Source: Gigantopelta aegis (lineage: Eukaryota > Mollusca > Gastropoda > Neomphalida > Peltospiridae). From it: a DNA stretch of 64,000 nucleotides. Below the pieces are notes generated by a model. It ran no database searches, was not told the DNA's origin, and saw nothing but the letters and a program-made list of their open reading frames with translations. The stretch is from NCBI RefSeq assembly GCF_016097555.1, contig NC_054708.1:3669750-3733749 (forward strand). Reading direction: 5' to 3'. The position numbers were made by a program, and so were the translations under genes. Each line of letters opens with the position of its first letter. Within the stretch, counting starts at the first letter, position 1. Below are positions 1 through 64,000 of this stretch, piece by piece.

Positions 1-329
1 TATGGGTCACAGTTTGGTTGATATATTGCATATAGTGTTTTTAAACACAAACGTTAACATGGTCGCCTATGGGATTTGAATTGGTATAGTCCAACCAGGT
101 GCACAGGTGCATGGCCACCATCTTGTTGTTGTTATTGATACTTGCGGAAAGCGGCTATATGTCGAAATCAGAATTTCAAGTAGCAGAATTGAACAGTTTA
201 TCGTAGTATGTCTGTATTAACTAATTCAACATCATAAATACATATCAGAAGTATAAATCAATAAGCATCTATGTATAATACAGTATTTATATGCCTGAAT
301 GCCAAAGCAGTAAAATTACGACATGTACA
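1..329. other. Unassigned AT-rich DNA
   Basis: No coding, RNA or repeat signal is recognised in this edge segment. Confidence 0.4.
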
Positions 330-945
330 GACCAATTTCTGTTGAATCCGGGTCGTTTCGCCCTAAAACCACTTCGAACCCTGTGTTGTTTCGCCCTTAG
401 ACCCGTTCACCCAGGGTTGGTTCGTTCTAAAATCTTATTCGTACGGAGTCGTTTCGCCCCAAAAGTGAGTCGATTCGGAGCAGTTATAGAATCTGTCCGC
501 CACTAATCCTTCTGTAAAAAGAGGGATTTTTTGGTGGGGATTCTTAAAAAAAGTGGGGCATGGGTTTTTGCGGAGGAAAAAGAAAGAAAATAAAAGAATT
601 TATTTAGTAAAAAAATAATAATATAAAAAAATATGGACATTAAGACTTATTGGGGGGGGGGGGGGCAGCCCCCCCCCCCTCAGCCCCCCTTGCTAACCAT
701 AATCACTCTGTAGCCGTGTAGGCTATCAACACTCCTCTGTAACAATCGACCGACAAAGTTCCTAAATTAAAATAAAGTCCGTAAAATAAAATAATATGGA
801 AAGTAACTCGAGTTATTGGCTTTATTTTAGTAATCGTCAGAGTAGTTAAAATTATCGAAAATTACATATTCGTTATTTAGTGTATAGTAAATGGTTGTAT
901 TTAGGTGGCGGACATATTCTATAACCGTACCGTGGATTCGCCCCG
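330..945. repeat. Fold-back repeat with GTTTCGCCC phrases
   Basis: The left part (about 345-505) holds several variants of a short phrase, GTTTCGCCC followed by an A-rich or T-rich spacer, and ends in TTATAGAATCTGTCCGCCA. The same end is found inverted at about 903-945 (GGTGGCGGACATATTCTATAA followed by TTCGCCCCG). The two arms would pair over about 40 bp and enclose a poly-G/poly-C hairpin. The architecture matches the fold-back repeats near 28.7-31.0 kb and 32.6-33.2 kb. No transposase is seen, so the class is unknown. A short non-autonomous DNA transposon is the simplest reading. Confidence 0.55.
652..689. other. Poly-G/poly-C hairpin
   Basis: Fourteen consecutive G are followed after three bases by eleven C and then by another C run. 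The strand can fold into a very stable stem, or the G run into a quadruplex. Such runs are also frequent assembly error points. Confidence 0.7.
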
Positions 946-1095
946 ATTATATATTTATTAGTGTAATTGTTTTGAAATAACATGAATATATCCACATTAG
1001 TTATTTAAACGAGATATAAATACTGTAAAACCCGGTAAGCAGAATGGTAGTGAATGAGAAAGTACATGCAACCACAAAATCCATTTGCAACATAT

Positions 1096-1132
<37 letters not shown>

Positions 1133-1765
1133 CATGATGAATAATCTGGATTTGATTTATTTTTTATTTTGTTTCCTCCGACAGAAAAAAATTGGTCAGA
1201 AAAAAAAGAAAAAAAGAATGGATCCAAAACTTTTATTTTTATTTTTATTTCGACCACCTACATATATTTTGTGGGAAAAAATCCGTAAACCATTTAATAG
1301 AAAAATAGGTGGCCTAATGCCCTAATCGTAAGTGCCAATGCCCTTGAAAACTAAACAGAGCCTTGAGGTCAAACTGTCTGTGCCTTATTTCCATGTCACT
1401 AATTGGCCATCATACTCAAAGAAGACTCGTGAAAGTTGTGCATAACCAAAACATAAAACCCTTCAGACTTTGTTTAAAATTCTGAATGGGTGCTGTTGTG
1501 TTATATTTAGACACTTGTTGAAGTTTGTCTTGTTGCCCCGCCTTCTGGCCGTAATGCCCTCGAAATATCTCCATCGGTCTAAGCCAAATGACCCTGCCCT
1601 ATTGATTTGCCAAATTATTTCAACCCCTGATTACATCATCTACCAAACTGAAATGATGAAAAATGATTGTGAATTGTGTGCTCCGACTTTGAAGGAAATG
1701 CAAGTTGAAAATGGAAGACTATAGTCATTAGCAAAGGGAACGTCTTTTGCATACTATAGAACTTA
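946..1765. other. Intergenic DNA with a TG microsatellite
   Basis: A (TG)n run of about 34 bases lies at 1098-1131. The rest shows no recognisable gene. Short open frames here have no family resemblance. Confidence 0.5.
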
Positions 1766-1877
1766 CTACAAGCTATTTATTTCTGAGCCCATTATTTTCT
1801 AAATTGCACACAAAAATAGTATTATTTTTGTTATTTCTAAAACACTTTTACTTTTCTTTTTACGTCGAACTAAACTG
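1766..1877 (+). repeat. Dispersed repeat arm, AAAACACTT family
   Basis: This stretch (ACTACAAGCTATTTATTTCTG, then TTATTTCTAAAACACTT) recurs in diverged form near 30745-30830 and 33255-33420, and inverted near 34150-34240. It is therefore a dispersed repeat, here abutting the minisatellite that starts at 1878. Confidence 0.55.
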
Positions 1878-3592
1878 TGATAGAGGGCCCTCTTATAAAA
1901 ATGGGTTATTACTGGCCAGGGCTAGTTTTAAATCACTGATAGAGGGCCCTCTTATAAAAATGGTTTATTACTGGCCAGGGCTTGTTATAAATCACTGATA
2001 GAGGGCCCCCTTATAAAAATGGTTTATTACTGGCCAGGGCTAGTTTTAAATCACTGATAGAGGGCCCTCTTATAAAAATGGTTTATTACTGGCCAGGGCT
2101 TGTTATAAATCACTGATAGAGGGCCCCCTTATAAAAATGGTTTATTACTGGCCAGGGCTTGTTTTAAATCACTGTGATAGAGGGCCCCCTTATAAAAATG
2201 GTTTATTACTGGCCAGGGCTTGTTTTAAATCACTGTGATAGAGGGCCCCCTTATAAAAATGGTTTATTACTGGCCAGGGCTCGTTTTAAATCACTGTGAT
2301 AGAGGGCCCCCTTATAAAAATGGTTTATTACTGGCCAGGGCTCGTTTTAAATCACTGTGATAGAGGGCCCCCTTATAAAAATGGTTTATTACTGGCCAGG
2401 GCTCGTTTTAAATCACTGTGATAGAGGGCCCTCTTATAAAAATGGTTTATTACTGGCCAGGGCTTGTTATAAATCACTGATAGAGGGCCCTCTTATAAAA
2501 ATGGTTTATTACTGGCCAGGGCTTGTTTTAAATCACTGCGATAGAGTGCCCTCTTATAAAAATGGTTTATTACTGGCCAGGGCTTGTTATAAATCACTGA
2601 TAGAGGGCCCCCTTATAAAAATGGTTTATTACTGGCCAGTGCTTGTTTTAAATCACTGTGATAGAGGGCCCCCTTATAAAAATGGTTTATTACTGGCCAG
2701 GGCTTGTTTTAAATCACTGTGATAGAGGGCCCCCTTATAAAAATGGTTTATTACTGGCCAGGGCTCGTTTTAAATCACTGTGATAGAGTGCCCTCTTATA
2801 AAAATGGTTTATTACTGGCCAGGGCTTGTTATAAATCACTGATAGAGTGCCCCCTTATAAAAATGGTTTATTACTGGCCAGTGCTTGTTTTAAATCACTG
2901 TGATAGAGGGCCCCCTTATAAAAATGGTTTATTACTGGCCAGGGCTTGTTTTAAATCACTGTGATAGAGGGCCCCCTTATAAAAATGGTTTATTACTGGC
3001 CAGAGCTTGTTATAAATCACTGATAGAGGGCCCTCTTATAAAAATGGTTTATTACTGGCCAGGGCTTGTTATAAATCACTGATAGAGTGCCCTCTTATAA
3101 AAATTGTTTATTACTGGCCAGGGCTTGTTTTAAATCACTGTGATAGAGTGCCCTCTTATAAAAATGGTTTATTACTGGCCAGTGCTTGTTTTAAATCACT
3201 GTGATAGAGTGCCCTCTTATAAAAATGGTTTATTACTGGCCAGGGCGTGTTTTAAATCACTGTGATAGAGGGCCCCCTTATAAAAATGGTTTATTACTGG
3301 CCAGGGCTCGTTTTAAATCACTGTGATAGAGTGCCCTCTTATAAAAATGGTTTATTACTGGCCAGGGCTTGTTTTAAATCACTGTGATAGAGTGCCCTCT
3401 TATAAAAATGGTTTATTACTGGCCAGGGCTCGTTTTAAATCACTGTGATAGAGTGCCCTCTTATAAAAATGGTTTATTACTGGCCAGGGCTCGTTTTAAA
3501 TCATTGTGATAGAGTGCCCCCTTATAAAAATGGTTTATTACTGGCCAGGGCTTGTTTTAAATCACTGTGATAGAGGCCTTATAAAAATGGTT
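1878..3592 (+). repeat. 58/61-bp minisatellite, about 28 copies
   Basis: The unit contains GATAGAGGGCCC, TTATAAAAATGGTTTATTAC and TGGCCAGGGC. Two length classes are mixed: one has CACTGATAG at the junction (about 58 bp) and one CACTGTGATAG (about 61 bp). Correlated variants (GTTATAAATC with the short form, GTTTTAAATC with the long) mark two subfamilies that alternate in places, suggesting higher-order duplication. Open frames across it arise from the repeat and are not genes. Confidence 0.95.
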
Positions 3593-4720
3593 TCATGTCA
3601 CAGCACAACCGATTAACCATTTTAAAACATGCAGGGTTTCTAGATTATGGTAGCCCAACTCCCATGGCTAGTGATATTCAATGTTGGGCTAGTAAATAAC
3701 TACTATTGCCATGCCCGATGGCTAGTGAAAACAAAAGTCAAATGTTGCAGTTAAGTCTATTTTGTAAATATGAATATCCTGCCCCAACCCCAATCCACTA
3801 ATGTTAGTGCTTTTAAGCTTTATCTTCCTCTTTAGGTGACATATCTGATTATTACTATTATTTAGCAAAATTGTATTAACTTAAAGTAAAGTAGGGTTAG
3901 TGAATTTTTAATTGTGGCTTGTAAAATTATTTTAATCACTGACCCCATGGCTAGTGGATTTTTAATCGTGGCTTGTCAATTATTTTAATCACTGACCCCA
4001 TGGCTAGTGGAGTTTATAACAATTCTCGAAGCCCTGACATGAAATGAAATATAAATGTGATATTTTACACATATTGGCAAATAATTTTATACCAATTAAA
4101 GTTTCATCTTCAAAAATATTTAAAATGTATCTATGCTGAATATAACAGATCACTGTTTAGTGTTCATATCCACAAACAAATGAAGGCACGTACGCACAGC
4201 CACCTACACACAATGAAGGCACGTACGCACAGCCACCTACACACACAAACACCATCACCACTATTTAAATGAAAGATTAGGAAATATAGCACATAAATAT
4301 GTAAAAAGATAGATAAATATAAAAATAACTTATTTTATTATACATACACATGAAGCTACCAGCACTGTTTCTAGATTACCACAACCAAAATACATTTTAA
4401 AAATCACCTCATTAATTTTGGATTATGCTGAAAAAACTTCATTTTGACAAAGCACATATAGTCTGGTCACACTAAGAGGTTTCATCTATAAAAACACAGT
4501 GTGTGTACGCAAACTCAGTCTTAAATTATTTGATTAAATATATATGCATCTCCACCAAGATACTGCTACAACAGGCATCGAAAATAAGTTGAGATTGTCG
4601 TCCCGGTTACCACATGTCAAGAAAGTCATGAACGATACTTTGTCCTGGACAAAATCTTATTAACAAAAACTACATGACTTACACTTTGATGAATTGAATG
4701 TTATTCAAATACACGTACAG
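3593..4720. other. Intergenic DNA with short duplications
   Basis: Holds repeated GGCTAGTG motifs, a pair of tandem copies of about 56 bp (about 3896-4011, each ending CTGACCCCATGGCTAGTG) and a 33-bp tandem duplication at 4180-4245 (ATGAAGGCACGTACGCACAG). No gene is recognised. Confidence 0.6.
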
Positions 4721-4927
4721 TATCAGTTTAGTGAGAACAGTGGTGTGAATGACTAACAAGTATCAGTTTAGTGAGAACAGTGGTGTGAATGACTAACAAG
4801 TATCAGTTTAGTGAGAACAGTGGTGTGAATGACTAACAAGTATCAGTTTAGTGAGAACAGTGGTGTGAATGACTAACAAGTATCAGTTTAGTGAGAACAG
4901 TGGTATGAATGACTAACAAGTATCAGT
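4721..4927 (+). repeat. 40-bp tandem repeat, 5 copies
   Basis: Five almost identical head-to-tail copies of a 40-bp unit starting TATCAGTTTAGTGAGAACAG are followed by a seven-base partial copy. The array lies about 220 bp beyond the stop codon of the PLAAT-like gene, so it may fall in its 3' untranslated region or just outside. Confidence 0.95.
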
Positions 4928-5145
4928 GTTTCTGTGAAGGGATTTTTATAGTAATAATGGAAATATAAAGGGGTCGTAACCTAAACTTTATAGGTCTGTA
5001 TTTTGGGGTAATCAGTACATGGGTTAACAGATGCATTGCTTACTTCGATGCCTGATATTATACATTTTAGAATGTGAAAAAAACCCTAAAATAAATAATT
5101 CCAACACTGTTGCATTTCCTGAATGAACTTAATAAATATTTTGGG

Positions 5146-5262
5146 TCACTGTGTTTGTTTTTGTTCTTTCTTCCGTTCTGAGTTGCCAGAAAAGAAAACT
5201 GCCAAGCCTGCAGCTGCTATTGTTGCTACACCAACTAGAACACCAGTGAAGAAACTTTCAAC
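5146..5262 (-). CDS. PLAAT: PLAAT-like gene, coding exon 4
   Basis: The acceptor reads CTATTTAG|GTTGAA in phase 0, and the stop is TGA at 5148-5146. It codes 38 residues: a hydrophobic segment (FFTGVLVGVATIAAAGLAVF) followed by a basic, glutamine-rich tail. This is the C-terminal anchor typical of PLAAT proteins. Confidence 0.85.
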   Translation of the reverse strand, partial: VESFFTGVLVGVATIAAAGLAVFFSGNSERKKEQKQTQ

Positions 5263-8200
5263 CTAAATAGAATAAAAAGATTTATTATTTAATAATCAGT
5301 TCCATATTTAAACACACATATTGCTACCTTTATGTACAAATATTCAGTCCTGTATAAATATAACCATATTTGTAATTATTTCCAAAACCCGTAAACCCGG
5401 TATATGCACAACATGGGCAGTTTGGATGCTATATGTGTCCAGTTCCCACTAAAACACTGTAGTGCTGTTCAAGTTTTAAACCAAAAAACGGTTATAAAGG
5501 AAAACATATGAAAATTAGTTTGTTTTTCTATAAAAATAATATCGCTAAATAATATTCAAATATTCACTTCAGTATGAGCTGCAACAATTATGTTGAGGTG
5601 ACTATTTTGAAGAGTTCACATGTTCTGCACCTCTGCCTAAATTAACTCCTGGATCTACTCCCGACTGAGTTCACGTGTTCTGCACCTCTGCCTAAATTAA
5701 CTCCTGGATCTACTCCCGACTGAGTTCATGTGTTCTGTACCTCTGCCTAAATTAACTCCTGGATCTACTCCCGACTGAGTTCAGAGGATGTCCTCAATAA
5801 ATATGTTCTGAACATGGTGAATCACTTATTTAATGGTGAGGCTACAAGATATTCAAATTTATTATATAACATTTAGCGAAATATCTCTTGAAGTTTACAA
5901 TCATATCACACTCATCGTGCAAGTGCGACTTGTGAGATATGTTGCAAACTTCACTGATGAAATATAAATCATATTTGACAAAAAACATGAAATATCCTCA
6001 ATATATTTCACTGATACAGGTAATGCACTTGGGATTATTTTTGACTGACCAATCGGGCCACTTACAGCAACACTTTGACTCGCCCGCACAACTTTTGAAT
6101 GGCCCATTAGGGTGCACAGCTTGTAGGGACGAGATGGGTTGCATCCCGTCAAGAAAACCCTTAGATTGACAGTCAACAGACGTTGAAGGTGTAGTCCTGT
6201 GCTAAAATACAGATCTTGAGAAGCCAGATCCGTCTGAACAAGAGAGAGAATAAGTCTAATCATCATGGGTTGGTATAGTGGTGCGGACGGGCCCGACTTC
6301 GGAGGATACGAGATGGTATCACAATAAAACAAAGTAAAGTCTAGAAAAGAGTAGTAGGGCCTGACCCCACTTCCTATTTCTTCTTAGAATGGGTCAATCT
6401 TCCAGTGCTGCTAGGACAGGCTTGTACATGTAGAGACTAAAGCGAACAACTGTGGCGTTCTGCAGAATGGCCGTCATATGAGTCACGAAAAAAACAAGTC
6501 AACATAGTCAGATGGAGAAATGACGTGGAGGTAAGGAATCCCGCTAAAAAAAAATCCAACCTGGTGATGCAGACTGTCGAAACAAGAAGCGTTCCAGCGT
6601 TCAATCAGTTCCAATAGCTGCATACATCCCAGTAGAAAACTTCACTTCGCTGACAAAAACAACGAAGTGAAGGATCCCCAAGTGTGCACAAGCGAAACAA
6701 ACACGTCTTACCATGTCGAGCTCCAGACTGGGAATGTGAACCTATGAATACATTTACGTGGTTGAGTTTTTCTGAATACATAATCAAATCCGGCCAAATA
6801 TTCCAAATGATTTTAGACTGTTCAATAGACTGGCTGTCCTATATGAGTTTGGTTGTGCAGATACTAATAGGAAACCAGTGGAAAACAATAAATAAAAAAT
6901 AACATTCCGATCTCTTACCGTATTTGCATTTTGATACATAATATAATATGCAGAAACTTACTGATAAGGTTTTAACTTGCCTGACACTATTTTGACTCGC
7001 CATGGGCGATCGGGCGAGTGTAACTTTACACCCTGCTGATATCACCAAGCCATATTATTGACAATGAGTCCAGTTTATAATGCACACATGCATGTTTACT
7101 CTCTGTCACAGATAAATATGCACAAGTTTCTTTAGAAAGTCACTAGCCATCACAGAAGCTTTGGCTAGTGCCCTATGTATTAATCGTTATACAGTTGAAC
7201 ATTTCTAGTAGCCCAGGCCAAAAGAATCACTAGCTGGGACCAAGGGCTATTGGCTTTGTCTAACCTTGATGTGTCACACACACACACATCCAGAGAAAGA
7301 CACACGTACACAGAGAGAGAGAGAGACAGAAAGAGACACACACTCAAATGCACACACACCACACACACACATTTTCCATGTAACACCAGTCACTAATCAC
7401 ATTATCCATGTAACACCAATCACTAATCACATTATCCATGTAACACCAGTCACTAATCACATTATCCATATAACACCAGTCACTAATCACATTATCCATA
7501 TAACACCAGTCACTAATCACGTTATCCATGTAACACCAATCACTAATCACGTTATCCATGTAACACCAATCATGTTATCCATGTACACCAATCACTAATC
7601 ACGTTATCCATGTAACACCAACCACTAATCACGTTATCCATGTAACCCCAACCACTAATCATGCTATCCATGTAACACCAACCACTAATCACGTTATCCA
7701 TGTAACACCAACCACTAATCACGTTATCCATGTACACCAATCACTAATCACGTTATCCATGTAACACCAACCACTAATCACGTTATCCATGTAACACCAA
7801 CCACTAATCATGTTATCCATGTAACACCAACCACTAATCACGCTATCCATGTAACACCAATCACTAATCACGTTATCCATGTAACACCAATCACTAATCA
7901 CGTTATCCATGCAACACCAATCACTAATCATGCTATCCATGTAACACCAATCACTAATCATGTTATCCATGTAACACCAACCACTAATCACGTTATCCAT
8001 GTAACACCAATCACTAATCACGTTATCCATGTAACACCAATCACGTTATCCATGTACACCAATCACTAATCACGTTATCCATGTAACACCAACCACTAAT
8101 CACGTTATCCATGTAACACCAACCACTAATCACGTTATCCATGTAACACCAACCACTAATTACGCTATCCATGTAACACCAATCACGTTATCCATGTACA

Positions 8201-11200
8201 CCAATCACTAATCACGTTATCCATGTAACACCAATCACTAATCACGTTATCCATGTAACACCAATCACTAATCACATTATCCATGTACACCAATCACTAA
8301 TCACGTTATCCATGTAACACCAATCACGTTATCCATGTACACCAATCACTAATCACGTTATCCATGTAACACCAACCACTAATCACGTTATCCATGTAAC
8401 ACCAACCACTAATCACGCTATCCATGTAACACCAATCACGTTATCCATGTACACCAATCACTAATCACATTATCCATGTAACACCAATCACTAATAACGT
8501 TATCCATGTAACACCAATCACTAATCATGTTATCCATGTACACCAATCACTAATCACGTTATCCATGTAACACCAACCACTAATCACGCTATCCATGTAA
8601 CACCAATCACGTTATCCATGTACACCAATCACTAATCACGTTATCCATGTAACACCAATCACTAATCACGTTATCCATGTAACACCAATCACTAATCACG
8701 TTATACATGTAACACCAACCACTAATCACGCTATCCATGTAACACCAACCACTAATCACATTATCCATGTAACACCAACCACTAATCACGCTATCCATGT
8801 AACACCAATTACTAATCACGTTATCCATGTAACACCAATCACTAATCACGTTATACATGTAACACCAATCCATGCGCATGCTCGGCTACAGGAGGCCGTG
8901 ATTCAATGGTGTCTGATCAAATTTAGATTTCTGTAAGTTTCTTTTTTGGACTATTGCTTTTGAGATATGATTTTATGTGATAATGACAGCTGTAGTTACC
9001 AATGAATACTTGTGCTAAACCACCAAAAAAGAAGAAAAGGGCGAGATCTAATAAAGGAGGTCAAGCGGACATCACGGATTCCACGGCTTCTAATATGGCG
9101 GACTTACCCGTATCGAGCACGCCGTCTACATGTACAAGTTTCGTCCCGATGTCTCAGCCTTCATCACAGCAAAACCTACCTTTTTTTAATGCAAATTCTC
9201 AGCAGTATTCATCACAGATTGTTCAACATGGGTTTTCACCTCCGGTTAGTGCATTTATTTGCTCAACCAGTATCATACGTAAACCCGCCGCCCTGGGTAA
9301 GTAACTTGCTGGTCAAAATAGAAGATATTTCGAAACGTTTAGCGAAACTGGATATTATTGAAAACGCTATCAGTGCTGTTAAAAATGAGGTCAGGGATTT
9401 GGGTGCTAGGGTGGCTGAAGTAGAGAAAAGTCAGCAGTTTCTTAATTCGTTGTAGGAGGAAAGCTGTACAGCGCACGAAAAGCATATTCAGGCAATTGAC
9501 ACCGAACTGGCCCGGTTTCAGAAAACACTGGATGGAGTGATGAAAGACAAAGACAGCTTAACAGAGGAAATTGTCGATTTGCAAAGCCGCTCAATGCGTG
9601 ACAATCTACTTTTTTTCAACATTAAAGAGGGTGAAAATGAAAACTGTTATGAACTGATCGAGAAATTTTGTGCAGACAAGTTGGAAATATCAGACACGTT
9701 ACTGATAGACAGAGCGCATAGGATTGGTAAAATAAGCCCTGGTAGGGATCGACCAATTGTGGTGAAATTTAGCAGTTTTCGACAGAGGGAGCAAGTAAGG
9801 AAAAGTGGCTTCAAGCTGAAGAACACAAACTTTGGTATTGGTGAACAATTCCCTAAAGCAGTTCAAGAAAAGAGAAAGTTGCTGATGTCTGCGTTCAAGA
9901 AAGTGAGAGAAGAAAATAGGAGGACCGCACTTGTGAGAGACAAACTGTACATTGATGGGAAACTACACTTGTGAGAGACAAACTGTACATTGATGGGAAA
10001 CTCTACACTTGTGAGAGACAAACTGTACATTGATGGGAAACTCTACACTTGTGAGAGACAAACTGTACATTGATGGGAAACTCTACACTGGTATGTTGCC
10101 GACAAAATAGAATTTATAGGAAAATGCTGTTCGTGACAGTTTAACATTTATTTCCTGGAATATTAATGGTGGGTTTGACAGTAAATGGAATGACACTTCT
10201 TTTCGGAACTTTATTTTTACTTATGATATTATTTTCTTGTGTGAGTGTTGGATTGAAAATGATTATGTTTTAGAAACCGATGGTTTTCAATCATATGTGT
10301 GTACCCAAGGTTTAATTCAAAACAAGGAGGAGGATCAGTCATTTTAATTAGAGATACATTTACAAAAGTAATTACGGTAAGTGAAATATCATACGATACC
10401 ATTGTGTGGTTAAAAATAGATAAACATGTTACTGTTGATAACGAATATTTAGTTTGTGCTCTTGTATACTTACCGCCATCTAATTCTTCTTTTTACAGAC
10501 ATTATGATGGTGATATCTTTTACGAATTAGAAAATCAAATTGTAAAATATTCAGCTAAAGGAAATGTGTTTATTTTGGGTGATTTAAATAGTCGCACTCA
10601 AACTAAAAATGATTTTATTGAAAATGATAATTTGCATAAATCTGTTTGTGACAAATTTGGTAGATTATTTTCTTATATTAACGACACCAAGTTACCACCA
10701 CGTGTTAATCCAGATAAAGGGTGTAATGAATATGGAACCAGGCTATTAGATCTTTGTAAAACAACTGGTTTGCTTATTGTAAACGGCCGAGACTTACAGT
10801 GGAAGTCGTGGTCTATCTGTTATTGACTATTTACTTTGTTTTCCAAAAATGTTTGATAACTTTTCAAAACTGATTGTCTGTAATTTTGATCAGTTTTCGG
10901 ATCATGCACCATTGCATGTTGTGTTGATTATTAGACAACTGAGCATGACTCAACGTGTTAGTAGTGAAATTGACATGAACAAAGGTCAAGTCTGTGCAGT
11001 TTGACGGTGGAAATCAGAGTATTTGCATGAATGCAGGGAAGCTATTAGAGTTAATCTTGACAAATTAAGTAAATCTTTTATTGCAAATAATATCACTTCA
11101 CAAACAGATATGGATCATAGTGTTGAAGGATTTACGCAAACATTAAATGATTTTGTTTCTCCTTTGTTCAAGGTACCTGTCAAGTCAAAATCATGTGCTA

Positions 11201-14200
11201 GTGAAGGACGCCCTTCAAATAGTAAATATTGCAACATTCCTCGCCCCCCTCCACGAAGTGATGACAAGCTATGGTTTGATGATAAATTAAAGGAGCACTA
11301 TTTGGATTATTTAAATGCTTTAAAAAAGTTTAATATTAACAAATCATTGGAAAATCACCAGCTTATTAATAATAAAAAAAAGATTTATAAAAGTTTACAA
11401 AAAAAAAGAAAAAGAAATTATTTACGTACAGAAGGTGATATGCTTGACATTTTAAGAAGAACTAATCCGAAACAATTTTATGCTAAATTTTCAAAATGCA
11501 AAAAAAAAATGGAAGGTGTAGATTTACAAACTTTTTTTGAAAATTTTAAGAGTTTGTCATTAGATGTTGATGAATGTTATGATGATATTTATAGTTTTGA
11601 AGGAAATATAATGTTTGATGAGCTTGAAACAACTATTACTGCAGAAGAAGTAGAAACGGCAATACACAGCCTGAAAAGAAATAAAGCCCATGGTAGTGAT
11701 GGTATTATTAATGAATACTTTATTGAATTTAGAGAGTTTTTGATACCACTATTGCTCAATATATTTAACTGCGTGCTTTCGACAGGTTATTTCCCAAGGA
11801 GTTGGTCTACAGCTGTAATTGTACCAATTTTTAAAAAAGGTGACACAATGGACCCAAATAATTATCGTGGAATTAGTTTAATTAGTTGTCTTGGTAAATT
11901 GTTTACATCAGTTATTAATCAGCGTCTTCTGTCATGGTCGAAAAAAAAATATATTATTACTGATGCTCAGTTTGGTTTCCAACCCAACTTTGGTACTGTT
12001 GATGCTATTTTTGCACTGCATTCAATTATTAGTAAGTCTTTGTCATCTAAAAAGCGTCTTTATTGTGCATTTATAGATTTTAAAAAGGCTTTTGATACAA
12101 TTAATCGGTCTAAGTTATGGTTTAAACTACATAAGATTGGTATACAGGGAAAAGTGTTATCTGTTATTTATTCTATGTATCAGAACGTTAAATCTTGTGT
12201 TACTATTAACGGCTTTCAGTCAGATTACTTTTGTAATGGGTTAGGTTTGATGCAAGGTGAAGTTTTGTCACCGATTTTGTTTTCTTTATATATCAATGAT
12301 TTTGAAGTAAGTTTTATCCAAGGGAACTGTATACCATATGAGTGTCAGTCACTTAGTTTATATTTATTAATGTATGCAGATGATCTTGTAATTTTTTCAG
12401 AATCAACTGATGATTTGCAGTTACAATTAGACACTTTGCTAGATTATTCTAGAAAATGGGATCTACATGTAAATAATGCAAAGACAAAAATTGTTGTTTT
12501 TAGAAATGCAGGTAAACTTAGAGAGAATGAAAAATGGTTCTACGATGATAACTGTATTGAAATTGTGAATAACTTTACATACCTGGGTATTGTATTAAAC
12601 TATAATAACAAATTTAATATTGCTGAAAAAATATTGTCTGAGCAAGGTAGAAAAGCTATTTTGCATTGAACCGAAATGTTAAAGCTCTGTATCTCAATCC
12701 AGCAACTATGCTATCATTGTTTGATTGTTATATTGGTAGTATTTTGTATTATGCATCTGAAGTATGGGGTTCACATAAGGGAGCTAATATTGAGCGTATT
12801 CATATGGAATTTTTTTTTAAACTGTTGGGTGTTAAAAAATCTACATGTAATGTAATGATTTATGTGGAACTTGGTCGTTATCCATTAAGATACCAGCGGA
12901 TATATAATATGATTAAATACTGGTGTAAGCTGTTAGTGACATCTAATTGTATATTGAAGAATTGTTATGAATTTCTGTATGACAGAGTAAAAAATTATAA
13001 AGAACAAAACTGGGTATACCACATTAAAAAGGAATTGATTAATTTGGGTTTGGGGGATATATGGTTTAATCAAGTATTATATCCTGGATGTTTATCTGTA
13101 ATCAAACAAAGAATTCTAGACCAAGCTATGCAATATATCAGGAGTGAAATTGATATTTTGCCAAAATGTATTATGTACAAATATTTTACAGATACATTCA
13201 ATCTGCAATTTTATTTAGGGAAACCACTTCCAGTACTTTATAGAAAATATGTGTCAAAATTTAAAATGTCATCTCATATGTTAGCAATTGAAACTCGCAG
13301 ATATAGTCATACACAGCGACATGATAGATTATGTTTTCATTGTTTAAATGTTATGGAAGATGAGTTTCATTTTATCTTAAAATGCCCCTTATATACGGAT
13401 TTGAGAAAAAAAATACATAAAACCTTATTACTGGAAAAAGCCATAATTTTTTAAGCTACTGCAATTATATAATGTACAACATTCTAAAACGTTATGTAAT
13501 TTTTGAAAATATTTATATAAAGCAGTTAAATTAAGAAAAGAAGTTTTTTAAGGCATTTTCCGTATGTGTATAGTTTATTTGTTTCATGTGACATGTATGT
13601 TTTCTTGTTTATCCATGTAACACCAATCACTAATCACGTTATCCATGTAACACCAATCACTAATCACGTTATCCATGTAACACCAATCACTAATCACATT
13701 ATCCATGTAACACCAGTCACTAATCACATTTCATAAGATTAGAGCATGGAAACAGACACTCACCTGTTCACTTTTCTGAATATTGTATCGACACCAACTG
13801 GCAAAATGTTCACAGTTACTGAACATAATATTATATCCAATCTCGCCAGTCTTTGACAGTGCCCTTGCTACAATTTCATCACCCGAAAGAGCTCTACCAA
13901 AAAACAAAACAATAAAGATTTATGTTTAATAAAAATGTGTTTGTACATAACTCTTATTGGTAAATAACATTTAAATGAATTGCAGTAAACATACAGCAGG
14001 GCTCGAAACTCACCAAAACATATGGTGCCCAAAAAATAATAATTGATGTTTGCAAATTATGGTAAGAGAACCACGAGCAAGATTTTAATGTGGAATACAA
14101 ATATTAATAGTGGCTCATATGTTATAGCTCTAAAGAAGATCGCCCACATAACATTATTTGGGTGACTAATTCCATTATTTTTTTAATATTTAAGTCGTCC

Positions 14201-14759
14201 ACACGAGACATTGGTCACATTTGGTGACCTGGCCAGACTGTTTCGAGGCCTGATGTAGGTGATGTAATATCCAAGACATTGTAATTTCCATTTTTTTCTC
14301 TTTTATACTGTTTGTTGATAATTTAGCATAATTTTATGAACCCTAAAACAGAGGCATACATATATGTATGTAGACATCTGAAATATTAAACATTTTATAT
14401 GTGGTTGGCCATTTTGAATATTTCACTATTCACTATTATTATTATTATACCTTAATTTTCTATCCTTGGAATTGTTCTTGTATGCCTTACACCCAGCAAC
14501 AACATCCCAAAAGTTATCCACCCTGACAAAAGCTTTGTTGAACATTTTGCCTCCGATCGTAAATGAATGTTGAACGTTAACATCCAGCCCGTCTCCTTCT
14601 TCCCCAGCTAGATGAATAACTTCCTCATCACCTGGCAATAGAAACAGTGTTAGGAAAGGAATTAAGGTTCAGTGACACATACCAGTTTAAAATATGGTTA
14701 CATGTAATTATGTATTTGGTGCCAACACTGGTTGAGAGAAAAACGAGAGTGTAGGAGGG

Positions 14760-14812
<53 letters not shown>

Positions 14813-17800
14813 AAGAGAGAGAGCGAGTCCATGATACACAATGCCAGATTTCTATCACTTTTTTTTAAAATGGAGGCATGAGTGGGGTGGGGGGCAGGAG
14901 ACATTTATTTTATTTTTTATTTTCAAGACATTGGATGTAGGCCTACCACACAATGAGCACCAAATGATTAAAGGACAAAATATTTGGTGGCGGGGGGAGG
15001 GTAATAAAAATTAAAAGAGAAATCTTGTGCTGTACGAAGAACGTTCAGCACATGATTTCTCTTTTAATTTTTTGAGACGAACCCTACAATTTGAAATCGG
15101 CAAACGCACGTGTTAACTGAAACTGACTGTTAAGTGTTAGTCTCAACTAACAAGACGACGAGATTATCATGAGCACGTTATCAAGATCGCCATCTTTAAT
15201 ACAACAAAAACCTCTGACGTCACAGTCCTGACGTAAAACACTAAAGGTTCAGATGATACAAAAACAACACATAACATCTTCCCCCTTTTGGAATAAAGAA
15301 TAATTATACTAATCACTTTAAATTCTGTAAAATAATAAACCTAAACTTTTGTTAATGTAATACTTGAGTGTGATAATAAAAAAAAATTAAGTTAAAATTA
15401 ATTTGTTCTCTTCTCTTTCCCTTTACAGTGAAAAGTTTTCAACACTTACAAACAAAACTGAAGTTTTTAACACTTAAAGAAAATTAATGCAACCGTTTCC
15501 AGAAATTTAAACACATTATAGGTCCAATATGTCTCTTGGCTTGATCACTCGGCCAGATCTTGTTGTGTATGGTTCTAGGACCACCTCTTGTTTTTCAGTC
15601 ACAGTTGATTCGTCCATCACTTTGGGGTTTGGGTCTGGTGTTACATGTGGATCCTGTATCCTGGTGTTACAGTCATCTGGTTGGCAAGAGGAAAATGAAT
15701 CACTGACGGGTTGGTTGAGATTCGCTCCCATACTAGATCGACGTAAGTGAGTTGGAGCATGTGGCATTGATCGCAGGAATACCCGGTTCCGTCGGTATGT
15801 TCTGCCTTTACTGGTTTTCACCTCATAAGTTCTACTTTTCAGTCTCTGTGTTACTGTTGCCTCTCTCCATTCATGGTTGTTGTTATCAGTGGGCTGCATT
15901 CGTACGACATCCCCGACATGAAGAGGTTTTAAGTCTCTTTTGTTCATTAGGCTTTCTGCTATTTTGGATCGTTTGTTATCCATTTTTAGTTTTTCACCTT
16001 CAATTTGTTCATGTGCCAATGGTTTCAGGAGATCGAATGTCGTTGGGATGATAGTTTTTGTTCTTCTGCCCATCAGGCGTTGAGCAGGGCTTGTTGTCAT
16101 GCCTTCTTGTGTAGTGTTTCTGAGATTCAGAAGACCCAGATAGTGGTCTTCACCAGCATCGTGGCACTTTAACATCATCTGTTTTGCTATTTTGACAGCA
16201 GCTTCTGCAGCCCCATTTGCTTGGCTGTGTCCAGGACTGCTCGGTTCATGTGAAAACCCCCATTTCTTTGCAAACAATTTGAAATGTTCCAATGAATATT
16301 GGGGTCCGTTGTCGCTCACAACTATGTCTGGAATTCCATGTCGAGCAAAGTGGTGTTTTAGCTTATGAACCACCGTTTCTGATGTGGTGTCTGAGAGGTA
16401 GTCAACTTCGAAGAATTGACTGAAATAGTGAAAATGTCAGTTCCTACTTTTTCCCATGGTCGATTTGGCACTTCATGCATATGTAAGGGTTCAGTGGACT
16501 GTTTTCTGCTGTGAGAAGCACAGATGTCACAAGATTCGATATAATGTCTTATCTCTGAAGACATTCTTGGCCAGAAAATGAGTTCTCTGGCTCTGCGAAG
16601 ACAGGAGTTGATGCCAAAATATCCTGCATAAACTTTGTCTTTCAAGTCTTTCCGCATGGAAACGGGTATTATTACTCGTTCTCCTCTTAGAACTATATCA
16701 TCTTGCACTGTAAGCTCATCTCGGTAGTCAAAATAGGGAGTGATACTGGGGGAAACGCCACTTCTTTTATCTGGCCATCCTTTCACTATGGTATCCATGA
16801 GTTCAGTTAGTGAGTTGTCTGAAGCAGTTGCTTGCTTGATCTCTGCTAGTCGTTGATGGTTGAAAGGTGAGAAAGTGAGAGAATTTACATTCTCAAATTC
16901 CGAGTCTGGTGGTTTTTGTATTGGTGCGCGAGATAGAGCATCAGCTACTGGCTTGTACTGTAGAGTATAGATGTACGTCTGTGCCCTAAGAAGCATCGAT
17001 TGGAGGCGTTTTGGGGCCTTTGACAGGGGTTTCACAATAATGGAAACCAGAGGTTTATGGTCTGTAATCACATGGACCTGACATCCGAATGTGTAATGGT
17101 GGAACTTTTCCAAACCATACACAATAGCCAACATCTCTTTTTCGATTTGGGCATAGTTTTTCTCTGTGTTGGATAGTGTACAACTTGCAAAGGCCACTGG
17201 TCTGCCTTCCTGTGTTAACACACAGCCCAGTCCATAGTCGCTGGCATCATTAACTAGGATCAGCTCTTTGTTTGGATCATAGAATGCCAGGACAGGACTT
17301 TCAATTATCTTCTTTTTCACTTCTAAGAATGCTTGTTCTTGAGAGTTTGACCAAATCCAGGGAACACCCTTCTTCAACAAGTTATGCAATGGATGAATAA
17401 CTTGTGTGATGTGTGATAGAAATCGTGACAAGTAGTTAACCATACCAAGAAAACGCCGCAGTTCTTCAAGATTCTTGGGCGACGGATAGTCTTTAATGGC
17501 TTCTATCTTTTGTGGATCTGTTCTTAGTCCTTGTTTCGTGATTTGGTGTCCCATGAATATTATGTTGTCAGATCTTAGAACCAGTTTTTCTTTGTTTAGT
17601 TTTAATGTTCTTCTCTAGGCATCGTCTCAGAAACGAGTCACAGTGTTTGTTATGATCTTCCAGTGTCTTTCCATGTATTATCACATCATCAGCAACACAC
17701 ACTACTCCTTTAAGACCATCAAACGCTTCGAGCAGTTTCTTCTGAAAGATCTCTGATGAGACTGAAACGCCAAATGGAAGTCGTAGCCATTTGTAACGAC

Positions 17801-20800
17801 CAAAGCATGTGAAATGTAGTTAGGGTAGATGACTCTTCATCTAGTTGAACATGCCAAAAACCTGATGATAGATCTGCCTTCGAAAAAAAAGTGGACTGTC
17901 CAAGTTCATGAAGGACATCTTCTAGTATTGTAAGCGTGTGATGTTCACGTTTAAGGGCTTTGTTTAGCTCTGGTGGGTCAATACAGACTCATAATCTGCC
18001 ATTCGTTTTCTTTGCAACAACAATTTGACTCACCCATGGGGTAGGCTCATTTACAGGAATTAAGACATTTTTACTGACAAGTCTATCTAATTCTGCTTTC
18101 AATTCTGGGCGGACAGAAATGGGAATCTGTCTATCTGGCATGACAACAGGTTTGATATTGGGGTCAACTTCTAGGTGTTGAAGACCAGATAGAGTTCCAA
18201 GCGAGTCATCAAACACATCAGCATAGTTGTCTTCTACATTTCTGCTAGGCATAAGCTGGGAAACACAATCAAAATTCTCAGTTTGAATGTTTATCAGTTC
18301 CATTTGTTCAGATGTTTTCAATCCAAGTAGAGGAGTGAAATTTCCGTTGAACACTACAAACTCTGTATTGTACTCTTTTCCATTTTTAGGATTGCGCAAT
18401 ATTTCTGTGGACTTTCCACATGGTGAGTTGGGTGTGGTTCCACATTTTCAATATTTTGTTAGTTGGTTCAATGTTCTTAGCAAGTTTTTCAGGAAGCATA
18501 TTCACAGTTGAGCCAGTATCTATCTGGAAGGTGACCTCTTTGTCATTCACAATCATACGGTACTTCAGGTCGTTTCCCATGGAACAAATAGTATTGACCC
18601 AGTCTTCTACATCATTTTGCACTTTTTAATCCCAGTTGTCTTTGACCCAGTCTTCTATGTCATTTTGCGATTGTTGATCAGTCAAACAATGCACAGGTTT
18701 GCTGTCCTTGTCGGATTTTGGTAGAAATTGTATTATGATTGAAAGTACATCGGCATTGGAAGTGGTTTTGCCCATTACAATGTAGGCATGTCTTGCCATA
18801 AGCTGGGCATTCTTCTTTTCGAAATATATGTCTCGTTCCACAGAACTTACATTCTTTGAACATGCGCTGTTGTTCAGTTCCTGGGCGTGTACCCAACTTG
18901 TACATGTGTCACTCTCATTAGAATTGCTTTGTTTTGAGATGTTGCATTTTCTGCCGATCGGCACACGTCAACACATTTGTTAAGACTGAGATCTCTAATT
19001 TTCAGCAATTCGGTTTGTGTTTTGGGGTCTCTTATGCCTAGTAAAATTCTATCTCTTATCATGGAATCAGAGCACTGTATGCAAAATGAGCAAGTTTTAC
19101 TCAAACTTCTGATAGCAGCATAGAATTTTTCAAATGTTTCATCTTCTCCTTGGTTCCTTTGGTAAAATACGTAATGTTCATAAGTTTCATTCAATTGCCC
19201 AACAGCAAAAGCTTCAAATTGTTCCAATATTTGCTTTATTGTTCGACTATTCTCTTCCCCCTCAAACTGAAAACCATTGTACACTTTCAACGCTTCATCA
19301 GACAAACAGTGAAGAAACAGTGCGACTTGGTACTGGTTGGGTCATTTATTGAGTTCTGATAGAACTGTGTAAGTCTCCCACCATTGTTTGAAAAATTTCA
19401 ATTTTCAGATGCATTCGATCCAAATGTCAAAAGACTGGGGGGTTTTATACCGGGAACTGGGGGCATATTCGTTTCAGTTTCAGAATCGGAAGAGTTGTCT
19501 CCCATATCTCAAATCACAGTCAGCGATACTTTTTCAAGGTCAAAGCTGGACTGAACAAGATTGTCAAACGTTTTTAACAAAGAGCATTTTTCTTAATAGA
19601 TAGCAGATTGAAAACAAACATCAACGATAGTTTCATGTTATATACAGTCAACCACCGCTGCCACCATGTTAAGTGTTAGTCTCAACTAAGGGACCGTAAC
19701 AAAAGTATATTGAAGCCAGAGAGACTAAGTCACTTAGTCTGGGGGGGAGGGGGTTTACGATTTCAACATCTCCATTTAGTCTTTTTATCACTTTTGGCTT
19801 CACTTGCTTTGAACTTGAAAATCATCATACAAACACAACCCAAAAGGCTTCAAAACACTGGCCAAGGTATTTATTGTCGACCTACTGCCCATGCAAACCA
19901 GGATATCAAGGTGGCTAGGTATGTATTACAGTCAACTCTCGTTATAACGGCCATGTTGGTACCACACAGGTCTTACCGTTGTAACGATCGTAAAGAGTTA
20001 GCTCTCTTAGTATGACAAGTGGTTTGGCAATCATGTGTAACACTAATAAATAATAAAGTAATGAAACAAACAAAACAAAAAACAAACAAACAATTGTTGT
20101 TATACATCTTGTGCGTGTTTAGGATGATTTTCTTTAATAAGAGTCACTTCTCTTTTTTCACTTATCGAAATTTGCGTGTGGCGTCGTGTCGCGGGTGGGT
20201 GTGATATTTTCTCCCAATAAACAGCGCATTAAAAACATTCACGATATATTGTAACTTCTAATTAACAAAAAGAGACTTGACAGGAACAACTCAACTCTGC
20301 ATCAAGATATTAACAACAATACAAGTTGTTTAAAAAATCTCTACCTTGCACATCAAGCGCTGTGCGATCAGCCGTATACTAATCCGGTTGGTGTCAATCG
20401 TCTCTGGTCCGCATGCGACCCGGTTCGGCTCAGTTTGGCAGCATATCAAAATGGGAATACAAGTTACAGCTTTTTTAGAGCAAGGGTCTTGCAAATTAGC
20501 AGTTATACATTTGTTAGAAGATTTGTATGCCGTTATAAAGATCAAGAAATGCATTAAAACAACACGCTTGTTGTCGCAAATTACTGCCGGTACCGGAAAA
20601 CATTGTTTCACTATGTGCATTCATGAATAAATACTGTTTGTATCTTTTATATTACTACTGTCTTCCTTTGGTCTTTTCCAAACCTTGTTCTGTAACGTCA
20701 ATTTGGATGAAGCCAAAGTCAACTGCCCATTTAGTCTTTTTGAGGGGGGTGGGGGGTCAGAATCAAGACTAAGTGACTTAGTCTCTCTGGCTTCAATATA

Positions 20801-21651
20801 CTTTTGTTACGGTCCCTAACAAGACGACGAGATTATCATGAGCAATTTATCAAGATCGCCATCTTTAATACAACAAAAACCTCTGACGTCACAGTCCTGA
20901 CGTAAAACACTAAAGGTTCAGATGATACAAAAACAACACGTAACACTGACAACAGGCTGTGGTTTGTGCTTTGCTGAGCTATGGCGGCACAAGCGACGAA
21001 TCAAGCGTATATGTTTGAAGATATCCGTTCATAGCGAACACACACGACTTTTTTAAAAGTGCATTTGAGCTTGTATTTCACATCTGTACATGTTATAATA
21101 TGGTAACCAGAGAATGTAACTTTAAGTGGCAACTATTTGACTGAAGCTGACAGGGGAGGCATTGTAGTTTGTAAACATGTGCAACTTGTTGACATTGAAG
21201 ACTTGTTGGTGGTAATTATTATTGCAAAAGTAGTGCTTTTTGTGTAAAATGGGGGGGGGGGGGGGGTACTCCGGCCTGGTTTAGTGGGTGTGTTTGTTTA
21301 AACCATGTAATATGCTGGGAGAAAGAGCTGGACAACATCAACATGCAGGGGTTGTCCTTTTCAGGGTATGTTTCCCCCAGGCAGGCAAAGGTAGTTAGGT
21401 ACATTAAAAAAAAATCCATGGGTTTGCTGATATTAAATTAATAAAAATGTTATTGCCACTAACGCTATATAGAAACATACAACGTAATTAATTGTGGTCC
21501 GTGAACAACTTGAGGGTCATTATACACGACGATTAATACGGCGATTACCTTTGTAAACTGCCCAGTGAGAATAAACTCTTCGTTTGAATTCCACCAAATC
21601 GCCAGGTTCAAGTCGCATTAATTCATTAGTGTTGTGTTTTGCAATTTCCAT
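5146..21651 (-). CDS. PLAAT: PLAAT/LRAT-family phospholipase A/acyltransferase, four exons
   Basis: I read a spliced gene on the minus strand with coding exons 21651-21549, 14631-14451, 13893-13764 and 5262-5146. Each junction has a GT donor and AG acceptor and the phases fit, giving 176 residues, close to the usual 160-170 of PLAAT (HRASLS) proteins. Family marks are GDLVEFKR and HWAVY near the N terminus, EVIHLAG, and the catalytic NCEHF motif. His29, His41 and Cys122 match the known His/His/Cys set, with the same 12-residue spacing of the two histidines. The last exon adds a hydrophobic helix (about residues 145-162), as in membrane-bound PLAATs that transfer or remove phospholipid acyl chains. 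An in-frame stop lies upstream of the first Met. LRAT-like retinol acylation is an alternative. Introns of 6917, 557 and 8501 bases carry most of the repeats between 5.3 and 21.5 kb. Confidence 0.88.
5612..5776 (+). repeat. 55-bp tandem repeat, 3 copies
   Basis: Three near-identical 55-bp copies starting GAGTTCACRTGTTCTGCACC, in intron 3 of the PLAAT-like gene. Confidence 0.95.
5777..7265. other. Intron 3 DNA with dispersed repeat text
   Basis: No exon is recognised. The segment at about 6019-6080 (TGCACTT, then CAATCGGGCCAC and CAACACTTTGACT) recurs in diverged form at about 63048-63111, so both are ends or pieces of one dispersed repeat. Diverged cognates of the word ACTTTGACTCGCC and of the GGCTAGTG repeat occur near 6990 and 7150. 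Confidence 0.45.
7266..7378 (+). repeat. CA/GA microsatellite
   Basis: Mixed CA- and GA-rich simple sequence leading into the 30-bp minisatellite. Confidence 0.85.
7379..8871 (+). repeat. 30-bp minisatellite, about 50 copies
   Basis: The unit reads CACTAATCACGTTATCCATG plus TAACACCAAT, with a shorter variant that lacks CACTAAT. Because 30 is divisible by three, long artificial open frames appear (MDNVISDWCY repeated on the minus strand). The array continues at 13611 beyond an inserted LINE. Confidence 0.95.
9002..9974 (+). pseudogene. LINE ORF1 protein (coiled coil plus RRM-like)
   Basis: The start is a basic, Lys-rich stretch followed by a low-complexity Ser/Pro region. The frame then shifts near 9260-9300, and a coiled-coil segment (KIEDISKRLAKLD to VEKSQQF) runs to a TAG at 9453-9455. 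The same frame continues into an L1-type ORF1 domain (DLQSRSMRDNLLFFNI, IDRAHRIGK, RPIVVKF). This RNA-binding chaperone class packages LINE RNA. The C terminus is disturbed by the 40-bp duplications that follow. Confidence 0.75.
9929..10088 (+). repeat. 40-bp tandem duplication at ORF1 end, 4 copies
   Basis: Four copies of a unit containing ACTTGTGAGAGACAAACTGT lie in tandem at spacings of 38, 40 and 40 bases. The first copy is the ORF1 coding sequence itself, so the end of ORF1 has been amplified. Confidence 0.95.
10142..13454 (+). pseudogene. LINE ORF2: AP endonuclease and reverse transcriptase
   Basis: Endonuclease motifs in order: FISWNINGG at about 10146, FLCECW, VYLPPSN, ILGDLNSR and DQFSDHAPL near 10900. 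The frame changes near 10300 and 10800. Reverse transcriptase from 11023 shows KRNKAHGSDGI, PIFKKGD, NNYRGISL, FIDFKKAFDT, LMQGEVLSPILF and the catalytic YADD at about 12373. A frameshift near 12665 leads into the C-terminal part (12666-13454), which ends with a CFHC...HFILKC zinc-binding motif typical of LINE ORF2 tails. Confidence 0.88.
13611..13728 (+). repeat. 30-bp minisatellite, continuation
   Basis: About four further copies of the unit seen at 7379-8871, separated from that array by the LINE. Confidence 0.95.
13764..13893 (-). CDS. PLAAT: PLAAT-like gene, coding exon 3
   Basis: The acceptor reads TTTGGTAG|AGC and the donor CAG|GTGAGTG. A split Arg codon joins it to exon 2. It encodes ALSGDEIVARAL, then NIMFSNCEHFASWCRYN, containing the NCEHF signature with the nucleophilic cysteine. 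Confidence 0.9.
13997..14252. mobile_element. Short MITE in PLAAT intron 2
   Basis: The 256-bp segment begins CAGGGCTCGAAAC and ends GTTTCGAGGCCTG, 13-bp terminal inverted repeats with one mismatch. No coding content. This terminal motif recurs widely in mollusc DNA in my memory. The superfamily is not determined. Confidence 0.6.
14451..14631 (-). CDS. PLAAT: PLAAT-like gene, coding exon 2
   Basis: The acceptor reads TTGCCAG|GTGATG and the donor TTAAG|GTATAA. The exon starts with the last two bases of a split Gly codon, so HWAVYK joins GDEEVIHLAG, the family's second catalytic histidine region. It also carries the middle beta-strand segment with VRVDNFWDVVAG. Confidence 0.87.
14768..14822 (+). 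repeat. GA microsatellite
   Basis: (GA)n run of about 50 bases with a few interruptions, in intron 1 of the PLAAT-like gene. Confidence 0.9.
15006..15073. repeat. Short hairpin repeat
   Basis: AAAAATTAAAAGAGAAATC and its inverted copy flank a central loop. The stem is about 27 bp with mismatches. Probably a remnant of a tiny MITE. Confidence 0.6.
15128..15276 (-). repeat. 3' LTR of the Gypsy fossil
   Basis: 149 bp, beginning TGTTAAGTGTTAG and ending ACATAACA on the plus strand. It matches the split LTR at the other end. Confidence 0.9.
19667..20945 (-). repeat. 5' LTR of the Gypsy fossil, split by a MITE
   Basis: The LTR consists of 19667-19689 and 20820-20945, together 149 bp, exactly the length of the other LTR. 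The gap is the MITE described separately, plus its TAA duplication. Confidence 0.9.
19690..20816. mobile_element. Harbinger-like MITE inside the LTR
   Basis: The 1127-bp element has 51-bp perfect terminal inverted repeats starting GGGACCGTAACAAAAG and is flanked by the 3-bp duplication TAA (19687-19689 and 20817-20819). The inner part of each terminal repeat is itself near-palindromic (GACTAAGTCACTTAGTC). No transposase is seen, so it is non-autonomous. A 3-bp TWA duplication with GGG ends suggests the PIF/Harbinger superfamily. Confidence 0.85.
20951..21548. other. Rest of PLAAT intron 1 near exon 1
   Basis: A poly-G tract of about 18 bases lies near 21250. No other feature recognised. Confidence 0.4.
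21549..21651 (-). CDS. PLAAT: PLAAT-like gene, coding exon 1
   Basis: Codes 34 residues plus one base and ends at a donor reading AAAG|GTAATC. It contains GDLVEFKR and the first catalytic histidine in SHWAVY. The upstream in-frame TAA supports this start. A full-length protein depends on this exon, which lies 6.9 kb from the next one. Confidence 0.87.
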
Positions 21652-21725
21652 TTCAAAATTAATTTAAATAGTTCAGTAACCCATAAGGCACAACAAACAA
21701 TTTTGTCAACGAAAACGCGTTTCCT

Positions 21726-21769
21726 GGAAATTTCCTACTACGTCATAAATTATAAATATTCTATAAATA
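21726..21769 (-). promoter_or_regulatory. Possible PLAAT promoter motifs
   Basis: About 75-120 bp upstream of the start codon lie a palindromic kappaB-like GGAAATTTCC (21726-21735), a CRE-like TGACGTA (on the minus strand, 21739-21745) and AT-rich TATA-like text. Motifs this short occur by chance in AT-rich DNA, so this is only suggestive. Confidence 0.25.
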
Positions 21770-21978
21770 TCTCGTGATTGTATCCCCTTGCTTTCCTTCT
21801 TTCGGTGTACTTCTGACTTGCCTTTCGGGCAGCACTGAACTATAAGCATAAGCCCTACATGACTTCTAAGCTGAATGGTGCCCTCCTCTCTGATGCCAAA
21901 TGCCATTTTAAAACCACACTGTTTTCTAATCATGTTTACATTAATATATTATACATATAAATACATATACATACATAT

Positions 21979-22008
<30 letters not shown>
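21979..22008 (+). repeat. CA microsatellite
   Basis: (CA)n of about 30 bases upstream of the PLAAT-like gene. Confidence 0.9.
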
Positions 22009-22013
<5 letters not shown>

Positions 22014-22060
22014 TCACCGACACGTCAACAACGTTTTTGCCTTTTTACATATGGCATAGT

Positions 22061-22130
22061 CAATCTAATTAAAATTAGCTCCACTGTTACATGTGTAATA
22101 GTGGAGCTAATTTTAATTACATGTAGATTG
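22061..22130. repeat. Short palindromic repeat
   Basis: TAATTAAAATTAGCTCCAC pairs with its inverted copy across a 16-base loop, and CAATCT/AGATTG extends the stem. It could be a tiny MITE or a structured RNA hairpin. Confidence 0.65.
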
Positions 22131-22246
22131 TGACATAGTTGTGTGTATATTATATATAATATTGATTGTGTGGCATGTAATTTGTACATAAATTTAATTA
22201 TGCTAATTATAGACAACATTTACTAGACTATAACTAATAATCTATC

Positions 22247-22535
22247 GACCGGCCTCGGTGGCGTCGTGGTTAAACCATCGGACATAAGGGTGATAGGTAC
22301 AGGGTTCGCAGCCCGGTACCGGATCCCACCCAGAGCGAGTTTTAACGACCCAATGGATAGGTGTAAGACCACTATATATGCACCCTCTTCTCTTTCACTA
22401 ACCACTAACAATTAACAACTAACCCACTGCCCTGGACAGACAGCCCAGATAGCTGAGGTGTGTGCCCAGGACAGCGTGCTTGAACCTTAATTGGATATAA
22501 GCACGAAAATAAGTTGAAATGAAATAAAAACAAAT
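22247..22535 (+). mobile_element. tRNA-derived SINE
   Basis: The head ACCGGCCTCGGTGGCGTCGTGG has an A-box-like segment and GGGTTCGCAGCC a B-box-like one. The body continues with CCACTGCCCTGGACAGACAGCCC and ends in an A-rich tail. It shares its head with the SINE at 61047 but has a different body. Confidence 0.7.
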
Positions 22536-22653
22536 GTGAAGAAAGAAAAAAACCCAAAACATAGTAGGCCTACAGTACATAAAAATATCTAAAGTTGGGT
22601 TTGAAAATCGGTAGGAAGAAAATAAAGAAGATAAGAAGATGGCGGGAAGTACT

Positions 22654-23129
22654 AAGGTCTCACTACACAGATGTCATCTGCCATTGAAACCCATGTTAAA
22701 CTGCCCAACTTCAAGTGAAGATTGCCCATAGAACGGGTTCTCATTGCCACCAACAACATACACCATTGCGAACATACATTATATAAGCATTTATTTTCAC
22801 TGCAAAATTGAGAACATTTCCGTCTCAGTTTTTTGCTATATAACCGCATCTGGCTGTAGTACCGGTCCGAACAGGTGGTTCATTAATCGATTCACTCCGG
22901 CTGTCACGTGCGCTATATACCCATGTCCCAAAAGGTCGATGCACAATATTACAAAATAACATGGGAAAAATACAGCCAGAAGGCTTACCATTAAACATAC
23001 ATATTGTTTTAATTCTTCACCATTTCCTAGAAGTGAATATGTGAACCATAACATGTGTCACAATTAGGAACTATAGTGGACCGTGATGAATGAACTCTCA
23101 CCCGGAAGTGATCTGTGTAGTGAGACCTT
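22654..23129 (+). mobile_element. MITE copy 1
   Basis: 476 bp, with perfect terminal inverted repeats beginning AAGGTCTCACTACACAGAT. A flanking TA on each side would fit a Tc1/mariner-type insertion, but the junctions differ among copies. Confidence 0.8.
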
Positions 23130-24000
23130 AAAGTCTAGTGACCAATTCTGTCAAACTTGGTTTGAAGTCAGTTTGATAATTTGGGTCATTTACACCATGA
23201 AAAGCTATACTAGAGCCGTGTAACTTATGAACTCTAACCAATACACCAAAAGATAGATGTACCATACCATCCAATAAAACTTCATATCACATTGTTACTC
23301 CTTGGTCATCCACACAATAGATGGCCATCAAACAAGCAGCCACTATATGGTAATGTATGACCTTGTTGGTAGTTCTGATATGGGGAACATACAAAGAAGA
23401 TAATTATCTAGTTAGTTCATTAAAAATATTAGTTTCCATCAATTGTTGCTATGGGCAACAATTGTTTCATAATGAAGTGTTGAAATCCTGGTTTTTTCTG
23501 TATATTTCAGCATGAAGATCCACATATTGTTAATGGCAGACACAAATTCTACTTTCATAGTAGAAAACTATGTTATATATTCACAATACCATCAAAACTG
23601 TTTGTCATTATGACTGTACATTTGAAAAAAATCATTATGCACAAAATCACAGAAATTAGGGTGATTTGGATATTGACCTTGTGACCTTGAATTTTGACCT
23701 TTTACAATGAGAAACTCAGTGTTAGACACTCAGATTAATTTATTTATTACATGTAAGAACACTAGAATATACATTTTGACAAACACACCCCTAAAAAATA
23801 AAAATAAAATAAAAATAAAAATAATAAAAATAAATAAAATTGACGTTTGCAATATTTACCCAAACAGGGCCCCCATACACTTGGCTGAAATCAACATCGA
23901 TGTAATTACCTTTTATAAGGATGCTACACTTGTACATTTTCATTTTGGCTTGCTAAAGTTATATATTTTGGGATAAACAGTAATTTCATGTTTTACATTA
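23130..24000 (+). repeat. Array spacer 1
   Basis: Unique-looking DNA repeated at 24476-25348 and 26299-27171. It contains a 25-bp palindrome with an RFX-box-like core (GTTGCTATGGGCAAC, 23445-23459), a triple TGACCTT motif at about 23673-23701 and an A/T-rich AAAATAAAAATAA tract. Confidence 0.8.
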
Positions 24001-24475
24001 TGGTCTCACTACACAGATGTCATCTGCCATTGAAACCCATGTTAAACTGCCCAACTTCAAGTGAAGATTGCCCATAGAACGGGTTCTCATTGGCACCAAC
24101 AACATACACCATTGCGAACATACATTATATAAGCATTTATTTTCACTGCAAAATTGAGAACATTTCCGTCTCAGTTTTTTGCTATATGACCGCATCTGGC
24201 TGTAGTACCGGTCCGAACAGGTGGTTCATTAATCGATTCACTCCGGCTGTCACGTGCGCTATATACCCATGTCCCAAAAGGTCGATGCACAATATTACAA
24301 AATAACATGGGAAAAATACAGCCAGAAGGCTTACCATTAAACATACATATTGTTTTAATTCTTCACCATTTCCTAGAAGTGAATATGTGAACCATAACAT
24401 GTGTCACAATTAGGAACTATAGTGGACCGTGATGAATGAACTCTCACCCGGAAGTGATCTGTGTAGTGAGACCTT
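24001..24475 (+). mobile_element. MITE copy 2
   Basis: Near-identical to copy 1. The left end reads TGGTCTCAC instead of AAGGTCTCAC. Confidence 0.8.
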
Positions 24476-25348
24476 AAAGTCTAGTGACCAATTCTGTCAA
24501 ACTTGGTTTGAAGTCAGTTTGATAATTTGGGTCATTTACACCATGAAAAGCTATACTAGAGCCGTGTAACTTATGAACTCTAACCAATACACCAAAAGAT
24601 AGATGTACCATACCATCCAATAAAACTTCATATCACATTGTTACTCCTTGGTCATCCACACAATAGATGGCCATCAAACAAGCAGTCACTATATGGTAAT
24701 GTATGACCTTGTTGGTAGTTCTGATATGGGGAACATACAAAGAAGATAATTATCTAGTTAGTTCATTAAAAATATTAGTTTCCATCAATTGTTGCTATGG
24801 GCAACAATTGTTTCATAATGAAGTGTTGAAATCCTGGTTTTTTCTGTATATTTCAGCATGAAGATCCACATATTGTTAATGGCAGACACAAATTCTACTT
24901 TCATAGTAGAAAACTATGTTATATATTCACAATACCATCAAAACTGTTTGTCATTATGACTGTACATTTGAAAAAAATCATTATGCACAAAATCACAGAA
25001 ATTAGGGTGATTTGGATATTGACCTTGTGACCTTGAATTTTGACCTTTTACAATGAGAAACTCAGTGTTAGACACTCAGATTAATTTATTTATTACATGT
25101 AAGAACACTAGAATATACATTTTGACAAACACACCCCTAAAAAATAAAAATAAAATAAAAATAAAAATAATAAAAATAAATAAAATTGACATGTTTGCAA
25201 TATTTACCCAAACAGGGCCCCCATACACTTGGCTGAAATCAACATCGATGTAATTACCTTTTATAAGGATGCTACACTTGTACATTTTCATTTTGGCTTG
25301 CTAAAGTTATATATTTTGGGATAAACAGTAATTTCATGTTTTACATTA

Positions 25349-26298
25349 TGGTCTCACTACACAGATGTCATCTGCCATTGAAACCCATGTTAAACTGCCC
25401 AACTTCAAGTGAAGATTGCCCATAGAACGGGTTCTCATTGGCACCAACAACATACACCATTGCGAACATACATTATATAAGCATTTATTTTCACTGCAAA
25501 ATTGAGAACATTTCCGTCTCAGTTTTTTGCTATATAACCGCATCTGGCTGTAGTACCGGTCCGAACAGGTGGTTCATTAATCGATTCACTCCGGCTGTCA
25601 CGTGCGCTATATACCCATGTCCCAAAAGGTCGATGCACAATATTACAAAATAACATGGGCAAAATACAGCCAGAAGGCTTACCATTAAACATACATATTG
25701 TTTTAATTCTTCACCATTTCCTAGAAGTGAATATGTGAACCATAACATGTGTCACAATTAGGAACTATAGTGGACCGTGATGAATGAACTCTCACCCGGA
25801 AGTGATCTGTGTAGTGAGACCTAAGGTCTCACTACACAGATGTCATCTGCCATTGAAACCCATGTTAAACTGCCCAACTTCAAGTGAAGATTGCCCATAG
25901 AACGGGTTCTCATTGGCACCAACAACATACACCATTGCGAACATACATTATATAAGCATTTATTTTCACTGCAAAATTGAGAACATTTCCGTCTCAGTTT
26001 TTTGCTATATGACCGCATCTGGCTGTAGTACCGGTCCGAACAGGTGGTTCATTAATCGATTCACTCCGGCTGTCACGTGCGCTATATACCCATGTCCCAA
26101 AAGGTCGATGCACAATATTACAAAATAACATGGGCAAAATACAGCCAGAAGGCTTACCATTAAACATACATATTGTTTTAATTCTTCACCATTTCCTAGA
26201 AGTGAATATGTGAACCATAACATGTGTCACAATTAGGAACTATAGTGGACCGTGATCAATCAACTCTCACCCGGAAGTGATCTGTGTAGTGAGACCTT
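25349..26298 (+). mobile_element. MITE copies 3 and 4, head to tail
   Basis: Two copies (25349-25822 and 25823-26298) directly abut as GAGACCT|AAGGTCTC with no spacer, consistent with a recombination junction between copies. Confidence 0.8.
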
Positions 26299-27171
26299 AA
26301 AGTCTAGTGACCAATTCTGTCAAACTTGGTTTGAAGTCAGTTTGATAATTTGGGTCATTTACACCATGAAAAGCTATACTAGAGCCGTGTAACTTATGAA
26401 CTCTAACCAATACACCAAAAGATAGATGTACCATACCATCCAATAAAACTTCATATCACATTGTTACTCCTTGGTCATCCACACAATAGATGGCCATCAA
26501 ACAAGCAGCCACTATATGGTAATGTATGACCTTGTTGGTAGTTCTGATATGGGGAACATACAAAGAAGATAATTATCTAGTTAGTTCATTAAAAATATTA
26601 GTTTCCATCAATTGTTGCTATGGGCAACAATTGTTTCATAATGAAGTGTTGAAATCCTGGGTTTTTCTGTATATTTCAGCATGAAGATCCACATATTGTT
26701 AATGGCAGACACAAATTCTACTTTCATAGTAGAAAACTATGTTATATATTCACAATACCATCAAAACTGTTTGTCATTATGACTGTACATTTGAAAAAAA
26801 TCATTATGCACAAAATCACAGAAATTAGGGTGATTTGGATATTGACCTTGTGACCTTGAATTTTGACCTTTTACAATGAGAAACTCAGTGTTAGACACTC
26901 AGATTAATTTATTTATTACATGTAAGAACACTAGAATATACATTTTGACAAACACACCCCTAAAAAATAAAAATAAAATAAAAATAAAAATAATAAAAAT
27001 AAATAAAATTGACATGTTTGCAATATTTACCCAAACAGGGCCCCCATACACTTGGCTGAAATCAACATCGATGTAATTACCTTTTATAAGGATGCTACAC
27101 TTGTACATTTTCATTTTGGCTTGCTAAAGTTATATATTTTGGGATAAACAGTAATTTCATGTTTTACATTA

Positions 27172-28125
27172 TGGTCTCACTACACAGATGTCATCTGCCA
27201 TTGAAACCCATGTTAAACTGCCCAACTTCAAGTGAAGATTGCCCATAGAACGGGTTCTCATTGGCACCAACAACATACACCATTGCGAACATACATTATA
27301 TAAGCATTTATTTTCACTGCAAAATTGAGAACATTTCCGTCTCAGTTTTTTGCTATATGACCGCATCTGGCTGTAGTACCGGTCCGAACAGGTGGTTCAT
27401 TAATCGATTCACTCCGGCTGTCACGTGCGCTATATACCCATGTCCCAAAAGGTCGATGCACAATATTACAAAATAACATGGGCAAAATACAGCCAGAAGG
27501 CTTACCATTAAACATACATATTGTTTTAATTCTTCACCATTTCCTAGAAGTGAATATGTGAACCATAACATGTGTCACAATTAGGAACTATAGTGGACGT
27601 GATCAATCAACTCTCACCCGGAAGTGATCTGTGTAGTGAGACCTAATACGTAAGGTCTCACTACACAGATCACTTCCGGGTGAGAGTTCATTGATCACGT
27701 CCACTATAGTTCCTAATTGTGACACATTTTATGGTTCACATATTCACTTCTAGGAAATGGTGAAGAATTAAAACAATATGTATGTTTAATGGTAAGCCTT
27801 CTGGCTGTATTTTGCCCATGTTATTTTGTAATATTGTGCATCGACCTTTTGGGACATGGGTATATAGCGCAAGTGACAGCCGGAGTGAATCGGTTAATGA
27901 ACCACCTTTTCGGACCGGTACTACAGCCAGATGCGGTTATATAGCAAAAAACTGAGACGGAAATGTTCTCAATTTTGGAGTGAAAATAAATGCTTATATA
28001 ATGTATGTTCGCAATGGTGTATGTTGTTAGTGCCAACGAGAACCCGTTCTATGGGCAAACTTCGCTTGAAGTTGGGCAGTTTAACATGGGTTTCAATGGC
28101 AGATGACATCTGTGTAGTGAGACCT
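27172..28125. repeat. MITE copies 5 and 6, palindromic pair
   Basis: Copy 5 (plus) and copy 6 (inverted, 27652-28125) are separated by seven bases (AATACGT), forming an inverted repeat of about 950 bp. Copy 6 is more diverged than the direct copies. Confidence 0.85.
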
Positions 28126-28533
28126 AAGGTCTCACTACACAGATCACTTCCGGGTGAGAGTTCATTGATCACGTCCACTATAGTTCCTAACTGTGACACA
28201 TGTTATGGACTTATGGTTCACATATTCACTTCTATGAAATAGCGAAGAATTAAAACAATATGTATGTTTAATGGTAAGCCTTCTGGCTGTATTTTGCCCA
28301 TGCTATTTTGTAATATTGTGCATCGACCTTTTGGGACATGGGTATATAGCGCGGTTTCTAGATGTTTCGTACCCAAACACGTTCGTACCATACCGTTTCG
28401 TAACCACTAGCTATGTTCGAAATGGTGTATGTTGTTAGTGCCAACGAGAACCCGTTCTATTGGCAATCTTCGTTTGAAGTTGGGCAATTTAACATGGATT
28501 TCAATGGCAGATGACATCTGTGTAGTGAGACCT
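28126..28533 (-). mobile_element. MITE copy 7, chimeric
   Basis: Inverted and shorter. Between about 28352 and 28424 the expected interior is replaced by text with TTTCGTACC phrases, which belong to the fold-back family further right. Confidence 0.75.
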
Positions 28534-28944
28534 AACAAGTTTCAGTTTCGATTCACACGGATCAAGGGGGTGCAAGAAAACTAATTACTAAAAGGTAATG
28601 TTCGAATATGTTACAGATTTAAGATGATATTCTTAGATTCTGGAAGTTATTGACAAGCTTTCGAGACGTTTCGGCCTTAGTGCTGCGTGCATGTTCGGGT
28701 TATAGCTAAAACGGAACCATTCAGGCTAAAACGACACCAAAATCTATGGAGAAAGCGGAACCTTGTTTTGGCTGAAACGGCACCAAATATTTTAAAATGT
28801 ATGGCTAAAAGGGAACAAGAATCATTATAATTTGTGAGCGATTTTATGCTCAATAAAACAGCTATATTAAAATAATTATATTAATCATTTATAATTTTAT
28901 TAGCCTTTGTTTTATTTTTATGTTCATGTAAGACAGATGAATCA

Positions 28945-29945
28945 TAGTCACTTCGTACCCTAGTCATATCGTACCATCCATTTCGTACCATGCTGCCTGG
29001 TCATTTCGTACCCTAGTCATTTTGTACCTTGGTCATTTCGTACCATTGCAAAAAGTCATTTCGTGGCCTAGTTATTTTGTTCTCTAGTCATTTCGTACCA
29101 CTGTGAAAAGTAATTTTGTACCAGTATATAGAAAACGAATCAACCATAGCATATAAGCAGTGTCGTTGTTTTTTTTAAACTTTATTTTGACAGTTTGAAA
29201 TTCAGAACACGTTATTGTGCAGCATGTCATTATTCATAACAATAATACATGTCAACTGTTATTTCCATTTTACCCGACAAGAGCCGTATTTGGTATGTAC
29301 GATTAACGTCCAACTTCGATGTTTTATGAAATTGGCTCCAATTGACCAAAGTGCGCTTTTTATATTCATAATTAATAAATATGCTAATAATAATAAATAA
29401 ATAAATAAATATGATATTTTTTTTGAGTTACCAGCTGAAATAGCCGAATATTACTTATTTGCATCTTATTTGTTTAAGAAATAAACAACAACCATCAAAA
29501 ACATTAACTACCCTATTGATTGCCAAATTAGCCAATTGCTCATGTTTATACACAGTGGCAATAATTTTTAGTCTTTTACTGATAAAAAAAACCCCTTAAA
29601 TTAACCACAAATTTGTTTCAGTGTATGGTGTGAAATGACTATGGTACGAAATGACTTGATGTTTTTTTAGGGACAAAATTAAATAGTTAATGATTTATAA
29701 AGTCAGTTGCAGGTGGTGTTTGCATCTTATAGACGCAATTTAATGTTATTTTCTAAAAAACAATTCTGGGGTGATATAAAAAAATGTTGATACATGGTAC
29801 GAAATGACGTTTTACAATGGTACGAAATGATCAGGGTATGAAATGACTTTTTGCAATGGTACGAAATGACCAGGGTACGAAAGAACCAAATTAGGTACGA
29901 AATGACTATGGTACGAAATGGCCAAGGTACGAACTTCGTAACGAA
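28945..29945. repeat. Nested fold-back element with CATTTCGTACC arms
   Basis: Left arm 28945-29122 has about nine variants of CATTTCGTACC. The right arm (29635-29945) has about nine of the inverse complement GGTACGAAATG. The intervening 500 bp is AT-rich and non-coding. Confidence 0.7.
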
Positions 29946-30283
29946 GTGACTAGCAACCAGATAAAAGTAATAGCAGCTAGACGTCAGCAATATGCTGACA
30001 ATCGTCCACAGTGTTTGCAAAAAATATGTGTTGTTTACATTATTCAACATTTATTAAAGACAACACATTTTAAAAGGAAAAACCTTAAATTGTCTGTCTT
30101 ATGTTGTTATTTTAAGTTTTGTTGTATTGTTTTAATAGTAAATGTAATTAACCACCAGCCAGTGTTTATGGTAGCCCTAGTGTCTCACAATTACCCCTGT
30201 CCTGAGCAAGTAGCCCATTGAACTAAATCCCTTGGACAATGTGTCAAGATCAAATAAATGTAAGAAAATGTTAAACGATTACT

Positions 30284-30443
30284 AGTAAGGATTGTCTGTT
30301 ATTTCTTTATGTTCATCGGGGTATGAACAAAACAAATCATCCACAAACTGTGTGAATTGGCGAAGCCGTTCTCATATAAGTTTGTGGATGATTTTTTTTG
30401 TTCATACCCAGATGAACGTAAAAGAAATAACAGACAATACTTA
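30284..30443. repeat. Hairpin MITE
   Basis: Arms of about 65 bp (starting AGTAAGGATTGTCTGTTATT and closing with the inverse complement) pair around a 30-base loop containing TTGGCGAAGCCGTT. One long imperfect stem. Confidence 0.75.
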
Positions 30444-31025
30444 TAATTAAATTTGAATCAGACTTGTTAATAATAACACTAAAAATTCATTTTAAAATAT
30501 ATTTTTTTATCCATAAACAATAACTCTCAATAAGACAGCTTGCCCATATAAAATGACGTCATCAGATATGACGTTCCCTGATGGTGTAATAATGAACAAA
30601 CTCCTGTGGAATGATGTTACGTTGTGGAAATTTAATTACCGGCATTTAACAAATGGCATCATCTCTTATTTATAGCAATTAAACTATAAACTTTCAATAC
30701 TTTACATACAGGATGTACAGTACTCTTATATGCTACTCTTATGTCATGTTTTTTTGTATTATTTTGTTATTTCCAAAACACTTTTTCTTTTATTTTTACA
30801 TTAAGTAAACTGAAATTATTTACAAAAAACATTTGTAGGAGGGAAGAAAAATGGTTCCGTTTTCGCCGAAACATTGAGGTGCCGTTGTATCCAAATTGGT
30901 TCCGTTTTCGTAAACAAAAATGGTGCTGTGTTGGTAGTGGTACCGTTTTAGCCTGATCCCGCATATTTGCCCATCTCAATTTCGGCCCCATAACCCTAGT
31001 TGTTTCGGCCTCAGTAATGTCTCGA

Positions 31026-31388
31026 TTTGCGAATAATATTAGTGGGCCATTTAACCACTTTAGAAATTAAAAAGAAATGTTTCTTTGGTAGGTATTAACA
31101 TGCTTACATCCCAGTTATTATTTTATTTTTCAGGGCCAGCTCTGCCACTTGCCAAATTTGCCAATTGCGAATTTTAAAAACAATTGGGGAATTTTATTAT
31201 AATTTGGCAAAAAAATGACATGTAATAGTTGATATTTTGTTGGAAAATAACTCAGTTTCTGCTATTTTTGAAGTTCTATAGATAATTTGGAGAAATTGAA
31301 TGCTCACCCAGAGCTAGCCCTGTTTTCCATAACATTTAGTTGGAAGGGACATAGAAAGTGTGGCTCTTTCTACATCCAAAAATTGTTA
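31026..31388. other. Intergenic DNA
   Basis: No gene or clear repeat. The text AATTTGCCAATTGCGAATTTT is locally self-similar. Confidence 0.4.
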
Positions 31389-31861
31389 CATACTCTGTAT
31401 ATAGCTGGTATTGTCACATACTCTGTATATAGCTGGTATTGTCACACACTCTGTATATAGCTGGTATTGTCACACACTCTGTATATAGCTGGTATTGTCC
31501 CACACTCTGTATATAGCTGGTATTGTCCCACACTCTGTATATAGCTGGTATTGTCACACACTCTGTATATAGCTGGTATTGTCACACACTCTGTATATAG
31601 CTGGTATTGTCCCACACTCTGTATATAGCTGGTATTGTCACATACTCTGTATATAGCTGGTATTGTCACACACTCTGTATATAGCTGGTATTGTCACACA
31701 CTCTGTATATAGCTGGTATTGTCACACACTCTGTATATAGCTGGTATTGTCCCACACTCTGTATATAGCTGGTATTGCCACACACTCTGTATATAGCTGG
31801 TATTGTCACATACTCTGTATATAGCTGGTATTGTCACATACTCTGTATATAGCTGGTATTC
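31389..31861 (+). repeat. 28-bp minisatellite, about 17 copies
   Basis: The unit is CTCTGTATATAGCTGGTATT plus GTCACACA, with CACACA/CATACT/CCACA variants. Frames across it repeat every three units and are artefacts. Confidence 0.95.
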
Positions 31862-31894
31862 AAAACTTGTAGCACCATGTTTCAACCATTTCTC

Positions 31895-32218
31895 GGGGCA
31901 GGATGTAGCCCAGTGGTAAAGCACTCGCTTGATGTGCGGTCGGTTTGGGATCGATCCCCGTCAGTGGGCCCATTGGGCTATTTCTCGCTCCAGCCAGTGC
32001 ACCACGACTGGTACATCAAAGGCTGTGGTATGTGCTATCCTGTCTATGGGATAGTGCATATAAAAGATCCCTTGCTGCTAATCGAAAAGAGTAGCCCATG
32101 AAGTGGTGACAGCGGGTTTCCTCCCTCAATATCTGTGTAATTCTTAACCATATGTCCGACGCCATATAACCGTAAATAACGGTTGAGTGTGTCATTAAAT
32201 AAACCATTTCCATTTCCA
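31895..32218 (+). mobile_element. tRNA-derived SINE with target duplication
   Basis: The head GATGTAGCCCAGTGGTAAAG (A box) and GGGATCGATCCCC (B box) is followed by the conserved mollusc SINE body (GTGCATATAAAAGATCCCTT, CTTAACCATATGTC) and a CATTTCC tail. A 15-bp duplication TTTCAACCATTTCTC flanks it exactly (31880-31894 and 32219-32233), so this is a full-length insertion. Confidence 0.92.
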
Positions 32219-32233
32219 TTTCAACCATTTCTC

Positions 32234-32636
32234 AACCGAAATAGTGCAACAAATGGACACATAAACCAAAAATGTATAACCTACCATACTCACTAAATCC
32301 AGATTGATAAATCTTCCAATGACAACATAAAACATTTGCTAACCAGTTTAAATTTGCTAAATAGAGGGAAGCAACTCAACCCTGTACATTAAGAAAAGTA
32401 TTGACTTAATGTGGGCCATGCACTACATAACATTATATTTATCTTAACATTGCTGACATTAAACATAACTTAACCCACAATTACTTTGGCCATTGTTGGA
32501 TAACGAAGTAAGAGGCCATTTAGCATGTTAAGAGTAATCTTATGTTTTTAAAAGGTAATTGCATATGCCAACTACATTAATTATATACGTTATTTAGCAA
32601 TTACAAACAATGATACTTTAAATATTGTGTATGAGG
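32234..32636. other. Intergenic DNA
   Basis: AT-rich, nothing recognised. Confidence 0.4.
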
Positions 32637-33245
32637 CCAAAACGGTTTGGGACCGAAACGTCTGGGGCTGAACATGCACTGGGGCCGAAATGACCTGATA
32701 CTGTTCATAATGCTAACTCTCCCCGAACTGTTTAGTCAACTTGCCCCCCAAAAGTTACCAACTCACCCCAGTGTTTGGACAACTCATCCCAATCTTAGCT
32801 TTACTGTCCATAAATACTTGTGACGAAATTAAAAAGGACATCTACAACTTTGGTGTACCATCGATGTCGATGGGAAAAAAAATGAATACTATACTTATTA
32901 AAATAATATTCTATATTTTTCAATTATGATGCATAAAATAAATATATTCCAGACAGTTAATGAAAAAAAAATCAACAACAAGGACATCGTAAACAAAAGT
33001 GTAACACCATCCAGTAAACAAGAAAGTGTGCTTGTTTCTAACTGCGTTCAGGCACATGCGTTTGGAGAAAATAACCTTTCTACACGTGCGAAGTTTGTTA
33101 TTTTCCATTTTTAAAGCCATTACATGGTAAAATATAAATGTCTGAAATATGCACAATGGACGAACACTGATTAATATTTTATAAAGTACATCTGAGGCGA
33201 GTCGGTAACTTTTTGGGGGCGAGTGGACTAAACAGTGTGGGGAAC
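32637..33245. repeat. Fold-back element with CTGTTTAGTC / CCCCAAAAGTTACC arms
   Basis: The arm 32716-32790 (CCCCGAACTGTTTAGTC, CCCCCCAAAAGTTACC) is inverted at about 33190-33245 (GGTAACTTTTTGGGGGCGAG, GACTAAACAGTGTGGGG). Outer text at 32640-32695 again shows GGGACCGAAACG and GGGGCCGAAATGACC phrases. Confidence 0.65.
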
Positions 33246-33254
33246 ATCATTCTC

Positions 33255-34240
33255 TTACAATGATATTTGCTACAAATTATTTATTTCTGGTCCGTTTTTT
33301 TCTAAATTGCTTATAAAAAATAGTAGTTTTTTTTTAAATTTCCAAAACACTTACTTTTCTTCATACCTCAAATCAAAATGAAATTATTTACAAAAAACAA
33401 ATCAAAATGAAATTATTTACAAAAAACAATGGTTATGGAGGCTTGGAAGGTCTACAGAACTCTAAAATTTAGAACTACATCAAACCTGCGGTAACACAGT
33501 ATGCAGTAGAAAATTCTAAGTTTAACACTGAATACCTTTACATTGATATAATTTTCGAGTTTGCTAATAACAAATATTTTGCTTATTCACCACTAATACA
33601 CATACTACAAGAAGAAACCCGTTGTCACCTATGTATTTAACCAGAACATTATTGAAAAGGGGTGCTGTCTGGTTTCTTTGTGTGTGTATTAGTGGTTACT
33701 ATGTAAAATATTTATTATAGGCAGACTAGAAAATGATCAATGTAATACTAATGGTATTTAGATTCAAACATAGGATTATTGTTTGTATACAGCGAGAATC
33801 TTTGTCTACCATGTGGTAGTCAGCCATTCCATGTTTTCGTTATAGAATAATCTCTGAGAGAGCGATCATAACTGTCCAAATGTCCATCTAGCAGACAGGA
33901 GAGTACTCGGGCTACATGCACCCCATGTTGTCTTTATTTCCATCAGGCCATATTTTTTTACCTGCTATATTAAAAAACATCATTTTAGCAGGCCATATTT
34001 TACTTCCTATTTTGAGTCGTGATAGGTTACAAGACACATTACTTATTTCGATGTCTGCCAGATTTTAACTCTGTAAATTAAAAGATTGCATACCATATTA
34101 CCACAGGTATGATGCAGTTCTAAATAGAGTTCTATAGACCTCCCAAGCCTTTATGAATAATGTTTTTTTTAAAAATAATTTCATTTACATTTGAAGGAAA
34201 GTGTTTTGGAAATAACCAAAAAAACATACCCCACTATCAG
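33255..34240. repeat. Fold-back element with AAAACACTT and CTTGGRAGGTCTA arms
   Basis: The left arm (about 33255-33515) runs from the AAAACACTT dispersed repeat through GGCTTGGAAGGTCTACAGAAC to GGTAACACAGTATGCA. The right arm (about 34084-34240) carries the same blocks inverted (TGCATACCATATTACC, GACCTCCCAAGCC, AAAGTGTTTTGGAAATAA). The central 570 bp is non-coding. Confidence 0.65.
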
Positions 34241-35261
34241 GGTTTTTTTCTCTAAAATTTGACTTGACACCATTGGCTTTGACTTTGGGAATTTTAATGT
34301 TGTTTTTAAAAAAATGGGAATTTTTAGTTTCATTTTAAAAAACATCTTAGTAAGCCTTGTTAGAATTGAAAAGACTAACTTAATACTATACATATACTTG
34401 TATTTATTCAAATTAATATCTAGTCTTATGTATTGTTTTCAAAAATATGTCTTTATTTAATAATAAAAAATTAAAATTATTTACATTGATTGGGAATTTT
34501 TTACTCCAAAATTGGGAATAAAAAACGACATAGCTTTTGAGAAATGTTGAGGAATGGAGCCGATTATTGGAGTCTAGAAACATAGGTGATAAAACCCCGA
34601 CTATCTTTCGTATGCAATTTTTAAAAAAATCGGCTCCGATATAAATAACTTGTAAAAAATGCCATAATAAGAGAACGATGTTCCCTGAACGTGGGAAGGA
34701 CTACAACTTCCAGAGAGTGATCATAACCATAGAAATATCCGTCTAGCTCTCGAACGTCAGAGTATTCAGGCTAGGGGTGAGTGGAGGGTTTGGGACAGTG
34801 TGGGGAAAATTAGAACCTCTAAGATGTATTTTAAAGCATTATAAAATTAACATATAACAGAATTGATCACAAGCTCAGACTCAGCTACATGTAAATAGAA
34901 GATGATATGATCGTGCATACAAATAATTACATCTGTCTCTTGAAAATGACCTGCAATTTTCTGGTAATTTTAGCAGGTGAATTGCTATTTTACCCTCTAG
35001 GCCGCTATTTTGAGCCCTGTCCATGTACAGTTACTGTTTATCACCAAATATAGACCCGGTAAGCTATACAGTTACGACACATTTATATTTCCATTATTAT
35101 TGCTATAAAATCCCTTCAAAGACAACTAGTACTGATACATTTTTACTCGTTCATGTCACTGTTTTCACTGTACTGATAGTAATACTGTATGTGAATCTAA
35201 ATAACTCTCCAATGATCTAAAAGGTGCTCTATAAACAGGTTAATAAGATTTTAACGTGGAA
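34241..35261. other. Intergenic DNA
   Basis: AT-rich. The block at about 34670-34770 (GAGAGTGATCATAAC, CCGTCTAGCTC) is a diverged direct copy of about 33850-33920. No gene recognised. Confidence 0.4.
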
Positions 35262-35540
35262 TGGGATGTAGCCCAGTGGTAAAGTGCTCACCTGTTGTGT
35301 GGTTGGTCTGGAATAAATTGATCCCTGTTGGGCTATTTCTCGTTTGAGCCATTGTGGTATGTGCTATCCTGTCTGGGATAATGTATATAAAAGATCCTGA
35401 GCACTACCAATGGAAAAATATAGTGCATTTTCTCACTAAAACCACAGTATACGTCAAAAGTATCAAATATTTGACATCCAATAGCCGTTCATTGAGCTCT
35501 AGTGATGTTGCAAAACAAAACAAACTTTACCTTTATTAAT
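35262..35540 (+). mobile_element. Diverged tRNA-derived SINE
   Basis: GGGATGTAGCCCAGTGGTAAAG head, TATATAAAAGATCCTGAGCA body and TTGACATCCAATAGCCG tail ending AAAACAAACTTTACC. More diverged than the copy at 31895, so older. It lies directly upstream of the LAP1-like coding exon, within its presumed intron. Confidence 0.85.
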
Positions 35541-35559
35541 AAATTTTATTCTTTTGTTT

Positions 35560-35580
35560 TGTCTTTTTTTCTCTTGTCAG
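35560..35580 (+). other. Splice acceptor before the LAP1-like start
   Basis: A T-rich tract (TTTTGTCTTTTTTTCTCTTG) followed by CAG at 35578-35580, then AACCAGC and the start codon. It indicates an upstream non-coding exon that I cannot place. Confidence 0.65.
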
Positions 35581-35587
35581 AACCAGC

Positions 35588-36820
35588 ATGTCTAGTCGCT
35601 ACTACCTGAGAAACAAACCTAATCCCAAGAAGGATGATTTGGGAGATAGCCGTCACCAAACAGGTAACATTTCAGGAAAAATGCCAAACAGAAGAAATGA
35701 TTCCACCACAGATTCGGACAGTGACTATTCACCAGAACGCAGGTCAGCGTCCCCAGAGTTCCGTATGGAATGCAGTGTTTCAGACCATGACTCGCTGGAT
35801 TCTGTCCCAACTGACACCATCCACAGTAGTCCTTCTTCTACAACCGGGTCACCTTCAGCACTGACCCCTTCTCCGCGACTCGCTCGTCGAGTTCAACATG
35901 AAAGATTGAGTAGTCCCGAGAGTGGACACGGTCAGTCGTTTCAGTCCAGTCCCAAAATGAGGAGAACCCAAGCAGAAGTATCATCATTTGAAAGTTCACA
36001 CAAAAGAAGAGTACCTGCAGCTGGTAAAGGAAGCAAACATGTGACAGATTGGTACAAATTCCTACAGACACCCATCGTTATTCGTATCTTTTGTATCCTG
36101 GTAGTAGTCGCAGTCGCACTTGCCCTTGCTCTAAAACTGGTATCCATATATGCAGGCTATTCTGATGATGACAAAGCTATGCATGCAACAAAGCCAACCG
36201 AGTTCCAAGAGTTTATAAAGAGAGTCAATGAACTAAGAGATGTTTTCCCTTCCCAGGATGAGCGGACTTGGAAAACACTGAAGTCCTCAGTGAAGCATGT
36301 GCTGGATGGAAAGGACCCACACTACCCTGCTGTGATTTTGTTTGCAGTTCCTAAGAGTGCATCAAAGCTTGGCACGTGCTTTGCTCAGCAGGTAGCACAG
36401 AAGTTTAAGAACTCTACCCGACTCAACAAATACATCGACTGTCGACACAGCAGCCATCTTGATCCTGCCGACGCGAAACTTGATCTTGACGAGAAAATCC
36501 ATGCACATTTCCAGACCGGGAAGGCTGTTGTGATCGATCATCTGGAGATGTTGTCTCCCAAGTCTGTCCTCCTACTTCACGGCACCTGCGACAACGACAA
36601 CGCACCCTTCAAGGATGTTCTCATTTCACTGGTTTTTCACCTGGATATTCCAAGAGACATCGATCACAAGCGCGTGGAGGATAAGGTGGAAGAATATTTA
36701 ATGAGTGGCCTGGATGTCGACAAAGTCGGTGCAATGCTCAGCCGCATTGCAAACAACATCGTTGTGATCCGACATGAACAGTCAGGACTGATGGGTAAAG
36801 TTTGTCCTCAATTAAAGTAA
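35588..36820 (+). CDS. TOR1AIP1: LAP1/LULL1-like torsin-activating membrane protein
   Basis: 410 residues. Residues 1-150 are Ser/Arg/Pro-rich and probably nucleoplasmic. One transmembrane helix spans about 162-187. The remainder is the lumenal AAA+-like domain of torsin-interacting proteins: YPAVILFAVPKSASKLGTC, TGKAVVIDHLEML, CDNDNAPFKDVLISLVFHL, RVEDKVEEYL and MLSRIANNIVVI match vertebrate LAP1/LULL1. Arg386 in LSRI aligns with the arginine finger that activates torsin ATPase, and Cys264 and Cys406 match the conserved lumenal cysteine pair. Family role: activates torsins in the perinuclear space and ER. The Met lies seven bases after a strong splice acceptor (pyrimidine tract, then TTGTCAG at 35574-35580), so a 5' untranslated exon is likely upstream. 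The whole protein is in one exon, followed by an A-rich stretch at 36908-36947, so a retrocopy cannot be excluded. Confidence 0.9.
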   Translation: MSSRYYLRNKPNPKKDDLGDSRHQTGNISGKMPNRRNDSTTDSDSDYSPERRSASPEFRMECSVSDHDSLDSVPTDTIHSSPSSTTGSPSALTPSPRLARRVQHERLSSPESGHGQSFQSSPKMRRTQAEVSSFESSHKRRVPAAGKGSKHVTDWYKFLQTPIVIRIFCILVVVAVALALALKLVSIYAGYSDDDKAMHATKPTEFQEFIKRVNELRDVFPSQDERTWKTLKSSVKHVLDGKDPHYPAVILFAVPKSASKLGTCFAQQVAQKFKNSTRLNKYIDCRHSSHLDPADAKLDLDEKIHAHFQTGKAVVIDHLEMLSPKSVLLLHGTCDNDNAPFKDVLISLVFHLDIPRDIDHKRVEDKVEEYLMSGLDVDKVGAMLSRIANNIVVIRHEQSGLMGKVCPQLK

Positions 36821-38306
36821 TAAGTTTATGGATGTTTGTCATAAACCACAAAAGAACCTGTGCTTTAATCACTGCTTAAATACAATGAAATGTGCTTCAA
36901 AGCATATTAAAAAAATAATAATAATAAAAAAAAAAAAAAAAAAAAAACACCTATCGAAATTTCTTGTTAGCTATGGAAGTACATATTATTAGTTATTGAG
37001 AGATTTATGTTTTGTCAATTTTAGTGTTTTGGTGTCAAACCTTCATTCATTCATTCATTTGTGACTATTATATTTACAGAATTCAACATAAATCGTTGTG
37101 CATCAAAAATAACAGAAATCCAACATCTGCAGTGTTTCCATTTGTCGAACACTGGTAGTGCCTTTTGCTATGAGTAATTATTATTTCTTTTTTTTTCTGT
37201 TATCATCATATCCGTAAGAAATATTTGGAAGTATATTGATAAAGTCTTGTTATATTTCAAATGGTTTCTTTAAGACTAGCCTTTTGTTATTAATTCAACA
37301 AGTGAGTTCCTACAAGCTTACTGATTTTACGGAAACAATTGCCTCTTGTTTGATGTTTGCAAAATCTCAGAACCAAACATTCATTGTCTATTAATACAAT
37401 TCATAATTTCAATGGTTATTGAAAACTAGATCGAAACAGTGTCTCGCATAATATTTAAATCCTAGCGTCTGATATATTCAAAATACTGTAATTAGCAATT
37501 ACTGATTTCCTCTTGTACTATGAATTATTAAATATATACTGATCATTTTATTTATTGGTGTTAAAACTACGATGTTACCTCACCATTATTATAGGATCAT
37601 TTACCAATGTAAAATGCAAACACACCTACTGTATTAATAGACTCGCCTACTATTAATATTAGTAGTTGTGTTCATACAACATACATATGTATACTGCAAT
37701 TGATTTTAGTACCTGTACTTGTAATGGTGTGTTGTAGCACAAAACAATAGAAAAGCACCTTGCTTCTGAATATTAAACATGGAAAATAATGTTTTATGTC
37801 ACCTAGATTAGTGATTAATCAAAGGATACAATGATGAGTGATTACAGTCGAAGGATACGATGGTGAGTGATTAATCAAAGGATACAATGGTGAGTGATTA
37901 CAGTAAAAGGATATGATGGTAAAAATGTGTATTCTAAATGTAAAGGGGGAGGGGGGCATGTAATAATCGTATCTTCAGAGGGAGCAGATTGACTACCTTC
38001 ACCCTCAAATATGAATATAGTAAATATGTATTAATATAAATAAGAAAGACGAGGTTCAGGATCTGAAGGGCTTTAATAATAGGGTTAATTAATTATAAGT
38101 AAATTAGAACACTGGGGTTTCTATATAGGATAATTTATCCCCAGGATCTATAAATCAATATACAAGTAGTGTATATCCCACAGGTATAGCCCTAATATTT
38201 AGCAAAATAGAAAACAGTTATATAAATACATGTTCAACAAAAGTGTAGGCTAATTAATTAAATAGCATTAGTAACCAAGCTTCATCTATCAAACCAAATA
38301 CACATA
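36821..38306. other. 3' flank of the LAP1-like gene and intergenic DNA
   Basis: An A-rich run (36908-36947) lies about 90 bp after the stop. A short tandem repeat of GGATAYRATGGTGAGTGATTA units lies at about 37815-37925. Otherwise AT-rich with no recognised gene. Confidence 0.5.
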
Positions 38307-39600
38307 ATAATAATAATAATAATAACTTTATTTAATGAGGGTGACAGGTTTAGCACAAGCTAATCTTCCACTTGGCCCTCAACAATACATTGAAATACTG
38401 GAAAAGAAAATACATATATACTAAGTACTATACTATTATAATAATGCATACATACATATTGACTAGAGAAATCTTACATTTAACAGACATCTGTTAGTTG
38501 TGTAATATTGACACTAAAGTCTCAAAACAAAAATTATTATATAGAATAAAAATTAATCAGCCAAATAAACATCCATGAGATATTGTTTCAGGCTGGATTT
38601 AAAGTTCGCAACTGACTTCTGGTGTCTAATATCAAGGGGTATTGTATTCCATATCTGAACACCTGAGTAACTGAAGGATTTTTCATATAGTTCAGTATGA
38701 GGCCTTGGTAACTGAAGTTTGTTTTTGTTAGAGGATCTTAGGTTATAATTACAGGTTTCAGATATTGGGGTAAGGAGAGATGTAATATATTCTGGGGAGA
38801 AGCCATTTAGTGCTTTATATACCATTATGCCGATGTGGTATTTTATTCTGTCAGGGAAAGGTAAAATATTTAGTTCCCTGAACATGTCTTTAGATGGAGT
38901 TATTAATGGTTCGTTTAAAATTATTCTCATTGCACGTTTTTGCATTTTTAGAATTTCAACCACTTGTTCCTTAGCACAGTGTCCCCAAAGTCGAGAATTG
39001 GAACAACGTATGCATTATAGAAAACTGTTTTGGCAGCTTGATTTAAGTATATATTAAGTCTCCTGAGAAGTGAGATAGTTGAGGCCAATTTTGAAATCAC
39101 TTTTCTAATGTGTACTGTCCAGGTCAGTGACTCATCTATATAAACACCAAGTACCTTTTGCGGTTTTACTGCATTACGTTTTTCATTGTTTAGTGTAATT
39201 TGTACTGAGTGCTGCCTGGCTATTTTGTATGTTGTACTTACTAACATACAAGTTGTTTTCTGAAGATTAAGAGCCATATTGTTATTTGTGCACCACTTTT
39301 GAATGCCCAATAAATCCACCTGCAAATTTAACTCTAGTTCTGTTAGGTTACTACCATATGTGTGCATGGTTGCATCATCGGCATACATGTCAATAGAACA
39401 GTGTTTGGCATACAAGGGCATATCGTTTATGTAGATAATAATTAGTAGTGGACCGAGAATTGAGCCTTGGGGGACACCGGTCATCGTTAATATACTTTCG
39501 GGAGACAAACCAACTTTATAAAATACTATAACTATGCATTCAATCTTATAAAAATTATCAACAGCTTGATTCCTAAATAGCAAATATACTTCCTTGTAAC
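38307..39600 (-). mobile_element. 5'-truncated CR1/L2-like LINE
   Basis: Minus-strand reverse transcriptase remnant: TGVPQGSILGPLLI, YINDMP, MYADDATMHTYG and KVLGVYIDESLTW at 38948-39583, then, after a frameshift near 38955, a C-terminal block (KRAMRIILNEP, YNLRSSNK, VQIWNTIPLDIR) ending at 38553. The 3' end is a (TAA)n-type microsatellite at 38307-38327. Only the 3' third of such an element is present. Confidence 0.85.
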
Positions 39601-39727
39601 TAAATGTAATACGATGCTTACCTTAAAGGAGACCGGGCACCAAAAGACATGTAGTGTGTAATGGATTAAGTTAGCGTCAAAGACCGCATTACTCTAACGC
39701 TGCGAGGCACCGGTCAGCTGCGCGTCT

Positions 39728-40300
39728 TCAAATCAAATCATTTATTTATATATGAATCATATAAACATGGCATGGTATACATTGGACAACATACATAATT
39801 AGAATATAAAATGGTAAGATCAGACACATGGTAATAATAATGATGACAATGATTATATACGTGTAATAGTTATACATGTACACGTAAATGTGTGCAGTGT
39901 CACTGAGTGTGTATACGTGTTTATTCAAGTTGGTGTTGTAGTAGAGGGTCTGGCAAGTTCATTTTGCCTATGGTTGAACATTTCATAACAGAATTGTCCA
40001 ACAGTTGGAGTTACTTGTTCTGGGCTGTCAAGAACGAAAACACATTTTTCCAGTTCAGACAGAAATGTGAACTCAGAACATATTTGACCGACTTTATAGT
40101 ATAGTATTTTTCTTAAATGCATATTTATTGGACACCGAGTCAAAAAATGAATCTCATCTTCTGGTTCTTTTTGGCACAGGTTTGGGGTAAAAACAGAAGT
40201 GGGCGGGATTATGCATAGATCTGAACGAAATCGAGGCAATACGTCATCGGTGAGAGTTACCAAGCAATACCGGTACACGTGTTGATTCTTTGGTTGTGCC
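39728..40300 (-). mobile_element. LINE 3' fragment inside the Kolobok-like element
   Basis: A minus-strand frame at 39925-40278 ends with a LINE ORF2 tail (LCQKEPEDEIHFLTRCP, MHLRKIL), the same zinc-motif class as at the end of the 9-13 kb LINE. The 3' end reads AAATAAATGATTTGATTTGA. Confidence 0.7.
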
Positions 40301-40403
40301 TTTTACTGTTTTAGTCGTCTTTTTTTTTTTAAGTCTCCAGGTTTATCGGAAATTTAATTTATAAGATAATTAGTGTTATTATATACTGTCGACGTAATTA
40401 TAT

Positions 40404-40590
40404 GATGGTTAACTGCGCAGTGTTTAACTGAAACAGTAACAGCAATGCATCCCAAGAAACGGCCAACATCATGGTTTCGATTTCCAAAAAAAACGAAAGT
40501 TGTTTTAAAACATGGACGCATTTTTGTCGTCGAACAGGCTTTACATCAACTAAATACAGCAGGTTATGGTACATTTACAATGTGAAAATT
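40404..40590 (+). pseudogene. THAP zinc-finger relic
   Basis: MVNCAVFN, then a stop where the second zinc Cys is expected, NSNSNASQETA, a WFRFPKK block in another frame, then KTWTHFCRRTGFTSTKYSRL. These match the THAP order C-x2-4-C, FRFP, W, R..PTK.SRLC..HF, with the final Cys/His lost. THAP domains are the DNA-binding part of Kolobok and P-element transposases. Confidence 0.55.
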
Positions 40591-41246
40591 AAAACAAGTA
40601 TGTACTTAAGATATACATTAAATAAAGGTATTGCAATTTGTTCACATACGAATATTTAAACTTCACATTTATTTACCTATAATTACCAAATTAATTTTCA
40701 CCGACAGCCCATAACGACTCCATACTAACGTCTCTTGATCTAGTTGGTTTGTTAACCTCATAATAAAACACCTTCAAAACGTGAATTATTACGTTAGTTA
40801 ACAATGTTTATCGTCAGTTCAGTATATTATCATTAAAATTAAAATGCTAACACTTTGGCACGAACAACATATGTACTCTGGCCAGAAGGAATGATGGTTA
40901 AATAATTTTAAAGCTAGTGTCGATTATTAAAGCATAATAAAATTGTACTTTTCAATGCTTTCTGTATGTCATATTAAAAATACTCTACACCAAATAATTA
41001 TTTTAATACCTACCCTGGGTTTCTGCCAGAGGGTGCGGAGGGTAAAATGTATGTACTAAAAAATCTCAGAAATTAATGTATGTATATATATATATATATA
41101 TATAATGTTTTATTTTTTCGATAGATTATAGTAACATAATTGCTGTTTAAAATTTATAAAAGTGCATGAATTAAAATGTTCAATAAAAAAAAAACATTTC
41201 AAACCTATAACCACCCAATATACTCCTTTGAATATATTTAGTTTTT

Positions 41247-41583
41247 ACAGGCCCGTAGGAACGACTTGGTGGGGAGGGAGGGGGGGGGGGGGCACCTTTG
41301 GCAGAGGTTGAAACAATTGGTCGTCTAATTTTCGACTGTTACCATAAAATAATATAATTAATCACTTTTGGCATCTAGCAATTTAAAGCAAAATTAACAA
41401 TGTGGGGGGGGGGGGGGGGGGAATACAGTCTCTAGTGAGGGATACAAACTAGATTTTTTATCTTTATATCATTTTTATTTATGCAAAGTAGTGAAAATTT
41501 AAAACATACATTTTCATCCTAGATTGTGTGATGGAGAACAACCCCCTAGGCCCGCCCCTCCCCAGTTCCTACGGGCCTGTTGT
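41247..41583. mobile_element. MITE with GGCCCGTAGGAAC ends
   Basis: ACAGGCCCGTAGGAAC at the left and GTTCCTACGGGCCTGT at the right form inverted ends about 335 bp apart. Two long G runs lie inside. A similar end, TTCCTATGGGCCCGTA, stands alone near 45783. Confidence 0.6.
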
Positions 41584-42017
41584 ATTTTATATTAATAAAT
41601 GCAGACTACATAATAATATTGTCGATAAGACATATTAGTTGTAAAGTGATTGTCAGTATGTGGCAACAGTATATTTTCCAACATTTCTGTGTTTCTGTAC
41701 CCGGCTGTGGACATTTTCGGCAGACTGGTAACACATTTTCTTAATAATTAAAAATACACGGTTTAACCAAACACATTAAAACTTGGAGGGTAACTAGTTA
41801 AGAGAACCAACGTTTTTTGTTAAATTATTATATCTTGCTTTGGTGAGGAGGTGACGCTTTTTGCAAATTTGCGAAATCGGCCTCTGGAATATCCACTGAC
41901 GTGTCATATTTACATCTATGCTGAAAAAGATTTATGATGAAATATTATTACATTTTGTGTGCTTTTCTTCTAATTAGATCCATTTGCTTCAGTTTACATT
42001 AAAAATGTCATAAAAAA

Positions 42018-42269
42018 TTATGTTTTTGAAAAATGCTTGTATGCTAGTCTATGTGTGGCTTCCTCGTCTTCGTCGGCAGTTGATTCATCCGAATTTTCGT
42101 CTAAGACAACATTTCCAGGATTAGGGACAAAGTCTCTGATAAGTGGTTGAAACTGATACGGTTTGATGCCATTAGCACAAGCTGGACACAATTCTTCGTC
42201 ACTCGAATCGCTAAGTTCGTCCATGCTGCTTGGTAGTTTCTTCAGTTTTCCTCTCATCGATGACGTCAC
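42018..42269 (-). CDS. Small acidic protein, possible transposon-linked exon
   Basis: 83 residues beginning MTSSMRGKLKKLPSSMDELS, then acidic (DSSDEELCPAC), GIKPYQFQPLIRDF, and an acidic tail with ENSDESTADEDEEATHRLA. The IKPYQFQP block recalls the N-terminal part of invertebrate proteins with a P2X7-like Cys-rich C-terminal domain (GI.PY.FEP), but no Cys-rich part is seen here. It lies just inside the right end of the Kolobok-like element and could be one exon of its cargo. It could also be chance. Confidence 0.35.
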   Translation of the reverse strand: MTSSMRGKLKKLPSSMDELSDSSDEELCPACANGIKPYQFQPLIRDFVPNPGNVVLDENSDESTADEDEEATHRLAYKHFSKT

Positions 42270-42501
42270 GGGTCTAGCTCATCAATTGTCGACAGTTTCC
42301 GGCAAACATCGGAGATCGGCGAAAAAAAAACCCCAACCAAGACTGGCACGCTTAACTTAGTCAATAAGGGGAGCGCGGTAGTTGCGTGTTGTGGTTTATG
42401 ACGGCAAACAATTCATTACGCCGTATATATGATTTGGTGTCCGGTCTCCTTTAAGATGGCTCGAGTAACTCGGTGTTGATTGCTCGGTGACCAGAGTGGA
42501 A

Positions 42502-44875
42502 TGCCTGTGTGAGATTCACACCAAGAACAAAGAACTTTGGCCCTTTTCCACATATGGTCATGTCACATGACCACGAAAGCTGTCCCCTCTGGCACCAGCC
42601 TTCCAAACATAATAATGTAAGCCCTTAGAGAGTGGTTGGTTGTGTTCTTTTTATAGAAAGGGAGGAAATATACCTGCAGTAAATAAAACAATCATAGTGC
42701 ATTTCCACCACCATATGAAGCAGGCAAATCCTGACCTTCAAGATATAAGAAATAATACACTAGATATATATTTCACTATCCTACACACTTCCCAACTTAA
42801 AATGTTGCCATCCTCGGCAACACACAAAAACATATAATAATGGTATGCACAAAAACATATCACAATGGTAATTGTAACATCGGTCTTCCCACACACATGT
42901 CAACCTAAAATGTTGCCGTCCTGGGCAACTCAAAGCATCAGTCACTGCGGCCCCTGCAACAGTAACTGTGCCAAGAGCACCTGAGTCTGAGCCAAATCTC
43001 TTATGGCTTGAGCATGTGGCGAGCTGGCTGATGTAGATACTGCTACTCTCTCCTGTACAACTGTAGAGACTGGTAGACGATTAGGGTTACTATGTTGACC
43101 AGCACCCGACTTTGTAGAATGTCTCTGTTGTGGCTGGGGCTGACCCAGTGTAGTCACCAAGAATGGAGATGTTTCCTCTCTTCTGTCGACTGATGATTGG
43201 ACTACGGTAACTACATCCTCCTCAACCTCATTGTCCGTACCGGAACTAAATGAGACAGGAGCTGAGATCATGTCAAAAACCTCATCAAATAGAAGTGGTG
43301 AAAACAGATTCTCATCATTGGCATTCTCAATTTCCAATTCGTGCATTCTGTTTGGATCTGGAGAATTCAGTGCCTGAGCTACTGCATTCAGAATAGGAAT
43401 GTCCATATCCTGTGGGTGGTCATCACACTGGATATCAGAAGATACTTCAACAGGTATGACCGTTGGCACTGTCTCAGTAACCACAATGTCTTTGGAATCT
43501 AAAATCTCTGATTGGTGGAAATTTTTCTGAAAACCATCCCCGTCCATGAGCTCCAGAGTATAGACATGGCCATCAGAATTGGGTTTGGCAACCACTCTGT
43601 ATGGTTTTGGATTCCAAACATCCTGCATTTTGTGTCTACCCTGGTGGTGATACACACGGCCACCAAGTGGAATGTCACAAGTTGTTGACTTGGCATTCCG
43701 GCCTTTCTGTCTTTGTAATGCCTCATGTTCCAGCCTCACCCCTGCCTTCTCGAATGACTCCCGCATCCTCTGATAGTGGAGTGCTATCCTCTCATCAACA
43801 TCTGGTGTGCCTTCTTCTGCCTCATCAAGATCATCGAAAAGTTGATCAAAAAGTAGTTTTGGCTCTCGACCGAAGAAGAGGAAGTATGGTGAATAACCAG
43901 TTGAAGAATGTCGAGTGGCATTATAGGCATAGATCAACCCAGGAAGATATTGTGGCTAGTGTTTCTTCTGAGAAGGATTTAATGTACGAAGCAAGTCGTG
44001 CATCGTACGGTTAAATCTCTCTGCCTGAGCATTGCCCTGTGGGTGGTATGGTGTGGTCCGGCTTTTCTTAATACCATACATAGTGCAGAGCTCTTTGATT
44101 AGGTCGGACTCAAAGTTTCGGCCTTGATCACTATGAATTCGTCGCGGAATCCCATAACGCACAAACCATTCTTTGACCAGAACTTCTGCAACTGTCCTGG
44201 CTTTCTGGTCTCTTGTTGGGACAGCTTGAGTGAACTTAGTGAACACATCTGTCATCACCAAGACATTTTCTCGCCCATCAGTTGCAGGTTCCAGGAACGT
44301 GAAGTCAATAGCCAAGACTTCTAAAGGTTTCTTGGCTAGGAAACGTCCCATTGTTGGTCTAATCTGGGGTCTAGACTTTGCAAGCAAACATCTGTTGCAA
44401 TTGTGACAATATTTCTCAATGTCCACAGTCATTCCTGGCCAGAAACATCTTTTCTGTATCAGTGAAAGGGTTCGTTCATAACCTTGATGGCCAACTTCAT
44501 CATGAAGTGCCTGCATGATTTTCTCTCGCAACACTTGAGGTAAAACAAGCTGGTGCTGAGTATTGATTCCATCTTGTATAATCTTGGATGCCTGTGTGAG
44601 ATTCACACCAAGAACAAAGAACTTTGGCCCTTTTCCACATAATATGGTCATCTCACATGACCACGAAAGCTGTCCCCTCTGGCACCAGCCTTCCAAATAT
44701 AATAATGTAAGCCCTTAGAGAGTGGTTGGTTGTGTTCTTTTTATAGAAAGGGAGGAAATATACCTGCAGTAAATAAAACAATCATAGTGCATTTCCACCA
44801 CCATATGAAGCAGGCAAATCCTGACCTTCAAGATATAAGAAATAATACACTAGATATATATTTCACTATCCTACA
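42502..44875 (-). mobile_element. Gypsy-type LTR element fossil, internally reduced
   Basis: Near-identical direct repeats of 284 bp (42502-42785) and 287 bp (44589-44875) read TG...CA on the minus strand and serve as LTRs. A purine tract (AAGTTGGGAAG) precedes the 3' copy. The interior holds only the 3' part of pol: an integrase with an H2C2 zinc region, catalytic core ([36 protein letters not shown]) and a C-terminal region. The gag, protease and reverse transcriptase parts are absent. The LTRs are about 98-99% alike, so the insertion is young. I see no matching target duplication. Not functional. Confidence 0.8.
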
Positions 44876-45418
44876 TAAAAATACTATTCATACTGCATCC
44901 GCACTGAGTGTAAATAGTGACGTTGCTGGTTATGCCACATTATTTAGGTGTTTATTTATGGACTGGTAACATGTTCAATATCCATTTATGTGTAACAAAA
45001 CTGAACATAAGAGGGCTGACTGAATATGTTTCTGCCTAAACTTGGAAATAAATATTTGCATATATATATATATATTAAATAAATTACTTTTATTTTTATA
45101 TCATATTACGAATATATAATATGGTATTTGTATATGGGTATCATATTATTATTACGGATTTTCGGAAAAATATTACATTCTTTGGTCAAATATCGAGGAA
45201 GTTAGCTCGTTTCATACAAATGATAATCTAACGAAAATAAATGTAGTACTATAAGTATAATACCAAACACAAGTCTTGTAGATTGTATATAGTGACTAAA
45301 ATTTTTTATTGTTCGTTTAATTTTATACATTGTAACACATAACGTCATCTCGTGGAACGATATGTGGGGTAAGGGGGGAGGATGTGTCACAATCTCTAGT
45401 GGTGCGTGTACCACAGCC

Positions 45419-45453
<35 letters not shown>

Positions 45454-45944
45454 TATGTGTGTGTGTGTGTCTGCACGTGTGTGTGCGTCTGTATGTGTGC
45501 GCGCGCGTATGTGTGTGTGTGTGTGTGTCACGGGCTCACAGCCTCTAGCGGAAGGCACAAGCCAGGTCAAGTCAGGTCATAGGTTTAACGTGCACATTCA
45601 GAACAAGCTGTTGTAGCGCACGCCTATCATGGGCGCAAGTGCCGGCCTCGGCCGTCTCCTTCATCCAGGAAAGGCACAAGTCATATTTTACCTTTATTTA
45701 TAGAGTAGGACAAAAGCAACCCGTACATTTGCGTCATGTGTGTGTGTGTGTGTGTGTTTCTGTTGGTATGGGGTGAGGAGCACCCTCCTTAGTTCCTATG
45801 GGCCCGTATATAGGACTAAAAAAAAACCCAATAACGCAAACAACGAAAACTCACACACGTACACCCCTGGGGGGAAATAAAGGGTAAGCAAAATATACAA
45901 AAACAAAAAACCCAACAAAGTTTAAAGTTTGTTTTGTTTAAAAC
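44876..45944. other. Intergenic DNA with TA and TG microsatellites
   Basis: (TA)n at about 45058-45074, (TG)n interrupted at 45422-45530 and 45738-45758. A segment at about 45565-45690 (CATTCAGAACAAGCTGTTGT, GTGCCGGCCTCGGCCGTCTC) resembles a repeat common in mollusc DNA from memory; I cannot classify it. Confidence 0.5.
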
Positions 45945-46143
45945 GATACCACTAAAGCACATTGATTTTTTAATCCATTGCCTATTGGGTGTCAAACATT
46001 AGGTAACCCGCTACATTTTCCATTAGTAGCAAGGGATCTTTTATATCTATCTACCATTCCATAGACAGGATAGCACATACCACGGCCTCTGATATACCAG
46101 TCGTGATGCACTAACTGGAACAAGAAATAGCCCAATAGGCAAC
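45945..46143 (-). mobile_element. SINE fragment
   Basis: Minus-strand copy of the SINE body and tail: inverse of TATAAAAGATCCCTTGCTAC, the cleft GTGGTATGTGCTATCCTGTC and GGGCTATTTCTTGTTCCAG. The tRNA-like head is missing. Confidence 0.8.
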
Positions 46144-46210
46144 TACACAACAACAAAATAGAACGTTGACGATATGTCTTTATTCACTTATATTTTGCAT
46201 GTATGATGAC

Positions 46211-46276
46211 ATTTGACATCCAATAGAGCCGATGATTAATAAATCAATGTGGTGCCGTTATACAAAACAAACTTTT
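46211..46276 (+). mobile_element. SINE tail fragment
   Basis: TTTGACATCCAATAGAGCCG and ACAAAACAAACTTTTTT match the 3' tail of the SINE families in this window. The rest of this copy is absent. Confidence 0.65.
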
Positions 46277-49200
46277 TTGTATGATGACTAGCATAAATAG
46301 CGCGGCGGGATACAGCTGTCAGTCTAGTGCTCGCCCGAGGTGTCTGCGTCGTAGGGTCATCTCAATGGACCCATTCTCTGGGGGGTTTTCCATGACCAGC
46401 ATAAATAGCGCGGCGGGATACAGCTGTCAGTCTAGTGCTCGCCCGAGGTGTCTGCGTCGTAGGGTCATCTCAATGGACCCATTCTCTGGGGGGTTTTCCA
46501 TGACCAGCATAAATAGCGCGGCGGGATACAGCTGTCAGTCTAGTGCTCGCCCGAGGTGTCTGCGTCGTAGGGTCATCTCAATGGACCCATTCTCTGGGGG
46601 GTTTTCCATGACCAGCATAAATAGCGCGGCGGGATACAGCTGTCAGTCTAGTGCTCGCCCGAGGTGTCTGCGTCGTAGGGTCATCTCAATGGACCCATTC
46701 TCTGGGGGGTTTTCCATGACTAGCATAAATAGCGCGGCGGGATACAGCTGTCAGTCTAGTGCTCGCCCGAGGTGTCTGCGTCGTAGGGTCATCTCAATGG
46801 ACCCATTCTCTGGGGGGTTTTCCATGACTAGCATAAATAGCGCGGCGGGATACAGCTGTCAGTCTAGTGCTCGCCCGAGGTGTCTGCGTCGTAGGGTCAT
46901 CTCAATGGACCCATTCTCTGGGGGGTTTTCCATGACTAGCATAAATAGCGCGGCGGGATACAGCTGTCAGTCTAGTGCTCGCCCGAGGTGTCTGCGTCGT
47001 AGGGTCATCTCAATGGACCCATTCTCTGGGGGGTTTTCCATGACTAGCATAAATAGCGCGGCGGGATACAGCTGTCAGTCTAGTGCTCGCCCGAGGTGTC
47101 TGCGTCGTAGAGTCATCTCAATGGACCCATTCTCTGGGGGGGTTTTCCATGACTAGCATAAATAGCGCGGCGGGATACAGCTGTCAGTCTAGTGCTCGCC
47201 CGAGGTGTCTGCGTCGTAGGGTCATCTCAATGGACCCATTCTCTGGGGGGTTTTCCATGACTAGCATAAATAGCGCGGCGGGATACAGCTGTCAGTCTAG
47301 TGCTCGCCCGAGGTGTCTGCGTCGTAGGGTCATCTCAATGGACCCATTCTCTGGGGGTTTTTCCATGACTAGCATAAATAGCGCGGCGGGATACAGCTGT
47401 CAGTCTAGTGCTCGCCCGAGGTGTCTGCGTCGTAGGGTCATCTCAATGGACCCATTCTCTGGGGGGTTTTCCATGACTAGCATAAATAGCGCGGCGGGAT
47501 ACAGCTGTCAGTCTAGTGCTCGCCCGAGGTGTCTGCGTCGTAGGGTCATCTCAATGGACCCATTCTCTGGGGGGTTTTCCATGACTAGCATAAATAGCGC
47601 GGCGGGATACAGCTGTCAGTCTAGTGCTCGCCCGAGGTGTCTGCGTCGTAGGGTCATCTCAATGGACCCATTCTCTGGGGTTTTTTCCATGACTAGCATA
47701 AATAGCGCGGCGGGATACAGCTGTCAGTCTAGTGCTCGCCCGAGGTGTCTGCGTCGTAGGGTCATCTCAATGGACCCATTCTCTGGGGGGTTTTCCATGA
47801 CTAGCATAAATAGCGCGGCGGGATACAGCTGTCAGTCTAGTGCTCGCCCGAGGTGTCTGCGTCGTAGAGTCATCTCAATGGACCCATTCTCTGGGGGGTT
47901 TTCCATGACTAGCATAAATAGCGCGGCGGGATACAGCTGTCAGTCTAGTGCTCGCCCGAGGTGCCTGCGTCGTAGAGTCATCTCAATGGACCCATTCTCT
48001 GGGGGGTTTTCCATGACTAGCATAAATAGCGCGGCGGGATACAGCTGTCAGTCTAGTGCTCGCCCGAGGTGTCTGCGTCGTAGGGTCATCTCAATGGACC
48101 CATTCTCTGGGGGGTTTTCCATGACTAGCATAAATAGCGCGGCGGGATACAGCTGTCAGTCTAGTGCTCGCCCGAGGTGTCTGCGTCGTAGGGTCATCTC
48201 AATGGACCCATTCTCTGGGGGGTTTTCCATGACTAGCATAAATAGCGCGGCGGGATACAGCTGTCAGTCTAGTGCTCGCCCGAGGTGTCTGCGTCGTAGG
48301 GTCATCTCAATGGACCCATTCTCTGGGGGGGGGTTTCCATGACTAGCATAAATAGCGCGGCGGGATACAGCTGTCAGTCTAGTGCTCGCCCGAGGTGTCT
48401 GCGTCGTAGAGTCATCTCAATGGACCCATTCTCTGGGGGGTTTTCCATGACTAGCATAAATAGCGCGGCGGGATACAGCTGTCAGTCTAGTGCTCGCCCG
48501 AGGTGTCTGCGTCGTAGGGTCATCTCAATGGACCCATTCTCTGGGGGGTTTTCCATGACTAGCATAAATAGCGCGGCGGGATACAGCTGTCAGTCTAGTG
48601 CTCGCCCGAGGTGTCTGCGTCGTAGAGTCATCTCAATGGACCCATTCTCTGGGGGGTTTTCCATGACTAGCATAAATAGCGCGGCGGGATACAGCTGTCA
48701 GTCTAGTGCTCGCCCGAGGTGCCTGCGTCGTAGAGTCATCTCAATGGACCCATTCTCTGGGGGGTTTTCCATGACTAGCATAAATAGCGCGGCGGGATAC
48801 AGCTGTCAGTCTAGTGCTCGCCCGAGGTGTCTGCGTCGTAGGGTCATCTCAATGGACCCATTCTCTGGGGGGTTTTCCATGACTAGCATAAATAGCGCGG
48901 CGGGATACAGCTGTCAGTCTAGTGCTCGCCCGAGGTGTCTGCGTCGTAGGGTCATCTCAATGGACCCATTCTCTGGGGGGTTTTCCATGACTAGCATAAA
49001 TAGCGCGGCGGGATACAGCTGTCAGTCTAGTGCTCGCCCGAGGTGTCTGCGTCGTAGGGTCATCTCAATGGACCCATTCTCTGGGGGGTTTCCATGACTA
49101 GCATAAATAGCGCGGCGGGATACAGCTGTCAGTCTAGTGCTCGCCCGAGGTGTCTGCGTCGTAGGGTCATCTCAATGGACCCATTCTCTGGGGGGTTTTC

Positions 49201-50186
49201 CATGACTAGCATAAATAGCGCGGCGGGATACAGCTGTCAGTCTAGTGCTCGCCCGAGGTGTCTGCGTCGTAGGGTCATCTCAATGGACCCATTCTCTGGG
49301 GGGTTTTCCATGACTAGCATAAATAGCGCGGCGGGATACAGCTGTCAGTCTAGTGCTCGCCCGAGGTGTCTGCGTCGTAGGGTCATCTCAATGGACCCAT
49401 TCTCTGGGGGGTTTTCCATGACTAGCATAAATAGCGCGGCGGGATACAGCTGTCAGTCTAGTGCTCGCCCGAGGTGTCTGCGTCGTAGGGTCATCTCAAT
49501 GGACCCATTCTCTGGGGGGTTTTCCATGACTAGCATAAATAGCGCGGCGGGATACAGCTGTCAGTCTAGTGCTCGCCCGAGGTGTCTGCGTCGTAGGGTC
49601 ATCTCAATGGACCCATTCTCTGGGGGTTTTTCCATGACTAGCATAAATAGCGCGGCGGGATACAGCTGTCAGTCTAGTGCTCGCCCGAGGTGTCTGCGTC
49701 GTAGGGTCATCTCAATGGACCCATTCTCTGGGGGGGTTTCCATGACTAGCATAAATAGCGCGGCGGGATACAGCTGTCAGTCTAGTGCTCGCCCGAGGTG
49801 TCTGCGTCGTAGGGTCATCTCAATGGACCCATTCTCTGGGGGATTTTCCAGTCCCAACCAGTGCACCAAGACCGTGGTATGTGCTGTTCTGTTTGTGGGG
49901 AAGGGCATATAAAACTGGCGGATCTAAGAGGGGAGCCCACCCCCTAAGCTTTTACTTTGGAGAATCTCTTCGGGAACGTCTGTGGCCTTTGGCCACATAT
50001 CCATGCCCCCCCCCCCCCCCCCCCAAAAAAAAAAAAAAATTAAAAAAAAAAATTGATTGTCTGGATCCTCGACTGTTTAAAAGATTCCTTACTGCTAAGG
50101 TTTCGTCTACGAGTAACAAGTGACCATATTTGACATCCAGTACTGAATAGCCGATAATATAATTAATAAATCAATGTGCAGGCCCG
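46277..50186 (+). mobile_element. SINE with massively amplified head
   Basis: The last 108-bp satellite unit (ending near 49849) runs without a break into SINE body sequence (CCAACCAGTGCACCAAGACCG, GTGGTATGTGCTGTTCTGTT, GGGCATATAAAA). After a 155-bp insertion (about 49915-50070, with poly-C and poly-A) come the remaining body and tail (GATTCCTTACTGCTAA, TTTGACATCCAGTA, AATCAATGTGC). The satellite unit itself aligns to a SINE head. The whole block therefore reads as one SINE whose 5' part was copied about 33 times. Confidence 0.75.
46284..49849 (+). repeat. 108-bp satellite, about 33 copies, SINE-head derived
   Basis: The unit is about 108 bp: ATGACTAGCATAAATAGCGC, GGCGGGATACAGCTGTCAGT, CTAGTGCTCGCCCGAGGTGT, CTGCGTCGTAGGGTCATCTC, AATGGACCCATTCTCTGGGG and a GGTTTTCC end. 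The part from GGCGGGATACAGC onward parallels SINE heads in the window (GGGATGTAGCCC, GCTCGCTTGATGTGCGGTCG, GGGATCGATCCC, GGGCCCATTGGGCTATTTCT). Copies are almost identical; differences are GACC/GACT, GTAGG/GTAGA, TGTCTG/TGCCTG and the length of the G run. Long frames of a 36-residue repeat (MTSINSAAGYSCQSS...) are a by-product of the unit length being divisible by three. Confidence 0.93.
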
Positions 50187-50207
50187 TTGCCAGCATTTCG
50201 AGTGGGA

Positions 50208-50536
50208 AGAAGGAAGGAAATGTGTTATTCAACGACGCACTCAACACATTTTATTTACGGTTATATGGCATCAGACATATGGTTAAGGACCACACAGGTA
50301 TTAAGAGAGGAAATCCGCTGTTGCCACTTCATGGGCTACTCTTTTTCGATTAGCAGCAAGGGATCTTTTATATGCACCATCCCACAGACAGGATAGTACA
50401 TACCACGGCCCTTGTCACAACATTTGTGGAGCATTGGCTGGAACGAGAAATAGCCCAATGGGGCTACCGACGGGGATCGATGCTAAACCGACCGCGCATC
50501 AAGCGAGCGTTTTATCACTGGGCTACGTCCCGCCCC
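50208..50536 (-). mobile_element. tRNA-derived SINE, minus strand
   Basis: Full SINE in reverse: tail GGAAATGTGTTATTCAACGA first, head (inverse of GGGACGTAGCCCAGTGATAA) last. An 11-bp direct repeat, TTCGAGTGGGA / TTCAAGTGGGA, flanks it (50197-50207 and 50537-50547), one mismatch. Confidence 0.88.
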
Positions 50537-50547
50537 TTCAAGTGGGA

Positions 50548-50888
50548 GGATTCGACTAGGTATTTGCTGGGGTCTTTTGGATAGGAAGTTGCCTGGAGCT
50601 TTGTATGGGGATCCAGAGGTAAGCTAGCCAGGAACGTTTCAAATTTCTAAAAGCCTAAAACGTGTTTTTCTGGCATCTGGAACTTAAAAAATTATATATT
50701 AAAACAAAGATTTTCGGCTATTTTGTAGATTGTATTATTATTTTATTTAAGATAATGTAATTTAGCACACAGCATGAGTTAAGTGTATTAACCCGAGGTA
50801 TATTTTAAATATTTTCGACAATTGTTTATTGTAACCTTAGTAACAGAAAACTTTCTGAAAAAGTACTTGTACATCAGAACTATGATCT
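50548..50888. other. Intergenic DNA
   Basis: AT-rich, nothing recognised. Confidence 0.4.
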
Positions 50889-51250
50889 AGTGGATAAGCT
50901 GCTGGACAATCAAGCTGACGACAGTGGTTCAAATTCGGTCAAAGCTGGCTCACACATTCATTCATCTTTCTCATCTATCTCTGCCTATCATTCTCATTAT
51001 CTTAATATCAAAAACTTTCCAATTTCTCCCACGATTTCAATCTGTTTCGACACTTTCTGTCAGTTTCCTCCGACTCTGTCTTCTGAGCTGTCCACACCAT
51101 CGTCTACCTGTCTCAACTTCCTCCACGAGTGCAGTCTCTGTGTATTTCCCTGCACCCACCTGGCATCCTCGTCCTCTACCGCTAATAAAGCTGGTCTGAC
51201 CCACGGCACTAACTAACGACCGCCGATAGTAGGGGTGCATAGTAGGTGGT
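50889..51250 (+). mobile_element. tRNA-derived SINE, second type (tentative)
   Basis: TAGTGGATAAGCTGCTGGAC and GTGGTTCAAATTC resemble A and B boxes of a tRNA. A pyrimidine-rich body follows, ending in GCTGGTCTGACCCACGGCAC. The frame MDKLLDNQADDSG is a by-product. Confidence 0.5.
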
Positions 51251-51266
51251 TACAAGTGCCTCTTAA

Positions 51267-52415
51267 AGGAGGGGACAATTAAGACATTTGGCCTGGTATG
51301 CATATTCAACGATATATAATGCACATTATTGCTTAATATCAACAAGTATAATCTTATAGTTAATTAATAAAACGGTTAAATGAGACGGCGCAGCCATTTT
51401 GTACCATCCTAGTGAATACGCCATCTGACGAGCTGGTGGTTACGTAATACCTAACGTGTCATGTCAGGAATTAGTCTTCGAATTGAAGAAACAAAACCTA
51501 CCTGATTTTTGCTGATGCATCGCAATGTTCTGTAATAATAGCCATCCCAGTAAGCCAGTAACAATTATATGTTACTTTTCAATACAAAATAAACCACCAT
51601 TGTCAAAATGTTGAAATAACTGTATTATGTTTTGTACATAAATTAACCCATGCACTGAAATAATAATCGGAGTGTTTTCTTGGTTAATTGGTATTTTCTT
51701 TCCGTGGCCTGTACCTGTGGTCCTGATTGGCAGGTGTATATTTAGACACACTAAAAAAACGTGCCTCTTTTATTAAGATCACAGGGTATTGTGTTATAAC
51801 CGCACGGATACCCCTCTATTCGTAATGGACATTACCAGCTTCCCTGCGTTATTACTGTAAGTAATTCTGTAAAACCCTTGCTTAAGTAGACTCCCATCTA
51901 AAATCACAAAACTTACCAATTACGTCGTCCCAAAGAAAAGAAAAGTATCACTTGGGTATCGTGAGTGGTCGTTTTTGCTCGAACGTACCCTACCAATAGG
52001 CCTAATAATATGCATTTTTTCTTTGGAGTTTTAAAAAAAGAAAAATACTATAACTTTATTTTGTTCTATTGATGCAAACTGAAATATATTTAGTTAAATA
52101 GTTTATTATACAATCAAGTAATTTATGTTGTTTTACAAGTCAGGTTGATGAAAGCGAAGCGCCTTGTAAATTAGAGCGTTTGTTTACACTGTGTATAGAG
52201 GAGATGGACGGAGGTGACGTCACTTCGCCCCAAGCTATACCACCGGACGTCACAAAAACGAAACAAAATGGCTGCCCCCAGTTAGCAGGAATAATCTTGT
52301 TTTTTTTATTAACTCTAAAATTACGCGTTTTTCATTTGTTAAAGTGTCAGTATGTGTTGGTGGTCCGGGTATGCATCTTTCCAAAACAAGGCTCTTGTTT
52401 GAGTTGACCCTACCT
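51267..52415. mobile_element. TTAA-flanked MITE, Kolobok/piggyBac-like
   Basis: TTAA lies at both ends (51263-51266 and 52416-52419) with imperfect inverted ends AGGAGGGGACAATTAA and AGGTAGGGTCAACTCA (inverted). Subterminal GGCGCAGCCATTTTGTACC (about 51386) is inverted near 52265 (CAAAATGGCTGCCCCC). 1149 bp, no transposase. Confidence 0.5.
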
Positions 52416-52419
52416 TTAA

Positions 52420-52650
52420 CAATGCCAGATGTAACTACTGAACACTCCCCGAAGTGGTCAGACTAAGCCCACAGCTAAAAGCTGATGGGGAATGGCAGGT
52501 GTGTGGCACGGATAGCCACAAGAGACAAGCACCTGTCGCGGTTAGAGAGACAAGGACTGGGATATGGAGGTGGACAGCGATAAAGTTGAAAGATAGGAGG
52601 AGTTTCCAGATCGGGAAGAAATGAGATGGAATTCAAAGGAGAGAAAGGAA
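52420..52650 (-). mobile_element. SINE-like repeat, minus strand (tentative)
   Basis: In reverse it reads CACCTGCCATTCCCCATCAG, AGCTGTGGGCTTAGTCTGAC, with a pyrimidine-rich body similar in layout to the element at 50889-51250. Weakly supported. Confidence 0.4.
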
Positions 52651-53388
52651 AGGGGTCAGTGGGATAAAAAAGAAAGAAAAAAGAACTATAATCAGTTCCT
52701 TTAATAATGAACATATTTATGAAAACCAAAACACGTTTCTTTCTTAAAATTTGTACCATCCCGAATCACCGCCAACACAGGCAGCCCCTGTTAAGAGTAC
52801 ATGTGTAGTCCTCAAACATTTTCAGCAAATGGTATTGCATAAGGTATTGATTCACATTTAATTTTTGTCACTGATGCGTCATATATAATCAAAATGGCAT
52901 CTACATATTGGCTGTAAAACGTTTTGAAATACTTGGAAATAACCGGCATGATAAAACAACTTCTATGCCAAAATGACCGAAGAATACTGCTTGACATATA
53001 ATAAAGGAAGCCAGTGTTGATTTTTATCTCTATATAAAGATCAAGGCATGAACAGGATTACTTTCTGTTGTTATATCAATGGAAGGTGAACTGCTGTCAA
53101 TATACTCGTTGTCATGCAATTATCGAATGCTACGAGGTCAACGATATAGCAGAAAATACAATTAAACATTTGTGCTACATGCAGCTTCCTTTGTTTTGAT
53201 TTTGATTAGTTAGAAATTCTTAATCATGTACACTGCAGCTTTGGTTAGGTGAGTACTAAATGACGAAGACCAGCACATATGGCAGGACCCTTTATATGCA
53301 AACATTTTGGGGGATCGTGAAGTCTTCCTAGATGCCCCGGGGGATGCTATTACTTCCAGGTGAAAGAGGGTGTGATACAGCGAGACGG
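52651..53388. other. Intergenic DNA
   Basis: No gene or repeat recognised. Confidence 0.4.
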
Positions 53389-54022
53389 ATTAAGAGTAGT
53401 AGGGGGGCCTGCCGGGCGTCATGACCTACTTTCCGTGACCTCGTCCTACTGCCCCTGACCTACTTAGACCGGCCCATGACCTACTTAGACCGGCCCCTGA
53501 CCTACTTAGTCTAGTCCTGACCTATTTAGCCCGGCCCCGATCCGTCGTATTTAGCAACGCCCGTGCTATCCTGTCTGTGGGAAGTGTAGGATCCCTTGCT
53601 ACTAATGGGAAACTGTAGCGGGTTTCCTCTCTAAAACTGTCCAAAAGTATGTTTCACATCCAATAGTCAATGATTCATAAATCGAGGTGCTCTAGTGGTG
53701 TCGTTAACCTACCACTTCTAAGGACTCGGCCCGACGCGAGGTAGTGTGTTTAATTTTAGCGCACTGAATGATGAATGGTTATCACTGTTTACATCCGGGA
53801 AGCGGTGGTATCCTACTTTATTGTTGGTGGCAATACTGAACTAGAAGTTACATTCTTAAAGACGTGAAATAAGAAATGATTTAAATGGTGTAAAATAGAA
53901 TTCTCGTTCTACGCTATCTGATAGCGCATTCACAAGATTATTATGAACTGACCTATTTCGTCACTTCATTCCGCGATTCGCCGCTCGCACATATAATGGT
54001 TTAAATGACATATTTTGTTGAT

Positions 54023-54094
54023 GTCTCGGTAGCTCAGTCGTTAGCGTAGTCGACTTTACCGTGAAAGGTACGTCGTTCGTATCTCATGTGGGGA
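54023..54094 (+). other. tRNA-like segment in the left arm
   Basis: GTCTCGGTAGCTCAGTCGTT (A-box-like) and CGTTCGTATCTC (B-box-like), overall about tRNA length and starting TCTCGGTAGCTC as many tRNAs do. The acceptor stem does not pair well, so a decayed tRNA or SINE head is more likely than a working gene. Mirrored at 57446-57517 and, in weaker form, at about 57914-57990. Confidence 0.45.
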
Positions 54095-54233
54095 AATTAT
54101 ATTTTTCTATTATTTTTAAAACAAAATAATAATTTATAGTTTGTTTTTATTTTACTTATTTACTTACTTATTTATTTGTTTATTTATTTATTATGTTACG
54201 TTTTTTTTTCAAGCATCCTCTAATAACCCTGTG

Positions 54234-54496
54234 GGGACGGGACGTAGCTTAGTGTTCCCTTGATGTGGGTCGGTCTGGTATATATCCAGCCAATGCTCCA
54301 CAACTGGACAACGGTATGTACTATCCTGTCTGTGGGATGGTGTAGGATCCCTTGCTGCTAATCGGAAGAGTAGCCCATGCAGTGGCGACAGCGGGTTTTC
54401 TCAATCAATATCTGTGTGGTCCTTAACCATATGTCCGTATAACCGTAAATACAATGTGTTGAGTGCGTCGTTAAATAAAACATTTCTTTCTTTCTT
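54234..54496 (+). mobile_element. SINE inside the left arm
   Basis: GGGACGTAGCTTAG head remnant and full body (GTAGGATCCCTTGCTGCTAA, CTTAACCATATGTCCG, AATAAAACATTTC). The same copy is present inverted at the matching place in the right arm (57036-57299). Confidence 0.88.
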
Positions 54497-54879
54497 GTAT
54501 AACCATAAATAAAATATGTTGAGTAAATAAAACATTTCCTTCCTCGTAAAATAAAGATTAATTGAACACAAATATTTTATTTTGTTTTAGCCATAGAAAA
54601 AGAAAGACACATTTGTCTCGAAGAAAGGAATGTTTGTCTCGAAGAAAGGCATATGTATTAAGGAGAAGAAAGGAATAATTGTTAAAGAGAAGAAAGGGAT
54701 GTGTGTGTGTGTGTGTGTGTGTGTGAGAAAGATCCCCAGCCCATTGCTTTGAAGAAAGAACGCGTGACTGCAACTGAACGCTCCGACCTAAACTATGATC
54801 TTTTAGCTGCATTTTAAGCACAAGTATTTCCCTAGAGTACAAGCCTTTTTACAGGGCTTTTTAATTACCAAATGGGTAA

Positions 54880-55030
54880 ATACAGTGGTCGATCTAGGAT
54901 TGATCCCCGTCGGTGGCCCATTAAGCTATAGCCAACTAGTGTATTATGTCTGGTATATCAAAGATCGTGGTATGTTCTGTCTTGTACACACAGCTCTTGC
55001 TACTATAAAGTAGCGGTAGTAATATCCAAT
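54880..55030 (+). mobile_element. SINE fragment beyond the ATPase gene
   Basis: GGATTGATCCCCGTCGGTGG, GGCCCATTAAGCTATAG and TGGTATATCAAAGATCGTGG match the SINE middle part. It lies between the left arm and the ATPase gene. Confidence 0.65.
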
Positions 55031-55188
55031 CACAAATCTAGTCATAGAGTAAAAAACACAAAAAACAAACGCAATGTTTTGGTTTTTCATTTATTTCTAA
55101 ATTACAAATCACTGACACATATATAAAATGGACACACACTGGGTTACATCGAGAGGCCTTAAGGGCGACATGTGAATAATATGAGTGT

Positions 55189-56682
55189 TCATTTCTCTTC
55201 ATCATCGTCGTCCTCCTCATCGTCGGTATCGTCGTCGTCTTGTTCATCCAAATATTCGCCGATCCATGAACGATACTGATTTAATTTAGAACGAATCTGT
55301 GGTCTCACATCTTTGTCTGGATTGACAAACTGTAAAAAATTTCTGGTGTTGGGACCTTTGTCAAAGTAATGCATATAGGTCAGAAAGCGAGAGTACGTGT
55401 CTTTAAATAACTTCCATTGCAATGTCTTCATGTTTCTTTCAATGGCATCTTGGGACATGTTTTTTTCTTCGTAGCGTTTCCTCTTTCTTTCGATATAGTC
55501 ATGATTGATGTCGAATTCACGTTCCACCATGAGACGAATGCCTTCGTTTTCCAGGTCGGGCGACGGCTCTTCTTCTTTTTCATTTCCCTTTTCGCACGTT
55601 TTCACGTGTCGCTGCAAGTCGCTTCCGTCTTTAAAGACCAGACCACACGTATCGCAAGACTGCATCCTCTTGACTTTTTTCAGATAGGGTTCTACCTCAT
55701 CATCTTCTTCGTCGTCACTTTCGTAAGCGGGTATGCCTGGTAGTTTTCTCTTGAATGCGTTTCTTTGCATGATTTGCATGTAGAGCTCTTTCTTCGTCGG
55801 TGGCTGCAACTCTTCTGAGACATTCGCCGTTACGTTCGTGCTTTTATACCATTCGGACGGCCCCGTCTCTAAACCATTAGGCTGAAGACGCCAATGTTCG
55901 GGCGTGGTCGGTTTCAAGTCCACCAAGAGATATCCGTAGGGCCTATGGGTAGCTTCCTCAAACCGCTGCATGAAATGACGAGTATTTCCAGGATACATCT
56001 GCTGTGCCAAGGTTAGGACTTGCTGCTTGTCGATGGGGTTGTTAAACAGTGCCAGGTAATGACAGTTTCTTCTCTGTGTCGGGTCCTTGCTGTGATACAA
56101 GTTCTGGTTGATGGCAATCACAGAGAGGTTTCTGTGGTGACTTCCTTCCGTGAACAGGTCGGTGATGCGAGGGTCTTTTCCAGCTGTAGACATCAAGTCG
56201 TCCAACACGATGAGATTTCTGACTCTGGGATCCAAATAACGATCCTTTTCCAAATTATCGGGTATGCCTTGAACAAATTTCACTCGAGCAACCATTTTGA
56301 TCGTATCATAGAGGGGTTGCCATCGTTTGTAGAGCCAGATGATGCGCTGGGGAGGCGGGTGGATTTTACCATCCCTTAGCAGTTTGTACAACAAAACTGT
56401 CTTTCCACACGACGTGGGTCCCGACACGATCATGGTGAACGGATGTAACAATCTTAGGCGCTGCTGCTGCTGCTGCTGCTGTGGTGGTGGTGGCTGCTGC
56501 TGCTGCTGCTGTGGTGGTGGTGGTGGCTGCTGCTGCTGCTGCTGTGGTGGTGGTGGTGGTGGCTGCTGCTGTGGTGGTGGTGGTGGTGGTGGTAGACCTT
56601 TAACATGTTTTTGTTGAAAATGTCTTAACATGGCGTCTCTCCTCGAGAATGTGAAACCACATTCTGAACATGTGCTCTGCAT
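55189..56682 (-). CDS. Zinc-finger / packaging-ATPase fusion protein
   Basis: 497 residues in one uninterrupted frame. Residues 5-26 form a C2H2 finger (CSECGFTF...H...H). Residues 31-74 alternate Pro and Gln blocks. A P-loop ATPase follows: Walker A GPTSCGKT (88-95), Walker B LIVLDDLM (157-164), then TEGSHHRN, VIAINQNLY and a PYGYLLVDLKP strand. This order matches the A32/FtsK-like DNA-packaging ATPase of Polintons and related viruses. A second finger, CDTCGLVF...HVKTC, lies at 343-363 in C2HC form. The C-terminal 130 residues are helical and end in an acidic DDDDTDDEE tail. The flanking fingers are unusual for the family. It is the only gene in its element. A poly-A signal (AATAAA on the minus strand) lies about 100 bp past the stop. 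Confidence 0.85.
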   Translation of the reverse strand: MQSTCSECGFTFSRRDAMLRHFQQKHVKGLPPPPPPPQQQPPPPPPQQQQQQPPPPPQQQQQQPPPPQQQQQQQRLRLLHPFTMIVSGPTSCGKTVLLYKLLRDGKIHPPPQRIIWLYKRWQPLYDTIKMVARVKFVQGIPDNLEKDRYLDPRVRNLIVLDDLMSTAGKDPRITDLFTEGSHHRNLSVIAINQNLYHSKDPTQRRNCHYLALFNNPIDKQQVLTLAQQMYPGNTRHFMQRFEEATHRPYGYLLVDLKPTTPEHWRLQPNGLETGPSEWYKSTNVTANVSEELQPPTKKELYMQIMQRNAFKRKLPGIPAYESDDEEDDEVEPYLKKVKRMQSCDTCGLVFKDGSDLQRHVKTCEKGNEKEEEPSPDLENEGIRLMVEREFDINHDYIERKRKRYEEKNMSQDAIERNMKTLQWKLFKDTYSRFLTYMHYFDKGPNTRNFLQFVNPDKDVRPQIRSKLNQYRSWIGEYLDEQDDDDTDDEEDDDDEEK

Positions 56683-56708
56683 GACGACTCTAAATGAAAT
56701 GACGATAT

Positions 56709-56769
56709 GAGCGTTCAGTTGCAGTCACGCGTTCTTTCTTCAAAGCAATGGGCTGGGGATGTTTCACTC

Positions 56770-56831
<62 letters not shown>

Positions 56832-58623
56832 CCCTTTCTTCTCCTTAACAATTATTCCTTTCTTCTCCTTAATACATATGCCTTTCTTCTTAACAAACAT
56901 TCCTTTCTTCGAGACAAATATGTCTTTCTTTTCCTATGGCTAAAACAAAATAAAATATTTGTGTTCAATTAATCTTTATTTTACTAGGAAGGAAATGTTT
57001 TATTTACTCAACATATTTTATTTATGGTTATACAAGAAAGAAAGAAATGTTTTATTTAACGACGCACTCAACACATTGTATTTACGGTTATACGGACATA
57101 TGGTTAAGGACCACACAGATATTGATTGAGAAAACCCGCTGTCGCCACACCATGGGCTACTCTTCCGATTAGCAGCAAGGGATCCTACACCATCCCACAG
57201 ACAGGATAGTACATACCGTTGTCCAGTTGTGGAGCATTGGCTGGATATATACCAGACCGACCCACATCAAGGGAACACTGAGCTACGTCCCGTCCCCACA
57301 GGGTTATTAGAGGATGCTTGAAAAAAAATCGTAATATAATAAATAAATAAATAAATAAACAAATAAATAAGTAAGTAAATAAGTAAAATAAAAACAAACT
57401 ATAAATTATTATTTTGTTTTAAAAATAATAGAAAAATATAATTTCCCCACATGAGATACGAACGACGTACCTTTCACACTAAAGTCGACTACGCTAACGA
57501 CTGAGCTACCGAGACATCAACAAAATATGTCATTTAAACCATTATATGTGCGAGCGGCGAATCGCGGAATGAAGTGACGAAATAGGTCAGTTCATAATAA
57601 TCTTGTGAATGCGCTATCAGATAGCGTAGAACGAGAATTCTATTTTACACCATTTAAATCATTTCTTATTTCACGTCTTTAAGAATGTAACTTCTAGTTC
57701 AGTATTGCCACCAACAATAAAGTAGGATACCACCGCTTCCCGGATGTAAACAGTGATAACCATTCATCATTCAGTGCGCTAAAATTAAACACACTACCTC
57801 GCGTCGGGCCGAGTCCTTAGAAGTGGTAGGTTAACGACACCACTAGAGCACCTCGATTTATGAATCATTGACTATTGGATGTGAAACATACTTTTGGACA
57901 GTTTTAGAATTTCCCCACATTAGATACGAACGACGTACCCTCAGCGCTGGACGCGAAGTCGTTCGCACTTGACTACTAAACGCATGTTAACAAAACCTGT
58001 CATTTAAACCGTTATATGTGTGAGCGGCGAAGCGCGGAATAAAGTGACGAAATAGGTTAGTTAATAATAATCTTGTGAATGCGCTATCAGATAGCGTAGA
58101 ACGACAATTCTATTTTACACCTATTTAAATCATTTCTTATTTCACGTCTTTAAGAATGTAACTTCTAGTTCCGAAGAGTATTTTATTTAGAGACTGCCAA
58201 CACAAGATACCACCGCTTCCCGGATGTAAACAGTGATAACCATTCATCATTCAGTGCGCTAAAATTAAACACACTACCTCGCGTCGGGCTGAGTCCTTAG
58301 AAGTGGTAGGTTAACGACACCACTAGAGCACCTCGATTTATGAATCATTGACTATTGGATGTGAAACATACTTTTGGACAGTTTTAGAGAGGAAACCCGC
58401 TACAGTTTCCCATTAGTAGCAAGGGATCCTACACTTCCCACAGACAGGATAGCACGGGCGTTGCTAAATACGACGGATCGGGGCCGGGCTAAATAGGTCA
58501 GGACTAGACTAAGTAGGTCAGGGGCCGGTCTAAGTAGGTCATGGGCCGGTCTAAGTAGGTCAGGGGCAGTAGGACGAGGTCACGGAAAGTAGGTCATGAT
58601 GCCCGGCAGGCCCCCCTACTACT
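56709..58623 (-). repeat. Right inverted arm of the Polinton-like element
   Basis: 1915 bp. Longer than the left arm mainly because a module of about 470 bp occurs twice (57441-57908 and 57909-58388). The inner copy is closest to the left arm; the outer is more diverged. The arm ends 27 bp upstream of the ATPase start codon, so the arm likely supplies its promoter. Confidence 0.88.
57036..57299 (-). mobile_element. SINE inside the right arm
   Basis: Inverted counterpart of the SINE at 54234-54496, with the same internal deletions. It was therefore copied with the arm and not inserted independently. Confidence 0.88.
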
Positions 58624-58654
58624 ATTAAGGAACAACCATGAAGACACAAAGATC

Positions 58655-59384
58655 TGTCCGCATCCCCCATCAGCTGATTGTGAGAATGGAGACATAGTGG
58701 TCAGGGCATCCGACACAGACATTACAGTAATATGATTGTATCATTGCCATAGATTTCAGTCAACATTGTGGCTGGACTTTGCAATATGTAAGGAGCTAGG
58801 ACCAGGTATTTGTGCTGCGTTGCCAGCTTTGCATGCCTTCAATGGATCGGACTATACGTTTTTTAGAAAGGGAAGATTATGCCTTTCAAAACACTGGAAA
58901 AACAACCTACCATAATTCTTTCAGAGTGATAGCAACAAACACTACACTTTCTAATACGAGCAGCTATTATGTACGAAGCCAAGGCTAGTGCAAACACCAG
59001 CCTGAATGAATTTAAGTAGAAGAGGTTCATGAAGACATGCGGACCAAAGGGGAATGGGAAAAAACGTTAACCAATTTGAGAGGCGTGGATGCAAGTGGAC
59101 TACCACCTTGCGAAGATAAGGTCAATATTCACATAAAGCATGCTTCGTTTGTTGCCAACATGTGGGCTACAGCAGATCACAATCATTTAGAGCAGCGTCC
59201 GACTGAAGAAAATGACTGGCAGTTAGTTGATGACCATTACAAACCTGTTTGGTTCAAAGGGGGCAACTCCCCGAAAGCCTTGTCCCACAGATAGAGGAAT
59301 TAGAGACAATGGACAAGGAAGTGAATGGTGACATGGACATTGCGTCTTCAGATGAAGATGTCAGTTCAGACGAGGATGACTAGA
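58655..59384 (+). pseudogene. Relic of a multi-copy invertebrate gene
   Basis: One reading direction gives ENGDIVVRASDTDITVI, a stop, FQSTLWLDFAICKELG, then ALPALHAFNGSDYTFFRKG, and after another shift LPPCEDKVNIHIKHASFVAN and WQLVDDHYKPVWFKGG, ending in an acidic tail (SSDEDVSSDEDD). The SDTD, LHAF.G.D and LPPC...H...A..VA..W blocks recur, in my memory, in a large family of uncharacterised proteins of corals and molluscs. Function unknown to me. Broken by at least one stop and frame changes. It starts 26 bp past the Polinton-like element's target duplication, so that element may have landed in or beside it. Confidence 0.5.
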
Positions 59385-60396
59385 ATCCTGTAACAGACAG
59401 TCTTATTCAAGCTGAAACCGTAAGTATACCTATACTAATAGATACTAGTGAACTCATAGGCATGTTCACAGTATAAGAATGTTTGTCTATAAGTATTATG
59501 CAAGTGTGACTCGTCAGCGGTTTGTCTTGTAAGTTTTAGCGGTAGACTGATATTAGTAAATTAATATCATAATATGGATGTCAAAAGTTTGCGTAGAATG
59601 TTTTCATTATACGTTATTGCATAGTTGACATATGACAAAAGTTTGGTTTCCAAACAGCATAACCAAAATAACCACTTGAGCATAAGCATATTAGTGTCCT
59701 GTTGCAATGTTTTACCACAATAGCTATACTTAGTGGATGCCCTCTTGTCGAAAGTGTGAAACATCAGACTAGGAAAACTTTAAATTTCATACTCCATGGT
59801 GCTTGTTCCAAATGCACTGAATGCGTTTGAACTAATGCCAGGTCCTCTTACGTTTTAGATTATGAATATATAGAATAACGATGAAACAAATCTACAAGTA
59901 TCAATTAGTCACCTGGAAGTATCTATTTTTGATGCTAAGTCTGCGTGTATTTCAAAGCTGACTTTCATTGTGTTATAGCTTCTCATCCATGATGCTCGTT
60001 GTATGTACTGGTGCCACATCTACATGTCACACTTGATTGTATCATAGAAATATAGACGTCATGGATAGAATAGTTAAATTTATAAGTTTCTTTGTTCTTC
60101 TATTCTATATGTTTTAAATCATTCATGTCTTAAACGTATACATGTATCGGTACTTAGTATGTTAGCAGAGAACATAATATGATTTCAAACACAATTTACC
60201 ACACAGGATATTACTTTAAATTCAGAGTGTAATGCAAAATGTTATATCTGATAGAATCTTACACACTTGACTGGTTTAATTACAAGAACAATAATATTCA
60301 ATTCGGAATTATCTTTGTTTCAGCATGACCTGCTGTCTAATTATCTCAGTTTCCTCCGTAAAAGGAATTTGGCCATAGTTGATATTTGATCCCTTC
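59385..60396. other. Intergenic DNA
   Basis: AT-rich, nothing recognised. Confidence 0.4.
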
Positions 60397-60730
60397 TTAA
60401 GTGGGTTTTGCGCCAAAAGGGTCACTTAAGAACTAGTGATCCTTCATCAGGATGGTCTAAGGAATATTTCCACAGTTTCATTAATGTACTCTTAAGATGT
60501 GTTTTAAATGTGCTAAAAATAGCGCCCCTTTCGGCCGTTTTTAAATTGGTTTTGCACCAAATTCGACACTAAAGAACTAGTGATCCTTCACCAGGATGGT
60601 CTAAAGAACATTTCCACAAAATTTCATTGATGTACTCAAAATATGATTTAAATGTGAAAGTAGCGCCCCCTTTAGGCCGTTCTTAAATGGGTTTTGCACC
60701 AAATTCGTCACTTAAGAATGGCACATGTAT
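60397..60730 (+). repeat. Repeat of about 140 bp, 2-3 copies
   Basis: AAGAACTAGTGATCCTTCAY, CAGGATGGTCTAARGAA, TTCATTRATGTACTC and AGCGCCCCYTT recur in order with TAGGCCGTT and GGGTTTTGCRCCAAA. Diverged tandem copies. Confidence 0.8.
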
Positions 60731-60808
60731 CTGTAATCAGTGCCAAAATTAAACGTTTGGCACAAGTTTGATAGATGTGCTCAAAAATGTAATTTAAACT
60801 GATTTTTT

Positions 60809-60858
60809 TTTTTGGGGGGGGGGAATGGGGGTGGGGGATTGGGGGAGGGGGGAGGGTA
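60809..60858 (+). other. T/G-rich homopolymer tract
   Basis: Long T run followed by interrupted G runs. It could form a G-quadruplex. Confidence 0.6.
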
Positions 60859-61046
60859 CTTTAAGCAGCGCCCCTACTTAATGCACCAATTGGAAAACTT
60901 AAGAATGGTCATTTGGAGGTCCCCATCTCACTAACTAAAGAATTTGGCTCTCAAACCTTTTGGACTCGAGATGTAATACAAATCTCTGTTATAATGTTTT
61001 ATGAGAGAGTTGCAAAAGTTGCAATCCAGTATTTATGCAATATTGT

Positions 61047-61356
61047 TTTTACCGGCCTTGGTGGTGTCGTGGTTAGGCTGATAGGTACTGGGTTCGGATC
61101 CCAGTCGAGGCATGGGCTTTTTAATTCAGATACCGACTCCAAACCCTGAGTGAGTGCTCCGCAAGGCTCAATGGGTAGGTGTAAACCACTTGCACCTACC
61201 AGTTATCCATAACTGGTTCAACAAAGGCCATGGTTTGTGCTATCCTGCCTGTGAGAAGCGCAAATAAAAGATCCCTTGCTGCCTGTCGTAAAAGAGTAGC
61301 CTATGTGGAAACAGCGGGTTTCCTGTAAAAAACAGTGTCAGAATGACCATATGTTC
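61047..61356 (+). mobile_element. tRNA-derived SINE, 3'-truncated
   Basis: ACCGGCCTTGGTGGTGTCGTGG (A box) and GGGTTCGGATCCCAG (B box), body CCAAACCCTGAGTGAGTGCT, ATAAAAGATCCCTTGCTGCC. The usual tail after GACCATATGTT is missing, replaced by GGGCCGCCGGAACG text, probably the end of another repeat (61357-61470). Confidence 0.85.
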
Positions 61357-61768
61357 AGGGCCGCCGGAACGATTGTGATATTGGGGCGGCGGACTAGCTG
61401 TTGAGGGCTACGAAGTGGCCCGAATTTCTTAGGGGTGTCCAGGGGCATGCTCACCCGGGAAAATTTGGAAAAACGATTTCAATGGCTTCTGGACATTATA
61501 AATAATCTTTGATTGTGATCAAATTAGTTGCTATTTTATATAAAAAGAAATGCAAATTATATAGTAAAACATTAAGTTGCGTTTAGTTACATTTTAAAAA
61601 CTTTTTTGACAGTTTATAAATGCATTCAGCCCACACCACTGGAAGGCGCTTCTTTCCATGACCCATATTTTATTGTGGGATTTAAAAAAAAAAAAATCTA
61701 ATGAGGGTGTGTCTCCGATGATATCACAGATATGCCATTTATGTTTGGTTGTTTGTTTGTTGTTGTTG

Positions 61769-61770
<2 letters not shown>

Positions 61771-61819
<49 letters not shown>
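61771..61819 (+). repeat. T and TG microsatellite
   Basis: Poly-T followed by (TG)n. Confidence 0.9.
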
Positions 61820-61820
<1 letters not shown>

Positions 61821-62123
61821 GCATTACCGGTTGAACACTCTTTTGTCGTAAACACAGCAAAATGTATTGCCTACAGATTTCATATCCAAGCTTTCCAATC
61901 TGTCCTAATATATACATGCAAAAGCATCCGGTGATTTAACCTTTTCTGCGACATACTGGTACGTAGGTATGTTTTTACTCTTCGCAAGGCCTAACACGAA
62001 CGTTCGCTGGTTGCTGGCATCACCAAAAGTATGTTGATCAGTGTCATGATTTCAGAGAAATACCAAATATAATGTTAATTCCGTAGAAAAACTATTAATT
62101 TTTACAATGAACATAACAATATT

Positions 62124-62260
62124 GAGTTTTTAGATTTGCGAGTGTTATTGTCTATTTGATGCCCGCAAATGTTTCGTTTTTAACCTCAGGCTAACGCCTT
62201 CGGTCAAAAATTACGTTTGCGGGATCAAATAGACAATAACACCCGCAAATCTAAAAACTC
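62124..62260. repeat. Hairpin MITE
   Basis: GAGTTTTTAGATTTGCGAGT and its inverse complement begin and end the segment. Arms of about 48 bp pair around a 40-base loop with AGGCTAACGCCTTCGG. Same design as 30284-30443 but a different sequence. Confidence 0.75.
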
Positions 62261-64000
62261 CATATGGTTATCTCCTAAATGACTATTCAGCATATCATGG
62301 CAGGCTTATCGGATAGGGATATTAATTATGTAGATCTATAAACAAACTTTACTTTTTTGTGCAATATTCAAAAAGAAAGACAAAGAAGAAACGAAAAAGT
62401 GGACCACAGCTTTTGCAGGAGGGTACACTTTATGTTTGGAAATGAAAGAATGAATAGTTAAGAACACCGCAGCATAAAAATACACATCGGCTATTATGTA
62501 ATTATCATCGACCGAGTACGATATTTGAGTTCCGAAATGTTCCGAATACGTTTTTGAAATAGCGGAACTAGTTTAATCATATTGCGCATGCGCACAAGTA
62601 TATACGCCATTTTAATTCAGGTGCGTGGTCTCTCTGTTTGCGTTTGTTAATTTTTTTCTTTTCTTTTTGGTAGAATTGCTGTGATGTATATATTAACCAT
62701 CGTTTTACTAAGTTAAATAGGCGGTACTGTTTTAGTGCCTATCTTGTCTTCGATTAGTACTTTTATAGGGATTACATATTACAAATAGCGTACCGGCCAG
62801 GCCCAGTGACTGGCAGTGTAACTGAGTCAGTGAGTGAGTGTTGCTGCATGTGAGATTTCAATGATCCACCAGTGACTGTCCAGTTGCTGGGACCATTCGG
62901 CCTAAGTGCCGATTATTTCCCATGAAGTTGCATTCCTATCTTATCGCATCCCCAATTATTTAAATGTTTACTTATTATTACTCTTCTCCCCACTTTATTT
63001 TTACAGAACATAACTCTTATTAACTGAATGCTGGTCAACTGGTCCCAGGGTATGCACTTTGATTTTTTTTTTCGACTGGCAAACCGGGCCACTCAAAGCA
63101 ACACTTTGACTGTTATCATATCGTACAAACAATAACACAAAAGAAGGAAACCGAACTTGTTTTAGTTTTATTACAAATTGTATTGTAATTAAATTATAAT
63201 TATTATTTTGTCACGGGACCCACACAATCAAACATCGAGAATGTTTTACCAAGACTCGGTCTTGGAATGAATAATGGCTGTATGGCGAGGAATTAAAAAA
63301 AATACTAAGCTGACCGCAATCAATACAAACAATAATCACATCCACTTGGGAAATAAACACACAACACTTGTAAGTTAAAGCCATAATCACTATTTAATTA
63401 TGAAACAGATAATAATGATGACAACAATATTTCTAAACCATACAGAGTAAATCACTATAATAACGTACTAGTTGGTAGAATAATGTGTCAGTATCATAAA
63501 ATAATCTGAGCTAGTACAGGGGACAATATTTCGAAATCTGAGGTAACCGGAAGTCTGTTCACATGGTTTTTACCTAGGTAACCAATTGTTCGGTTATGTG
63601 AATTATATTTGCGTAACCTGTGGATTACCTGATCGGTTACCTCAAAGTTACGTTGAAATTATATTTTAAATACATAATATTTAGCTCAAACATAGTTAAA
63701 ACAAACAAAAAAAAACTTTTTATAAAACAGTTTCTTTAATACTTGCGATTTGCAAAGAAGTGACTTGTAGATGTTTCTTTTGTTTTCGTACGATCGTAGC
63801 GTTGTAGATTTATTATTATTATTATTATCATTATCATCATTCACCATTTGCCATCGGGATCGCAAAAAGTAATTTTTAGTTGCCCGAATCTAAAAACCAC
63901 TGTCCTCGGGCATCGGGCCACTGTATTCTAGAACCTCTGTGCAGCTTGCGGAAGTTAATACTATTGTAAAAGGACTACATATCAGCCCAGTACCGAGACA
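62261..64000. other. Intergenic DNA with repeat traces
   Basis: About 63048-63111 matches 6019-6080. At 63538-63645 GAGGTAACCGG and CGGTTACCTC form a weak inverted pair with further GGTAACC words between them. A (TTA)n run lies at 63811-63827. No gene recognised. Confidence 0.4.

Follow-up and report, generated by a model that had tools for sequence, protein, structure and literature searches.

A one-gene element with long inverted arms in Gigantopelta aegis, probably a palindrome-forming derivative of a non-autonomous Polinton satellite family

The element and its ATPase gene

The window analysed here is a 64,000-nucleotide stretch of the Gigantopelta aegis genome (NC_054708.1, positions 3,669,750 to 3,733,749), and it contains an element of 5,229 bp that begins AGTAGTAGGGGGG and finishes CCCCCCTACTACT. 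Exact 6-bp copies of ATTAAG lie on both sides, as an earlier note made from the letters alone had reported; its span of 53389 to 58629 placed these duplications correctly but counted them in, and the element proper is 53395–58623. Its features, in window positions, are the following.

53389..53394, no strand: target-site duplication ATTAAG, left (sequence)
53395..58623, no strand: whole element, 5,229 bp (ends and duplications)
53395..53417, plus strand: terminal 23-mer AGTAGTAGGGGGGCCTGCCGGGC, left (genome-wide pattern search)
53395..54783, plus strand: left inverted arm, 1,389 bp (arm alignment)
55189..56682, minus strand: ATPase open reading frame, 497 aa (ORF list, Pfam, genome search)
55597..55659, minus strand: second C2H2 finger, residues 342–362 (domain search)
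56191..56214, minus strand: presumed Walker B, LIVLDDLM, residues 157–164, identical in 32 of 33 copies
56398..56421, minus strand: presumed Walker A, GPTSCGKT, residues 88–95, identical in 33 of 33 copies
56460..56592, minus strand: 33-bp repeat encoding a P/Q tract, of varying length among copies
56605..56673, minus strand: N-terminal C2H2 finger, residues 4–26 (domain search)
56708..56709, no strand: rearrangement junction between ATPase leader and inverted arm, where relatives continue into a TATA box
56709..58623, minus strand: right inverted arm, 1,915 bp, which repeats the ATPase-side end in inverted orientation (arm alignment)
57908..58387, no strand: extra block of ~480 bp in the right arm only (limits taken from the arm alignment)
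58601..58623, minus strand: terminal 23-mer, right, identical to the left (genome-wide pattern search)
58624..58629, no strand: target-site duplication ATTAAG, right (sequence)

The arms, previously put at 1.4 and 1.9 kb, agree with those figures and align with 1,379 positions identical and 22 different. The ~480 bp by which the right arm is longer are a diverged tandem repeat of the adjoining arm segment, and are missing from the left arm. The first ~306 bp of the left arm have at least 67 matches in the genome, and parts of the arms may resemble mollusc SINEs. An Rfam search of the window returned no match, and a tRNA gene search found none in the window element or in a related unit described below (L066). 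The motif (AGT)2//(ACT)2 is present at both ends of the element.

The ATPase gene is the only open reading frame of at least 120 aa in the element, in keeping with its first description as a single open, A32-like gene; the Pox_A32 match (22.8 bits, E 7e-5) stands exactly at the Pfam cut-off. The product is predicted to be a packaging-type ATPase of the Polinton type, with GPTSCGKT and LIVLDDLM as what we take to be its Walker A and Walker B motifs, and is 39% identical over 199 aa to an ATPase adjoining a protein-primed polymerase (pPolB) gene. The ATPase found no match in IMG/VR, two weak matches in PHROGs, and zinc fingers plus weak matches in a PDB sequence search. Structure models of the ATPase domain (pLDDT 44) and of a second family protein, GPX (pLDDT 63), were too poor for fold comparison.

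A family with common ends and four genes

A search of the genome for other copies with the same ends, which the earlier note had proposed, was productive. The terminal 23-mer occurs with at most three mismatches at 121 places, of which 100 were used in further analysis, and the reversed pattern at none, so that the shared ends are not due to chance. Such ends at 165 listed places form 41 convergent pairs, and exact 6-bp duplications flank 25 of the 31 pairs tested, the window element included. In the first set of 11 elements the duplication is exact in ten and agrees in five of six bases in L067; nine were exact with script-chosen ends, and L068 became so once its left end was shifted 3 bases inward, in line with the 23-mer position. 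Among 20 further pairs, 15 have exact duplications, three agree in five of six bases and two in two of six. Pair sizes fall between 0.56 and 7.5 kb in 39 of the 41 and between 4.9 and 6.5 kb in 25; at least one listed family gene lies inside 28, and no listed pPolB or clade-A (Polinton) ATPase lies inside any of the 41. The two 23-mers of a pair are identical in 34 of 41 cases (shuffled mean 3.6, maximum 11), and hence the two ends of one copy evolve together. One pair of 12.8 kb (C8:19143638) has an exact duplication and a BIR gene inside. Another, of 13.15 kb (C10:58337810), was considered as a full Polinton and rejected: its first ~5.8 kb have the layout arm–ATPase–GPX–arm (L070), which makes it very likely that two or more elements lie in this pair.

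We found that the parent form of this family is a four-gene unit of ~6 kb and not a 15–20-kb Polinton. It runs from one end through PC4, an IAP-like BIR gene, the 111-aa gene we call GPX and the ATPase to a non-coding end of ~1.8 kb, and is bounded by AGTAGT...ACTACT. The earlier note had taken the 5.2-kb one-gene form to be the novelty; the new part is instead this parent family, which lay out of that reader's view. No unit that we read has both ends and four open genes: L066 (C9:57040136) has the four genes in order with an internally deleted ATPase, and in C8:66208165-66214449 (read as L059 and L013) the BIR frame ends early. Among the 99 listed ATPases, ten have listed PC4, BIR and GPX genes upstream in order, eight of them stop-free in all four. 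The parent units contain no polymerase and, among those read, no integrase- or capsid-like gene. Ten elements picked by their ends, namely the shorter ones of the pairs then known, a choice that favours derivatives, hold differing subsets of the genes (PC4 and BIR; GPX and ATPase; a broken ATPase) or lack all four.

The genes ATPase, GPX and BIR appear to be under purifying selection, with median dN/dS values of 0.22, 0.19 and 0.34, respectively, and values of 0.13–0.33 in six pairs formed by the window gene and three copies fetched for their ends. In alignment A2, L024 was left out for a stop codon and L020 taken. Compared with four of the copies nearest to it, the window gene has dN of 0.005–0.009 and dS of 0.012–0.020, too few changes for a claim of selection on this ATPase itself.

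The junction and the relation to Polintons

A TATA box stands at −50 of the ATPase in 24 of 24 relatives and is removed by the window junction; for BIR, a TATA-like box was found upstream in no more than 11 of the 20 copies, so such a box is not on show for every family gene. At 29 other ATPase loci the match to the window ends at or before the 56709-side junction, 5' of the ATPase, and the PC4-side end that we read (L059) has only ~140 bp in common with the window arms. The window element thus carries one parental end in inverted duplication and has lost the interior. The 31-mer across the junction occurs at one other place, C1:7706653, in a sister copy (C1:7704782-7710442) with flanks unrelated to those of the window element. 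In this sister copy both arms match across the extra block of ~480 bp, and its ATPase does not appear among the 99 top-scoring full-length matches listed. Further symmetric forms have other inner limits (L063, L064, L065, L069, L070). Taken together, the comparison indicates that the one-gene form is a derivative in which an inverted copy of the ATPase-side end took the place of the remainder. Clear microhomology is absent at the junction, an observation that is neutral on a snap-back origin, neither proving nor excluding it. The window ATPase is probably a passenger and is predicted to be silent; an alternative start site in the arm could drive it.

The expectation that relatives bearing pPolB would have the same terminal sequence was borne out in the form of pieces. 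The terminal ~51 bp of one such piece (L071) are common with the family at 92% identity, and three more have the same kind of end (C3:2571833, L040, L049). The window element itself, with the ATPase as its only reading frame of at least 120 aa, lacks pPolB as well as integrase, protease and capsid genes, and measures 5,229 bp against 15–20 kb for Polintons (PMC4028283). With a pPolB reference set of 124 matches merged by hand into 85 places, 28 ATPases among the best 39 of clade A have pPolB within 10 kb, versus none among the best 99 of the window type; within 20 kb, a listed pPolB accompanies one of these best 99. The 18 lower-scoring clade-A fragment places, merged by hand and counted separately, have pPolB within 10 kb in five cases. 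For GPX as for BIR, 3 of 150 places have a listed pPolB no more than 20 kb away (at C13:20.09 Mb the distance is only 3–4 kb), and 2 of 150 have a clade-A ATPase in that range; we presume these to be neighbours or nested insertions. PC4 is near Polintons in 19 of 150 places, counted with all 85 pPolB places, and the PC4 of the family is 74–98% identical to that of pPolB elements, so exchange or common descent of this gene was recent. Peptidase_C5 has 11 places in the genome, none within 20 kb of the 86 ATPases compared with them. From the pPolB, ATPase and 104-aa protein found in the Polinton pieces read, we infer that Polintons of the same genome are the putative helpers.

Origin of the window element and its meaning

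In our reading the family is a satellite of Polintons, non-autonomous and with its genes kept by purifying selection. The window element is, in our judgement, quite probably a non-autonomous, palindrome-forming derivative of this family that would depend on co-resident Polintons. Polintons of the same genome, alike in the outermost ~50 bp, would supply the capsid, the integrase and the protein-primed polymerase. Copying of the satellite DNA would proceed from its ends, its own ATPase may assist in packaging, and integration would produce a 6-bp duplication. Replication of the ATPase-side end would then have switched strands, such that the same end was copied twice, the second time inverted (snap-back). 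Both ends would thereby have become ATPase-side ends, with PC4, BIR, GPX and the TATA box of the ATPase gone, and the one-gene form would have moved at least once thereafter. Helper dependence, packaging and the snap-back step are what we infer here, and replication and packaging of the element in trans are plausible.

Several other origins can be weighed against this one. The four-gene units may be remnants of another autonomous Polinton lineage with a window-type ATPase, with no separate satellite lineage at all. The close similarity of their PC4 to that of pPolB elements would fit, and large members could fall outside the best-scored places listed; but the listed ATPases and GPX genes are almost never near a listed pPolB (0 of 99 within 10 kb and 3 of 150 within 20 kb), the low dN/dS among copies requires a maintained source, and 25 of the 41 pairs cluster at 4.9–6.5 kb, so we regard this origin as rather unlikely. 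We consider it improbable that the element is, as the earlier note proposed, a one-gene Polinton MITE whose ATPase is retained as an aid to packaging, despite the open frame, the purifying selection on the ATPase across the family and the presence of the junction at two loci. The idea that the ATPase is the one gene kept, for the benefit of the element, is not supported, given the loss of its TATA box, the varied gene content of the end-picked elements and the place of the sister ATPase outside the best 99 listed; its few changes in the window copy carry no claim of selection. Of the MITE label, the non-autonomous state, the Polinton-type ends and the 6-bp duplications hold, but a 497-aa reading frame is at odds with a MITE being non-coding. 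L060 and L061, of 1.2 and 1.7 kb and with none of the four family genes found, fit the label better.

Long, nearly identical inverted arms are prone to misassembly, and two copies could have been collapsed head to head. The exact target duplication, the 22 differences between the arms and the recurrence of the junction at a second locus, where the flanks differ, make such an artefact very improbable. That a host gene fell between two repeats would agree with there being a single open gene, but is hardly credible: a host gene would have a single locus, introns and no element ends, and it is refuted by the uninterrupted reading frame at no fewer than 99 dispersed places, several of them within bounded elements with ends and duplications.

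The satellite reading can be set beside known systems. For vertebrate Mavericks, the terminal motif (AGT)2//(ACT)2 and perfect duplications of 6 bp are reported (PMC8097293). The family is like Polintons/Mavericks in these two features, in its inverted repeats and in its Polinton-type ATPase; it is unlike them in lacking pPolB, in the size of 39 of the 41 pairs (at most 7.5 kb) and in having an ATPase paralogue of its own, 39% identical to a pPolB-adjoining one. Some Polintons are reported to lack MCP genes, nine of these also lacking protease and ATPase (PMC4028283). There the ATPase goes along with the capsid genes, whereas here it is kept and the polymerase is absent. Adenovirus gives rise to symmetric defective genomes in which, as in the window element, one end is duplicated inverted and the interior is gone. 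Its incomplete particles contain left-end DNA (PMC5033970). Unlike those genomes, the window element is host-integrated, is known from sequence alone and has its ATPase side duplicated. Phage satellites, too, can have packaging genes of their own. Virophages and transpovirons are small elements that rely on a larger virus and carry some genes of their own (PMC3671162). The family resembles all three in being small, putatively helper-dependent and equipped with its own genes, and differs from them in its Polinton-like ends and integration, in its animal-sized host genome and in being known only from its DNA. Among the papers listed by a literature search, no title or start of an abstract described a non-autonomous or satellite Polinton family of this kind.

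More broadly, we see an even chance that this is a long-lived Polinton satellite lineage without polymerase or capsid. Its selected genes would encode a packaging ATPase, a BIR protein that counters apoptosis, a DNA-binding protein of PC4 type and a small protein of its own; it would swap ends and PC4 with its helpers, and would shed adenovirus-like palindromic defective forms, the window element being one that spread. Maverick particles have not been observed, according to PMC8097293. If the reading is true, a Polinton satellite with a selected packaging ATPase would be indirect evidence that packaging occurs, and the two would form a virus–satellite pair open to testing within the genome of an animal. 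The palindromic offshoots, for their part, would point to a replication stage in which Polinton DNA is linear and primed at its ends, as in adenoviruses.

Anatomy of the window element and its family

The window element is a 5.2-kb Polinton-like unit with inverted arms and one ATPase gene. Its ends read AGTAGTAGGGGGG and CCCCCCTACTACT, and its parts are as follows.

53395–58623: whole element, 5,229 bp, flanked on each side by ATTAAG
54783: end of the left arm
55189–56682, minus strand: ATPase gene, lying between the arms together with its 3' flank
56709: start of the right arm

The aligned arms have 1,379 identical positions against 22 that differ; a stretch of about 480 bp in the right arm is extra relative to the left. 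In Pfam, the ATPase matches Pox_A32 at the cut-off and contains two C2H2 fingers.

At 29 other ATPase loci of this genome, on the 5' side of the ATPase, similarity to the window reaches position 56708 at most. On the opposite side, left-arm DNA is common to many of these loci, with little of it in some (L026 and L034–L037). We found that other genes lie 5' of the ATPase start codon in the relatives: GPX, whose 111-aa product has no Pfam family (its best match has E 0.07), one for a protein with a BIR domain (E 4e-22) and one for a PC4 protein with two domains (E 6.5e-20). Beyond them comes the other end. All four genes stand in order in L066, a 4,981-bp element chosen by its ends (duplication CCTGCG), in which the ATPase is internally deleted and no further ORF of at least 80 aa lies outside the four genes and the arm repeats. 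They are also present in the 6,285-bp element at C8:66208165–66214449 (duplication GCCTAT), where the BIR frame stops early. PC4, BIR and GPX are listed upstream in order for 10 of 99 listed ATPases, and 8 of these are free of stops in all four genes. The PC4-side end has only about 140 bp in common with the window arms, so the 1.9-kb right arm has another origin: it duplicates the ATPase-side end in inverted orientation.

Open frames at the ATPase places range from 424 to 732 aa, apparently varying mostly in the P/Q–A/P tract; L038 and L003 (1781–2395) hold variants with A/P repeats (APLAPIAP) in place of the P/Q tract. Elsewhere in the window, a 108-bp unit is tandemly repeated 33 times at 46284–49850, its copies 98% similar and giving long open frames (a 36-aa repeat), within a region where G+C is raised to 0.53–0.55. 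Two further long tandem arrays lie at 7368–8870 and 1874–3593 (30 bp × 52 and 61 bp × 29). Judged by eye, a 410-aa ORF at 35588–36820 resembles a torsin-interacting (LAP1-like) host protein, and ORFs at 11023–13454, 15516–17554 and 42942–44696 resemble remains of retroelement reverse transcriptase/integrase.

The internal junction and the symmetric derivatives

Read towards the ATPase, the junction in the window joins GAACGCTC to ATATCGTC. In the 19 relatives shown, TATAAAAGGAACT(A/G)TGTGGGTCA precedes ATATCGTC or a variant differing from it by one base. The usual ATPase start was found in 24 of 36 scanned loci, all 24 of which have a TATA box at −50. GPX has such a box at −61 in 30 of 32 loci; of the remaining two, one shows boxes at −47 and −39 and the other has none. 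Within 150 bases upstream, a box precedes BIR in 11/20 and PC4 in 3/3. The window ATPase has no TATA box within 150 bases upstream. The proposal of the earlier note that the gene was kept because it benefits the element is unsupported for this copy.

The exact 31-base junction recurs at one other place in the genome, C1:7706653. In this sister copy an AGTAGT end lies on one side of the junction; on the other, the right arm stops 26 bp early, where it is fused to a repeat resembling the A/P tract of other members. Because the junction is the same and the flanks are unlike those of the window, the one-gene form was multiplied after its origin. The sister's ATPase is missing from the 99 best full-length ATPase places, which suggests, without proving, that it is not intact.

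Ten elements chosen by their ends, the shorter ones of the pairs of ends then known, vary widely in content. Five (L060, L061, L063, L064 and L065) have none of the four family genes. Of the others besides L066, L062 has BIR together with PC4 in two frames; L067 and L068 both have BIR and GPX with an ATPase, which is interrupted by one stop in L067 and truncated in L068; and L069 has GPX and ATPase. Long-armed symmetric forms were found repeatedly, and their inner limits are unequal: base 1,389 of the arm in the window, about 1,245 in L070, about 1,429 in L064, 1,840 in L065 and, imprecisely since the limit falls inside a TG tract, about 1,303–1,333 in L063 and L069. L063, L064 and L065, of 3.2–4.3 kb, consist mostly of two inverted ATPase-side ends, with exact duplications.

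Ends and selection across the genome

Allowing up to 3 mismatches, the terminal 23-mer occurs at 121 places in the 1.15-Gb genome (100 listed; reversed control 0), and a variant of the end pattern at 88 (controls 0). From 165 distinct listed end places, 41 convergent pairs were built, 39 of them 0.56–7.5 kb long (25 of the 41 are 4.9–6.5 kb) and two of about 13 kb, one of which very likely spans more than one element. Target duplications, tested in 31 pairs, are exact over 6 bp in 25, match at 5 of 6 bases in 4 and do not match in 2. The earlier note proposed looking for other copies with these boundaries, and a second copy is indeed present. Both ends carry an identical 23-mer in 34 of the 41 pairs, a figure also raised by common descent within subfamilies (10,000 reshufflings: mean 3.6, maximum 11). 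The two ends of a copy change in concert, as copying of one end from the other would predict. The other of the two long pairs, 12.8 kb at G000:C8:19143638–19156479, has an exact AACCTC duplication and BIR (one stop) near one end; it may represent either a nested insertion or a family member of large size.

The ATPase core of 33 copies, most of which were selected on protein score (a choice that depresses dN), has a median pairwise dN/dS of 0.22, with values declining from 0.32 at low dS to 0.18 at high dS. For the window and three copies fetched by ends, the six pairs give 0.13–0.33. The values for GPX and BIR are 0.19 (32 copies) and 0.34 (25 copies), PC4 copies being too few. Among the best-scored listed places, 86/99 are stop-free for ATPase, 136/150 for GPX, 130/150 for BIR and 125/150 for PC4. 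The low ratios and mostly stop-free copies indicate that the family genes served a purpose while the family spread; the window ATPase itself has too few changes to tell selection.

Relation to Polintons with a polymerase

Matches to the polymerase model PF03175 (124, merged into 85 places) located the protein-primed polymerase B, pPolB. On C3, pPolB (2576427) lies 4.6 kb beyond a family-type end at 2571833, and after it come a 288-aa ATPase, 39% identical to the window ATPase over 199 aa, and a 104-aa basic protein. The clade of this ATPase has pPolB within 10 kb in 28 of its 39 best places and 5 of 18 further fragments, as do 12 of 60 ATPase rows at 31–44% identity, in which other clades and window-type copies are mixed. 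Among the 99 best window-type ATPases, none has pPolB within 10 kb and one has it within 20 kb, outside that ATPase's own pair of ends; none of the 86 of the first list has it within 20 kb. For GPX and for BIR alike, 3 of 150 places have a listed pPolB within 20 kb. PC4 departs from this pattern: 19 of its 150 places, at identities of 74–98%, are no more than 16 kb from a listed pPolB or a clade-A ATPase (the clade of the C3 ATPase), and in 27 of 150 PC4 sits immediately 5' of a window-type ATPase. Window-type ends on pPolB-bearing elements, which the earlier note proposed to test for, were borne out by L071, a pPolB piece with 51 terminal bases in common with the window element (92%). The probable satellites and the pPolB Polintons thus have similar ends and PC4 in common, and differ in the rest of what is seen.

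Of the 11 places at which an adenain-type protease is listed, one has a pPolB no more than 20 kb away. This genome has at least three pPolB clades, seen in L039–L058; one has no BLASTP match to the other two at E 1e-5, and those two are about 52% identical. At G000:C13:20086218–20096701, a family end, BIR, GPX and pPolB follow in a row on one strand over about 10 kb, an arrangement that may be nested or a larger member.

We consider it probable that these elements form a Polinton satellite family, and that the window element is a palindromic defective offshoot in which the ATPase, lacking its TATA box, is carried as a passenger. On anatomical grounds, and on the known biology of Polintons and adenoviruses, such elements would replicate by end priming, with strand switching, and would be packaged and integrated by a helper.
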